Source of the DNA: Paracyclopina nana
Lineage: Eukaryota; Arthropoda; Copepoda; Cyclopoida; Cyclopettidae
Direction: 5' to 3'
Assembly (NCBI GenBank): GCA_019096065.1
Contig: JAGUCH010000002.1
Location: 10,056,501 to 10,120,500 of the forward strand
Length of the DNA stretch: 64,000 nt
Shown: positions 1 through 64,000 of the stretch, in pieces
Layout: each line of letters begins with the position of its first letter
Numbering within the stretch: position 1 is the stretch's first letter
Notes under the pieces: model-generated
Told to the model about the DNA's origin: nothing
Databases searched by the model: none
Seen by the model: the letters and a program-made list of their open reading frames with translations, nothing else
Translations under genes and position numbers: made by a program

Positions 1-839
1 CCTCGCTCCAGAGCCTCGCCAGGTCACCGACCTCCTTGGGAAGGGCATTGGCGAGGGCGCAAATGCCTCCCACCGCTCCCACCTGTAAGGCGGGCAGCAA
101 GAAGCTCGCGGATCCCGCGAGAATAGCAAACTTTTCCCCTCTCGTTTGATGCACAAGTTGGCTGATTTTGCCAATGTCCCCGCCACTGTCCTTCATGCCA
201 ATAATATTGGGATGCTTGGCAAGTTTGGCAGCCACCTCCACCGAGAGGTCTATGGTTGTGTTCGCAGGCACGCTATACAAAATGATCGGAATCTGCGACT
301 CGTCAGCCACTCGAGTAAAGTGCTGATACTGAGCCTCGTTGCTCATGCGGTTCTTGAAATAGCTCGGGGTGATGACGACGGCAGCGTCGGCTCCAGCATT
401 GGCCATGTCGGCCGTCATTTTGACGGTGTCAAGGGTGGACTCCATGCCGGAGCCAGCGAGCACCAGCTTCTCTTTCGAGGCCCACTGACGCACTCTGCGA
501 ATCATCTCTACTCGCTCTTCCCAGCTGAGGTAACAGTACTCGCCATTGGAGCCCTGCACCAAGTACCCCTTCAAGCTCTCCACTGCATTCCACTTGTCAA
601 TGTTCCTTTGTAAGTGATCCCATGCGATGCTTTCGTCCGGCGAGAACGGTGTTGTCACCGGAGGGTAGACTCCAGAAATGTTCAAGGATCGAGTCTGAAA
701 ACAAAGTGAGCTTTTGAGTTTCTTAAACTTGCCCTGTGAGATTGTTATATTGGTATATAGTTACCGCAAACGTACGACGAAATACAACGCCCCGTTGCAG
801 CCCATGTCTTAAAAAGGCCATTGACATGGTAGCAGCCAT
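1..839 (-). CDS. HOGA1: 4-hydroxy-2-oxoglutarate aldolase, mitochondrial (3' end cut by window edge)
   Basis: Class I aldolase of the DHDPS/NAL family; HOGA1 splits 4-hydroxy-2-oxoglutarate to pyruvate and glyoxylate in the last step of mitochondrial hydroxyproline breakdown. Exon 1 is 839-765 (25 codons, starting MAATMSMAFLRHG) and exon 2 runs from 694 through base 1, joined by a GT-AG intron in phase 0. Exon 1 is Arg-rich without acidic residues, as expected of a mitochondrial presequence. Exon 2 shows the N-terminal GVYPPVTTPF strand, the HOGA-type GSNGEY loop (bacterial DHDPS has GTTGE), the conserved ITPSYF and YSVPANT stretches, and GMKDSGGD with the Schiff-base lysine. About 256 codons are present; the family has about 320, so roughly 65 C-terminal codons lie outside. 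The plus-strand frame at 146-613 is a shadow. Confidence 0.9.
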
Positions 840-1451
840 AGCTTACTGTTGAATGAAGCTCTATCTGCTCTGAAAGTAGAATAACCAGATTCACCCGTCT
901 CCAAATCCCACCTGAGAGTGTGGGCGCACTTCAGCTAATCCCACTATTTATTATCTGTTACGCGCCTCCTTTAAAACTTGCTGTACGTGGTGATGTGCTT
1001 TCAAAGAATAAGCCATAAGCGAGCTGATTCAGCCTTTCTGCACCAACATGGCGCTTACATTTCTGAGAGGTGCTTGTTTTTTCACGATATCACCTTGTGA
1101 TTCAAGCGCATGTCAAGCTGCCATGCTTTGTAACCGCGGAATTGTCTGTGGTCACTGTTTAGCTTTGTTAGTAGCTAACAGTGGGCTGAACTATTTTTAA
1201 AACAACGAAAAGCTACTTAGGTTTTTAAATAATTTGCTAAGCCTAGAAGCAATCGCCTTTTTGAAGCAAATGAGAACGTTAATTGTTTTTTTTTTGGTGT
1301 GGCTCATTCTCAAACCGACCTTTTATTGAAATTCTTTCGATGTTTTGCGTATCTCTTATCGAAGTTGGCAAAAATCGTAGGATACAGTTTTCTCATAAAG
1401 CATAAATTGATACGCATTGCAAGTATGCTTAAGTAGATGTCTGTAGAGAAG

Positions 1452-1730
1452 TAGATTTTGATGAGAGTATCTCGCTCTCAACAGCAGTTGACCTTTTTTT
1501 GGAAAAAATTTACAAAGGTAGAGCTGAAGCTACTGCTTCAATCGGAACGAAAAAATTGAGGTGTTCATTTCGGTAAAATAACCGAATTCAAAATAAAATA
1601 TTGTGTAACACTACGTAACAAACGTTGGAATAAAATTGGGCAGATGTCCTGCTACCGTAGGCCGGCCGGCTACCTTTAGGATGGTTTTTGGAACTGAGTT
1701 TTGAGAACGTTTTACTTTCATCAAAATCTA
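1452..1730. mobile_element. MITE, TA-flanked (copy 1)
   Basis: The ends form an imperfect inverted repeat: TAGATTTTGATGA at the left and TCATCAAAATCTA at the right, continuing inward to about 30 bases (TTCTCAA versus CTCTCAA). The element is about 279 bases and has no coding capacity. A diverged copy in opposite orientation lies at 48647-48949; the shared interior includes GTAGGCCGGCCGGCTACC, which matches GTAGGCCGGCCAGCCACC in the other copy. TA at both edges suggests a Tc1/mariner-type target, although the superfamily is inferred from the target dinucleotide alone. Confidence 0.75.
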
Positions 1731-2795
1731 TTACTCTGGATGGTTGAATCAGATGTTTTAAAGTGAAGTGGCGCATTAAGTTTTAGGTGTTTTTTGATTT
1801 TTTGGTATTTCTTAAAGATGTAGAGATGTTCGTAGCACACAAACTGCTAGAGAAGGAGATTAATCTCACAAAAAGGAAGAGTGAGTCTAGCGTCACAGAA
1901 AGCTTTGTGGAAATGCCAAAACAAAAATTGTCCACAACATATCATAATTATAATAAAATTTCTTTTTTCTGTCATATTTTAAGCCTATTAAACAAAGTTA
2001 TATTGGCTAACATTAGCAAAACTTTGACGGACAATATCTGGCTACAAACAAAAAAGAGTCATTTTTTATTCTTTTATTTTTAAAAGTAAAAACCTTTGGC
2101 TGACTCTGTGCAAAAAATGAAAAAAATTCATCCCGGGAAGGTTCCTCAATTTTGATCCAAAGTTACCCCCCAAAAAATCATGTTTTGCCCCTTGGAGCAC
2201 AGTGGGCATTCATGATGACAACTTTTATGCCATTTCTGGAGAGACCCTAAGGGTAACATTGCATTAAAAATGGGTTCCTAAATGTTCTTTAATATGGGCA
2301 CCAGGGAGGTCCAAAGTATTACTACATAAGAATTTCACTTTGGAGGCCACTCCTAGGGGTCCAAGGGCAAAACCCTTTGGCACAGTGAACCCACTAGGGT
2401 AGACCCTCCAAATGGTCCATAACATTTCTAGAAAGCTTTCAGTGATGCTAGACTCACTCCTCCCTTTTGTGAGATTCCAACTCTTTATTCCCAGTCAACA
2501 GATGAATTGGGCTCATCTGTAGATTTTAAGCTAAAGATAGAAAAAATGCTCTCACTTTCTCTCTCTCTTTCCCATGGTCAGCTTTTCTGCCTTAGTGTGG
2601 CCAATAGAATTCCAATAATACGGTCATGCATTGCGCTAAGTCAGTTTTGTTATGCAAGAAAAGGTCTTTACTCTCGAAAAAGAGATGAAAACTCGAATTT
2701 GGGACCAAATCTTCGTTGGAGCACCACTATTTTGCCACCCTATTTAATTGGCCTGATTGAGCTTTAAGAGAAATTTGAAGAAAAACACGGTCTAA

Positions 2796-3033
2796 TGTGG
2801 TGTTCATCTATTAAGGAGATAATCCTTATCTTTAACGCCTGTTTCCTTTGGCGAATAACTTAAGTACTCAGAGCTTTATCTAAAAACCAAGAGTTGGTAA
2901 TGATTCTTAAAAGTTCATTTGTTAATACCTAATAGTTTTAATGTGAAATAATGTTCCTAAGTATGAAACTGACGGAGTCTTGAAATCATAAGTTTCCTTA
3001 TGATAAGAAAAAATGACGTAGATGAACACCACA
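2796..3033. mobile_element. Short inverted-repeat element with TAA target duplication
   Basis: The left end TGTGGTGTTCATCTA is exactly complementary to the right end TAGATGAACACCACA. The 238-base element is flanked by TAA on both sides (2793-2795 and 3034-3036). A 3-base T-rich duplication fits PIF/Harbinger-like MITEs. It has no coding capacity. Its ends resemble those of the element at 15557-15750. Confidence 0.7.
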
Positions 3034-4095
3034 TAAAATAGAAGCTTCTTGCTGGATAGGGGGGCATACAGTCAGAATCAGGTTGTTAGTTCTTAAAATT
3101 TGCTTTGCCTACTCATAAACTGGCTATGCAAGGCTCTTCCGCAAAAATGGAGTGCCTTCATTTATACTTTAGCGGATATGGATGCTGAAAGATGCTAGCG
3201 TGCTTGTTTCTTGCAACCGGTGCATATCTCTCATGTCACAAAAGTTGCTAAATAAACGCCAAAGAAGTTGGCTAAAATTGCAGCCATTTCGAAACATGTA
3301 ATTATGACAACTTATTTCAACATTTTACCTTGCATTTCCTATTTATTTTATTTTCAAAAATGTTGACAACGTTATATAGCTGACCAAGCTTTAATAAAGC
3401 GGTTATTTAAAGAAGGTAGATAACTTGAAAAAACTCTTTAAGAGAGACTGACTTGAATGTTACACCAATTACTGATGTCTTCCTGCTTACCGCTTTTGTG
3501 TGCTGTTGATGTTACTCTAGGGTCTATATAATGTCAGCTGATTTGTTTTGCTAGCTCTCGCCTACTTGGCCTTAGCATTGCGAGAAACCAAGGAACAAGT
3601 TTTTCCAATTAGATTTCTATGAAATGCGAAAACACCGCGTCAGCCCTATTTTGAAAGCTCTTAGCTAAGGAATTGACCCGAGAAAGCCAGAACAAACGAT
3701 ATCTTACAATTTGCTAGGATAAAAAATAATCAGTAGGATGCTTCAGAATAATGATTCATTAACTTTTATTGTTTCTATCTGATTTGCGCAAATGAAATGT
3801 TTGCCTTAAAAAAGGTATACTCTAATTTTCAGCTCGCTAAAATCCACTTTTTAATTGCTAGCATAGCTTTGATAAGCAATGAGGATCACTTTTCCTTACC
3901 TGCTATTGAGCGCATCAGTGAATCGCTCTGGGCAAAGAAGTTATCCAGCTACTTTGATTTGTTAAAGTTAATACCAGCCAGGTGTCCAATGCACCTCCCC
4001 GCACAGTTTGAGGAGGTGCCAGTTTTAAAAGTAAACTCGGTAGTCACTTTACAAGCCCCTTGAAAATTCAGGCTAGAATTTTGCATGTAATAATG

Positions 4096-5342
4096 GCCCG
4101 GTTCCAACAAGCAAAATCAGCATAGTCAAGAGACGTAACTTGACTTTTTAGCATAGTCAGGTCGGGTGCCATCATTTTGTCCGAAAATATGCGGTATAGA
4201 TGTACTTTAATCGAAAAGATTTGCCTAGTTGTTTTTAGTCCGACCCATTTTTGATGACAAGTAGTATACTATCTCCGACCAAATCTATCTAGTTGTACTA
4301 TCTTCGAAAAATCTAGTTGTTTTTTCTTCGAAAATATCTGCCTAGTTGTATTTGCTCCGAAAACATTTCCTCTCGCAAACAGCTTTGGTCTGCACATGAG
4401 AAGGACCTGATCAACCTGTCCTCTCAACTCTTACCTAATTTTGGTTTCTCAATTTTTCCAACTTCAGCAATTAAGACATGGATCATCTGCCCGTAATTCA
4501 GGCGACATTATCAGCGTTACATCAGCTTCAATTTGTTATTAAGGGGTGAATTATAGTTGATCATCTGCTGACCATAAAACAAGGTGAATTATCAGTTTAG
4601 CATCTTTTAAATTGCAATTCACCAAACCTCTAAAACTGAATTTAGCTATTTTGATGACTTTTAATGAAAGAAAAGTTGGTTTTTTCCATAATTATTATTG
4701 GGCATACAATGCTGCCTAATTTGCAAGAAAGAATTTTAGCAAAAAAGCTCAATATTGAACCAACAAAAAGTGCAGTAAAATTACCAGGTGACACATGTTT
4801 TGCTTGTTATTGCGATCGATGTTACGGCGCTCATAATTGAAGCTGAATTACGAATGAGCCTGCCCGTCCTTTGAACAGTAGAGGTAAAGATATTTTTTAA
4901 GAAATTCACACTTTTTGTATTTGTTAAAAGTTTAAGGATTGTATTCATATATCTATCAAGGACAGGATATGATTTGTTGGCAAAAGTTATTTTTAATAAA
5001 GTTCTTGAAATAGATTTAGCCCCATAAAAGGCATATAAGGTAAACTCAATTCGGAGATAATACAACTAGAAGGGTTCGGACATTTTACTACTGAACAAAG
5101 TATTTCGGAGATAGTACAACTAGGCGAGTTCGGACATTTTACAACTGTGCATAATTGGTCGGACATAGTGATACTCAACTTTTCGGAGATAAAACTACTC
5201 AACTTTTCGGAGATTTTACAACTAGATTTTCGGACAAAAAATGTTTCCCCGTCAGGTCACGGCTAGCTCGCGCGCTCAGCTCGACCTGACTTAACTGGTT
5301 TACCGTACTGCACTATGCTGATATCCCGTGTTGGAACCGGGC
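4096..5342. mobile_element. Non-autonomous inverted-repeat DNA element, 5-bp target duplication TAATG
   Basis: The left end GCCCGGTTCCAACA is an exact inverted match to the right end TGTTGGAACCGGGC. After a short mismatch both ends continue with ATCAGCATAGT. TAATG occurs immediately outside both ends (4091-4095, 5343-5347). Inside, near each end, are clusters of a short degenerate motif (TCGGACATTTTACAAC or TCGGAGAT...ACAACTAG, also TCCGAAAA...CTAGTTGT in the other orientation). Frames at 4781-5202 are by-products of this repetition. No transposase is present. Confidence 0.8.
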
Positions 5343-6062
5343 TAATGTACGTTGATGCGATGCGAGGCTTTGTTATTGGGGTTTTTGTATCCGTCAAAAG
5401 GGGTATTTGGCGCTTCTAAAATCCAAGGTCTCGTTGGTTTTTAATACGGCTTTAGATAGCAGAAAATAACGTAGTTTATGATTACTCCAGTGTGAAGCTC
5501 ATACATAATTAATGGCTCATTTTGAGCCAGCAGACTCCCATGGCACCAGAGTAGAGAGCATCTTCTGCCGTTTGGGTGGTACTAGCGAAGCAGTTGGTGT
5601 TTCTGGCACATTCATTCCAAGGGTTAATAGCTTAACTGCCGCGGAGTTTTCCTGTTTTCGGACCATCCAAAAGCTCGCGAAACTTTGAGGAGGAGATGGT
5701 CTACCATGAGCTTTTCCAAGCTGGCGGGCGAGGATGGAGAAAAAACTATTTCTGTCCTGCATGCTAGCATGGTCAAAAGCTTGGATTGCCTTTGAACTGG
5801 GAATGCGGTCGTGGTTATAGTATATGGGCAACATTTGTTGTCGAGGAGAGCTGTATATTGCTGCTGCTGCTGCTGCTGTTGTGGCCGCATATATACTATA
5901 TATGGCAATTACTTGATGCGCCTCGCATGTTCGTTGGCCGAGAGCTTATTGGCCGAAGGCGCAAGCGCTATAATAATAATACTATTCAATATAGTACAAG
6001 TCCAGTTGGCGCGGCATGTTTTTCATATAAAGGCCTTTTTTATCTTCCATTGAGCGTGAGCG

Positions 6063-8083
6063 TCAATTAGTGGAGACGTCCGTGCTCTCTTGGTCCAAAG
6101 AGAGGCTGCGCTGCTGGTGGTGTCCGAGCCTCATCATCTGTCGCAAGTGGCTAATTCTGTTGGCAGAGGCACCGCTGGAGCTGGCAGCTGTGTCGTCGTC
6201 GTCGTCTTCCTCAAACTCCTCAAGGTCATCCTCGTTGGTGGAGGACGACATGCTCGGGTCCTGGAGCCTCCCACGCAGCTCCTCGAGGCTTCTGGCCTTT
6301 TCGAGGACGCGCCGCTTCGCCCGCTTGTTGTTGGCGGTCTGACTGAGCACCGCGAGTTTCTTGTTGTAGCTCTCGATGAGAGCGTTGGTCGTCATGGACC
6401 CGCACGACGACCTCCGCGAGGCCGGCGCGGATATGGAGGTGCCGGAGGCGGCCTGCATGCAGTGGCAGCACACCGATCCGCCCGTGGAGGATCTCCTTGA
6501 GCAGGGCTGCGAGTAGCTGCATCCGGTGGCCGCGGACTCGGTTTCGGAAAACACCAGCCTGGTGGACTCGTCGTCGGTGGAGCAGTCCGAGTAGGTGGTC
6601 ATGTCGGAGTCGAGCCTTTTGCGGAAGCCTCCGCCGCCGGCGAGGAAAACGAGCGGAGCGGCCGCATTGCTGGAGCTTGGCCGCCTCGCGCATCCAGGTG
6701 AGCCCTTTCGAAAGTAGTTTTCTCTCTCCTCCTCGGCCTTCTTTTGGCGTTGCTGCTGCAACTGCTGCTGCTGCTGGATCTGCTGCTGCGCGTTCTCCGT
6801 GTCCTCCTCCACGCTGTAGACGGTCTCCAGGATCTCGGGCCTCTTCAGGTAGCCCGAATGCCGCTTGAGCGACAGGAGCTTTTGCCTGTTGCTGATCCGC
6901 CTCTCCTCCTTCGTTTTCCGCCCATTCAACTTGTTATTCGCCTCGAGGCCGGACGAGTCCGTCGCGGCCTTTGTCGCGGCATCCGCGGCGGCCGTCACGG
7001 TTGAGACGGCGCATGATTGCTCCTCATTGTCAGCGCTGTTGCTCTGGTTCAGATTTGGCACCGGAATGCTCACCTCGCCCACCACCATGTTATCATCGGC
7101 GTGGTTGTCGTCGAAGCCAGTGATGATTCTTGGCACTGGATGCGCCAACCTTGGCTGGCAGCCTCCGCTCTCTTCGCCGCCGCTCTGCTGCGTGTTGGCT
7201 TCCCGTTTCTTCAGTAGCTTTTTGATCACCTTCTGTTGCTTGTCAATAACCTGCGAGCACATAAAAAACCTCCATGTTGAATGCATACGGGATAAACCCT
7301 TGCGCGGCTGGCAAGAAAAGAGGCTTTGGAGTCTTTACCGAAATCGATAACATTGGTCAAAGAAATTGAGAGCAAATTCGAGGCGAGCTCACCTGATCCT
7401 TGCTGGAAATCGTCTTCTCTATTTGCCTTTCTTTGGCTCGCAGCGAGGCCTCGAACTGCATGAGCTGAGCGGATATGTCTTCGAGCTGCCTTTTGTGCTC
7501 GGCCTCCATCAGTCCCATTTCAACTTTCTGAATATACATGCGCGAGGGAGGGGAAGAAGAAGTGAAATGAGTGATGTAGTAGTTCAGCAAAGGTCACATG
7601 GCATGGCAGCTCGGCCAAAAAAAGTACGAGCTTTCCTTCTTTTCGTGAGCCGAGCTTACTGCGAGCTTAGCGTTACAAGCGAAACCGAAACAACGTTGGC
7701 TCACTCAATGCTGCATTGATCTGTACCTGTTGACGCAACTTTTGCCGATAAGCCAAGGTTTGTTGACCCAGACAATGATACTTCGAGCGTAGGCTTTCGA
7801 TGATTGACAAAGCCTCCTCAACCGACGAGATCTGCAACAATATTTGTTTCAAATGTGAGCAGCACGTGAATTTCAAGCGCTTACGCTCAAGTCTGTGGAG
7901 AGTAGTTTGGGGGCGCAAAAGAGGCCTCCAGGGTCGCATTTGCAGCTGCTGCCGACATCTTCCAAGCTTCCGATGCTCGGGTCTGGTGTCATCGTTTGTG
8001 GCTCGTTTTGCACCACGACGGAGGAGGGTTTCACCAAAGGAGACTGCTTCAAAGTCGAGGCGAACGAGGGAGCAGAAATCTTT
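6063..8083 (-). CDS. Uncharacterised coiled-coil protein, Ser/Gln-rich C-terminus (5' part incomplete)
   Basis: Four exons join without breaking frame: 8083-7885 (first base completes a codon), 7831-7727 (35 codons), 7527-7393 (45 codons) and 7250-6063 (395 codons plus stop). All three introns have GT-AG ends and acceptors of the form TTGCAG, TTCAG or CGCAG. The two middle exons are heptad-rich (EALSIIESLRSKY; QLEDISAQLMQFEASL; DKQQKVIKKLLKKR), so a coiled coil of about 100 residues is likely. The last exon is low-complexity: a poly-Gln run, Cys/Ser-rich patches, a basic stretch KKLAVLSQTANNKRAKRR and an acidic run EEFEEDDDDDT near the C-terminus. I do not recognise the family. Frames on the plus strand at 6070-7350 are shadows of this exon. 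Confidence 0.65.
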
Positions 8084-9371
8084 CTGCAGTGAAATTTCTG
8101 CAATTTAAAGCCAGCTTTTGAACGTGCCAAACGGAAAGCAAGAAGTTGAAATGGGATATATTTTGAGAAGTTGTGCGGAAAATACCGCATCTCTCTACCC
8201 ATTCTGACTGGAATGTGGTTTGCTCAATTGAGAAAGCTTTTTGGGATTGTGCCTCATCTATATTTGCTCATTTGAGTGACATAAATGACCGAGCTCCTGA
8301 TTGTGGCACAACAGCATAGAAATACTACATAGTGCATATCTCGTTACTGTTGTTGAGCTTTTTTCCCCTCTTGTGCCGTGGCTGTTGTATATTTTCCACC
8401 ATCACCTACTAGCTTACTTCCAGCTTTGACAAACTTTTCCCAGGCAGTGGGCTGAAAATTCAATTTCCTTGTGTGTGTACGCCAGAAGAAGAAGAAGCCA
8501 CTCACTTTCCCTCCTCCTACCAAGATCTGCAACGCTAGCCTACATGCACTGTTGATTCTATTAGCACGATCCTGCTTCCACTTCAATTTGTGTAATTGGC
8601 ATTTTGCATCTTGATGCTTTCGCTTCGGAGAGCCATCATCTTATCCAACAAGCAAACGATGCATAATTCCACAATCTGCTAGACTTCTCCTTCCAGCGAA
8701 TATTTTGATTATGCTCCAGCATAGCTGTATACATATATGTGTTGCTGCTACGTACGTGTATATATACGACCTTTCTCGAAAATGGATCCGCGCCGACAAA
8801 TTGATGAATGGTCCAACTTTTCTTTTCCGAGGAAACAAAGCAAAGAACACTACCGCTACAGCACACTACGAATGCTGCAACGACTCGAGAGCATATGAAG
8901 CAGAAATGTGCCCTTTCCATCTTAATATTCTGGGAATAATTCCCAAGATGACGGTCTTTTCTGATTCGCTTGTTTCTACCTTTAATCCCCTAGCTGAAAA
9001 CCGACCATCGTTAGAGGCTGAATTAAGTTACACTTTGGGCTCTAATTGCTCGCAACGATCGAATATCGCGAGGCCGCCTATTTGTGAGTTTTCTGTGAAA
9101 AACGTACTCATCGCCTCACATTCCCCGGCCCAGAAGACAATTTCCGCCTCAAAACGCCAATAAATTTCGGTGACAAATTGGAGCTTCCTTGGAGTTGATA
9201 AGAGTGTCAGAAAAATGTAGTTGTGCTCGGTCGAATTAGGTTCTTTTCTTTGCGTGCAAGCAGAAGAAGATGGATGCATCCCATCATGGGATTTTTTTCA
9301 TATGTTGGAGAGCGGAGCATTTTCGAACAGGATCGTTGGCGATTAGCATAATTGTGATTAGTTGAACCAAC
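8084..9371. other. Probable long intron or gap between coiled-coil gene and candidate first exon
   Basis: The exon ending at 8083 needs two bases from an upstream exon, but the candidate first exon (9554-9372) ends on a whole codon. At least one more exon must lie here or the two belong to different genes. I looked on the minus strand for a small exon with the right phase and found none I could defend. Frames at 8344-8586 and 8636-8920 have no family resemblance. Confidence 0.5.
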
Positions 9372-9554
9372 CTTAAGAAACGACTGCCTTTTCTTGCCCA
9401 ATGACGAGGGCAGCGAGGGAGTCCGTCCAATGAAGTTCCTTTTCAGCCAAGATTCCTTCTGCTCCCCTGAGCTGCCAGCAGCTTGCCCCAGGGATGACGA
9501 AGCTGTGGAGGAGCCGTAGTCTGCCATGGCACTTGCAGGTCTTCCGCCAAGCAT
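9372..9554 (-). CDS. Candidate first coding exon, possibly of the coiled-coil gene
   Basis: The frame opens at ATG 9554 and gives 61 codons up to a possible donor (AAG|GTTGGT). The peptide is Ser/Gly-rich, then basic, with SWLKRNFIGRTPSLPSS and GKKRQSFLK. Codon use is balanced and GC-rich like the nearby real exons. Its phase does not fit the exon at 8083 directly, so either a linking exon is unseen or this is a separate gene. No function is assigned. Confidence 0.35.
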
Positions 9555-11037
9555 GATGAATATTTGATACGACGACAATGTGACCAGCCTCGAACGGATT
9601 CTCTAGACGACTGAGGTTCTCGTTCTAAGCTGCTCTCGAGGCCTAGTGTTCATTGTACAGTGGCTCTCCTCCTCGACGAAACCAGCCGCCTTATTGTAGC
9701 ACTATATGAGCTGCATAAAGGTAGGCTTTTCGGCCTTTGCAAAGATATGCTCCACGCCAGAATCACTGCGTGTAGCCTAAGTGGATACACTTGAAAGCCA
9801 TTTTGAGCAGAAGTACGCATGTATTGGTCGTACTATATGCCTCAAGCATGCATATGCTCCCAGCTTTTGGTATTCCGAACATTATTCACTAGGAAAACGA
9901 AGAAGACGTACCACATCCTTCAAGGATGTTGACTTTCAAAGTATTGGCTCCGCAAAAGAATGTGCTGCAGCATACATCATGTCAGCTCTCCTCGAGGAGG
10001 AAAACTCAAGCAGTCAAGAGCATTTTTTGGACTCTGGACATAAAAAGATGATTTTGTGCTGACAACCGATAAGCTCTAGCTCATTACCATAGGCAAGATA
10101 GCAAGGATGATGGAAAAAAAACTGCTCCATAATGAGAGTTGCCAAGTGACGTCGCAGGAAGAGTGTTATAAGGACATTTTCGTCTTTGCCTCACTCCAGT
10201 ATTTAGCAATATTCGCTACAGCACCAGCCTTACTCCTCTCATTTATCTTCAGCTGCAAAAGCTTGCAAGAGGCAAAGGAGGTCCCATCTTAAAAATTAAT
10301 GGAGTCCTCTCCTGTGCTGCTACTTCTACCTCTGACAGATACAACATGAAAGTCGCCCAGTCCCCTGTTGACTTACCATCATATCCCAAACCTCAAAGTT
10401 GCAAACATTGACGCTTCTAAAGAGCTCAAGAAATAAATGCTAAAAATGCACACGCTAGTAACAAATAATGCGCTAACTGTCTTCAAGCGACCAATATGCT
10501 TATAATAGGGAAAAGATTTTGCAGTGATGCAAAATCTTTTTAATAGGGTGATAATAGAAGAGGCATATTCAGGCTGGTGGTGAGAGGCATCAATTTTGGT
10601 TGGTCGTGCTCGGCTGTGCGTTGGGAGGCAATTACTAAAAGTGTTCGTAATCTCTGTTCTGATTAAATGCTGAATTGGTTTCACAGAAGAAACAAACACT
10701 GCTCATCATTTTAAGCTGTTCACATATAGGGCGAAACTAGAAGAGCCATATTTTTACTAGCGGATTTTAATCGAAGCCATGGAGGGCTGAGAACTGGCTT
10801 GTCTAGGTGGGCTCACAATTCAAATTGGCTGGTTCTCTGATTAGAAGTGCAATATCTTATGGTTCTCCTTGGTTCTCTAAACTAGTTGTAGTTTAAAAGA
10901 TATGCTATGCTTAAGATACCTATTTTCAAAGCCTTAGATTCAAAGATTTTACCAAGTTTTTGAGGACTATTTCTAAAAATTAGGGACAGTTCACTACTTT
11001 TGGGCTTGCTTTTTCCAATCTTCTTAGTTTTTGCCAT

Positions 11038-11490
11038 GCCACTACAACAACTATAGCATGGCCATCATGATTACCAGAAAATACTGTTTCCTCAATTCAT
11101 TGCAAGAAATGGCTAGTTTGTCAAAAAACTGGATATTCTTATTGAATCCACACTAGATGAGCTTGTTTGTTTTGAACTCACACAGAGTAGAGCTGCAAAA
11201 AGTAAGGCTATTTTTTTATTCGATCCATCATGCTCAGGTCTGGATATGATGTGACTCATGATCCAAAATTCCTCGACTTTCATGAATCTTACTCAAAATG
11301 GTACCATTATGTTCCTTGAATCAATTGTACTGTAACAAGCTCAAAAAGAGAGATTTCTTTGTCATTTTGTTCTCTACAATTCTAAAAAACGTTTTGTTTA
11401 CTTTTTGTTAAAAGTGCTATTTTTTCCGCAATTGCTACACACACTTACTCGCACGCGAAAGAACCAAAAGTTCAGCTCCATCTATTGCAT
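11038..11490 (+). repeat. Dispersed repeat family R1, copy A
   Basis: Shares long near-identical stretches with 11950-12330, such as CGATCCATCATGCTCAGGTC and TCCAAAATTCCTCGACTTTC, ending with a segment containing CATCTATTGCATTT. A shorter third copy is at 61605-61930. No coding capacity is evident and the class is unknown. Confidence 0.75.
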
Positions 11491-11949
11491 TTAGTCTGTC
11501 TTTTGCTCCCCATATTGAACACCCAGAGACTTATATAACAAGAGAAGTGCTACTGGGCGAGGCCTAAGGAGGTGCGTTTGCAGATCTGCTGCACGCTCCA
11601 AAAGAGAGTACAATGGAATTTTGGTCGCGGCTGGCTGAATTTGGGCCGGGGCAGACTTTTGGTTGCTAATAACTCTGAAATGAGTCCACTTAGCCAAAAT
11701 AGTCCTATTTTACGAGTTGCTCAATTTTGCTAGGGCTATCTTATGTATTTTATAAATATTTCCCCAACTATTAGGAATTAAAAGTTGTAAAACAGAGGTG
11801 CCAGTTGGCGTTTTCCTTTCTGGATCAAGGCAGCCTGTTGACTACTTTATTAGAACGGCTGACCCAAACGTTATCAAAATCACTTGTAGCACTTGGCGCG
11901 CGCTCGCGTGCAGTGAGAATGCAAGAAGTAGCAATTCATCATTAAGGCC

Positions 11950-12330
11950 ATCATGATTACCAGAAAGTACTTTTTCCTCAATTCATTTCATGTAATGGCT
12001 TATTTGTCAAAAAACTGGCTATTTTTGTTGAATCCACACTAGATAAGCTTATTTGTTTGGAACTCACGCAGAGTTGAGCTACAAAAAGTAAGGCTGTTTT
12101 TTCTTATTCGATCCATCATGCTCAGGTCTGGATATGATGTGACTCATGATCCAAAATTCCTCGACTTTCATGAATCCATTATGTTCCTTGTTCCTTGAAA
12201 ATGAGCACTTTCCTTGCCATTTTGTTCCTTACAATTCCAAAACACGTTTTGTTTACTTTTTGTCAGAAGCGCTTTTCTTTCGCACCCTCACACGCACGCC
12301 AAAGAACCAAAAATTCAGCCCCATCTATTG
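11950..12330 (+). repeat. Dispersed repeat family R1, copy B
   Basis: Direct-orientation copy of 11038-11490, about 900 bases downstream. It begins CCATCATGATTACCAGAAA and ends near CATCTATTGCATTTTG. Small deletions relative to copy A remove part of the middle, so the overlapping short frames at 12146-12443 are artefacts. Confidence 0.75.
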
Positions 12331-12716
12331 CATTTTGTTGGGTCAACAAAACCTCGCCTGATAGCTTGAGTGGCGTTAGAGCTTTTCACATCGGATTCAC
12401 TGTAAAAGTGCCAAAAAGGGAACTTGAGTGCATAAATCAATAAAATCTAGCAACTCGTCTGCGGAACCTGTTCACACGCAAATATTTCAAAATAGTTGCT
12501 GCGAGAATGAATTTTTGAGTGTTTGCCAATTCATTTTTGTTGTTGTTCATTTTGAAGCAAATTAAAATAATTTTGGCTGACAATTACCCATCATCATCAT
12601 CATTCCAAGGAGCGTCGATATGGTCCCGCGGGAGCATCACAAATTTAACGACGCGAGTTTTGGTAACTAGACAACGCTAGTTTTTGACAGTTCGTCTCAG
12701 TCTGGCGCGTGATACC

Positions 12717-15700
12717 ATGCTGAAATCACCCTCTTTCTTCCTCGTGCTCCTCCTGTGCTCCTCTGGCCTCGTAGAGGCTGGCTGTCCCTTTGACTCGGGC
12801 AGGCACAAAAGGGCTACTAATGGCCTCGATGAGGAGGGGCCGATGGCAGACTCGATGAGGCGCAACCTGTCCTCTCGCTTCCTTGACAGCCTCTTCACCA
12901 AAGGCCTCGACGAGGAGAGCCGCATTCGGAGCCAGCCCGTGGAGAAGAACAACTTCGGCCACTGCAGGACCGAGGTGTGCTTGCTGCAGAGCAGATACAG
13001 AACATTCAATGGCTTCTGCAACAACCTCGACTCCAACATCAACTACGGGCGAAACGCGGTCCCCCTGAAGAGGCTTCTGCCGCCCGCCTACGACGACGGA
13101 CTCAAGCAGCCGCGACGCAGGTCGATGCTCAATAAGTTGAGGCCGTTGCCCAATCCGAGAAAAGTTTCCACCTCTCTACACGCCAGCCTCGCAAGCGAGC
13201 CCGACCAAAAGTTGTAGCTTACAAACTATATGCAGTTGATGTGATATGGTCTTGATGTTGTACGTTTGTGATTGCAGGTTCACGTTGACGTTGATGCAAT
13301 GGGGCCAGTTTTTAGATCATGACATCACTTTGACACCCATGGTGAGGGTGGCGGATGGCTCCCTGCCCGACTGCAAGCCTTGCCACACCGCTACGACCAA
13401 TCCGGTGGGCTGCAATCCCATTCCCATCCCAAGCGACGATCCTTTCTTTCCTCAGAGGGATCCGGACACAGGAGAGCCAAAGTGCATCAAATTTGTTCGC
13501 TCCAAAGCCTTTTCAGCCTCTGGAGGCTGGGCTGAGCAGCTTAACGGCGTCTCTGCCTGGATGGACAGCAGCCAAGTTTATGGGACTTTTTTGTGCCACG
13601 CAGATCACTTGAGATCCAAACGCGATGGAAAGCTCAAGACCTTGACGCATCCCTTGTCCCCCCAGACGTTCAAGCCCCTGATGCCCAGGCACGCCACCAA
13701 TCACGAGTGCAAGTCCCCCACGGGCCTGTGCTTTGACGGTGGCGATGACAGGACCAACGAGCAGCCCGGACTGGCCTCGATGCACACGCTCCTCATGAGG
13801 GAGCACAACCGAGTGGCCACGCATTTGAGCATACTCAATCAGCATTGGAACGACGAGAGGATCTTTCAAGAGGCTAGAAAAATAGTGATCGCTGTCAACC
13901 AGCACATCACTTACAAGTAAGTGACTCTTACTTAATTGCCCTTTCCCCAAGCTCCACCATCATTGCTGCTAATGGGGAATCACTTTTAGTCTGAAAAACT
14001 AGAAGAACAATCTTAGAGGAGAGAAAGAAAAATTTCGAACGATTTTTCCCCCAAAATCTTCGCATTTGAGGCTAACATTTTTCTGTCCGAAAAATCTCCT
14101 AAACTGGCAGAAATGGCTGTTCTGCCATATTCCATACAGTATATTAACACTTTATACTTGGAAAAGGCACTTAATGGAAAAGGCACACCAATAGACGGCA
14201 CTTTCTTTGACTAAGGCACGCCAATAAAAGGCACTTTACAAATATAGCCCTTTCATATCAGGTACTTTTAAAAGTAGGAGTAAGTTTCTAAAGTTTTTTG
14301 TGACAAGCTCAATTTTTTTAGTACAAAATGACACTATTTTAAAAGCAACTGAGATTCTTCTTGTTGCAATATTTTTTTATAGTCAAAAATCTTATTCTGT
14401 GGTTTATGAAAAGGGAGATTTTATAGCATATCTTTTGCCTTGGTGCAATTTTGGTGGCAAGAATAAATTAATGATGAAAAAACGTCTAGTTATAGCTTTT
14501 AAAAGGACTTTTCGGAAATTTTTTTTGAACGGTAAAAAATTCCGAGCCAATGAATATTCATTCAGCCGTGAAAACCAAGAGAAAACCCTGGTTTTGAGTG
14601 TTTTTTTGGCTTTAAATCCAAATTTAAACTGACACTTCTTGAAAATGTTATGAAAAAAAAGAAGATGGCCAAATGTTTCAAGCTTTCTAATGATACCGGC
14701 TGTGTCAGGAAGTTCTTGTATTTGTTGCACATAAAACTTTTGAAAATAATTTTCAAAATGAATCGTGAAAATATTTTTGTTCTATTTTTGAATGGTGAAT
14801 TTTTGTGCAGTGCCAAAATGTAATGCCATTTATCAAAGTGCCAATTTATATGGGTGCTTTTTCCAAAAAGTACCTTTTTCCAGTAGAGCCCTTCAAACTA
14901 AGTTTGATTTTTAGTCAAATTTAAACATTTATCCATCATATCAATTCAAATCAGTTATGACTCATTTCATTAGCCTGAGGTCAACGAAAGCAGAAGCTAA
15001 AAATTGGAGGTAAAATGAGAATTTCTCTATTTGACGAATTTTTCAATGTGCGCGGAATTGGTTTTTTGAACCACAGTGATTGACTGAATTTCGGAAAAAG
15101 TTAAGTCCCTTTTGCGGAGAGTAACACCAAGTGCTCTTAATTCAGTCGAACTATGCTTGTGTCAAAAAGGGGTCTGTATACACATCAATTGCAAAGATTC
15201 TAAAGATAGTAAAGATACCTTTCTTTCCTATCTACGGTAAGACTCTCTTTTGTAAAAATATAGATAGCGGTCGGTGAAACACTAACTACATTTATACATT
15301 TTCCTCGCGCAACTCTTTTTGTATAAGCTTAGCGGGATATTTTTGCTTGAAGCGGTATCTATGTTTTGACAATCTGAGATGCTGAAAATAAGTATGAGCA
15401 TAAATTATACTAAACTAGACTCGACGCAGTCCACAAATCAGTAAATAAGTCAGTAAATTTCTCTTTTACGAATTCTTCGAATGAAAGCTGCTAATTTTGG
15501 TTTTTAACCAAGAAATCTTCAGTCTTGACTAAAAACAATAGGAAATTATGCATTTATGCTGTGTTCACCTACATAATGACGTTTTTTCCTTCCGTTAAAT
15601 TGCGTTTTACTTAAGTCGCCTATTTCAGTACTTATAATTTTTACTAAATGTGCTTGAAGTGTTTTGACTAATCAGAAGTACGAAAACTGAAGCTTTTCAT

Positions 15701-17166
15701 TTAAGGATGCCTTAAGATTTTAAGGAAACGAGGCATAGGTGAGCACCCTATTAATACTGTGATTTTTGTATTTCCAGCGAATTTCTACCTCTCGTTCTGG
15801 GCGAGCCGTTGATGCAGGCTTACAATATAGATTTACACTCTACTCCATACAGCTATGATAGCTCTTGTGACCCAGGCATTGCAAACGAGTTTGCCACTGC
15901 TGCCTTCCGTTTCGGACATTCTCTCATCACGGACCACTTCAAAATGAAATCACCGGGCAGCAGCCGTCGTAACAAGGCCATGCATACTTTTGTTTCCAAC
16001 TACACTAATAACAATCTGCGATTGCGAAACCACATCAATAATCCAGATATCCTTATGAGGTGATGATGATTTCTCTAAGCCACGTTCCTCTTATTCAATT
16101 GCTCCTGTTTCAGTCCCCATTTCGTGGATGAACTTATCCAAGGCTTAACCGCGGAAGCTATGTCAAAATACGACCGGGGCATTGTTACCGAGGTTCTCAA
16201 CCACCTAAACGAGACGGACGGAAAGTCCTTTTCTGGTAAGATTTACCTTTCCAGAGATTCAATAACTCACTCACTAATTTTGCGTCCCTGACATAGGTTC
16301 AGATCTCGCAGCCTTAAACTTACAAAGAGGCCGCGATCACGGACTTCCAGGGTACATCAACTATGAGCGATATTGCGGCCGAGATATCTTGAAGCACCTG
16401 AACAGGAGCAATGAAGTTTATGTCGGCATTCGCAATTTCGACGACCTCAAGTCTCGCCATTTTGATGATGAGACAGTCAAACGCTTTCAAGCCATTTACG
16501 ATCACGTGGAAGACATTGACCTTTTCAGTGGTGGCCTATCAGAGCCTTCGGTCAGCGGTGGCCTTGTCGGACCAACTTTTGGCTGCATTATGGCCGGCCA
16601 ATTTGAAAAATTGAGACAGTGCGACCGATTTTGGTTCGAGACCCCTGATACAAAGATAGGCTTTACACCACTACAGCTGGCGGAAATCAAGAAGGTCACC
16701 ATTGCTTCCCTCATTTGCAATAATATGGACTCGCCGAGTGAAGTTCAAGTTTCGGCTTTTTTGCTGCCCAACTCGACTTCCAATCCACTGATGAAGTGTT
16801 CAAAGCTTCCCAAGATCGACTTCAACAAATGGAAGGAGAACCTGGTGCAAGTGGAGAGGTGGGCTTGCGATGTGTCAGGAAGGATAATTCTACCGGGAAA
16901 ACAGATGAGGACAAGTGCCTGCACGAGCTGCCTATGTCCGGAGGAAAAAGGTTTGTCCTCTCCCATAGGAATTGTAAGCCATTCTAACAAGTTGATCAAT
17001 TTTAGGCAAGGAACCCATTTGCATGACAATTGCATCCCAGTCATGCATTGAGCTGGTAAACGAAGTTGGTCTGGAGGCCGTTTTGGTGGACAACTCTTGC
17101 TCAGATATGTGTAGTGAATATTTGGCTCGGTTCATTTACGAAGCAAATGCCGATTATGCACAATAA
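12717..17166 (+). CDS. Secreted animal haem peroxidase
   Basis: Six exons: 12717-13210, 13278-13916, 15778-16059, 16114-16235, 16297-16950, 17006-17166. All junctions are GT-AG and the total is 2,352 bases, 783 residues. Residues 1-22 (MLKSPSFFLVLLLCSSGLVEAG) would be a signal peptide, shown here in part only: hydrophobic core FFLVLLLCSSG. Catalytic motifs are complete: WGQFLDHD with the distal His, the Ca-site region after it, REHNRVA with the conserved Arg and Glu, FRFGHSLI with the proximal His, and LNLQRGRDHGLPGY. The tail after residue 680 is Cys-rich with CTSCLC, like the end of a VWC module, followed by further cysteines. Drosophila Cardinal and peroxidasins are relatives with related tails; which one this is orthologous to is not decidable here. 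The poly(A) signal AATAAA (17162-17167) overlaps the stop codon. Confidence 0.88.
14155..14885. mobile_element. Probable inverted-repeat element in peroxidase intron
   Basis: Left-end segments TTGGAAAAGGCAC and GGAAAAGGCACACCAATA recur in complement at the right end (GTGCCAATTTATATGGGTGC, CTTTTTCCAGTA), forming an imperfect inverted repeat of about 50 bases around a 640-base AT-rich core. Exact boundaries and a target duplication could not be set. Confidence 0.5.
15557..15750. mobile_element. Short inverted-repeat element with TTA target duplication, in peroxidase intron
   Basis: Left end TGCTGTGTTCACCTA pairs imperfectly with the right end TAGGTGAGCACCCTA. TTA flanks both sides (15554-15556, 15751-15753). 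The ends resemble those of the TAA-flanked element at 2796-3033, so they may belong to one PIF/Harbinger-like family. It ends only about 28 bases before the exon 3 acceptor. Confidence 0.55.
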
Positions 17167-17176
17167 AACTTAATTA

Positions 17177-17890
17177 TTAGTATCCCAAGGTTCTTCCTTT
17201 GAAGTCAATGAAAGTGCCAGACTGCTCCCTGGTAATCCCATGAGCGGCACTGACAATGCCTCCGGCCGACTCCGCGACTGTCACGGGTGGCTTGCGGTTT
17301 CCTGTGCTCCCCATGTCAGTCTGCACCCAACCAGGATGGACGGCCACAAAAGTGGCGGCCTTCACGTCATCAGCAAAGCACTTGGTCAGCATGTTAAGAG
17401 CAGCTTTGGAGCATTGGTAGGATGTAGTCGTGAACCTTGGACTCTCGGAGATGCTTCCAAGGCCAGAGCTAATGTTGATTACCCTTGGGTCAGGGCTGCG
17501 GAGCAGCATTGGCAGGAATGCTTGAGTGGCCACCAAAACACCAGTGACATTGGTGTTGATGATGTCGTTGAATTCAGATGGGTCAGCGGTAGAGGCTCCG
17601 TCATCCGGATGATTCTTGTTAGAAACTCCAGCATTGTTGACCAGGACATCAAGATGATCAATCTGACCGGACAATGCACCCTGGCAATCCTTGATGGAAG
17701 ACACTGAGGATACGTCCAATTGAAGCGGAGGCCTCTGGCCGTGCTTTTTTAGAACCTCTTGCAACTCCGAGGCTTTTTCAGGATTCCTGCAAGATGCAAG
17801 CACTTGGTAGCCCCTCTCCAAATACTCCTTGACAATCCCAAGCCCAATGCCACGGGATGAACCGGTAATCAACACAACCTTTTTTGACAT
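17177..17890 (-). CDS. Short-chain dehydrogenase/reductase (sniffer/C-factor-like carbonyl reductase)
   Basis: Single-exon gene, 237 residues, the normal size of a classical SDR. Visible motifs: nucleotide-binding TGSSRGIG at residues 10-17, NNAG near 89-92, the catalytic Ser in INISSGLGS, and the YxxxK pair in SYQCSKAALN, followed by HPGWVQTDMG. All catalytic residues are present, so it should be an active NAD(P)H-dependent oxidoreductase. The layout resembles sniffer-type carbonyl reductases, but substrate cannot be read from sequence. It converges on the peroxidase gene with 10 bases between stop codons, so the two 3' UTRs must overlap or be extremely short. Its start codon lies 147 bases from the LTR edge of the BEL/Pao insertion. 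Confidence 0.9.
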   Translation of the reverse strand: MSKKVVLITGSSRGIGLGIVKEYLERGYQVLASCRNPEKASELQEVLKKHGQRPPLQLDVSSVSSIKDCQGALSGQIDHLDVLVNNAGVSNKNHPDDGASTADPSEFNDIINTNVTGVLVATQAFLPMLLRSPDPRVINISSGLGSISESPRFTTTSYQCSKAALNMLTKCFADDVKAATFVAVHPGWVQTDMGSTGNRKPPVTVAESAGGIVSAAHGITREQSGTFIDFKGRTLGY

Positions 17891-17972
17891 TTTGCTGACG
17901 GACTTTTGCAGCTTCGCTTTGACTCTGCTTGTATAACTTTTGTTATTGTTGACCGTGTTATTGTATCACGCG

Positions 17973-17980
17973 TGACGTCA
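17973..17980. promoter_or_regulatory. CRE-like palindrome upstream of the dehydrogenase
   Basis: TGACGTCA lies 83 bases upstream of the dehydrogenase ATG on the minus strand. This is the consensus for CREB/ATF factors. The match is exact, but function is inferred from position only. Confidence 0.3.
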
Positions 17981-18037
17981 CAGCAAAGTTGACGGAAAAT
18001 GTGAAATAGTGACCATCGCGGTCTAGAGATACGCTTA

Positions 18038-18651
18038 TGTTGAAGTCCTCTATGCCCGGTGATGGCCTCGGCGTCCTCGAAGAGAACTATGACAGCCTCA
18101 GAGGAAACTTCAAAAGAGAAAGGCCGCTTCCACAGCGAATCCTCCACAACTCCACGATGGTTGGTCTGCCAAGGGAGTTCAAAGGGTCCTGGTCCAACTC
18201 CTCAATGCTCAAGGATGAGAGCAACAGTAACCAATATGTCCCCTGTAACTTCTTCTTCTGAGTGTGAGAGACCAATAAAAGAGACAATAGAACAAGATGC
18301 TTGTCCTCTACAGCTAGATCATGAAATAAAATGCATACATGAGCCAGATTTCTCCAGCTAGAGACTCAAAACCTGACTACAATGACTTCCTGACTACCTG
18401 GACAGCTTTAGCAGTCCTTGAATGAGCCCTTCTGACTCTACAAAAGACAATAAAGACAAACTTGACACTATAACTTGACTAGACTACATAAAATAAACTA
18501 AGACTAAAAATTGCACAAAAAATTGACTTCTTATTCAGTTCAACATAATTCTCACACTGATACAATATTCGAGTTGGCGCTGAGATGACGAGGCTCCGGC
18601 GATGATGGGAGACGCAGCTGCGCTGAGGCGCAGCCGTTGCGGCCCGCAACA
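18038..18651 (-). repeat. 3' LTR of the BEL/Pao element
   Basis: 614 bases, from TGTTGAAGTCCTC to GCCCGCAACA on the plus strand. Compared by eye along its full length with the copy at 32276-32889, I saw no difference. It lies on the dehydrogenase side of the insertion. Confidence 0.95.
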
Positions 18652-18663
18652 AAGTCCCCCCTT
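18652..18663 (-). promoter_or_regulatory. Polypurine tract
   Basis: On the minus strand the sequence AAGGGGGGACTT immediately precedes the 3' LTR, the expected place for plus-strand DNA priming in reverse transcription. The purine core is AAGGGGGGA. Confidence 0.7.
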
Positions 18664-18704
18664 GGAGGTCGCGGCCTCGACAAGACAGCCTTTCGGCGCG
18701 GGCA

Positions 18705-21700
18705 TTAAGGCCAAGACGAGGCCATTGGGAGGGAGCGATCCTCCAAGACGTATTCGTCTCTCAATCCTCGGCCGTAGACCTCGTCCACACGATTGTAGGG
18801 AACAAGGTCAATGCGTCCATCGGTGTCATAGCACATTTCCAGCTCGAAGGCCCCAAAATATTTCAAGCCCTTGAGGCTCATTGCGGTCGCAATCGTGGCT
18901 TCCTCGACGAGTCTGGTCCAGGGGACGCTTCCAAACTTGGCATCCAAATGATGATCCGAATGGTGGCCGATCTCATCGCAAAACGCGCACACCTTCAGCA
19001 CCCGCCCACAGGTCAGGACGGTGTGCCCGTCCTCGTCACAAGTAGGGAGCACGCAATGGAGGGGGGCGGTGCACGTGGCCTCCAAGTGATCGAGGCTGCC
19101 ACATTTGGCGCAATAGTGGGGGCAACTCCTGCCAATGGTGCGCTTGACGAGCGAGTAGGCGAGGTGGCTGAGGCTGGCCCGGTGCGGAGGCTTACCCAGC
19201 AAGCAGGTGAAGGCTTTCGCCAAGCGGCCGTCCACATTGTGGAGGTCGAGCCTGTAAGGCCGACCCATCCTCCAATACCTTCGAGTCGACTTGGCGCTAT
19301 TGAGGCTCATGGCCGAATCCGCTCCTAAAAATAGGAACTCGGCTTTCACCTGATCCTCCTCGTACAGGGCTCCATTTTTGATCCACTCTTCTTTGTTGAG
19401 AGGCTTGAAGTCGCGGACCCGCCGGAGTTGACCCACTCCTCCTCGCTCGCGGACGCGATCGCACAAGAAGTGAGCGTGCCTCCATACATCGGCCTTGCCC
19501 GAGTACCCGTGCCTGGTGAGGCCCTTCACGGTGGTGTAGATCACCAGCCCGATGGCAGCCACGTGTTGCAGCCACAAGAAGTGATGCATGTCATCAGTCC
19601 AGTCACATGGATCACGAGAAAAGTCCATAGACCTTTTGTTGGCCTCGAAAACCCTTTGATCGGGGTGCAGCGGTGGCAGCTGCGACAGCCTCTTCCCCTT
19701 CATCCTTGGGACCCTGTGAAGGCCTATACGGCCTGCCACATAGGTGAGCCCGGTGTGAGGCTGACTTTCGTCCTCTTGGGGGAAAGCCACGAGAGCCAAA
19801 ATATTGGCATCAACTCGGCCTCGAACCTTCCATCCGAGCTGCTCAAACCGGCATTCATCCATCATGTTGAAGCCTACAACCCTGATCTTCTCATCAGCCA
19901 ACATGTCCAGGATGGGCTGAGGCACCGCGGCCCCGAACCTCTTGCCATTGCTGCCCTCGCTCAAACCGTGAACCACGAGCAGGTGTCCTTTGACGCCAAA
20001 AGTGACAGCTGTGTAACAGCCTTCAGGGGATTTTCGGCTGCCACTGGCAATAAGGCCTCGCGCTTCAAGGGCCCCATAAGTCCAGGGCTCGAAATGACAT
20101 GTCATCACTCCGCCCCCATCAGCTGCCCGGAAGAAGCCAGCCTTCTTCAGCCTCGCTTCCACTGAAGTCCACTGCGAATCACGTGTCAGGTGAAACACGG
20201 ATTTTGCTCCACGGGCACGACTATCAAATGGGCCAGGCCCAAAATCGACGTCCTCGAGGGCGTCCTCCAAGGAGTAGACGTCATAGCAGTTGCTGCCACC
20301 TTGCCTCCTTTGAATCTCCAAGAGAAAGGGCGGCTCTGGCACCTTGGTGATGCACGCGTCTCGAGGGCACTCCACCAGCTCTTTACCCTCAAGGTAAGCT
20401 TGGGCTGCGATGCAGGGGGGATCATCGGTGGGCTTACCAGTAGCTTCGCAGGGAGCCCAAAAAGAGGCCTGTGGCAGGTCTCCGTATTGTGGATCCACCT
20501 CAATGTCGGAGGCGAGGTGATCTCGGCCCTCCTCATCGCCACCGTGCTTGGCGAAACTGCGCCAATAGCGGCCTACGAATTCAGGCACGCTAGCCTCGGT
20601 TATTTGGCCCCCGTAGCATGACAGAATTGAGGCTATTCCCACATCAGTCGTCTCAGAGATTGCCCCCTTCATTTTGCTCCCATAAAAAGAGCGCGCCAGC
20701 GACTTTCGCAGCTGCCAGGACTCCCAGGCCGATTGTCGGGCGTCCCCGATCAGTGGAGGGGGGTTGAATGGCTTTTGCCCGCTCCTTCTTGCGACCAAGG
20801 TCTGTTTGTAGTAGGCGTCATACACGTCAAACAGTTTCCCGTGGCAGCACTCCATCACGACCTTAGGTGGGTAGCCCATCGCCAGTAAGGCCACCCTGGT
20901 GGCGTCATGCTTTTCAGCCACAACGCATGCGATGGCTCGCTGCTCTTCTGACCGGAATTCTTTTACGCCTCGAGGCCCGTAGTCCATCGAATGGGCCAGA
21001 AACGACACTTTGGGGTCGCAGTAGTGCTCCATAATGGCGGGTGCGGTCATGACCCCCAGGACTTGGTCCTCGCAGAGCATCAGCCTCGCTCCATGAGCTG
21101 CCCTTATGCCTCGAACAGCCTCTTCGATGTCCAAGAGCCTTTCGGCGTAATGGTTAGGAAACTCTCCTGAAATGATGAGGCCAACACGATCAACTATGAC
21201 ACTCGATATGCGCGACGAAATCTGACTAGATTCTGAGGCTGAAAGAATCCCAGCTTCAGCCCCAGCAGCGGCCTCATTTATGGTAGATTCAGAGAGCTCT
21301 AATCTTGGAGCTTTATGACGGCTTTCAGGGAGGGGAGTCGATTGCATGCGCTTCTTAGTTGCCGGCGAGCTTTTGGATCTAGCGGCTGCCAGAGGTTCTC
21401 CAGTATTTCTACTGGGAGTGGTAGCGCTGGCCGACATTGAAGGGCTAGCAGGATCGTCATCCAGTAAGGCGAAATCGGCCTCGTCCACGCAGACTCCCTC
21501 CCATTCCATGTCATCCCTACTGCCTAACAGCTCTGCTGTCACAGAGTCATCCTGATCTGCTTGGAGAGCTTGACCCTCCCAACCTACTCCTTCCTGCCTA
21601 TCGCTACTACTATGGTTACCTCGGGAGAGGGCTTGTCCTCGAAGCAGACTTTCGTCTCCTGACAGTTGGCTGGCACCAGTGGCATCCAGCGGCAAGATGG

Positions 21701-22955
21701 GTGGTGGCAACCCACGGGAGGCATCGGCCATCTCCACATCGTGGTGCTGCTCCTTCGGCTCTTCTTGGAAGCTGAGGTCGATCAACGGCAACTCGGGATT
21801 TTCAGGCAAGGCAACCTTACTGTCCAGGCCGAGAAGATTCCCCGTGGGCGCATCGGTGAGAAGGTCCATGGGGACGTTGGGGACGTGGTCCATCCCTGGC
21901 CTCTCCTCCTCGTCGAGTTTGACTCCATCCTCTTCACTCGTCAGCTGAGCGAGCGACACGTCAGTGCTGACGGCAGAGCTCTCCCGATTGATGGTGGCCA
22001 CCTCCACGAAGGGAGAAAATCCCACGCTCCGACGCGAGGTCATGGACGGCTCACGAGGATGAGGCACGACCTCAGCAGCCTCCATCTCCTCTCGATGCCT
22101 TTCCAGATCCAGCTGCCTGGCCTTCCAGGCTGCCTCACGCAACGTTTGCGGGCACAAAGGCAGGCCCTCCCGATGTACTGGGAGCGGCGGTCGGGTGGCG
22201 GAAGAGCTGCTCGCAGGCGGCCTCGGGGACGGCGGCCTCGGAGACGGCGGCCTCATAACCGAGGCGGACCTCATCAAACCTCGGAAGCTCGGAGGCGGTC
22301 CAGGTCCGGGCCTCACTCCAGGTCCTGGGGCGAAACGAGGCGGCGTGGCGGACCTCAGGGCGGCGGGAGGTCTTGGAGGCCTCTCCGGGGACATGGAGCG
22401 CGACCTCGGGGGAACGGCCCTGACACCAATTGGACCGTAAGGACCCATTATTGCCACACCCACAGAGACGTAAGGCTGAGAGCTCGATTTTTCCAGGGCT
22501 TCCGCTGAATCCTTGAGGGCAGCCTCCAATCCGAGGACGATATCCTCGTCCGTGAGGGAGGCTGCGAGTGCTTTTACAGCAGACATGACGAAATTCACGA
22601 TTTCACGTTGCACGTAGGTCGATTTCTCGAAAACTAGACTGAGTTCTCTCAGCGTGGAGAGTCGCCGGAAAAGGACGCTGAGAACTCGCACTGGTTCAGC
22701 TGCCGTATCCTTCGTCGCTAGGTTGCGAGGTCGCGCTGCGTACCTTCCGCAATTTGACGAGATTTTTCGAATACTAAAATAAAAACAACTACGCATCATC
22801 AGCTGCCAACGGTTAAGTTGGGCCTCTGACCTCGTAAGATCTCCTAAAAGTGTGCCCTTCTTGGCGGTGTTACTCGTTGCGAGCAACGGAGTCAATCTTT
22901 TTAAAAGAGTGATTGTAGTCAAAAGAGTGAAACTCACAGCTGAGGCAAATTGCAT
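18705..22955 (-). CDS. BEL/Pao second ORF: disordered region, RNase D-like fold candidate, three zinc knuckles
   Basis: Uninterrupted 1,416-codon frame between pol and the 3' LTR. The N-terminal ~28 residues are hydrophobic with an interrupting Lys/Arg (a weak leader at best). Residues ~180-620 are low-complexity, rich in Pro, Ser and acidic residues. Residues ~920-1150 look like an RNase D/DEDD 3'-5' exonuclease fold: a strand pair (AVTFGVKGHLLVVHG), then ILDMLADEKIRVVGF, NMMDECRFEQLGW (like the ExoII motif, N..xD) and VDANILALV, then GLTYVAGRIGL. The first acidic motif and the final Y/HxxxD are not clear, so it may be inactive. Residues ~1282-1331 hold CAKCGSLDHLEATC (CX2CX4HX4C), CVLPTCDEDGHTVLTC (a CX4C variant) and CAFCDEIGHHSDHH (CX2CX4HX4H). 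No transmembrane anchor or envelope-like layout is seen. It begins 19 bases before the Gag-Pol stop codon. Function unknown. Confidence 0.85.
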   Translation of the reverse strand: MQFASAVSFTLLTTITLLKRLTPLLATSNTAKKGTLLGDLTRSEAQLNRWQLMMRSCFYFSIRKISSNCGRYAARPRNLATKDTAAEPVRVLSVLFRRLSTLRELSLVFEKSTYVQREIVNFVMSAVKALAASLTDEDIVLGLEAALKDSAEALEKSSSQPYVSVGVAIMGPYGPIGVRAVPPRSRSMSPERPPRPPAALRSATPPRFAPGPGVRPGPGPPPSFRGLMRSASVMRPPSPRPPSPRPPASSSSATRPPLPVHREGLPLCPQTLREAAWKARQLDLERHREEMEAAEVVPHPREPSMTSRRSVGFSPFVEVATINRESSAVSTDVSLAQLTSEEDGVKLDEEERPGMDHVPNVPMDLLTDAPTGNLLGLDSKVALPENPELPLIDLSFQEEPKEQHHDVEMADASRGLPPPILPLDATGASQLSGDESLLRGQALSRGNHSSSDRQEGVGWEGQALQADQDDSVTAELLGSRDDMEWEGVCVDEADFALLDDDPASPSMSASATTPSRNTGEPLAAARSKSSPATKKRMQSTPLPESRHKAPRLELSESTINEAAAGAEAGILSASESSQISSRISSVIVDRVGLIISGEFPNHYAERLLDIEEAVRGIRAAHGARLMLCEDQVLGVMTAPAIMEHYCDPKVSFLAHSMDYGPRGVKEFRSEEQRAIACVVAEKHDATRVALLAMGYPPKVVMECCHGKLFDVYDAYYKQTLVARRSGQKPFNPPPLIGDARQSAWESWQLRKSLARSFYGSKMKGAISETTDVGIASILSCYGGQITEASVPEFVGRYWRSFAKHGGDEEGRDHLASDIEVDPQYGDLPQASFWAPCEATGKPTDDPPCIAAQAYLEGKELVECPRDACITKVPEPPFLLEIQRRQGGSNCYDVYSLEDALEDVDFGPGPFDSRARGAKSVFHLTRDSQWTSVEARLKKAGFFRAADGGGVMTCHFEPWTYGALEARGLIASGSRKSPEGCYTAVTFGVKGHLLVVHGLSEGSNGKRFGAAVPQPILDMLADEKIRVVGFNMMDECRFEQLGWKVRGRVDANILALVAFPQEDESQPHTGLTYVAGRIGLHRVPRMKGKRLSQLPPLHPDQRVFEANKRSMDFSRDPCDWTDDMHHFLWLQHVAAIGLVIYTTVKGLTRHGYSGKADVWRHAHFLCDRVRERGGVGQLRRVRDFKPLNKEEWIKNGALYEEDQVKAEFLFLGADSAMSLNSAKSTRRYWRMGRPYRLDLHNVDGRLAKAFTCLLGKPPHRASLSHLAYSLVKRTIGRSCPHYCAKCGSLDHLEATCTAPLHCVLPTCDEDGHTVLTCGRVLKVCAFCDEIGHHSDHHLDAKFGSVPWTRLVEEATIATAMSLKGLKYFGAFELEMCYDTDGRIDLVPYNRVDEVYGRGLRDEYVLEDRSLPMASSWP

Positions 22956-25900
22956 AGCCTCGCGAACACAGCCTCCTCGATTTCGTGCTCGCCATTTGTA
23001 CAGGCCTTTTTCTTGTCGTTACTTGACACGCTTCTCTTTTCAGAGCTCTTCTTGGCGAGAGTAGTACTGCTCGGCTTCCGATCTAATGCCAGATTGGCGA
23101 AATGCAAGTTCAATGATGCTTGTGTTTGTAGCTCTTGCTGCAGCCTTTCCAGATCGGCCCAGCCCTCATCGGGTTGCAACTCCTGAAGCTTAGGAGCCTC
23201 TTTCCACCTGTTGCGAGGCCACTGGATCATCTGGTCCGTCTCACGGAAGACCTCCAAAGGTATGAGATCTTGTGTGGCTTTCTCATAAATCACAGGCAGC
23301 TTTTCTTCCTCTTTAGGCCCAGGTGGAATAAGCTTGACGAATGCTCGTCTTACCTCGCCATCCTGATCTGGGGTGACCTTTTCTACGATTCCAAGAGGCC
23401 AGTAATAGCGCCTTTCGGCCATTCGTTGATCGAGCACAGCTACAACGTCCCCCTTTCGGAGGGTCTCCCTGTATTTTGTCCACTTAGGCATCCTTTTGAG
23501 CTTCATGACCAGCTCCTCAGCGAAGAATTCCCACATGCGTTGCAGGACCGCATCCAACAAGGCATATCGCTTCTCCAGAGTCTGAATGGCTGCCTTGTCA
23601 ATCACGGGCAAGGCATCTCCAGGAGGTCCTCTGGTCAGAAAGTGATTGGGTGTGACGAAATGACCGTCTACTTCTCCAATCGGCCTTCCATTGACGAACC
23701 CTTCGGCCTTGACCATGATGTACCGAAAATCTTCTACGGGAGTAACCTTTCGGTAAAACTCTCTGTAGAATGCCCGCTTGAAAATCTTGATCCCAGCCTC
23801 GGCTAGGCCGTTGAAGTGTGGAGCCCAGGGGGGGGATAGTGTCCATTCGACGATCCCGATGTGACCTCCAAACTGCCTGACTCGATCCCAATCGACGGTA
23901 AGAAGTCTTTCCTTGAGCTCAGAGTACCGTGGATTACTTCGCAGGTCTTCCCGACAGCCGATAAAATTCGAACCGTTGTCTGACCTCAACGCGTAAGGGC
24001 AGCCCCTCCTGGATACGAAAAGCTCGATAGCTCGCATGAGGGAGTCCGACGAGATATCAACCACCTCTTCGCAATGGATGGCCTTGCTATGAGCGCAGAT
24101 GAATACGATCACGTACATCTTGTAGTTGTCTCGACCAAAAGTGCAGGAGAAGGGTCCGCACATGTCGACACTGGTGTATCGAAAGGGCAAAAACTCCGTG
24201 ATGGGAATGGCATGAGGTGGTAGAAGGCCCATATGCGGAGGGGCTTGCTTGGCAACCCACCTGACGCACATAGCGCATTCTTTAAGGATTGTCCTAATGA
24301 CATTTTTGGCACCGGGTAACCAGTACCTCTTCTGAGCCTCAGTCAAGTATCTGTTTCTCCCGTAGCCGTGCCCTAGCTCCTGATGGACATCCTGCAGGAT
24401 CAATCTGCGGGCGTACCCAGGTACAATGAGTTGACGCCTTCCAACCCAAACTGCAGTGGTGGCATCTAGCCTACCTTTGGTGCGGATTTCTCCGTTGGCG
24501 CCAATGTAAGGGTCTAATGGGCCCAACTTGGAGCCCTTCGGCCACTCGCCGCTGGCCAGGAAGGCATCAATTTCTGAGCCATAGGTGTTCTGTTGTATCC
24601 ACAGGACCAGCAGTTCCTCGACCTTTTCGAATTCGGTGCTTCCAGCTCGACCTGTTGGAATTTCTTCCCAAGGTTTATTTTCCTTGAGCTTGAACCTTTC
24701 GGCCACGCAGAGCGCACGAACCATCCTTTTCCAGGAAGAAAAATCTTCCATCTTGACTGGGCAAGGGCTGACCCGAGCCTGGGTCCAAGCTTCCACAACG
24801 TCGGCGGAAGGTCTCAAGTATTCGGGGATGGTGTATCTCCCAAGCTGCTCAAAAGTGGCCAGCATTACTAACTTCTTTACCGCTTTCTTTCCAGCCTTGA
24901 TGGTCGCGCCAGGCACCTTGCGAAGCTTCATATACCCGTCAATAGCAGCCTTTTCATCATCCGTCACGGTAGGCACCCATTTGGGCCAATCCTTTTCAGG
25001 ACCTCGCAGAAAGGCTGGGCCATGCAGCCAGGTGTCGCTCGAAGCCAGCTCCTCTATTGACATGCCTCGCGTGATATAGTCAGCCACGTTGACCCTACCA
25101 GGTACGTGTTTCCACAAGTGCTTCTGTGTTGAATCGAAAATCGCAGTGACCCTCCTGGCAACATAGCCTCGCCAGTTTCCTGCGGGTTTGCATATCCAGG
25201 TTAGCGCGCATTGGGAATCAGTCCAAAGTGTGACACTGTCAACGTGTTCTAAAGACTTCTCTAAATCAAAACACAGTTCGGAGCCTAATACACATCCATT
25301 CAACTCCATTTCTGGCATTGAGCGGATTTGACGAAGAGATGCCAGGTTCAGTCTGGCTGCCATAAGGACGCAGTCGACCCCTCCACCTGGATAGACCGAT
25401 CTGATGTATGCTGAGGCTCCCTTGGCAACTTCGCTAGCATCGGTAAATATGTGCATCTCTATTCTCTCGGCGAACCTGCACCTGACGGCTCTGGGCAGGC
25501 GGAACAACTCGATGGCTTTCACCTGCCTGACGTAGTCTCGCCATTCCTTGAGGATCTCTTCCATCTCTGGATGATCCACCATTTCCAGGGCAGTATCCCA
25601 TTCGATTTCGAACAGCATTTTGAGCTGCCAAACCCGCTGTATGAGCCTTTTCCCTTTCAGGATGAATGGTGATAGAAGATTCAACGGATCATGCAAGCGA
25701 GGTACGAATTGTGCCATCATTCTCATCGTAAGAGGTGCTTGGCACATGAACTCTGCGTCCGGAGGTTGGAACACGATTTGGTCTCCGATGCAGTCGACGT
25801 ACATCCCTAGTGCTTTTGTGACATCGGCATCCTCCGCTTGGACTTGAAATCCAGGTAATATTAGATCTTGGTCCACATCAACTAACGCTTCTGGGCAGCT

Positions 25901-28900
25901 ACTGCCCCATTTGCGGAAAGGCATCGATCCGGCCTCGCCCACTTCTAGGATCTGCTTGATGGCCTCTTTGGCCTCTCCGGCGTCCTCTACGGATGCAAAA
26001 ACGTCGTCAACATATAAAAACTTGTCAAGGATCCGGAAGGCTTCAGGGTGCGAATCTTGAAACTTCGAAATATGATGTTTCATCGCAAATGTGGCCATGC
26101 AAGGTGCTGAGGCCGTTCCAAAGACTACCGAGGTTGCCTCATAATGCACTCCTTGCCAGATGAAGCGGTGGTAAGGTCTGGATGCTGGGTCGAGTTTGAA
26201 GCGCAAGAACATTTTCGATATGTCAGCGACAAGCATGACTGGCTTTTCGCGAGCTCCTACCAGAATTTCAAACACGTTGCGTTGTAGTTTGGGCCCTGGC
26301 AATAGAGCATCATTGAGGCTCTTGCCGTAGTGCTTTCGCGCTCCATCGAACACGACTCTTACTGGCATCGACGGTTTGTCCGGCCTTTCGACCAACAGCC
26401 AGTCCAGGTAATTACAATCTTCATCTAAGTTATCAACAAGAGGGTCGAGCACTCTTATGAAACCCAACCTAAGCCATTCTAGAATTTCTTCCGTGGCTTT
26501 ATTATAGGTCTCCTCATCGTAAAGAAAAAGCTTCCTTTCCAAGCAGGCAGTCGACTTCAGGACTCTCAACCTGTTGCAGGTGAACCGTGGCTCGCCGTCC
26601 TTCCACATTGGGCTCATTTGATAAGATCTGTCGCTCAGCTGGGTTATGGTATTGACCAAGATATCGAGGGCCTTTTGGTCATTTATGCTGAGGGTGGGAG
26701 CCTCTTCCACCTGAGGGCGGTCAAATTCCCACATGGCTTGAAGACTCTCAATAGGCGGACCAGACTTTTGATGACACTGGTCGCACACCATCACCCCCGG
26801 CGGTTCCTGGCTTTCCCAGTCTCGAGTTGACGCCATGGCGGCGAATGCGACGACTTTTTCCTTGCCACTTTGGCCAGCAGTCGGGTCATAATAGGTAAGA
26901 ACCTTTCCCAGTTCACATTCATAGACATATGGCTCACCGTCCTTATGATGCAGAATTTTGGTGGGCATGATGAGGTTAAAGCAGTCAAGTCCCAATAAAA
27001 TATCCGGATGTGGATTTCTCGCATACGTAGGTAAGTCGAAGTCTTTCAAATTTTTAAATTTTTGCTTTAACTTGTGAATCGGAGGCGTGTTAATTGACGA
27101 GGGCAATTCTGTGAGGGTATGCACGGGCAGATCATGATGCTTATCTCCCCCCACTGCTTTAACCCTCAAAGTGACCAACCTGCTTGGCAAGTTCAGAGTC
27201 GTTGCGATCATTTTCAAGGTTTGGTCATCTTTGGGCCCTTTCAGGCCCAATTTTGTGGCTAAATTGTCGGTGACCATTGACAGCTGCGCCCCGGTGTCCA
27301 GAAAGGCGTTCGCTTTCACGAACTGCCCAGTTTCAGGGTTGGCGACCATGATAGGGACTACGCAAAAACTTAGCAAGCCTTCTTCTGCGGTAGCAAGACA
27401 ATTTACGTTTTCTTGGGGGGTTTCTAGCTTAATGGGATCGATTTCATCCCAGCCATCAGGGTCCCTTTCGGGTTCAGGTGTAGGTGCCAAACTTATGGCC
27501 TCAGATTGGTCCCCCGTGGCAACATTGGCGAAGATTGGTTCTGATTTGGGTTCCGGTTTTTGAGGTTGATCGTAGCCAGATCTGCCTCCCCCCTTTGCAT
27601 TTGTGCTTTGGCCGGTGAATAGACTTGTTGTTGCAACTGTTGGCTTTTTGACCATTAGCATTGCAACCCGTTTTTCTAACTCATCTAGCCTGTCCCGTTG
27701 CGGGTCAGACTCTTTCTTTTCAGGTTTGTCTTTGCCGTCAGTGCCTTTGGAGGTCCAAGCATCGTGGAGAAGATAGTGATGTGTCTTGGACCCGCATTCT
27801 TTGCAGGACCAGTTTTTCCTACATTCGTACACGTTATGTACACCTCCCAGACACCTAAAACAGGCCTTGAAGTCCCTGGCTTTCTTGAGTCTTCCCACTC
27901 CGTGCATGGCCAAAAGATGCGGACAATTGTAGAGCATGTGCTCTTTTGTATCGCATTCTGGGCACTTCGTGAAGTACCTTTGATCGCCTCTAGCGACTGT
28001 CATGATCGTGACTACTCCCATTTCGTTGATGACGGGCAACTCTTCCATTTCGACCTGCTCCGTGTTGACCATTATCGGTGGTGGTTGTGATGACGGGTAA
28101 GAGGTCGAAGATTGGGATGCTACATGGTTGAAAGCGACTGACTGGTGCCACTTGGGCTCTTCATTTCGGGTTCTTTCTGGATAGAACTCCCCCTCCTCAG
28201 GTAAGACGTTAGAGGCTTGGAAAGTATGTACATTCTTTGCGGCTGCTGTCTTTTTGGTCTTTTCAGCCTTGGAGGACTTGTGGTAGCCTTGGCACCTTTC
28301 GATGCGTTGATGATGAGCGGTCCAATCTCGGAATAATTGGAATGTCATGTGAGTCCTCTTTTCAGCCATCAGTAGCTGATTGACCATGATTTGGGTGGAC
28401 GGGGTAAGTTTCAGACTTCGGAAGATTGTACTATCTTGGATGTCACCGTGGTAGCTGCCGGAATTCAATAAATGCTTGTGGATGCGGTTGATCAGTTTCC
28501 TGGCATTCATCACATTTTCTGGATCAGTCATGTCCAGCGGTGCAAGCTCAGACAGTTCCTGCATGAAGTAGTCAAATTGGAGTTTGTCATTTCCAAACTC
28601 TCTTTCGAGACATTCCAGAGCTTCGTAGTAGCCGTCTTCGTCTTTTGGGAATTCGTCAACCAGATCTCCTGCTGGTCCCCCTTGAGTACTGTCCAGAAGG
28701 CGAGCCCACTTTTCACTTATGGACATGGCTGCGTCTCCGTGAACAAATGACCGAAATCGTTCCTTGAAGCGGTAATATTCCGTGGGGTGCCAGCCGTCGA
28801 ATTTAGGTATTTCTACCTGCGACAGCTTAAGACTCGATTTGCCGTAAAAATTTCTCGGTTCCCATGGGACGTAGGGCCAATCTTCCTCCGTGTTTCCACC

Positions 28901-31900
28901 CCTGTTGACCGCAGTTGGCTCATATTCATCTGGATTTCCCCATCCAGTAGGAGCATGTTGCCGTTGCGGCCTGGCAGAGTGCATCTGGGATGCTTGTTGA
29001 GGTGGCGGTCTGCTGCTGCGAGTTCCCGGTGGAGGGTATCTCTGATGCGGATAGATTGTGGTTTGCTGTGGCCCCTGAGGCCGTAGATTGCTTCCTGGCA
29101 GCAGCTGGCCCATCCCTGGCCCATAACCACGGACCACAGGTGGGGCGTACTGGCGGAGCCCTTGAGGTGGGCCCTGCGGAACGCAGTATGGAGGTTGCTG
29201 GACCGGCATCTGTCCGTAGTACTGCGCCACGGTTGGATGAAATTGTCCTTGGTAGACAGCTTCATTGCTCGTCCCATAAATGGGTTGCTGAGGCGGTCCC
29301 TGCGGGAGTTGCTCCGTGACGTGAGTGACAGGTGCATAGACAGATTGAGTTGGTCTGAACTCTGGGGCATTTGATCTCAGGTCCGTGTGCGTAGCGATAG
29401 GAGCTGCATGTGACCAAGTTGGCCAAGTGACTGGTACGGGTTGCTGTGTCGACTGCGTTGTGGACCAGGTGTAGCCGGATGTATTCGGTACTTGTGTCGG
29501 TGGCAGCGAGATGTACTGATGCGCACCCGGCATGGGAGCAGCTGTACTCCTTGGAGCACTTTGCTGCTGAGCTTGATCCTCAGTACGTGCGGTTATCAAC
29601 CCATCCAACTCACTCTGAAGGTCGAGTGCCCTTCTCATGGGTTCCTCGTCTGACTCGGGAGGTTGCTCGTTGCACTCTACAATCCGGTCTCTGGCTTCCA
29701 TGAAAGACTCGATAATCCGGGTGTAAATCTGACGTTGCCACAGCAAGCGATCCAGGGAAGCGTTCTCTGCCATGAGTTGCTCTGCCGCTCTCATTCCATC
29801 CTTCAACAGCGTAAGGTTTTCAGCATACAGAAGAGCCACTTGCATGAAGCTTCTTCTTGTGGTGGTGCTGGCCACCGAAGGCTGAGTTTCACTCAGATTT
29901 CTCTGGTGAGTGGCTGGTGGTGGATTTTCCACGATTTGCGGCACTTGTGAGCTTAAATTGGGGTTATTGCTCGAAAGTTGATGATGTCGAAGAGTTTCCT
30001 CTGGTCCCGCTCCAGGATTCAGCCTCGGCCCCTGGGGCACCCGGTGGACGCTCAAGGCGGCATCAATTTCTCCTTTCCTGGCCTTAGGCAGTTCATTAAT
30101 CCACATTCGAGTGGCGGGAAAGATTGATTGACGATGATCCAGGGTGAAGATTTCCATAGTATTTCGTTTTAGCAGCCTTACGCCCTGGTTGCCGCCCCTG
30201 AATTCGACTATGTAATTCCCGAGCAAGTTACCGCTTTCGTCCCAGTCTTGGGGCAGAGGTGTGCCAATAGTGTAATCGCCAGACTCGCGTTGCGCTTTTT
30301 CAATTTCAGCCACGGTCATTCCACCGTACGAGGTGACAGCTCCGGCGGACGAGCCTTCCATTGGCTGTCCCGACGTGCGCAGGCTGTTGATTGGTTGGTT
30401 GCCCGCAGCCGCATTGTTGACGGTTGATTGCGCCGCTCCCCCCGGTTGAGGTATGCGAGGCCTGTTGTCATTGAGCTCCCGCTCTCTTTCCCGGTCACGT
30501 TGCCGAGCGGCAAGTTCATTTCTGAACTTGATCAGGTCTTCCACAGAAAACAAGAGCTTTTGTACTCCGTTGTAGCAGGTAGAGAATGACGAGCGCAATT
30601 GGACTGAAGGTTCCAACCTGGCTAAAGCTACCGTTCTATCGTATGACTGTCGGAGTGCGTTCAAGTCCCTCAAATAATTCGACAAAGTTTCCTTGGCAGC
30701 GGTTAGCTGCTCGGGGTGCGCCCTCTGCTGGCCTTCCAGCAAGGCTTTCCTCTGCTGAGTGACGTATGGCAGTATCTCCTTGAACTTCCGTTGGAGCCTT
30801 TCGGTGATGGCCAGAGCCTCACTCTCTGCGTTGCGCATCTCGTTTAAACCCGCCTGTGACATTTTAGCTGAGTTGGGCCTAGACTTGGTGCCTCTCGGTG
30901 TGTACTCTCCAGTTTTTCCAGAGTTGGACGCGGCTGCCCTGTACCGACCTGGTGGAGCCTTGTCCTTGGGGTGGCTGATGCTCCTGACAGAGGCATTGTC
31001 TCCCAGGCTGAGATTACTCGGTTGATACACCGATCCGGCCTCGCTACGGCCTGTATCTCTGCTCCGTTTTCTCTTCGGGGGTTGCAAGGACGAGCTTGGC
31101 ATAACAGCTTCCTCTCCAACGCCTCCAGCAGCTCCTGTGGAGCTTTCACTCTCAGCTGACGTGGTAGGGACCACTGCTATCATCGCCATTGTTCTGGGAT
31201 CCTGCTGCTGAGCAGGTGGAGCATATCCAGGGAATTGCTGACTAGGAGAAGGCGCAAATCCGGAATTTTGCATGGCAAATTGATACATCTGCGGGTTCAT
31301 AAACATGGGGTTGAACATTGGCATAGAGGGGTAAAATCCCTGATTAGGAACGCCCGCAAAGCTCTGCCCTGAGCTAGTCGCGAAACCTGAGTTGGCGGCC
31401 GATGAGAAGTTCCCTGGGTACTGCATGCCCATTTGTGGGTAAGGATAGTAGCCTTGCGCACCTTGCTCAGTGGCTGCGCTGGTTGCGACATTTTGCCCCG
31501 TGGTTGGAGGTAGCATTTCTGCGGGTTTGGCTGCTGAGGCTGATCCGGACCCCGAGGTCGCGCCAGCCGCTGCGGCGTTTTCAGTTGGTCCGCTTGCGAC
31601 GGCTAAGTTGGGATTTGAACTGCCCGCATTAGAAGGTCCTGCCTGAGGAGATTCATTGTTAGGGTTTCCCCTTTCTTGGCTGCCCCCGAGGCTAGAAAGT
31701 ATATTTCTGGCAGCTCTCGAGTTGTCAGGAGTGCGCTGCATTTCTGAGCTTTCGAAGCCGTGAAAGGGTGAAGTATCAGAGACAGCGTAAAGAGGATCCC
31801 AAGCAGCTTCTTCCGCCTGGATCGAGCTTACCCCGTGGCTTGAGTGCGAAGGATCTAGCGACGAAGAGGCTGGAGCAATTGAGACCAGGTCTTCCAAGGG

Positions 31901-32227
31901 ATCTGGTCCAAGCAGAATTGTTCGCCTGAATTCCTCTATTTCATTGATCCACTGATAGGAATCGGTAGAATCTCCAATTAGTGACCTCGCAGAGCGTCGG
32001 GACGAATCTTTCGATACAGCAGAGGATCCGGATGAAGATGAGCTGTGGCGGACTATTTCTAATCCGGCAGCTCTTCTAAGCCTCTGAACGTTAGTTCTAG
32101 CCTGAGTAAGAGGAGAAAGCTCCAAATTTGGGAAACCAGAGCCCTGCTCCGGGGCTTGACCTCGAACTCGCCTGCTATATCTCGCGGGGACAGGAGTGGA
32201 CTCAGAGAACCCGTTAGGGTTGGTCAT
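22934..32227 (-). CDS. BEL/Pao Gag-Pol polyprotein
   Basis: 3,097 codons without interruption. Residues 1 to ~1130 are disordered (Gln, Pro, Ser, Asn rich). About 1130-1320 is a DUF1759-type Pao Gag domain (IPKFDGWHPTEYYRFKERF). About 1422-1489 has three zinc knuckles: CPECDTKEHMLYNC, CFRCLGGVHNVYEC and CKECGSKTHHYLLH. The aspartic protease site AFLDTGAQLSMV is near 1640. Reverse transcriptase follows, with VADISKMFLRFKLDP and the YVDD box near 2070. RNase H has FTDASEVAKGASAY near 2262. Integrase has an HHCC zinc finger (HQELGHGYGRN ... CAMC) and a DDE triad: D in SVDMCGPF near 2684, D in RSDNGSNF near 2750, E in NGLAEAGIKIF near 2809. A DUF5641-like tail (KGDVVAVLDQRMAERRYYWP) ends the enzyme part. 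All catalytic residues are intact. The untranslated leader from the 5' LTR is only 48 bases. Confidence 0.96.
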   Translation of the reverse strand: MTNPNGFSESTPVPARYSRRVRGQAPEQGSGFPNLELSPLTQARTNVQRLRRAAGLEIVRHSSSSSGSSAVSKDSSRRSARSLIGDSTDSYQWINEIEEFRRTILLGPDPLEDLVSIAPASSSLDPSHSSHGVSSIQAEEAAWDPLYAVSDTSPFHGFESSEMQRTPDNSRAARNILSSLGGSQERGNPNNESPQAGPSNAGSSNPNLAVASGPTENAAAAGATSGSGSASAAKPAEMLPPTTGQNVATSAATEQGAQGYYPYPQMGMQYPGNFSSAANSGFATSSGQSFAGVPNQGFYPSMPMFNPMFMNPQMYQFAMQNSGFAPSPSQQFPGYAPPAQQQDPRTMAMIAVVPTTSAESESSTGAAGGVGEEAVMPSSSLQPPKRKRSRDTGRSEAGSVYQPSNLSLGDNASVRSISHPKDKAPPGRYRAAASNSGKTGEYTPRGTKSRPNSAKMSQAGLNEMRNAESEALAITERLQRKFKEILPYVTQQRKALLEGQQRAHPEQLTAAKETLSNYLRDLNALRQSYDRTVALARLEPSVQLRSSFSTCYNGVQKLLFSVEDLIKFRNELAARQRDRERERELNDNRPRIPQPGGAAQSTVNNAAAGNQPINSLRTSGQPMEGSSAGAVTSYGGMTVAEIEKAQRESGDYTIGTPLPQDWDESGNLLGNYIVEFRGGNQGVRLLKRNTMEIFTLDHRQSIFPATRMWINELPKARKGEIDAALSVHRVPQGPRLNPGAGPEETLRHHQLSSNNPNLSSQVPQIVENPPPATHQRNLSETQPSVASTTTRRSFMQVALLYAENLTLLKDGMRAAEQLMAENASLDRLLWQRQIYTRIIESFMEARDRIVECNEQPPESDEEPMRRALDLQSELDGLITARTEDQAQQQSAPRSTAAPMPGAHQYISLPPTQVPNTSGYTWSTTQSTQQPVPVTWPTWSHAAPIATHTDLRSNAPEFRPTQSVYAPVTHVTEQLPQGPPQQPIYGTSNEAVYQGQFHPTVAQYYGQMPVQQPPYCVPQGPPQGLRQYAPPVVRGYGPGMGQLLPGSNLRPQGPQQTTIYPHQRYPPPGTRSSRPPPQQASQMHSARPQRQHAPTGWGNPDEYEPTAVNRGGNTEEDWPYVPWEPRNFYGKSSLKLSQVEIPKFDGWHPTEYYRFKERFRSFVHGDAAMSISEKWARLLDSTQGGPAGDLVDEFPKDEDGYYEALECLEREFGNDKLQFDYFMQELSELAPLDMTDPENVMNARKLINRIHKHLLNSGSYHGDIQDSTIFRSLKLTPSTQIMVNQLLMAEKRTHMTFQLFRDWTAHHQRIERCQGYHKSSKAEKTKKTAAAKNVHTFQASNVLPEEGEFYPERTRNEEPKWHQSVAFNHVASQSSTSYPSSQPPPIMVNTEQVEMEELPVINEMGVVTIMTVARGDQRYFTKCPECDTKEHMLYNCPHLLAMHGVGRLKKARDFKACFRCLGGVHNVYECRKNWSCKECGSKTHHYLLHDAWTSKGTDGKDKPEKKESDPQRDRLDELEKRVAMLMVKKPTVATTSLFTGQSTNAKGGGRSGYDQPQKPEPKSEPIFANVATGDQSEAISLAPTPEPERDPDGWDEIDPIKLETPQENVNCLATAEEGLLSFCVVPIMVANPETGQFVKANAFLDTGAQLSMVTDNLATKLGLKGPKDDQTLKMIATTLNLPSRLVTLRVKAVGGDKHHDLPVHTLTELPSSINTPPIHKLKQKFKNLKDFDLPTYARNPHPDILLGLDCFNLIMPTKILHHKDGEPYVYECELGKVLTYYDPTAGQSGKEKVVAFAAMASTRDWESQEPPGVMVCDQCHQKSGPPIESLQAMWEFDRPQVEEAPTLSINDQKALDILVNTITQLSDRSYQMSPMWKDGEPRFTCNRLRVLKSTACLERKLFLYDEETYNKATEEILEWLRLGFIRVLDPLVDNLDEDCNYLDWLLVERPDKPSMPVRVVFDGARKHYGKSLNDALLPGPKLQRNVFEILVGAREKPVMLVADISKMFLRFKLDPASRPYHRFIWQGVHYEATSVVFGTASAPCMATFAMKHHISKFQDSHPEAFRILDKFLYVDDVFASVEDAGEAKEAIKQILEVGEAGSMPFRKWGSSCPEALVDVDQDLILPGFQVQAEDADVTKALGMYVDCIGDQIVFQPPDAEFMCQAPLTMRMMAQFVPRLHDPLNLLSPFILKGKRLIQRVWQLKMLFEIEWDTALEMVDHPEMEEILKEWRDYVRQVKAIELFRLPRAVRCRFAERIEMHIFTDASEVAKGASAYIRSVYPGGGVDCVLMAARLNLASLRQIRSMPEMELNGCVLGSELCFDLEKSLEHVDSVTLWTDSQCALTWICKPAGNWRGYVARRVTAIFDSTQKHLWKHVPGRVNVADYITRGMSIEELASSDTWLHGPAFLRGPEKDWPKWVPTVTDDEKAAIDGYMKLRKVPGATIKAGKKAVKKLVMLATFEQLGRYTIPEYLRPSADVVEAWTQARVSPCPVKMEDFSSWKRMVRALCVAERFKLKENKPWEEIPTGRAGSTEFEKVEELLVLWIQQNTYGSEIDAFLASGEWPKGSKLGPLDPYIGANGEIRTKGRLDATTAVWVGRRQLIVPGYARRLILQDVHQELGHGYGRNRYLTEAQKRYWLPGAKNVIRTILKECAMCVRWVAKQAPPHMGLLPPHAIPITEFLPFRYTSVDMCGPFSCTFGRDNYKMYVIVFICAHSKAIHCEEVVDISSDSLMRAIELFVSRRGCPYALRSDNGSNFIGCREDLRSNPRYSELKERLLTVDWDRVRQFGGHIGIVEWTLSPPWAPHFNGLAEAGIKIFKRAFYREFYRKVTPVEDFRYIMVKAEGFVNGRPIGEVDGHFVTPNHFLTRGPPGDALPVIDKAAIQTLEKRYALLDAVLQRMWEFFAEELVMKLKRMPKWTKYRETLRKGDVVAVLDQRMAERRYYWPLGIVEKVTPDQDGEVRRAFVKLIPPGPKEEEKLPVIYEKATQDLIPLEVFRETDQMIQWPRNRWKEAPKLQELQPDEGWADLERLQQELQTQASLNLHFANLALDRKPSSTTLAKKSSEKRSVSSNDKKKACTNGEHEIEEAVFARLCNLPQL

Positions 32228-32255
32228 GGACTCTTGCAGGATCAGGGGCTCGGAT

Positions 32256-32273
32256 GCCCCACGTTGGGCGCCA
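32256..32273 (-). promoter_or_regulatory. Primer-binding site, tRNA-Lys(CUU) type
   Basis: On the minus strand TGGCGCCCAACGTGGGGC starts two bases after the 5' LTR. It is complementary to the 3' end, including CCA, of the animal tRNA-Lys(CUU) as I recall it (GCCCCACGTTGGGCGCCA). The 18-base match is seen; the tRNA identity rests on known tRNA sequence. Confidence 0.85.
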
Positions 32274-32275
32274 CT

Positions 32276-32889
32276 TGTTGAAGTCCTCTATGCCCGGTGA
32301 TGGCCTCGGCGTCCTCGAAGAGAACTATGACAGCCTCAGAGGAAACTTCAAAAGAGAAAGGCCGCTTCCACAGCGAATCCTCCACAACTCCACGATGGTT
32401 GGTCTGCCAAGGGAGTTCAAAGGGTCCTGGTCCAACTCCTCAATGCTCAAGGATGAGAGCAACAGTAACCAATATGTCCCCTGTAACTTCTTCTTCTGAG
32501 TGTGAGAGACCAATAAAAGAGACAATAGAACAAGATGCTTGTCCTCTACAGCTAGATCATGAAATAAAATGCATACATGAGCCAGATTTCTCCAGCTAGA
32601 GACTCAAAACCTGACTACAATGACTTCCTGACTACCTGGACAGCTTTAGCAGTCCTTGAATGAGCCCTTCTGACTCTACAAAAGACAATAAAGACAAACT
32701 TGACACTATAACTTGACTAGACTACATAAAATAAACTAAGACTAAAAATTGCACAAAAAATTGACTTCTTATTCAGTTCAACATAATTCTCACACTGATA
32801 CAATATTCGAGTTGGCGCTGAGATGACGAGGCTCCGGCGATGATGGGAGACGCAGCTGCGCTGAGGCGCAGCCGTTGCGGCCCGCAACA
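32276..32889 (-). repeat. 5' LTR of the BEL/Pao element
   Basis: 614 bases, by-eye identical to the LTR at 18038-18651. It should hold the promoter for minus-strand transcription of the element. The short frames inside both LTRs (for example 32297-32599) are identical repeats rather than genes. Confidence 0.95.
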
Positions 32890-33684
32890 CTTAATGCGGC
32901 AGTTGCATAGGGAAATCGGTATCATGACATTGTTTTGACAAATTAGGGTATCAAGAAATGGATGAAGCGAAAAAGTACTACATCTGGTGGATACGATACT
33001 TTTATTTTATCTTTATAACATTCTTTGATTTTTGTACGCCATGATGTTGTAAAGCTAGCCAAGGTGGAGGTAGCACAAGTTTCAGCTACTCAAGATGACT
33101 TGAGAAGCGTCAAACTGATCGTGCTTCCCCAAGACCAAAGCCCGAACCAACCATCAACGGCTCTGAAGAAATACTAGTCGACGCATTTTGCCAGGCCGAA
33201 GGTTCAATTTTGCACAATTGAGTTACTAGGCGGCAAGCAGAAGGCGCCAACTGAAGTACTCTTCGTCTGGGAGAATATAACCAACAACCTGGCTGCCATG
33301 CTGCACAGTCAGGTTGGTGCTCGAGTCTGGGTGGGGTGAGGAGAGCAGGTGAAGTCTTCAAAGACATCCTAATAAGGTTATTGAGTAATGAAATGGCATA
33401 CTGATTAAGTTTGGACTGAAAGGGTATTTACAAGTGACTTAGATATTATATACATATATAGAGTTAGTAGATTCGTCTCATACCAATTGCTTTTGATTGA
33501 TAGTTAATGTAAGAGAGGAGAGATAGGGGGAGAGGTTTGACAACACAGGCAACCGATTTTTAAATACTTATAGGCAACACTCGCAATCACCTATCAACAC
33601 ACCAATTTAGATTCAATGAAAGAGCGTTATGTTCTTCTTTTCTGACAAAGGGTTTCAGAGCTTTGTCCAATCCTGGGGGGAAAT
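32890..33684. other. Intergenic region between BEL/Pao and Maf1
   Basis: Probably includes the Maf1 3' UTR (minus strand). A minus-strand frame at 33110-33367 has no domain resemblance. A short TATA-rich run is at 33447-33460. Nothing else seen. Confidence 0.4.
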
Positions 33685-34486
33685 TCAATCCTCAAAGTCC
33701 TCCTCGACGTCGTTGGAGGGAGAGTCGTACATCATTTGACAGCTGAACGGACTTTGAGCGCGGCACGTAAAGAGGACCACACGCTTTTTCTTGCGGTTGT
33801 AGAAAAAGTAGTTGAACGACCACAGGGATCCGTCCTCAGCAAATGGGTCTGAGGTCATGTCTGGCGTATAAGAATAGATGTCGCAATCTGGAAGGTCGAT
33901 CTCCTCGTTCAACGTGGCCCATAGACCGTGGCGAACTTTTGCATACTGATCCATAGCGGTGACGGAAAGCAAATTGTCAACGCTATTCATGACCGTCTGC
34001 AAGTGAGGAAGAAATCCAAAAGCGGATCAAGCATTGACTGGCTATCTCAAATACCTGGAAGGTTGACTCTTTGCTGAATTCGCTGCCTCTAGCGTCCGAA
34101 AAATCGTAGTCGGGGAAGGCTGCGTTGAGGGTTGATATCAGATGAAACAGAGTCTTCCTCGAAATGACGTCACAAAGAATCATGTTTGGCGAGGAGTCGC
34201 CTCTGCTGCCACCATTGAAGAGATGGCCGCCATCCTCATCTTCAGACGACCAAGAGGCCTGGTTGAGGTATGAAGGTGAGCCGCCTCCAACAAAGAAGCT
34301 CTGGCCTGGCGGGCTGAGAGCTTCGAACGCACTTCCAGAGCCGTTCCAGCGCTTATACAAGGCCTTTTCGGTCCCGATCATTTTGCACGAGTAGCTCTCG
34401 ATTCTGGCGAAAATCTTAGAGTCTCCCGTCTCGAAGGAGAGGGCAGAGTTGATGGCCTCGAAACGGGAACTTTCGAGTAGTTTCAT
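33685..34486 (-). CDS. MAF1: Maf1, repressor of RNA polymerase III transcription
   Basis: Two exons, 34486-34055 (144 codons) and 33996-33685 (103 codons plus stop), joined in phase 0 across a 58-base GT-AG intron; total 247 residues, close to the ~256 of human MAF1. The N-terminus [17 protein letters not shown] is the Maf1 A-box type start. [14 protein letters not shown] lies at the end of exon 1 and exon 2 has [16 protein letters not shown] followed by [19 protein letters not shown], the strongly conserved B/C-box region, ending in an acidic tail (DVEEDFED). Maf1 binds Pol III and blocks TFIIIB recruitment under stress or nutrient limitation, downstream of TORC1. It is divergent from ICMT with 634 bases between start codons. 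Confidence 0.95.
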
Positions 34487-35120
34487 TTTGGATGCTTCGC
34501 TTTAGAAATGTCTATTAATTGTCCGTGATGAAGCACTAAACACACTTTTGAACCGGCAGCATTGCAAAGAGTAAACTCTCATAGTGCTGGGAAGCATTAG
34601 CGATTCTTTTAGAGGCTAGATTTCAATGTAGATTCCTGTCACTTTTTTCAGCTGTAATATCAGACAAGATGGCTGGCTTCAATTGTCGTTAAATGCGTAT
34701 CTCAAAGAAAGGAAACGTTATCTGGTTTAATGAACAAAGCAAACAGTCAGAACGCTATAATAAAAGCCAAAATGCCAGACCGCACGTTATTTTAACAAAC
34801 AGCAGCACCGATCGTTACCAAATCTGATAGTGAGATAGCAGGCCCAAAGCTTTGAGGCCATCTGTCAAATTACTTTTTCATCATTAAGAAAACTGCGTCA
34901 CTTTCAATAAAAAATTTTGAACAAGCGGAATTTGAATTTATTCAAATATTATTTTTAACCAAACTCATAGAGGCCTTGCATGAAAAAATGAAAATATTTT
35001 TATGTAATGAATTTCCTTTTTAAAAGGCGACTTTCTACTCGAACAGTTTTTGTCATTTCTCTAAAATAACAAAAAGAGCAATGCTCTTCGGCTTCGAAAT
35101 TTGTCAAATATCGTCTCAGA
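34487..35120. promoter_or_regulatory. Divergent promoter region of Maf1 and ICMT
   Basis: The start codons of Maf1 (-) and ICMT (+) face away from each other across this 634-base AT-rich interval, so it must carry both 5' regions. No clear TATA box or known binding motif was picked out. Confidence 0.4.
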
Positions 35121-36461
35121 ATGTCGGAAGAAGAGTCCGAGGCTCAGCTCAAAGTGAAGTTTAGCGTGTTGGCATTCATAGCAGGTGTTGCCCCCTACTT
35201 CTGGCTGTCGCTTGATCAAGAATGGGGCAATCCATCAAGCATTTTGTTGAAGCTCATATTGAGTTCATTTGTTTCTTCGGCGATCGGCAAAGTCTTGTTC
35301 CCTAATGTCTATGACGTTTGGTGGAGAGCTTCTCTTATTGGTGCTGGATTTTCCTTGGGGCTGACATTGCAAGTCTTTCACCACGCACTGAGGCCGTTGG
35401 GGTCCTACCTGTGCTTACTGGCCTCGTTCCACTATTTGGAATATGCAGTGACAGGCCTGACAAATCCGAGCAACCTGAAAACGGACTCATTCCTACTCAA
35501 TCACAGCATTCAGTACTGGCTTGCAGCCATCGCAAGCTGGATAGAGCATCTGGTTGAGTTGTACTTTTTTCCATCCATGAAGTTGGCTGTACCAAGTTAT
35601 GTGCTTGGGGTGATTGTGTGCCTGGCGGGCGAGGCCCTCAGAAAAACGGCCATGTTCCACGCTGGAAGGAGCTTTAGTCATATAGTCCAGAGCACAAAGA
35701 AGGACGATCATATTCTCATCACTCGTGGAGTCTTTGCCTACATGAGACGTAAGCATATTTAATTGATATTTTGGCTTTCACCAACATTAAAAATTATAAG
35801 TGCTACATAAAAATGATGACTTCAGTTTTTTGGTTTTGAAAATCATAATTATACTTTTAAACTTTTTGTTGCATTTTAAAAAGCCTAAAAAATAAGCCAT
35901 TTTTCAATGAAGGTGACTTTTTTCATTAAGCTCTCATAATCAAATCAACATATGATTTTTGATTGCTTTTCCTAATGCACTTTCAAATGGATCTGTAAGG
36001 TCTGACTTTTTGTTTTTAAGTGAGCAGATATCTCTGAAAAAGGCTGGATACTAAAGTTAAGTTTCTTAAATTGCTCAATCTCATTTGAAATAAAAAAACT
36101 TTGCCATAAAAAATATTTTTCTATAAAAACCCCAGCAGTAGGCGTAATTAATGTTGCGTAATTTTTCTCCCTTTAAGTTATTGCGAGCGGCTATAGAAAG
36201 GATTTTGCCTTGTTAGTGTCTCATATTTATGTTCTTTCAGATCCATCTTACGTCGGCTGGTTTTGGTGGTCCATTGGCACTCAAATCATTCTAGCCAACC
36301 CTGTTTGCTTACTTGCTTACGCTTACGTTTCGTGGAGCTTTTTCAACGATCGAATCTACGTGGAAGAGTACACTTTACTGATGTTTTTCGGCCAAGACTA
36401 TTCGCTTTATCAGAAAAGAACACCAGTTGGCATACCATTCATACGAGGATACGTGAATTGA
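35121..36461 (+). CDS. ICMT: Protein-S-isoprenylcysteine O-methyltransferase
   Basis: Two exons, 35121-35748 and 36241-36461, with a 492-base GT-AG intron; 849 bases, 282 residues (human ICMT has 284). The protein is polytopic: hydrophobic segments occur at about residues 13-30, 40-56, 68-85, 90-115, 130-150, 155-175 and in exon 2. Family signatures are LFPNVYDVWWR, LNHSIQYWLAAIASWIEHL, TRGVFAYMRHPSYVGWFWWS (the SAM and substrate region across the splice junction) and EEYTLLMFFGQDYSLYQKRTP close to the C-terminus. ICMT methylates the prenylated C-terminal cysteine of CaaX proteins such as Ras and lamins in the ER membrane. It converges on MANEA with 10 bases between stops. Confidence 0.95.
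35749..36240 (+). other. ICMT intron
   Basis: AT-rich 492-base intron, GT-AG, with a TTCTTTCAG acceptor. No internal feature seen. Confidence 0.7.
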
Positions 36462-36471
36462 AATACAACCG

Positions 36472-37944
36472 CTAGTATTTATTCCACTTTTCTATCCATT
36501 CAGAAGTCTGACGTAAGTAGCAATCAGGAAAGTCGGGTAGGTACGAACTGTAAGAATACCCTTCGATAGATTTGGGAACGGCAGGCTCGATTTGAGTGCC
36601 TTCATGCCACTCATTAAACGATGTAATAGAAATCAGCGGCAGCTTCAGCTCTAAAAATGTCCGCCACCCAAGGCCGTAATATAAGCCTTTTCTTCTAAGT
36701 CTTGTTGCCTGGCCGTTCCACGGTCTCACTCGCAAGTCATTGTACCCAGGACCAAGTGATGGTATGAACAAGAGAGAATATTTGCGAGCAAATACAGCCA
36801 GGTTTCTCCAGTTTTTCCACGTGGATCCATAGGAAAATCCGTTTGCAGCGAAATATGTGTAGAAGCCATCGAAGCCGCCTGCAGATATAGCTGTGCGATG
36901 TTTATAGTCAACTAGTAGACCAATAAAAGTTGCATCTAGATCTGTGCCCCTGACAGAAAGATCACCAGCTGGAGTTAAAAGGCGCTTCCATTCAATTGTT
37001 GGCGTCAAGTACGAATCATAAATGTAGTACAGCGGTTTCCCTTTGTATTTGTAAAATGCTGAGTGGTTGCCATAGGATTCGTTAATGTACTTTAGGTTCG
37101 CCCTCAAAGTTACTGGCGATCGTCCTGCATAAGGTTCGATGTGAAAAGCTATTTTCAGGCCAACTTTTGTAGCTGCATCTAGCAAAGTTGGAACTATTGC
37201 GTCAACGGGTGGCCCATGCTCATCATTCAGCCCAGGAGGATACCAAGACAAAACAACCACACCAATGTTGGCTGACTTCATCATTGACATGTGTGTTTTC
37301 ATGACAGCTGGATCTTGAGAGCTGTAACACCCCAATTTGGGGTAAAAATTTGCACCTATGTCATCTCGCTCCGGCCGGTGCGAAATACCAACAGGAAATT
37401 GACGTTTGTCGTTCTTGTCCCAGTTTTGGAGGTATTCGTGATTCCAGTGATACCATTTGCCATCATGCTCAGGATTGCCGTACCAAGCATAGTAAAACGT
37501 ATGCACTCGGCTCGCTAAAGTTGTGACAAATGGCTGACCGGTTGACGTCATGAAATTTGAGTTAACTTTGAGAGATTCTTCTTCATCTAAATCAATAACG
37601 CCGATTCTATTCGTGCCGGAGCGAGCTGCAAACTTCGCAGGCTTTTGTTGCCTCATGTTGTCAGGAAAGTATTGGACATTGGGGCGACGTGCGGACATTT
37701 GAGTAGGCTCATATTTGACTTTTTCTATGGCTAGCATGTCGCTCTGCTCAGGGCCGAGGCCTCCTATTCCCCGAAGTTGAGCTGCGATGCCACTAAATTG
37801 AGCATGCTCTTTGTTAATTGCCAAAAATGCACTGACAACAACGAAAATCACTAGACCCAAAAAAGTGACAAGGAGAGCAGCTCTCTTTAGCCGCCTTAAG
37901 AGCCATCGGCCAAGCCGCGGCCAAAGTTTAAAGGCCTCTTCCAT
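36472..37944 (-). CDS. MANEA: Glycoprotein endo-alpha-1,2-mannosidase (GH99)
   Basis: Intronless frame of 490 residues from ATG 37944. Residues ~20-48 form a single membrane anchor (AALLVTFLGLVIFVVV) after a short basic tail, the type II topology of Golgi endomannosidases. The GH99 catalytic domain starts at THTFYYAWYGNPEHDG-like sequence (here VHTFYYAWYGNPEHDG) and includes WYPPGLNDEHG, AFHIEPYAGR and SFNEWHEGTQIEPA, which carry the conserved acidic residues. MANEA trims glucosylated mannose from N-glycans, a bypass of ER glucosidases. The AATAAA at plus-strand 36478-36483 (complement) overlaps the last codons of the frame. It is divergent from the Chk2 gene on its other side. Confidence 0.93.
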   Translation of the reverse strand: MEEAFKLWPRLGRWLLRRLKRAALLVTFLGLVIFVVVSAFLAINKEHAQFSGIAAQLRGIGGLGPEQSDMLAIEKVKYEPTQMSARRPNVQYFPDNMRQQKPAKFAARSGTNRIGVIDLDEEESLKVNSNFMTSTGQPFVTTLASRVHTFYYAWYGNPEHDGKWYHWNHEYLQNWDKNDKRQFPVGISHRPERDDIGANFYPKLGCYSSQDPAVMKTHMSMMKSANIGVVVLSWYPPGLNDEHGPPVDAIVPTLLDAATKVGLKIAFHIEPYAGRSPVTLRANLKYINESYGNHSAFYKYKGKPLYYIYDSYLTPTIEWKRLLTPAGDLSVRGTDLDATFIGLLVDYKHRTAISAGGFDGFYTYFAANGFSYGSTWKNWRNLAVFARKYSLLFIPSLGPGYNDLRVRPWNGQATRLRRKGLYYGLGWRTFLELKLPLISITSFNEWHEGTQIEPAVPKSIEGYSYSSYLPDFPDCYLRQTSEWIEKWNKY

Positions 37945-38576
37945 GGGCAATTGCTTCGTTTGGCACGAGAGTTGGGGATGTCAATCCAATCATCTTTGTT
38001 TTCATTCGACAGGTCCAGAATGAACATGGTTCCCTTCGCGCATTGACAATTGGCCCGGAAGTTTGATAAAAATATTTCTTGTAGGCTGCATCTTGGAATC
38101 TTCGGAAAGTTTGGTCAGTGACTAATTATTAGCACTGATTACCGATTTGCGCCGCTTGCGCGTAGCGGCTGAATAGCACACTGTGGGCTGAGGCCCAGGC
38201 TTTGCTTTCTGCGCAGCTGAGATTTGTTTTCATGTTTCAATCAAGACCATTGAGCTGCACTAATAAGGGCACATATAAAATCTGCAATGTAAGAAATTAG
38301 ACCAATATCTATTAAAATAGGTAATATCGAAGCATGAATTGAGGCATTTAAATATTTTGATAATTCAATTTTTATGTTTTGAGGCACAAAATAATTTGTG
38401 AACTGAAAATAGGTTAAAAACGTGCACCACATAGGTACAAATCGATCAGTTTTTGCGGTTTTTCCAACTTCTCAGTTCAGATCTCGTTATTTCTGCTGAG
38501 ACAATTTTGCTAACTTGGTTGTTGAAACGCTACCCAAATCCTTAAATTCAAAGTAAATTTCCATGAAGTCAATTTC
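37945..38576. promoter_or_regulatory. Divergent 5' region of MANEA and Chk2
   Basis: 632 bases separate the two start codons. It has an AT-rich centre (38250-38420) and no recognised motif. A five-codon upstream ORF belonging to the Chk2 mRNA lies at 38563-38580. Confidence 0.4.
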
Positions 38577-38580
38577 ATGA
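38563..38580 (+). promoter_or_regulatory. Upstream ORF whose stop overlaps the Chk2 start codon
   Basis: ATG at 38563 opens a five-codon frame that stops at TGA 38578-38580; the Chk2 ATG is 38577-38579, giving an ATGA overlap. If the transcript starts upstream of 38563, Chk2 would need leaky scanning or reinitiation. Confidence 0.4.
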
Positions 38581-40192
38581 TGGGAGACGAAGAAGATGGC
38601 TGCGTACCATCAAAACTACAAGATGAGCTCGAGTTCTCGAGTCAACCAGCTACTCAGCCTCTTTGTAGCTCGTTTAATGATACAGGCGACGACGATGATG
38701 CGGACGATTCAATGTCTGCGGATGATGAAAAAGTGGTGAGTTATTCGAATTTTCAGTTTGCCCAAGTCCTCCAGAATTTGACTTTTTCCAGTGGGGAATG
38801 TTGTATCCCTATCGTCCGGGTATGAAGCCGGTGGAATTGTCATTGGCGAATGTCAGCGTTGGCAGAAGCACTGCTTGCTCCGCAGTTTTAGGCCCTGGCC
38901 AGCTGCCAACCAAAATACTGAATTGCGTGTCTAAGCTTCAGTTTGAAATTCATCGCAGCGTCAATGGGACGGTTGAGTTGCACGACAAGAGCACAAATGG
39001 GACCTTTGTTGGCAACAAAAAAGTTGGGAAGGGAAGGAAGAGGATTTTGGAGCACAATTCATTCATTGGACTAGAGAAGATTCCTTTGTATTGCTACATG
39101 AGCACTCATGGGGACTATCAAGAAGCCTTTCCACCCGTGCTGCGACACAAGTATGTCGTGTCCAAGGAGCTTGGTAGAGGCGCATGTGGCATCGTCAGAC
39201 TTGCGTTTCGTCGCCACGACGGACTAAGGTTTGCTGTCAAGACACTTGACAAGAATAAGGTCAACCAGCCTGGATCACCCATCAACATGATGTCCGAGGT
39301 TAACTTGCTTAAAAAAGTTAATCACCCTTGCGTCGTGTGCTTGGAAGAGGTGATCGAGACGAATGACAACCTGCACATTTTTCTTGAGCTCGCCGACGGC
39401 GGGGAGCTCTTTGACAAGATCATGGAGAAAAAAAGATTCAAGGAGCCTGAGGCTAAGCTCTATTTCTACCAAATGCTGTCTGCTATAAATTACTTGCACT
39501 CGATCAACATCGTTCATCGCGACCTCAAGCCAGAAAATATGCTGCTCTGCTCAACTGAGCTGGACTTCCCCGTGCTCAAGATTGCAGACATGGGTCTTTC
39601 CAAGTTGGCTGAAGGCACTGTTCTCAAAACATTTTGTGGCACACCGTTCTACCTTGCCCCAGAGATGCTATTTAACAAGATTCACAAGTCGACCTACGAC
39701 AACAAAGTTGACATGTGGGCTCTCGGGGTGAGTGTTGCTATTTTTTATAAGCAGACTTGATGAATTTATGCTTTATAGGTGATTCTATTTATAATGCTGA
39801 GTGGCTATCAGCCTTTCCGAGATCGTCGCGATGACAACAAGCCACTAGTGAAGCAGATTGACGAATGCGACGTGGATTACAACAACGCCATTTGGAGGGA
39901 AGTGAGCGCTCCTGCCTTAGATTTGGTCAAAAAGCTGATTAAGCGAAGCCCTAATGAGAGGTTGTCGGCAGGCGAGGCTCTTGCCCATCCCTGGATGGAT
40001 GACAAAGAGATGATATCTAAAGCTGAAAAGATCATGGCTACTCAGGTCAGGAGTGTTCCTTTGAAGCGAACGGTTGGCGACAAAGAAAATTCGTCGTCGA
40101 CTGAGGAGAATCGTGCGGTAAACAGTTGCAAGCGAGTCCGGTTGATGGAGAGCTGCGACCTCAACTTGTTGTCGTCTAATGACGATAATTGA
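38577..40192 (+). CDS. CHEK2: Checkpoint kinase 2 (loki-type), FHA plus Ser/Thr kinase
   Basis: Three exons, 38577-38735, 38792-39727 and 39779-40192; 502 residues, in the Chk2 range. The N-terminus has a small SQ/TQ cluster (SSQPATQP), the site type phosphorylated by ATM/ATR. An FHA domain (~65-150) shows VGRSTACSA and LHDKSTNGTFVG. The kinase domain (~175-435) has the Gly loop LGRGACGIVRLA, the Lys in FAVKTLDK, catalytic HRDLKPENMLL, TFCGTPFYLAPEML in the activation segment and RLSAGEALAHPW at the end. The Mg-binding DFG motif reads DMG here (IADMGLSKL). The tail has basic KRVRLM as a possible nuclear signal. Chk2 relays DNA double-strand break signals to p53 and cell-cycle targets. Confidence 0.95.
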
Positions 40193-40931
40193 TGTAAATC
40201 TTTGGCGCATGCGCCGATTCTATCCCTGCTGCTTATGCATTTCGTAACTTTGCTATGTTATAAAACCTGCCATCAGCACCAATTGCTTTCTCTCTATTCC
40301 ATTGCGTCGTGACATGTTGGAAAGCTTTCTTTGCGTATTTGGAGCATGCGGGGCAGCTGAGCCGCAGAGTGTGTTGATTAGGTGCTCAACCCTTTCAGCG
40401 CGTTCCATTGTTGGCTTTTACTACGGACTCTTTTTTTTTGTGAGTAAGGCAGCGGTGCATTTTGGTCAAAGTCTTAATGAAGCATTCAGTGCGTCTTATC
40501 AAGCTATCATGACAACGGATTCATTCAACTTAATCCTGACCTAATCGGTTAACGCGAGTGTACCTTAACAACGCTTACGAAAAACACGACTAAGAAATTG
40601 CAATGCGTCATTAGCATCAGTAAGAGTCACTTACGTATTAGTCAGTGTATCGATACTTGCATGTATTAAAAGAATAATAAATTGTGTCATTTGCGACGCT
40701 TTGGTTTGTTCGTTAAAATGACTGGTCATAAACAATCGGCAAGATTGCAACTCGAACCAGCACGCTGAGTGCGCGGCACGGTCCGCTTTTCTCCGTGCTG
40801 ATCTAGGCAAGGACGATCGTATTCGTAGTAAACGTGCGCTGCTAGTCGATTACAAAACGAGGACCACAGCCCTTTGGGCCGATACTTAATTATCAGCCCT
40901 TATCAGTTGCATTATTCTAATTAGCATTTCC
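40193..40931. other. Chk2 3' region and FATP 5' region
   Basis: A plus-strand frame at 40302-40544 has no domain resemblance. AATAAA at about 40676-40681 could end the Chk2 transcript. Two GATA-type sites lie just before the FATP start codon. Confidence 0.4.
40890..40905. promoter_or_regulatory. Paired GATA-factor sites before FATP
   Basis: TTATCA occurs twice in ten-base spacing (40890-40895 and 40900-40905), 27-42 bases upstream of the FATP ATG. GATA factors drive gut lipid genes in insects and nematodes, so the pair is suggestive, but the position may fall within the 5' UTR. Confidence 0.3.
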
Positions 40932-43922
40932 ATGAAGAGGTACGGGTTTCTCGCGGCCATCGTCGTGGCCTTGTTCGCCGCCCACATCGAGGCCAGCCTG
41001 GTGCTTGCGGTCTTACTCGCAGCCTGGCTCGCCACTGGAGGCCATCACACGTGCTACCTGGCCTACCACACACTTGGGCGGGACCTCAGGTATGCTAAGC
41101 CGATACTTTCTTGACGACGGACTTCAGCTGGCTTTTTTCCCCTCAGAGCCGCCAATTTCATGATCAGGCTTTTGCTGCTGGTGAAAAAATCCCAATGGCA
41201 AAACTTGACCGTACCCAAGATGTTCAAGCAGACCGTCCTCAGATCTCCAGAAAAGGTGATGATCTACTTTGAGGACGAGGTGTGGACGTTCAGGCAGGTG
41301 GACGAGTACAGCAACCGCATCGCCAACTACTTCCTATCCCTCGGCTTCATCAAGGGTGACGTCGTCGCCTTGTTCATGGAGAACCGGCCAGAGTACGTGG
41401 CCATTTGGTTGGGACTGGCCAAAGCCGGGATCATCCCCGCGTTGATCAACTTCAACCTGAAGCAGACATCCCTTGTACATGCCATCCGGGTGGCCAACAG
41501 CAAGGCTATCATTTTTGGCGTTGAACTTGCTGAAGGTGATCATCCCCTTGTGACTGCAGCTGGATCAAAATCCAATGCTTTTTTCCCCCAGAAATGCGTG
41601 AAATAATGCCCGAGTTGAAATGTGAATCAGGACAAGAGTTCTCCGCGTTTGCCTCGGGCAGCAAAAAGTCTTTAGCATCCCCCTCAGGATTCCTCGGGGT
41701 GTGCCTTGACCAAGAGCTGGAACGTACTTCACACGAGGATGTCCCCATTCAAGTTCAAAATAAAATTGGGTAAATAACTATTTAAGCGAAGATATGAGCG
41801 AAATGGAAATTAGTGTATAATTTCATCCTCCGCAGCTTTAAGGACAGGCTGTTGTATATTTTTACGAGCGGAACAAGTGGCCTCCCTAAATGCGTTGTTA
41901 TCAAACAATCACGGTAAGCACACTTTTAATTTGCACTGATAAAGCTTTATGCAATAACTATGCAAATGACCTCAAAATTGTTAAGATTTCTTTTGGCCTC
42001 GATGGTTCCCGTTCATTTGGCTGGGCTGAGACCAGAAGATATCCTTTATGATCCCTTACCCTTGTATCACTCATCTGCGGGAATGTTGGCAGTGGGCCCC
42101 TCCTTCTTGTCAGGGGTCACGGTGGCACTTAGGACTAAGTTTTCAGCTTCAAACTTTTGGAAAGATTGCATCAAATATAACTGCACGGTGCGTTTTCTTC
42201 GTGAGACATCTTATTCTTCGTTGGGGCCGAGGGTTATACTAACAGCTTGCACGTTTCTTATCTATTGCTGCCTCTGTGTCATTTACCTTGTGCTCCCCTT
42301 TAGGTACATTTTGGCCTCGGGAGGCTGTACCACAGTGATCGGCTGCCGGCCCAATGACATTATCTACTCACCTTTGCCTTTATACCACTCCGTTGCCGGC
42401 AAGTGCTACTTAAATTTTGTCCAATTCTAGATGCTCTTAAATAACTACTCTTAACAACTAACATTCTGTCACCTTTAAGGACTCTTTGGGAAATCTTACA
42501 TAATTAATCACAACTATAGGTATGATTGCCCTCGCCGGAACGATGAAACATGGGATCAGCATGGTTATTCGAAGAAAGTTTTCAGTCTCTAGCTATTGGA
42601 GCGATTGCATGAAATACGGTGTCACGGTAATTATCTGATCTACTCTTCATTGTATTAACCAAGCTCCCTCTCGGCCATCAAAACTCGTTCTTGACCTTTT
42701 TAATTGCTGTACGATATCATGATGTCTCACACCTCACTTCCATAGGCTGCTCAATACATTGGTGAAATCTGCCGATACCTGCTCAACACTGAAGAGTGCC
42801 CAGAAGAGAAAAAGCACCGAGTGCGACTGATGTTTGGTAATATTTTTATGGATGAATTGTGCCAACTCGTTTCGAGGTTCAGTTTCATTGCAGGCAATGG
42901 CCTCAGAAGGAGCATTTGGGCCGACTTCACTGAGCGCTTCAACATTCAAAATATTGCCGAATTTTATGGCAGTACCGAAGGCAACTCAAATATAAGTATG
43001 GCTAAGCTGGCTGCCATAAATTTGCTTTTATAGCAGTTCTGCCCCTTTTTTCAGTCAACTATGAAAATCGCGTGGGAGCTGTAGGATTCATTTCAGTCCT
43101 TTTCCCCGGACTACTTCCTATGGGGCTCATTAAAGTGAACGAGGAGACTGGCGAAGAATTGAGGGACGAGAATGGCTTTTGCATTTCGTGCAAACCAGGA
43201 GAGCCAGGCGAATTCGTTGGCAAAATAGTGAAAAATCACCCCGTGAGAGATTTTGATGGCTACACTGACCAAGCAGCCACAAGAAAGAAAATTGTCTCCA
43301 ACGTTTGGAGCAATGGTGATGTTTGCTTTCGCTCAGGTGACCTCTTAGTCATGGATGAATTCGGGTGGTTGTACTTCAAGGATAGGTGCGGCGACACATT
43401 CCGATGGAGAGGTGAAAATGTGAGCACAACTGAAGTAGAAAACACTATGGGGCACATGGTTCATTTGAAAGATGTCATCGTATATGGTGTTGAGGTAATT
43501 CAAGAAGCTGAAGCAAAGCAGCTAATGCGTTATATTCATCATGTAGATTCCTGGGACTGAAGGCAAAGCTGGAATGGCAGCCATCCATGATCCTGAGCAA
43601 GACGTCGATCTTGTGCGTTTGGCTGATGGGGTCAAGCAGCATCTACCAGGATTTGCTCGACCCCTTTTTGTTCGCCTCATCAAACACTTGGACATAACAG
43701 GTACTAAGTTAAAACCCGTTATATACGATTTCAGCACCTTAACATCTATTCGCTCTTGATTCAGGAACATTCAAATTGCGAAAGATAAATTTGCAACGGG
43801 AAGGATTTGACCCCAGCTTGATCTCTGACAAACTTTTTTTCCTGCACCCCTCTTCGGGAAGCTACGAAGCATTAAGCGTGGAGCTTTTCAACAAAATTGT
43901 CACAGGAGCTATAAGACTGTAG
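40932..43922 (+). CDS. SLC27A: Long-chain fatty acid transport protein / very-long-chain acyl-CoA synthetase (SLC27/FATP)
   Basis: Exons: 40932-41089, 41147-41535, 41592-41769, 41836-41913, then either 41986-42187 or 42304-42398 plus 42520-42626, then 42746-42836, 42894-42995, 43055-43494, 43547-43700, 43765-43922. With either choice the CDS is 1,950 bases and 649 residues, the usual FATP size. An N-terminal hydrophobic segment ([18 protein letters not shown]) anchors it. The AMP-binding signature [12 protein letters not shown] is in exon 4, then PLPLYHS in both alternatives, EFYGSTEGN, and the FATP signature around [18 protein letters not shown] with [17 protein letters not shown]. It couples fatty-acid uptake to CoA activation at the plasma membrane, ER or peroxisome. 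Which paralogue (FATP1/4 group likely) is undecided. ACSL follows on the same strand. Confidence 0.93.
41986..42187 (+). CDS. FATP alternative exon 5a
   Basis: Encodes the AMP-binding segment from [20 protein letters not shown] to KDCIKYNCT, 202 bases. Its acceptor (AAAATTGTTAAG) has a poor pyrimidine tract. Colinear with the 5b plus 6b pair. Confidence 0.8.
42304..42626 (+). CDS. FATP alternative exons 5b and 6b
   Basis: Two exons, 42304-42398 and 42520-42626 (95 + 107 = 202 bases), encoding the same segment as 5a: [20 protein letters not shown] to SDCMKYGVT. About 49% of the 68 residues match 5a by my count, with PLPLYHS kept in both. The 5b donor is GC (G|GCAAGT), otherwise perfect consensus. 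Confidence 0.8.
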
Positions 43923-47600
<3,678 letters not shown>

Positions 47601-48646
47601 GCATGCTAGTTATTCCAAATCAGAATCTGATATAGTGATCTGTCATTGTAAAGTAATAACCTTTAGCTGGAGCTTCTTAATAAAATTCCTTAACTCAATT
47701 AACTGAAGAAACGATGCTAAGTTATCTGATGTTCAGATGCAAACGTAAAGGTGTGATCTAACAGAAGTCTTGATTCTTTTTTGTCTCTATCTACAAAAAC
47801 TCAATTTTTCTTAAAAGCATGAAGGCTAAATCAAAAATTATCATTCTGAAATCATGAATGAGCAAAATCGTAGCTGGTCCGCCTAAAAATATTGGTGTTT
47901 TTGAGTTGGCTGACATTAAGCGAAATTGGCCGATGACTAGTTGCCTACTGACTACGAAACTGGCAATTTGACCTTATTAAGTTGTGAAATTGACAACGAC
48001 CACCTGTTTGGCACAAAACGACCACTTATGTACCCACAATTTTTTAGACCATTTTAAAAACAACCACTTTTCCGACTTCCTTTCAAAAAACGGCCGAAAC
48101 TCAGTGAATTCACCCAATTTATGAATGAAATGTCATTTTTTCTTCAACATGGTCTTTTTAGGCAATGTTTGGACTAAAAAATCTGTCATTTTTAAAATCT
48201 GTCTGGAAGCCAGAATTTTTATTTTGATGTCCCAGCTCTGAGCAATAAGTCGCCCTACCTAATTCTTCAGAAGTTTCAATTTTTTTAGGTTTCAAGGTTT
48301 TTTGCTAGATTTTTGTAATGTTTCCAAAAGGCAAAATATGAGTGTCAACATTGAAGTTTTTAGTGGGACCGGGGAAAAGTGCTTACCCACCATTATTAAC
48401 TAGAGACGAATGGCCCAAATAGTGCTAAACTGGCTGTACTTATTAATTGGATAAAGATCTTAGTTCATTTTATCTGCGCTTCAATGGGAATGTGGTACTC
48501 AATTAAAATACGAATTTTCTTCAAAGATGCTACCTAAAGCCAAGGTTAATAAATCCCGCTCCCTGCTGTCCACGTCGTGCCCATGGACGCCTAAATCTAG
48601 TTTATGAAATGATGCCGCACTTTTGCCAAAAATAGACGATTTCGGC

Positions 48647-48949
48647 CAGATTTTGAGGAGCAGAACGGTCTCAAAACTCAGTTCCTAACACCAGCCTAAA
48701 GGTGGCTGGCCGGCCTACGGTTGCACGACACCTGCCCATTTTTGTACCACCGCACCGTATATTATATTATGTTATGGTATCTTTTATTTGGTATTTTGTA
48801 GTTTCACCGAGAAACCATGAACTCCTCAAATTTTCTTTCCAATCAGAGCTGTACTTTGAGCTGTACGGCTGTACCTTTGTAATTTTTTGATTTTTTTCCA
48901 GAAATAAGTTCAGCTGTTGTTGAGAACGAGATACTCTCATCAAAATCTA
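48647..48949. mobile_element. MITE, TA-type (copy 2)
   Basis: Opposite-orientation copy of 1452-1730. Left end AGATTTTGAGGAGCAGAACG, right end GAACGAGATACTCTCATC then AAAATCTA. Shared interior GTTCCTAACACCAGCC and GGCCGGCCTACGGT. The left TA is mutated to CA. Confidence 0.75.
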
Positions 48950-48981
48950 GTGCTCTTGTATCGGCGAGGTCGAGAAATTGG

Positions 48982-49482
48982 TAGTGATGGAACGAGTTTC
49001 AGCTTGGCTTGAAAGCTTGAAGCTGAAACCCAGCTAGAGCTACATAAGCAAAAAGCTTGGGATCGCTCGAATCAAATTTTGAAAAGCTTCAAAAAAACCT
49101 TGAAACCCAAAAACGCAAAGCTTGAAAAAGCTTGACACCCAAAAAAATCTTAATCCATTTTTAATCTAAACAAAAAGGGCTGATTTTAAAATTAACTAAT
49201 ACTTGGGGGACAAATTAAATCTAAGTTAAAGCTATATATGTCATTATTTGCGCTTTTTGGGTAATTTTGTCAAATCTGGTGACTAATCGCCATTTTTTAT
49301 GTTAAAATTCTAAAAAAGTGAAAAGCTTGAAAAAAGCTTGAAATGTGAAATTTTGAGCTTGAAAAAGCTTGATAATAATTTTCAAAAGCTTTGGATCGCT
49401 CGAACACTTTTCAAAAAGCTTGAAGCTTGATCGAGCCGGAAATTTTCAGCTTGATCAAGCTTCAAGCTTTTTGAAAAAGAAA
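48982..49482. mobile_element. hAT-like non-autonomous element (copy 1, altered right end)
   Basis: Begins TAGTGATGGAACGAG and runs colinear with 56934-57416. It is flanked by the 8-base duplication GAAATTGG (48974-48981, 49483-49490), the hAT-superfamily size. Its right end lacks the matching inverted repeat and ends instead in a partial palindrome of the subterminal AAGCTT-rich sequence. The interior is dense in the motif AGCTTGAAAAAGCTTG. No transposase. Confidence 0.8.
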
Positions 49483-49841
49483 GAAATTGGCGTAAAACCG
49501 CGCGCCGCATCTGGCAGCACTATTCTCAGCTAATCAAATCCGTAATGCTGCTGCCGCTTGCCTGTTTTCAAAACTTTTTTGTCATCTTTAAGGCGTAATC
49601 AAATTATTCCATGATGAAATCAGCATTTTGGTTCGTTATGTTGCCTGATAAATCATTGTTGTAAGTAGCATAATATTTTTTGACTCGCGAAATGATTGAA
49701 ATTTCTCGTTAAAATACTATGTGCTAAAAATTAGTCACGTTTTAGCTGGTTACTACTCAGTCGATTTAGATTGAGCAAAACTCGAAGCGTTTTTTCGAAA
49801 TTCACAATTTGTGCAATTGTGAACCTGATTCATGGCGCAAA

Positions 49842-51516
49842 ATGGCGTTGACAGAGGAGCAGCAGCAAGCCATAACGCTTCTGAAGAACATGTTTCCGAG
49901 TTTGAAACATGATGCTATCTTGGCCAAGGTTGCTCCTTATGCAGTGCCTGACTTGAACGCGATCATTGAGACGATTCTTTCGGAGCCTTCAACTTCGACG
50001 CCTAGAGTTTGGTTACCCGAGCATGAACCTCTTCAGCCGCCCGTGAAAAAGGCCAAAGTGGAGCGTTTGGTTCCAGCTGAAATAGCCGTTAGGCTTACAG
50101 AAGTCTTGCCAACCATTGACCCCGACTATCTTGCCAAGAAGGCTCATGAGTTAGATGGCCAACCGGATCAAGCTGTGGATGACTTCATTCTTCAGGCGCT
50201 CGAAAACATTAACTCGCTCCCCCAAAAGGTCGAGCCAGCCAGGAAAACGCCTCAAAAAGTCAATGAGGGCCGCCAAGTTTCAGTTGAAGAATTGTTGGCG
50301 AAAATTCCTGATCCGTTGACTTACTTTAACGATGACACGCGACCCTTGAGCAGTCAGTCAAGAGAACACGCTTTAGAGTTTCTTAAGCGCAAGTTCCCCA
50401 AACATGCAGTTGGTGTCATGAGAAATATTCTATTCAAAACCAACTACGTTACTGCGTGCAAGCAATTGTCAAATTTATCTCCTACTAACAAGACCAAGAG
50501 AGTAGCGGGTGAGCTTGACAAGTCCTCTCTTGAAGATAGCCTCCTCCTTGAAGTATGTTACGTGGAGCATGAGGAGCAAATCAAGCAGATTGCCGAGGAG
50601 AACGCCCAAAAGCGCCGTTCAGCTCTTCAAGAAGGGGCCATTTTCAACTGTCAGTGTTGCTTCGACGAATTTTTGCTGATAGACGCATTCGAGTGCGAGT
50701 CGGTAAGAAGTGCTTTTTAAAATGGTTCTCGCTCCTTTCTATCATTTCTTACAGGAGCACATGTTTTGCAAAGAATGCGTTTGCCGTGGGGCTGAGGTGC
50801 AGATTGGTGACAGCAAAACCGAAATCACATGTCTAGAGCAATGCCCAGCCAAATTCCCTCTCAAAGTATTGGAGAAAGTGTTGTCGCCAATCGTTTTCTC
50901 CAATTATCTGCAAAAACTTCAACTTGAGGAGATCAAGTCAGCTTGCATTGACGGGCTCGAGTCTTGCCCTGAATGCAGTTTCTGCTCAATTGTTGCCAAC
51001 CAGGAGGATCGCGTTTTCTATTGTCTCAATCCAATTTGCTTGAGGGAAACATGTCGACTTTGCAAAGAAAAGGCTCATATTCCATTTAAGTGCGAAGAGG
51101 TCGAAAAAGATGAGGAGGCTAAGGCCAGAACTACAGTGGAAGAAAAGCTTACTCAAGCTCTTCTGCGCAATTGCTGGAACTGCCAAACTCCTTTCTTTAA
51201 GGAGGAGGGATGCAACAAAATGACGTGCCCAAAGTGTAGCAAAAAAATGTGCTACATTTGCCGCAGCAAAGTGCAGGATTACAACCATTTCTACGGCCAA
51301 GGCAGTGAACCTATTAAAGGCCGCTGTCCTCTTTACACTGACGTACAGTCGTTGCATGCGGTTGAGGTGAAGAAAGCGGCCGAGGAGGCGATGCGAGAGG
51401 CTAAGATTACCATGAATTTGGATCTAGCTCAGCCCCGACAAGGCTTCAACGTGGCCGAAAATTTCGTGCCCACCGTCAGGAACAACAACAACAACAATAT
51501 TCATGCCAGAAGATGA
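49842..51516 (+). CDS. RNF216: RBR-type E3 ubiquitin ligase, RNF216/Triad3-like
   Basis: Two exons, 49842-50702 (287 codons) and 50755-51516 (253 codons plus stop), 540 residues. ATG 49842 is chosen because it starts the conserved LTEEQQQAITLLKNMFP helix; the 11 codons before it lack another ATG. The second half is an RBR module: RING1 CQCCFDEF with HMFCKECVCRG, an IBR with CPECSFC and CLRETCRLC, and RING2 CWNCQTPFFKEEGCNKMTC-PKC-CYIC, in which the GCNKMTC cysteine corresponds to the ubiquitin-accepting residue of RBR ligases. RNF216 homologues act on signalling proteins and on autophagy factors. The gene converges on the XK-like gene, 68 bases between stops. Confidence 0.88.
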
Positions 51517-51584
51517 AAAGATGCTCTCTGCGCTGGATAATACGGTATGATATTGAATTAGCAGAATAATATTGGAGACGCACA

Positions 51585-54008
51585 TTATCGGGGTAATGTT
51601 TCACTGTATCTAATTTTGTCTTTGTGTGGATCTGTTGAGCAAGCAATCACTTGCTTGCCACCGGCAACAACATTGACATGCTTACTGAACAGCACCAGGG
51701 ACGTCTCAAAAAGCGGGGTGGTATTATCGGGAGAAACGTCAGAGCAGCGTCTGGGCTTGATAAGGGTCGACCACGGGTGACAGGACCAGTAGAAAATGAA
51801 CTTTAGGAACATGGCTGCTAAGTAACAGGCTCCAATCACAGCAACGATCACCCAGAACGCCTCCTTGTAGCTACTCGTCGAAGTCACCGTATTTTTGGCA
51901 AGGCCAATCATGGCCAAGTTTTCGATGAACATAATGGAGTCAACGACGAATTGTCTTATTGCGGTGGGCTGTCTTATGTCCGATGGCACGTACGTTGCTT
52001 CTTCGTAGCCCACGCTTCTTTTTCGAGATTGTCGCTCCATCGCTGCTGCTGCTGCGCCTTTGTCAAGTTTGTAGGTGACGAAAATCTCCAGGTTGTTGTG
52101 TATGTAAATATTCGCTAGTCCATTGATCAAACAGTTGTGAATGACCAGTAGCAATTGCCTACACCATCCTCCGAACAACTGGTCGCTTCTTCGTTGGCAT
52201 TGCTTCAGCGAGTCGGAGAAGGCAAAATGCACCAGAGCCATGACCAAGATGTGAAACGCCACCGCAATTATGGCTTGATGAAAGTGGCCTGGTCCGAGGT
52301 ACATGGCAAACATCTCAAAGCACAGTATTCGCGTTATCACTGCCAGGCATATGTAGGCAAAGTAGATGAGGGTGGAAAGGGCTCCGAGAGACTGGTCTTT
52401 GTTTTGCCTGTACTGAGACGTGTAGGAGGCAGCCACAGCCATGATGGAGATGCCAGCGGAAAGCATCCTGCGGATCTCCTCATCGGCCAAATATTGGATG
52501 GCCTTTTCAATTTGATCTTGAAGCGTATATAGAGAGGTGATTCGAGGCCTGTCATGCTCGGTCCGCCATACGAAAAGGTTGATCAGCACCAAGTAAAGCT
52601 GGAGCAGAGGCTGCAACGAGGACTCGGTGCAAACCTCGATAATTTGGGATCTTGCGCCGATGGTCCTCGAAAGGATAGATGACAGTCGATGGCGGCCAGT
52701 TTTGTTGATGTTCTCCGAGGCTTCATATCTGTACTGGAAGAGAGCTTGTCGGAAAAACGCCACCAGTGGCCAAGTGAGGAGCAAAAGTAGATTGACCATC
52801 AGCTTGAACGGCTTGAACAGCCCGTAAAATGCCCAAGGGCTCATTTTGGTGGTTTCCACTTTTCCTTCCAGCCAAATGCTGAACGTGCGAAAGCGCAGCA
52901 GCTCAAAGAAGTAGAACAAGAAAGGAAGGAGGATCATGATGAGTGTGCCATAAAACCTCTCTTTGCCTGAAATGGCATGAGAATAGCACGCCAAGGAGAC
53001 GTTGAAGTCGTTGTACACATAGTGCGTCCCATTAAAGTTGCCGTCTGCCACTTCTTCCACTTTCAGGCAACGGCGTTGGGGCAAAGGCTCTTCTATGCTG
53101 CCAGGATACACGATGCTACTCCCATGAGTGGATTGCCTTGACCACTTGTCGTAGTACTCAAACAGAAGGGTGATATCACTGATGACGTCGAGCAGGTAGA
53201 AAAACATCCTCAACAAGAGTACACGCGAAAACGTACTTAGGCACAGTCCCCATCTAGCTGCTGGCTTTCGACGTCTCTCAATTTTCTCATAGAGATTTAG
53301 GCTTGCTATGGCACCTTTGCTGGAACCCAATGTCGTTCGAAAGCACTCGGTCACCTCGTATGGATTCCATTTGTGAGCTGCAGCCTCGAATTCGACTAAT
53401 AGGCCATGCGCCGCGAACATCGAGTCCATGTGCACCACTATGGACAGAAGTGTTTGCCCTTTCTTATTCCTATGATGTAGCAGTCGATCGATGTCGTCAT
53501 CGTGCGGTATCACTAAAAGCACATAATATGTTAGAGCATGGTCGAAAGGATCAAATTTTGGTTTACCGAAAAAGGGCCCCAATAATGCTAGCAAGGCCTC
53601 CTTGTTGTTGTGCAACGCTGCTACCATTGGTGGAGTGTTGCCGTTGTCATCCTCGTTCATCATGCGCTCTTTTAAATCGCCAATTTCTCTGTCGTTGGCC
53701 AATTCTCGTATGAGCCTGGCCTCGTTGGTTCTAGCCAAAAGGTGCAAATTGTCGATTGCCTCAAAGACATTTGCCATGTCAGACGTGCCTCCTCCCAGGG
53801 CACTCATGGCCGGCCAGATAGCCTTGCCAAGGTTGATGGCCACTGACACGTCCTTTTTGCCTGACCCATCCATGCTAGATCTTTTCCTTCGATTGCGTCC
53901 AACACTACTAGCGGATTTGTTCAAGCCACCCCGGAGCAAGCTCATGTGCTGCTGCTCTTCATCCTCATTGGCCATTTGTGTGTTCTCACTTGTTTTCCTA
54001 GAACCCAT
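51585..54008 (-). CDS. Multi-pass membrane protein, XK-like, with N-terminal soluble region
   Basis: Open frame of 807 codons from ATG 54008. The first ~230 residues are soluble, with ankyrin-like fragments (DDNGNTPPMVAALHNNKEALLALL; NKKGQTLLSIVVHMDSMFAAHGLL shown in part as NKKGQTLLSIVV). The rest has about eight to ten hydrophobic segments. XK-family hallmarks are FFYLLDVISDITLLFEYYDKW (in part DVISDITLLFEYY) and EVCTESSLQPLLQLYLVL, the helix that reads E..PQL.LQLY in XK-related scramblases. A 54-base in-frame stretch (53566-53513) has GT..CTAAC..TTTTAG and may be an intron; if removed the protein is 789 residues. XK-related proteins act in phospholipid scrambling or lipid transfer, but this one is divergent and the assignment is tentative. 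Confidence 0.6.
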   Translation of the reverse strand: MGSRKTSENTQMANEDEEQQHMSLLRGGLNKSASSVGRNRRKRSSMDGSGKKDVSVAINLGKAIWPAMSALGGGTSDMANVFEAIDNLHLLARTNEARLIRELANDREIGDLKERMMNEDDNGNTPPMVAALHNNKEALLALLGPFFGKPKFDPFDHALTYYVLLVIPHDDDIDRLLHHRNKKGQTLLSIVVHMDSMFAAHGLLVEFEAAAHKWNPYEVTECFRTTLGSSKGAIASLNLYEKIERRRKPAARWGLCLSTFSRVLLLRMFFYLLDVISDITLLFEYYDKWSRQSTHGSSIVYPGSIEEPLPQRRCLKVEEVADGNFNGTHYVYNDFNVSLACYSHAISGKERFYGTLIMILLPFLFYFFELLRFRTFSIWLEGKVETTKMSPWAFYGLFKPFKLMVNLLLLLTWPLVAFFRQALFQYRYEASENINKTGRHRLSSILSRTIGARSQIIEVCTESSLQPLLQLYLVLINLFVWRTEHDRPRITSLYTLQDQIEKAIQYLADEEIRRMLSAGISIMAVAASYTSQYRQNKDQSLGALSTLIYFAYICLAVITRILCFEMFAMYLGPGHFHQAIIAVAFHILVMALVHFAFSDSLKQCQRRSDQLFGGWCRQLLLVIHNCLINGLANIYIHNNLEIFVTYKLDKGAAAAAMERQSRKRSVGYEEATYVPSDIRQPTAIRQFVVDSIMFIENLAMIGLAKNTVTSTSSYKEAFWVIVAVIGACYLAAMFLKFIFYWSCHPWSTLIKPRRCSDVSPDNTTPLFETSLVLFSKHVNVVAGGKQVIACSTDPHKDKIRYSETLPR

Positions 54009-54687
54009 CGTGCTGCCCACCACTCAACTGAAGGTCTTTTAAACCAACAGTTCCTTCTTCGCGCATGTTGCCGACCGTGCGTGTGCTCATTTCTATACTA
54101 CCTGAGATAATTTGACTTCTGGTTTGTCGAGGGTCAACCGAAAAAAATAACGCGAATCCCGATATTCTTGCATTTTAGCTAGCCAGTGTCCAAGGCAGGA
54201 GCGGTGCTGCTTCACCGCCTCAGATAATTTGAGCGCTAAGAAATCAGTCGGACAAAATACTATCTTAAAAAACATGGCTGATAATTCATAACTGAATGTT
54301 TTCAGGTGTCAGTTCTAAAGCAACCGGATTTTTTGAATGAAAAATTAACTTTATAGGCAATTTGTCATTTAGTCCGTACACATTTGGGAGAAGTAGCCGG
54401 AAAAAATTAACTTTGTAGATTGTTGCTCAAAATGCGCGTTGGCAAAACCTATTTAGTTATAAAACTTAAAAATGGCTTTCCCATCTTGTAAAGTACCTCA
54501 ATGTGTACATCAATTGGTACTCGTTCCGAAAAAGCCCTCTAAAATTGATGGCTTAAAAATTGCTTTTTCAGTGATTTTAATGAGACTATAAATGTGGTGG
54601 TTCACTGGTGTATGCAAAACAAAAAAGTTGATCTCACATTTGATACGAAAGGCACTGAAGAAGTTACTTGCTAAAACTCTCGAAAAT

Positions 54688-54748
54688 TGTGGTAAGTGGT
54701 TAGAGTGTTGGACTCTTATTCCTACCTACTGAGATTCCAATCCAGGTC
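54688..54748 (+). tRNA. tRNA-Lys-like sequence, degenerate (pseudogene or SINE head)
   Basis: GTGGTTAGAGTGTTGGACTC followed by TTATTCC reads like the D arm and CUU anticodon arm of a tRNA-Lys, and GATTCCAATCCAGGTC like a T arm. The acceptor stem is not convincing and the variable part is disturbed. It keeps box A- and box B-like blocks, so it may be the head of a tRNA-derived SINE. Confidence 0.45.
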
Positions 54749-54978
54749 AAGTCATCACTTTTTGTGTTTTTACTGGAATTTGACAAGATACTTGGAAAAT
54801 GAGGGACATGCTCAACCCAAGTCTCAACCGTTATCCGAAAACCCTAGTCAGGTGTCAATTTCCAAATAGTTCTCAGTTTATTTTTTAACAAGACTAGCAC
54901 ATAATAGCGAAAACCGATGTGTAATTAACAGTATTCCGAAAAAAAACCAAGGGAAATTTCTCTATTTGATATCTTAGA

Positions 54979-55295
54979 CGGCCTCAGCCATGAGCTGCCT
55001 TAGTTTGCATTCTTAAACGGCCCAATTTCCAGTTAGGAGCAGCCTCAATTCCCAGTCATGAGCGGCCTCAATTCGTAGAATTGAGCGGCCTCAATCAGCA
55101 GTATTGAGTAGCCTAAATTTCCAGTCTTAATTTTGCGGCCAAAATTTCCAGTATTGAGCGGCCTCAATTTCCAGCCTTGAGCGGGTTCAATTCGAAGTCT
55201 TGAGCTGCCTAAATCTGCAGTTGTGAGCAGCCTCCATATAAAGTCTTGAACAGTCTCATTTGAAGTCTTTAGCAGCCTCAACTTGCAGTGGCCCT
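54979..55295. repeat. Degenerate minisatellite, unit about 24 bp
   Basis: About 13 imperfect repeats of GAGCGGCCTCAATTTCCAGT plus CTT. Units vary at several positions, indicating an old array. It also explains the minus-strand frame at 55045-55305. Confidence 0.8.
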
Positions 55296-56833
55296 GCGAC
55301 GTCACACCGCGCGTGTCATTTCGGCATGTTCATTTCGATAGTCAATTAGATTTGGCTTGCTGCTTCTCGGGACTAAGGTAACGCAAAAAATGCCCTTGGT
55401 GGTGATAGGCTCAGGTTATTAAATGAACACAAATCAGAATATGGAATGTGTGTGATTGGGACATATTTATGAGGAAAGAAGGAACCTTGACCAATTCAAA
55501 GTTATATACGTATATTCATAAGCCAAAGGCATAAAGTCACTTGATTCCATGAGCCATCTAGCCTGGCATTTTTGCCCAGTACATTTGACATGGCTACACT
55601 ACATAGAGGATCACAAATGGGCTAATTTTTGGCTTTGGGTGCACTAATATGATCTACGCATAAAATGGCAGCCTTTCAAGCCATGCAACTCACTCAATTT
55701 TTCATTGTTGAAACCTTTCTAGCCTGGCTCCGTTGATCAGCCAATCAAATTGCCGCTCGTGATCACGTAACACGTTTCGCGCACGACAGTTTTTCCAAAT
55801 ATACTTGCCCAAAAAGCGCCATCTAGCGAAAAAGTTTGTCCATCCAATGGCTTATACAGTCTGTCCTAGAGATATCTGCGCACTTTGAAATCATGAGTTT
55901 GTCTTCGTGAAACACTAGACACAATGGATATCGTTGGAAAGCTTGAACCTTTAGCATCTTTTTTAGTTTTGAGATTTTTAAAAAGTATTTTTTGAAATTG
56001 ATAATGACAACAAAATTGATAGTCACTCAAAATTCACGCAAAATTTTCGGGATCATATAAAATGCCCCAAGTAGCCCAAACTTTTAAATCTTAATTTCAA
56101 TGTAGGCAGCTCCATTGGCATTGGAAGAGCAAAAATATGCAATTTTTATTGTCCAAATCCAATGGGAAGTACCTTAAAAAGTGAATTGAAGAATGAAAAA
56201 ATATTTTATAATTGTCTGTCCGCACAAACTCTCCCAAACCTTTAGATTTTCAAAATTCCAATGCCAAGGGCTCCTTATGATGGGGAAAGCCCAAATAAAC
56301 ATTTTCAAAGCACAAACCAGCCCGACTTTCGTATCAAGCTTCAGAACCTACTTGCTGAGCATTTGGCATTTTTCTATTCGTGAAATGATATTATTTACTT
56401 AAAAACTTGCTTAAACCTTTAGATTTTAAAATTCCAATGCCAAAAGCTCCCTTATGGTAATTAATGTTACATGTACATAACGAAATAAACTCAACCTGGG
56501 TAAAACGAAGGAGTGCTAACACGTTACAATAACTTTCAGAAAACTTGGGAAAATTTCTGGTTGGGATCATATAAAATCGTACATACTATATGTAAAGAAA
56601 TTATTAAACAAGGGTACAAACTCATTTTGTTAAGTAAAAATCTCATTACTTGGCTCTCCCAGCAGGGCAATATAGGATTCCGCCTTCACCCAAATACCCA
56701 TAGATGGCGTCAGTAAAAGACATCCTAAGCGTGCACTTAAGAAAGTAGCCCATTTTTTTGGCTCTATGATGACATCACAGTCTTCATTTGAAATGTAAAC
56801 AAAAACAATTTTTGTTTTCTAGGGAAATCTGCT

Positions 56834-57604
56834 TTCCATGTGGTGCTTTTTTGACACTAAGTTACCAAAACTCGACACTACAATCAGTGCCAAATTTTCC
56901 AAGTTACCGACTTTTGTCACATCACAGCACTGCTAGTGATGGAACGAGTTTGAGCTTGGCTTGAAAGCTTGAAGCTGAAACCCAGCTTGAGCTACATAAG
57001 CAAAAAGCTTGGGATCGCTCGAACCAAATTTTGAAAAGCTTGAAAAAGCTTGAACCCAAAAATGCAAAGCTTGAAAAAGCTTGACACCAAAAAAATTCAA
57101 AACTTTATCCATTTTTAATCAAAACAAAAAAGGGCTGATTTTAAAATTAACAAATACTTGAGGGAGTGACTTATATCTAAGTTAAAGCTATTTCTTTATT
57201 TGCACTTTTTGGGTAATTTTGCCAAATCTGGTGACTAATGGCTATTTTTTATGTCAAAATACAAAAAAAGTGAATAGCTTGAAAAAAGCTTGAAATGTGA
57301 AATTTTGAGCTTGAAAAAGCTTGATAATAATTTTCAAAAGCTTGGGATCGCTCGAACACTTTTCAAAAAGCTTGAAGCTTGATCAAGCTGAAAATTTCCG
57401 GCTCGTTCCATCACTAAGCACTGCACAACACAACACAAGTCAGATGGACAAAAGCATAAAAGTTTGTTTTTCATCAAGAGTTACCAGACTAAGCAGAAAG
57501 TCACGCAGCTTAAATTGGTATTTTTTTGTAAGAAACAGGGGATAAATGAAATGAGTTATAAAATAAAGTTTGTTTTGGTTGCTTTTTACATGGAAAGGCC
57601 CTAA
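56834..57604. repeat. Dispersed repeat R2, copy 1, interrupted by a hAT-like element
   Basis: Sequence on both sides of the hAT-like insertion matches, in reverse complement, a copy at 60747-61112: GTTACCAAAACTCGACACTA on one side and CAGATGGACAAAAGCATAAA on the other. The uninterrupted copy serves as an approximate empty site. Confidence 0.8.
56934..57416. mobile_element. hAT-like non-autonomous element (copy 2, intact ends)
   Basis: 483 bases with inverted ends TAGTGATGGAACGAG and CTCGTTCCATCACTA, exact over 15 bases. The 8-base target duplication AGCACTGC is perfect (56926-56933, 57417-57424). It has an AAGCTT-rich interior and no coding capacity. It is a direct-orientation relative of 48982-49482. 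Confidence 0.92.
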
Positions 57605-57680
57605 GCCATGTTGGTAAAGGGCTGCATGCACGTAGTTCACGTGAGTGACGTCACTGGCTAACCCGTACATACTAGTATTT

Positions 57681-58287
57681 TACCTGCTGCCTTTCGGGAC
57701 TGAGAAGGTGCGGTAAAAATTGCGCGAGTATAGGAACACGTAAACAAGTCCCATATCTATCCTACCGGCGAATTATGTAACATTTTGGAGGTCCGATCGC
57801 TGCCTGCATCAGACCTCCAATTTCTAATGAATCAGTTTTTCTCAATATTTTTTTCACAAGGAGCGATTTTGTCAAGCGTAACTTGTACTTAAGGGAAGAA
57901 AGTACATATGTTATTGTAATTTGACCATATTTTGAGCCATATTTCGCTGGTAAATTCAATTTTTCTGCTAATTTTGGGCTGGCTTTTGGGCTGGCTTTTG
58001 GGCTGGCTTTTGGGCAAGCCAATGCATCAATCAAAGTTGTTCCCAGAATGGCATTACTTATAAAAAGTGGCTAAATAGTCTAAAAAGTTGGCTCTTTTTG
58101 GCCTGATTCTATTAACAACAATTTGAAACACTTTTGAGGCACGGGTCAACTACGCTCACGCGATCATGACATCACGTTCACTGAGCGGACCTCCAAAAAA
58201 CAGTGAAAATCGCCGATTCGCTTCCCTATGTTTACCATACGAGCACAATTTTTACCGCACCTTCAAAGTCCCGAAAAGCAGCAGGTA
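57681..58287. mobile_element. Inverted-repeat element, about 45-bp ends
   Basis: The left end has ACCTGCTGCCTTTCGGGACT then GAAGGTGCGGTAAAAATTG; the right end is its complement with a few mismatches. The core includes four tandem units of GGGCTGGCTTTT (57972-58015). Termini are approximate and no clear target duplication was seen. Confidence 0.65.
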
Positions 58288-58683
58288 CAAATTTTATGCA
58301 CTTAAACCGAATTTCCAAGTGAGTAATGAACTTGCCGAAATCAAGCGCAATTTCAAAATTTGGCTTCTGTTCATAAGAATCGGCTGATTTGTATTGCCGT
58401 CTTTGGTAACTCTGCAGAAGCAGAAGCACTGAGATCTCAACAAGAAAATCATAGATCTGCTGTGCAGCTGTTTTTCTTGCTTCATCAGTTCATTGTTACA
58501 TCCTAGAGAATGTTGATAAGAATTTCACAAAAAAATGGAAGCTGTCACTTTTCCGAAGCCCAATCCTTGTTCCAACTAGTAATAGTGTTCAATCTGGAGC
58601 TATGGAGGAAGCCCAAGATCAGCAAGAAGTAATGTGGGATCAGGATGACCAAGAAATGCAACCTGACTTGTTGAAAATTGTTG

Positions 58684-58914
58684 GTAAAAAGTAACCCTAG
58701 GGTTCTCATTTACCATTTACTAAGTAAAAAGTAACCCTAGGGTTCTCATTTACCATTTACTAAGTAAAAAGTAACCCTAGGGTTCTCATTTACCAATTAC
58801 TAAGTAAAAAGTAACCCTAGGGTTCTCATTTACCATTTACTAAGTAAAAAGTAACCCTAGGGTTCTCATTTACCATTTGCTAAGTAAAAAATATCCCTAG
58901 GGTTATCATTTACT
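58684..58914. repeat. 40-bp palindromic satellite, almost 6 units
   Basis: Near-perfect tandem units with core AAGTAACCCTAGGGTTCTC. The central 12 bases AACCCTAGGGTT are a perfect palindrome and the arms (AGTAAA / TTTACT) extend an imperfect dyad across the whole unit. The last unit has diverged. Confidence 0.95.
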
Positions 58915-59006
58915 TCATAGCGCATCGGGAGTGCAAAAAAGGTGAGTCAACCGGCAAAGTGAATTACTCACGAGGAAATTCGGTTTACAGTGTGTAAAGG
59001 TCTTTA

Positions 59007-59139
59007 CCTTGAGCTAATATTTCTGCAAGCTTTGTTTTTGTTGCCTACATGTAAAGACCTGTATGTATGGGTTAGCCAGTGACGTCACTCACTGCATGTA
59101 GGCAACTAAAACAAAGCTTGCAGAAATATTAGCTCAAGG
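59007..59139. repeat. Long hairpin: 45-base arms, 43-base loop
   Basis: Arms 59007-59051 and 59095-59139 are complementary with one mismatch in 45 (CCTTGAGCTAATATTTCTGC at the outer end). The loop contains the palindrome GTGACGTCAC. Similar loop sequence, GAGTGACGTCACTGGCTAAC, occurs in complement at about 57640. Confidence 0.9.
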
Positions 59140-59707
59140 AATCAAATGTGTGCGCTCATTGTTGAATTTAGTCAAAGAATTCTTTTTCATTAGCCACATC
59201 ATAACCATCATTCCCCATGACAGATCCAAGGGCAGATCAAATTGTAGCTCAAAATAGCCTTAAATTTGGTTATTCCAGTTTTTTGAGAGATAAAAACAAA
59301 GTTGCTGCTTCAGAATAAACTATTAAAAAATAGCCACTTCTAATTCAGAAAAGCCAGGCTATCAAAAAATTGATGGAAAACTTGCTTTCTGGAAATTATG
59401 TCGCCCATGCTACAGTTCTTGTACTAGCAAGAAAAGCAAGCCCATTTTTCATCTTTTTTTCAAGATAGTTCCAACAAAATTAGGAAACTTAAATGATGCA
59501 AGCATATGCAATGTGGGTACTACTAAATAAAATTGACCTAAAATGTGTTTAGTTTGGGGCCCACTATGGTTCTTGATGTACCAGAAAGTCAACAATTTAG
59601 AAACTAGCAGAAAACCGATTTGGATGTCCCCAGCCAGGCTAAAAAAGACATCCAAAACTTAGATAAAAATCCGTTTGGACAGATATGGTTACGGGAAGTG
59701 TTCCCTA

Positions 59708-60485
59708 TAAGGAGAGTATAGTGCTTGCTGAGACAAACTGAGAGTCACTTAGCGTTTTTGAGTCTGCACCCATGAGTCTATGTACTAATATTATTCTCCT
59801 GTCACACCTATGACATTTTGGGAAGTATTAGAACATTTGCCCATTTAAAAAAAGTCCGTGCTGTAATTATCAAGCAAAAAGGAACTTCTCAACTTGATCA
59901 GGAAATTGATTAAAAAATTACTTTGAAACTGAATATTCCCTCTTTTTCGGCAGCTTTGGCAGTCATGGCGGCTCTGAAGATAATTTGTCAGTGTGACAAG
60001 ACTAATTTTAACATGTTGTTCAAATGTTTTAGCAAAATGCCACTAGATGAAATGAGAAAGTATCTCTGATCAAGCAACAGTGTTGATTCTCAACAGTTCA
60101 TGCACTGTGTGATCATCAGATATAAAGTCATTCAATTCTTTGTCAATGGCAACTTAAGCTCAGCCCATCACTACAACTAAATTAAGCTTGAAAGGGGGAG
60201 GGATGGAACTTTAGTTTTGGCTTTAATTAGTGAACATTGACAAAAAGTGGCTGCCAGTAGCAAAACTAACTCTGTTTATACAAATATAATCCACAATTGA
60301 AAACCATGTGAGAAATTAGAGTCAAAGTCATTAAATAATCTTAAGTTTTCCCTAACCTTACTAAACAGCCATTTTGTTTGCCTTTGCTCTATTGGCCAAT
60401 TTTTCTGTGGGCAGTAAATAGCTGAGGTAGACTCAAAATGTGACAATTCCTCTCTTTTTACTCAGCAAACACTGTACTCTCCTTA
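59708..60485. mobile_element. Inverted-repeat element, TA-flanked
   Basis: Ends TAAGGAGAGTATAGTGCTTG and CACTGTACTCTCCTTA are inverted matches that continue, with gaps, for about 60 bases (TTGAGTCT in both). TA flanks both sides. About 778 bases and no coding capacity. Confidence 0.65.
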
Positions 60486-60746
60486 TATTGCCCTGTCTCC
60501 CAGGCAACGTCTAGCCTGCAAAGTTGCAAGTTGATATTTACTTCACAACATTTGCCCAGCTATTATATAGAGAACAATTAGAAAAGCCATATTCCAACTT
60601 GCGGCTTTTAAATTTTGGCTGTCAAAAATCTGCCTTGCGTTGGTTGACAAAAGTTCTCATCACTGCTTTTCTTTAGAAAGTATTTTTTGCTCAATTTTGT
60701 CCCCAAGAATTGATTGTTTTGTCAAAATCTTGGCTATTTTTATTTA

Positions 60747-61112
60747 GGGCCTTTCCATGTGGTGTGTCAACAAAAGTCAAAAAATGGTAACAGATGCAAT
60801 GCGCAATAGTGACAGTGTCAAGGAGTGACTGGCAGATGGACATGTAACAAGCAACCAAAACAAACTTTATTTTATAACTCATTTCATTTATCCCCTTTTT
60901 CTGACAAAAAACACCAATTTAAGCTATGTGACTTTCTGATTAGTAAGGTAACTCTTGATGAAAAACAAACTTTTATGCTTTTGTCCATCTGGCTTGTGTT
61001 GTGTTAAGTTGAGCTGAACTGTGATGTGACAAATTTCGGTAACTTGGAAAATTTAGCACTGATTGTAGTGTCGAGTTTTGGTAACTTAGTGTCAAAAAAG
61101 CACCACATGGAG
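60747..61112. repeat. Dispersed repeat R2, copy 2 (uninterrupted)
   Basis: Inverted relative to 56834-57604. Runs from GGGCCTTTCCATGT to AAAAAGCACCACATGG and lacks the hAT-like insertion, with about 85 bases extra near its start. Explains the minus frame at 57440-57670 and the plus frame at 60825-61007. Confidence 0.8.
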
Positions 61113-61604
61113 AGCCTCCGATTCTCTCAAATCAAACCTGTTTGCATGGGAAACAGATTTTGCATCACTTAAAGAGTGGACGTTCAATTTTGTGGGCCGA
61201 AAAAAGCCAGCCCGTGCTCAGCGATTTTCTGCGCTAATAGCTGTTTTAAGTGTAGTTGAGTGATAATACCTTATTTGTTCCGCCGAGATGCTGCTGCTTC
61301 AGGAAAGGTTTGACTAAATGAGCCAAGCAATTTTCTTTTGCATAACTTAAAACAAATATGCGACTAAAATGGTGAAAATGAAAGCTTGTGTTAGGAATTG
61401 CCCAATGATGATTATTTTTAATTAAATGCTCCTATTTCATTAAAGAAATTCAGTCATTGTTTTATCGAAAACAAGCAATTTTTTGGCCCAAATAAGTTGG
61501 CTTGTTTCATCAAAATCAGAATTCCGACCCACGCTAATAAAATTTCAGTCTCCTCGCTGAGATCGCAAAATAGCTTGTCCACTCTTTAAGTGATGCAAAA
61601 TCTT

Positions 61605-61930
61605 TTGTATGGAACTCTGGAGTCTGGAACAGGCAATTTTCTAATTTTCGATCCATCATGCTCAAGCCTGGATATGATATGTCTCATGGTCCAAAATTCC
61701 TTGACTTTTATGAAAACTGCTCAAATGTGTACCATTATGTTCCTTGTTGAATTCTTAGTGTTACAAGCACTAACTGAGTACTTTCTTTCCTATTTGGTTA
61801 ATTAAAATAGCAAAAACAGCTTTGTTATGTTTTTGCAAATGCGCTATTTTTTCGGCAATTGTAACGCGCCAAACAGCCAAAAATTCAGCACCATCTATTG
61901 CATTTTGCTTTTCATTTGTTCCCTATATTT
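61605..61930 (+). repeat. Dispersed repeat family R1, copy C
   Basis: Third, more diverged copy of the repeat at 11038 and 11950, with CGATCCATCATGCTCAAGCC and CATCTATTGCATTTTGC, in the same orientation. Confidence 0.7.
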
Positions 61931-61989
61931 TTACAAAATAGTTTTACAAAATGTTTACATAAATAAATGGATATTTTTGAACCAAAACC

Positions 61990-62170
61990 TTGAGATTGGT
62001 ACAAAAGTATATGTCGGACATTTTATAGCTAAGTCGTGTCGGACATATTTCAACTTGACAAAACCTGTCGAACATTTAACATTCGGACATTTTACAACTA
62101 TGAGAAATCTGTCGGGCAAAACGGAGTAGTATGTCGGACATTTTACAGCTTGATTTTCGGACCCAAAAAG
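61990..62170. repeat. Cluster of TCGGACATTTTACAAC-type motifs
   Basis: At least six degenerate copies (TCGGACATTTTATAGC, TCGGACATATTTCAAC, TCGGACATTTTACAAC, TCGGACATTTTACAGC). The same motif is found inside the element at 4096-5342, so this is probably a fragment of a related element, about 340 bases upstream of the BMP2/4 start. Confidence 0.7.
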
Positions 62171-62505
62171 TTCGCCCGAAAAAACGAATGAGATGAGCAT
62201 GCTAAAATGCAGCTCTGCTTCTTTCTTTTTACCCACGCAAATACCCAAAAATATCATTTTAGTTTTTGTTGGCCATGCAGGTTCGAAGTTGTACGCAAGA
62301 ATTTAGCAATTTTCTGATTGGTAAAGTATAGCGAATGAAACGGCGCACCCACAAATGTCTGGCGCTCTCCTGACTGAAGCTCGTTTTGCAATTCACCATG
62401 CTGGTGCGTAGCTCTAGCGCGTCTTCCCCAATCCTGTGCATTAGCAACCTGTGGCTCATCATCAGCTGCAGCAGGAGTAACGTTCAAAAAGTCTCAATAA
62501 CAACC

Positions 62506-62511
62506 ATGTGA
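62506..62511 (+). promoter_or_regulatory. Start-stop upstream ORF touching the BMP2/4 start
   Basis: ATGTGA: an ATG followed at once by a stop whose last base is the A of the BMP2/4 ATG (TGATG). Its context (CAACC before ATG) is fair. Minimal AUG-stop elements are known to hold ribosomes and reduce downstream initiation. Confidence 0.45.
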
Positions 62512-63611
62512 TGATGATGCTCTCGGCTCTCATCCAGTTCAGCTGCCTCTGCGTGCTGGCCTCGGCCGTGCAGCTGAGTGACGTGCAGCAAAAGTTCTTC
62601 TTGGATGCCCTCGGGCTCAACGCGCTGCCCACACCCGATCACCGGAGCGAGATCCTCATTCCCGACGCGATCCGCGAGCTGTACACGCAGCAGAGCGGCC
62701 TCGAGGTCGACACAACCAGCTTCCGCGTCCCCGGCCACCACGTGGGGGCCTCCAACACCGCCCGCACCTACGTGGGCCGTCAGGTGGCGGGCTGCGGCGG
62801 CGCAGCCTCCGCCTGCGTGCTCAGCTTCGACGTGGCCTCCGAGGTCTACCGCTCCGCCGAGAGCCTCGAATCCGCCGTCCTCAAGGTGTACTGGAAGCCC
62901 AAGTTGAGCGTGCAGAGGACGCAGGGCAGCTTCCGCGCCAGCGTCTCCGACGTGCTCAAGCTCAAGAAGCCCATCATCACCATGATGGTGGACACGAAAA
63001 AGGTGTTCCACAGGGACGCCGCCAGGGACGAGGGGTGGTACACGTTCGACGTGACGCCCGCGGTCAAGCGGTGGGTGGACCAGGGCAAGAAGCCCAAACA
63101 GCAACTCTTGGCCATCGAGAAGGGCAAGCTGGCGGTGAAGAGCAAGCAGGGCAGCCTCCACCATCTGCTGCCCGAGGGCGTGTTCAGCGACGCCTACATG
63201 GTGGTCTACAGCGAGGACGTCCGCCACAGAAGCCAGAGGCTGAAACGGTCGAGCTCCAGGAGGTCACGAAAGAGGCCAGGCAAGAAGAAAGGCCACCGAT
63301 CGCACTGCAAAAGGCACTCGTTGTACGTGGACTTTTCCGAGGTCGGATGGAATGATTGGATCGTGGCGCCACCGGGTTATGATGCCCACTATTGCGCCGG
63401 GGACTGCTTCTTCCCCCTCTCGGAGCACATGAATGCCACCAACCATGCGGTGGTGCAAACCATGGTCAACTCCGTCAAGTCGGACATCCCCAGAGCGTGT
63501 TGCGTCCCAACTGAACTCTCCCCCATTTCGATGCTCTATCTCGACGAATACGATAAGGTAGTATTGAAAAACTACGAAAACATGAAGGTGGAAGGATGTG
63601 GTTGCCGATAA
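62511..63611 (+). CDS. dpp: BMP2/4-type TGF-beta ligand (decapentaplegic orthologue)
   Basis: Intronless frame, 366 residues from ATG 62511 (three ATGs in a row). The N-terminus is a signal peptide ([17 protein letters not shown]). The prodomain is TGF-beta propeptide-like ([36 protein letters not shown]). Basic processing sites lie at RLKRSSSRR and [11 protein letters not shown]. The mature ligand has [57 protein letters not shown] and VEGCGCR, with all seven cystine-knot cysteines and the BMP2/4-specific sequence, not the BMP5-8 form. It would signal through type I/II receptors to Smad/Mad in dorsal-ventral and appendage patterning. The prodomain is short beside Drosophila Dpp (588 residues) and closer to vertebrate BMP2 (396). 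Confidence 0.96.
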
Positions 63612-64000
63612 ATCGGATTTTTTAAAGGCTGTACTTGTACTTTATGTTAATGCTCAGTGGCAAAAATTGCCAAAATGCCATATGAATAACGATGCTTTTC
63701 CTAATAAAAACATACAAGTGAATGATACGATAGGGGTTTTCCGCGCGTTGCACTCTCTATAGATGTTCGTACCTAGCTGATCTTTCGAAGTATACAAGGC
63801 AGCTTTACCCTAAAGTCACCATAACAGCTAATGTCATAAACAAGGCGTGTTAATTGCACTTTTCAGGATTTCTTGAATTACCACAAGTCAACCTGTGAAA
63901 CGCATTGAATGATACTTATTTTCAATATTTCAGCATGGCTGGTTGCCATATTTTAAAATGAGCAACATTGCATGGCAACACAGCAAGAAAATGGTGCACA
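63612..64000 (+). other. BMP2/4 3' UTR and downstream DNA
   Basis: AATAAA at 63703-63708, 92 bases after the stop codon, is the likely poly(A) signal. Nothing else recognised up to the window end. Confidence 0.6.

What the first reader, a model, noticed from the sequence alone, without database searches (positions are those of the whole stretch)
18705..22955. Second retrotransposon protein is not an envelope and may contain an RNase D-like fold
BEL/Pao elements with a third gene normally carry an env. Here residues ~920-1150 show the pattern strand pair, ILDML...IRVVGF, NMMDE, VDANILAL, GLTYVAGRIGL, close to the layout of RNase D/EXD-type 3'-5' exonucleases (as in WRN, MUT-7, Egalitarian). 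The first catalytic acidic motif and the last Y/HxxxD are unclear, so it could be an RNA-binding pseudo-exonuclease. A protein of this kind could act in RNA processing or against small-RNA silencing of the element. This is the best candidate for an undescribed system in the window.
Basis: partly seen in the sequence, partly recalled or inferred. Interest (0 to 1): 0.88.

Follow-up and report, generated by a model that had tools for sequence, protein, structure and literature searches.

The report
Retrotransposon protein with dead exonuclease domain
The third gene of this young animal retrotransposon does not look like a viral envelope but like a protein built on an RNA-trimming exonuclease that has lost its cutting residues while staying under selection, in the same genome as sister elements that still have them.

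Summary
In detail: an intact 1416-codon ORF (minus strand, 22955..18705) follows gag-pol of a BEL/Pao element with identical 614-bp LTRs. It has no conserved membrane segment and three C-terminal zinc knuckles. The exonuclease guess is supported, indirectly. The window protein alone matches nothing, but its genome holds 105 related ORF3/exonuclease places, 94 of them downstream of a BEL/Pao pol. Of 10 sister places read, 9 keep the catalytic letters (D-E-D-Y-D in all 8 complete ones) and one is dead. The 9 match PF01612 in 7 cases at E up to 1 (best 7.8e-7) and as a profile hit only exonucleases in the PDB (WRN, EXD2, diDNase; best E 0.0078). They align with the window group at hhalign probability 99.1, E 5.7e-19. 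In the window group 0 of 26 copies keep the first or last catalytic Asp, yet dN/dS is 0.01-0.14 (12 of 15 pairs) and ORF3 and pol trees agree (Mantel r 0.89-0.91). Most likely it is an RNA-binding pseudo-exonuclease, an accessory RNP protein; function is inferred. DEDDy ORF3s are known from rotifer elements; BEL/Pao carriage, antiquity and a selected dead clade appear new. Fold unconfirmed: the permitted structure prediction failed.

The parts
18705..22955 (-). ORF3, 1416 aa, intact; overlaps the end of gag-pol by 22 nt
20286..21188 (-). conserved N-terminal part of the core (residues about 590-890), unknown fold, holds HYCDPKVSF...YGPR, shared with the sister ORF3s
   Evidence: E 5e-7 segment
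19491..20213 (-). degenerate DEDDy exonuclease (PF01612-like) domain, residues about 915-1155, pI 9.5
20088..20096 (-). site of motif I: H954-F-E956 where sisters have D-x-E
19854..19859 (-). site of motif II: D1033-E1034 where sisters have D; alignment uncertain by one residue
19566..19580 (-). site of motif III: F1126-x3-Q1130 where sisters have Y-x3-D
18948..19112 (-). three zinc-knuckle-like motifs (residues 1282-1336), the first a canonical CX2CX4HX4C
22934..32227 (-). gag-pol ORF, 3097 aa, BEL/Pao (Peptidase_A17 1.6e-29, RVT_1, Integrase_H2C2, rve, DUF1759, DUF5641)
32276..32889 (-). 5' LTR, 614 bp
18038..18651 (-). 3' LTR, 614 bp, 100% identical to the 5' LTR
32256..32273 (-). primer-binding-site-like stretch 2 nt inside the 5' LTR (TGGCGCCCAACGTGGGGC); tRNA not identified
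   Evidence: sequence printed; reading as PBS is inference
18034..18037 (.). target-site duplication CTTA (other copy at 32890-32893)

Best explanation
ORF3 of this BEL/Pao element is an accessory nucleic-acid-binding protein. It consists of a Pro-rich, poorly conserved N-terminal third, a conserved domain of unknown fold, a DEDDy (RNase D / WRN / EXD-type) 3'-5' exonuclease domain whose metal-binding residues have been replaced, a basic post-exonuclease segment, and three C-terminal zinc knuckles. The gene is an old part of BEL/Pao elements in this genome and has diversified together with pol. One branch keeps the catalytic residues; the window's branch lost them and kept the protein under purifying selection. 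Most likely the domain now binds RNA (or cDNA ends) without cutting. The protein would travel with the element's RNA as an extra nucleocapsid or RNP factor that protects, transports or packages it, much as Egalitarian and EXD1/Maelstrom use exonuclease folds to bind RNA without catalysis. It is probably translated by stop-start coupling at the end of gag-pol. Shown: gene structure, relatives, catalytic loss, selection, co-inheritance with pol. Inferred: fold in the window protein itself, RNA binding, packaging role, mode of translation.
For: Window ORF3 vs sister L016: BLASTP E 5e-11 over the exonuclease region, 3e-9 over the zinc knuckles, 5e-7 N-terminal (E-values for that single comparison); L016 vs family profile hhalign 99.3%, E 8.4e-21. 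L014 matches PF01612 at 1.3e-5, above cut-off; 7 of 9 DEDDy-intact domains match PF01612 at E up to 1, only the best (7.8e-7) printed. The profile of those 9 hits 5 PDB sequences up to E 10: WRN three times, EXD2, and 'ancestor of diDNase', the last taken as a DEDDy enzyme from its aligned sequence. It aligns to the window family at 99.1%, E 5.7e-19. Column-shuffle control: score 59.8 against a maximum of 19.6 in 100 shuffles, on a domain cut from a prior alignment. Catalytic letters: D-E-D-Y-D in 8 sisters; in the window group H 24, Q 1, A 1 of 26 at the first, Q 19, N 6, M 1 of 26 at the last. dN/dS 0.01-0.14 in the 12 of 15 pairs with a finite dS. ORF3 and pol trees agree, r 0.91 (0.89 without the sisters), 0 of 2000 permutations each. 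94 of 105 places lie downstream of BEL/Pao pol against a mean of 0.9 by random placement. Exonuclease stretch pI 9.5, post-exonuclease segment 10.1. Zinc knuckles. No conserved TM segment. pol stop and ORF3 ATG overlap in 14 of 26 copies. Egl ExoHD contacts RNA with dispensable catalytic residues (PMC13186709, passages).
Against: No direct database hit of the window protein or its 26-member profile to any exonuclease. A mixed profile of both groups gave EXD2 only at E 0.1, below an evidently chance fimbrial hit at 0.058. Single-sequence structure prediction failed. The L076 search, which found other window-type copies, did not list the window copy itself. The acidic residue near motif II is conserved in the family, so some metal binding cannot be excluded. 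The zinc-knuckle block is slightly acidic (pI 5.8), the N-domain too (5.7), and the core as a whole near neutral (6.8). RNA binding itself was not tested.
Confidence: 0.66

Rival explanations
1. Counter-silencing decoy: the pseudo-exonuclease binds host small-RNA intermediates or competes with host EXD1/MUT-7/Egl-type proteins, so that the element escapes small-RNA silencing; packaging is secondary.
For: Same fold class as host piRNA and small-RNA factors (recalled; Rodriguez et al. discuss EXD1, Maelstrom and mut-7); the host genome has its own PF01612 genes; old, selected gene with broad carriage.
Against: No closeness to a particular host exonuclease was shown; zinc knuckles and position after pol equally suit a structural role; no expression or small-RNA data.
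Confidence: 0.17
2. Active nuclease with a rebuilt site: H954, E956 and E1034 (and D1049) form a different metal site and the protein still trims RNA or cDNA 3' ends.
For: H at the motif I position in 24 of 26 copies and an acidic residue at or beside motif II; E956 kept in the window subclade, 7 of 26.
Against: The second position is Q, E, Y, V or M among copies and the last Asp is never kept; such variation is not expected of a working metal site.
Confidence: 0.1
3. Envelope-like protein of unrecognised type.
For: Position of ORF3 after pol is where env sits; 12 of 27 copies have at least one 19-residue window of mean hydropathy 1.6 or more, and L030 has one at its N-terminus; the first 40 residues of the window protein look hydrophobic by eye.
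Against: 15 of 27 copies, the window's among them, have no such window; in many copies the highest one lies inside the exonuclease stretch; N-termini are not conserved; zinc knuckles suggest the cytosol.
Confidence: 0.03
4. The similarity to DEDDy exonucleases is convergent or spurious and the fold is something else.
For: Direct searches were empty, the mixed profile was inconclusive and the structure model was uninformative.
Against: Links through sister ORF3s, with catalytic residues, PF01612 and PDB exonucleases, and shuffle control.
Confidence: 0.04

Closest known systems
DEDDy-type ORF3 of bdelloid rotifer LTR elements (Juno, Vesta) and Athena Penelope-like elements (Rodriguez et al. 2017, PMC5408684)
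   Same: Third ORF downstream of pol encoding an RNase D-like domain in place of env; shared among several element families; a Cys-His-Cys motif is noted in Vesta2 and Vesta5.
   Different: There invariant residues are reported intact (DEDD changed to DEED), acquisition is described as at least twofold and relatively recent (one of two readings given), and intragenomic variation as mostly neutral (measured for env- and GDSL-like ORFs). Here the element is BEL/Pao, the gene is old and co-inherited with pol, and the window clade is catalytically dead and under strong purifying selection. Rotifer sequences were not held, so homology of the two ORF3 types was not tested.
PF01612 DNA_pol_A_exo1 / WRN, EXD2, RNase D
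   Same: Domain homology through sister ORF3s; motif order.
   Different: Window protein lacks the catalytic Asp residues; extra N-domain and zinc knuckles.
Egalitarian ExoHD-XAD (PMC13186709, passages)
   Same: Exonuclease homology domain followed by a second module, RNA binding without need for the putative catalytic residues.
   Different: Egl has its EDs and works with BicD; ORF3 has zinc knuckles. No direct sequence comparison with Egl was made.
EXD1 and Maelstrom (inactive DEDD folds of the piRNA pathway; described from PMC5408684 Discussion and recall)
   Same: Catalytically dead DEDD fold kept as an RNA-binding domain.
   Different: Host proteins; no sequence kinship tested.
Env ORF of BEL/Pao elements (recalled)
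   Same: Genomic position.
   Different: No conserved membrane or fusion features seen.

Membership tests
BEL/Pao LTR retrotransposon | LTR pair with short target-site duplication | tested here: met
   614-bp LTRs, 100% identical, CTTA duplication
BEL/Pao LTR retrotransposon | Pao peptidase, RT and integrase in one polyprotein | tested here: met
   PF05380 1.6e-29, PF00078 4.3e-7, PF17921 5.2e-7, PF00665 3.4e-5 (the last below its cut-off)
DEDDy 3'-5' exonuclease (PF01612) | direct match of the protein to the family model | tested here: not met
   0 Pfam families for the window protein; PF01612 not among the families matched by any of 26 members at E up to 1
DEDDy 3'-5' exonuclease (PF01612) | domain homology through intermediates | tested here: met
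   shuffle control; mixed profile inconclusive
DEDDy 3'-5' exonuclease (PF01612) | catalytic residues D-E, D, Y-D | tested here: not met
   H-E, E or D, F-Q in the window; 0 of 26 copies keep first or last D
DEDDy 3'-5' exonuclease (PF01612) | RNase H-like three-dimensional fold | tested here: inconclusive
   single-sequence AlphaFold2 pLDDT 34
DEDDy 3'-5' exonuclease (PF01612) | 3'-5' exonuclease activity | not testable with these tools
   needs purified protein
Retroviral-type envelope | signal peptide and transmembrane anchor | tested here: not met
   hydropathy scan of 27 copies: no window of 1.6 or more in 15, none conserved; simple Kyte-Doolittle only
Bdelloid DEDDy ORF3 (Rodriguez et al. 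2017) | position downstream of pol in place of env | tested here: met
   29 of 31 window-type places and 94 of 105 places in all have pol upstream on the same strand
Bdelloid DEDDy ORF3 (Rodriguez et al. 2017) | common descent with the rotifer ORFs | not tested
   rotifer sequences not in the collections held

The most novel reading that the evidence does not exclude
BEL/Pao elements of this animal lineage took up a DEDDy exonuclease early, as a standing third gene in place of env. They then split into lines with an enzyme and lines with a dead but selected RNA-binding version, a retrotransposon-borne parallel to EXD1/Maelstrom/Egalitarian that shields element RNA or cDNA ends from host trimming and small-RNA silencing.
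Probability: 0.25. Interest if true: 0.85.

Novelty: new variant of a known kind. Interest (0 to 1): 0.62.

Why it matters
ORF3 of LTR elements is usually taken for env by position. Here a large BEL/Pao radiation carries an exonuclease-derived gene instead, with enzyme-like and pseudo-enzyme branches side by side in one genome. That makes a natural experiment: related proteins with and without the catalytic residues, under selection, linked to pol. It makes testable what a retrotransposon gains from such a fold (RNA end protection, packaging, or evading small-RNA silencing), and it gives annotators a profile for a class of ORF3 that direct searches miss.

Tried and rejected
Direct searches that found nothing: Pfam, PDB sequences, 5.8 billion proteins with residues 560-1416 of the window protein, with alignment A1 and with residues 430-934 of sister L016 (in the first two only the 7,993 and 7,999 candidates sharing most words were scored), IMG/VR. 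A home-made DEDD profile of 7 sequences was too weak: L014 at E 0.0069, L016 at 0.031, window at 3.6 among 28 sequences. NCBIfam gave nothing of note for the sister domains. The mixed profile A5 (19 of the sequences held, 12 window-type and 7 sisters) was inconclusive and had a chance fimbrial hit on top. Nematode origin of the host: SL1 22-mer absent as an exact match, cuticle collagen family not found but the control did not ring either; host left unidentified. The PF01612 hits in the genome first looked like host genes only; two of the nine proved to be ORF3s. Rows dropped: the 26-row alignment leaves out the broken or partial copies L019, L036, L037, L038 and L040; dN/dS used 15 chosen pairs, 3 with dS beyond correction over the core and others saturated; the pol tree used 20 of 31 window-type elements plus 2 sisters; catalytic states were read in 10 of 42 sister places (9 intact, one of them cut short; L080 dead and left out of A4); the pol list used the 150 rows and the first 38 of 98 rows.
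Full report
What is there. The ORF at 18705-22955 lies on the minus strand, 1416 codons without a stop. It starts 22 nt inside the end of a 3097-codon gag-pol ORF (22934-32227) with the domains of a BEL/Pao polyprotein. It ends 53 nt before one of two identical 614-bp LTRs, which are flanked by CTTA on both sides. The insertion is therefore very young and the gene is intact.

Relatives. Neither Pfam, PDB sequences, 5.8 billion proteins nor IMG/VR gave a relative of the window protein. The window's own genome (92 Mb, 10 contigs, an animal by its gene content; species not identified) gave 35 matches. I merge these to 31 places; 29 of the 31 have a Pao peptidase domain 1.6-4.2 kb upstream on the same strand. 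Twenty-six copies with an open core (residues 590-1416) were aligned: 25-89% identity to the window, with invariant positions throughout, including the exonuclease-like stretch and a zinc-knuckle block. The profile of the core finds mainly zinc-knuckle proteins in the PDB, best E 0.011 (23 sequences up to E 10, one of them a beta-defensin).

Selection. Nei-Gojobori dN/dS over the core was 0.01-0.14 in the 12 of 15 chosen pairs with a finite dS; in three pairs dS was beyond correction and in others it was saturated. The least saturated pairs say the same: L005/L006 39 synonymous to 2 replacement changes (exonuclease stretch 13 to 0), L020/L023 82 to 12 (11 to 2), L033/L034 19 to 5 (5 to 0). So the frame, the exonuclease stretch included, is under strong purifying selection.

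The link to exonucleases. A search of the genome with the Pfam model PF01612 gave nine matches. Two of them (L014, L016) turned out to be ORF3s that directly follow BEL/Pao gag-pol, with overlaps of 17 and 20 nt. L014 reaches the PF01612 cut-off on its own (25.5 bits, E 1.3e-5); L016 lies just below it (22.7 against 23.6 bits). L016 matches the window ORF3 in three separate blocks: N-terminal part 5e-7, exonuclease part 5e-11, zinc knuckles 3e-9. Against the 26-copy profile it scores 99.3%. A search with L016 found 59 matches, which I merge to 42 further places plus two already known. A search with the exonuclease stretch of one of them (L076) found 95 matches, a number of window-type copies among them at E 9.5e-6 to 6.2e-4, though not the window copy itself. 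Merged this gives 105 places; 94 have a BEL/Pao pol within 9 kb upstream on the same strand, none has one on the other strand within 9 kb, and random placement gives 0.9 on average (maximum 4 in 200 trials). Of 186 pol places in the list used, 94 are followed by such an ORF3. That list holds the 150 rows of the capped and 38 of 98 rows, and weak ORF3s will have been missed, so these are lower bounds.

Alive and dead. I read the exonuclease letters in 10 of the 42 sister places. In 8 with the complete domain (L016, L074-L079, L081) the five catalytic positions read D-E-D-Y-D; L014 is cut short after D-E-D; the tenth, L080, is dead and resembles L039 of the window group. Of the nine intact ones seven match PF01612 at E up to 1, the best at 7.8e-7. 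Their profile finds five PDB sequences up to E 10: 'ancestor of diDNase' 0.0078, WRN 0.021, EXD2 0.034, mouse WRN 0.15, WRN complex 0.26. I take the first as a DEDDy enzyme from its aligned sequence. The alive and the window-type domain profiles align over 236 columns at 99.1%, E 5.7e-19, motif III region included. A narrower cut scored 59.8, against at most 19.6 for 100 column shuffles. In the 26 window-type copies the first catalytic position is H in 24, Q in 1, A in 1. The second is Q 11, E 7, Y 6, V 1, M 1. The fourth is Y 16, F 10, and the last Q 19, N 6, M 1. Motif II is uncertain by one residue: in one alignment the E that is invariant in all 26 (position E445) faces the catalytic D, in another the facing column is E 12, D 11, Q 2, G 1.

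History. A tree of ORF3 separates the 26 from L016/L014 at 100/100. RT-A17 and ORF3 trees of 22 elements agree: Mantel r 0.91, or 0.89 without the two sisters, 0 of 2000 permutations each. ORF3 has thus been inherited with pol across these lineages, unlike a recent capture.

How it probably works. The exonuclease stretch is basic (pI 9.5), the next 120 residues more so (10.1), and zinc knuckles follow; the core as a whole is near neutral (6.8). No membrane segment or N-terminus is conserved, though 12 of 27 copies have at least one hydrophobic window of 1.6 or more and L030 has one at its N-terminus. In 14 of 26 copies the first ATG of ORF3 lies 1-38 nt before the end of an upstream open frame's stop, 4 times as ATGA and once as TAATG (the upstream frame was taken as pol by position, not scanned in each). 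This suggests stop-start coupled translation. In the L029-L035 group no such overlap was recognised. Egalitarian binds RNA with its exonuclease homology domain taking part, while the putative catalytic residues lie about 15 A away and are dispensable (PMC13186709, passages only). The rotifer paper names EXD1 and Maelstrom as inactive DEDD folds that keep RNA binding (PMC5408684, Discussion read). I therefore take the window ORF3 as an RNA-binding pseudo-exonuclease acting in the element's RNP. A counter-silencing role is possible but has no evidence of its own.

Against. The window protein and its own 26-member profile never reach an exonuclease directly. The mixed profile A5 gave EXD2 only at E 0.1, behind a chance hit. 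The one structure prediction run, on the window stretch alone, was useless (pLDDT 34). The case for the fold rests on transitive homology.

Prior work. PMC5408684 (abstract, first part of Results, section 3.6 and Discussion read, other passages searched; [quoted passage not shown] PMC6338049 and PMC5718144 (passages) mention it. My searches (only the listed top rows seen, open PMC papers only) showed no report of an exonuclease ORF in BEL/Pao. The exonuclease ORF3 is therefore a known kind; BEL/Pao carriage, antiquity, zinc knuckles and the selected dead clade make it a new variant.

Noticed in passing
window 18038-18651 and 32276-32889: Two LTRs of 614 bp without a single difference: the element inserted very recently.
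   Followed up: partly
window 28790-32227 (minus): Gag part of the polyprotein has about 1100 residues rich in Gln, Pro and Asn before DUF1759, and gag has its own zinc knuckles (residues 1422, 1456, 1475), so the element encodes two zinc-knuckle proteins.
   Followed up: no
pol/ORF3 junction, window 22934-22955, and L004, L008, L024, L026, L027: Stop and start codons overlap (22 nt in the window; ATGA in L004, L024, L026, L027; TAATG in L008), a candidate for stop-start coupled translation.
   Followed up: partly
window 58684-58913: 40-bp unit repeated 5.8 times at 96% match; also a 23/96/119-bp array at 55018-55247.
   Followed up: no
L080 and L039 (G000 C5:1.761 Mb, C4:5.33 Mb): Very divergent ORF3s with yet other letters at the catalytic sites; no pol found upstream in the capped lists.
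   Followed up: partly
window 36472-37950, 38798-39760, 62508-63611: Host genes (GH99, FHA kinase, TGF-beta) lie in single long open frames, so introns seem few here.
   Followed up: no
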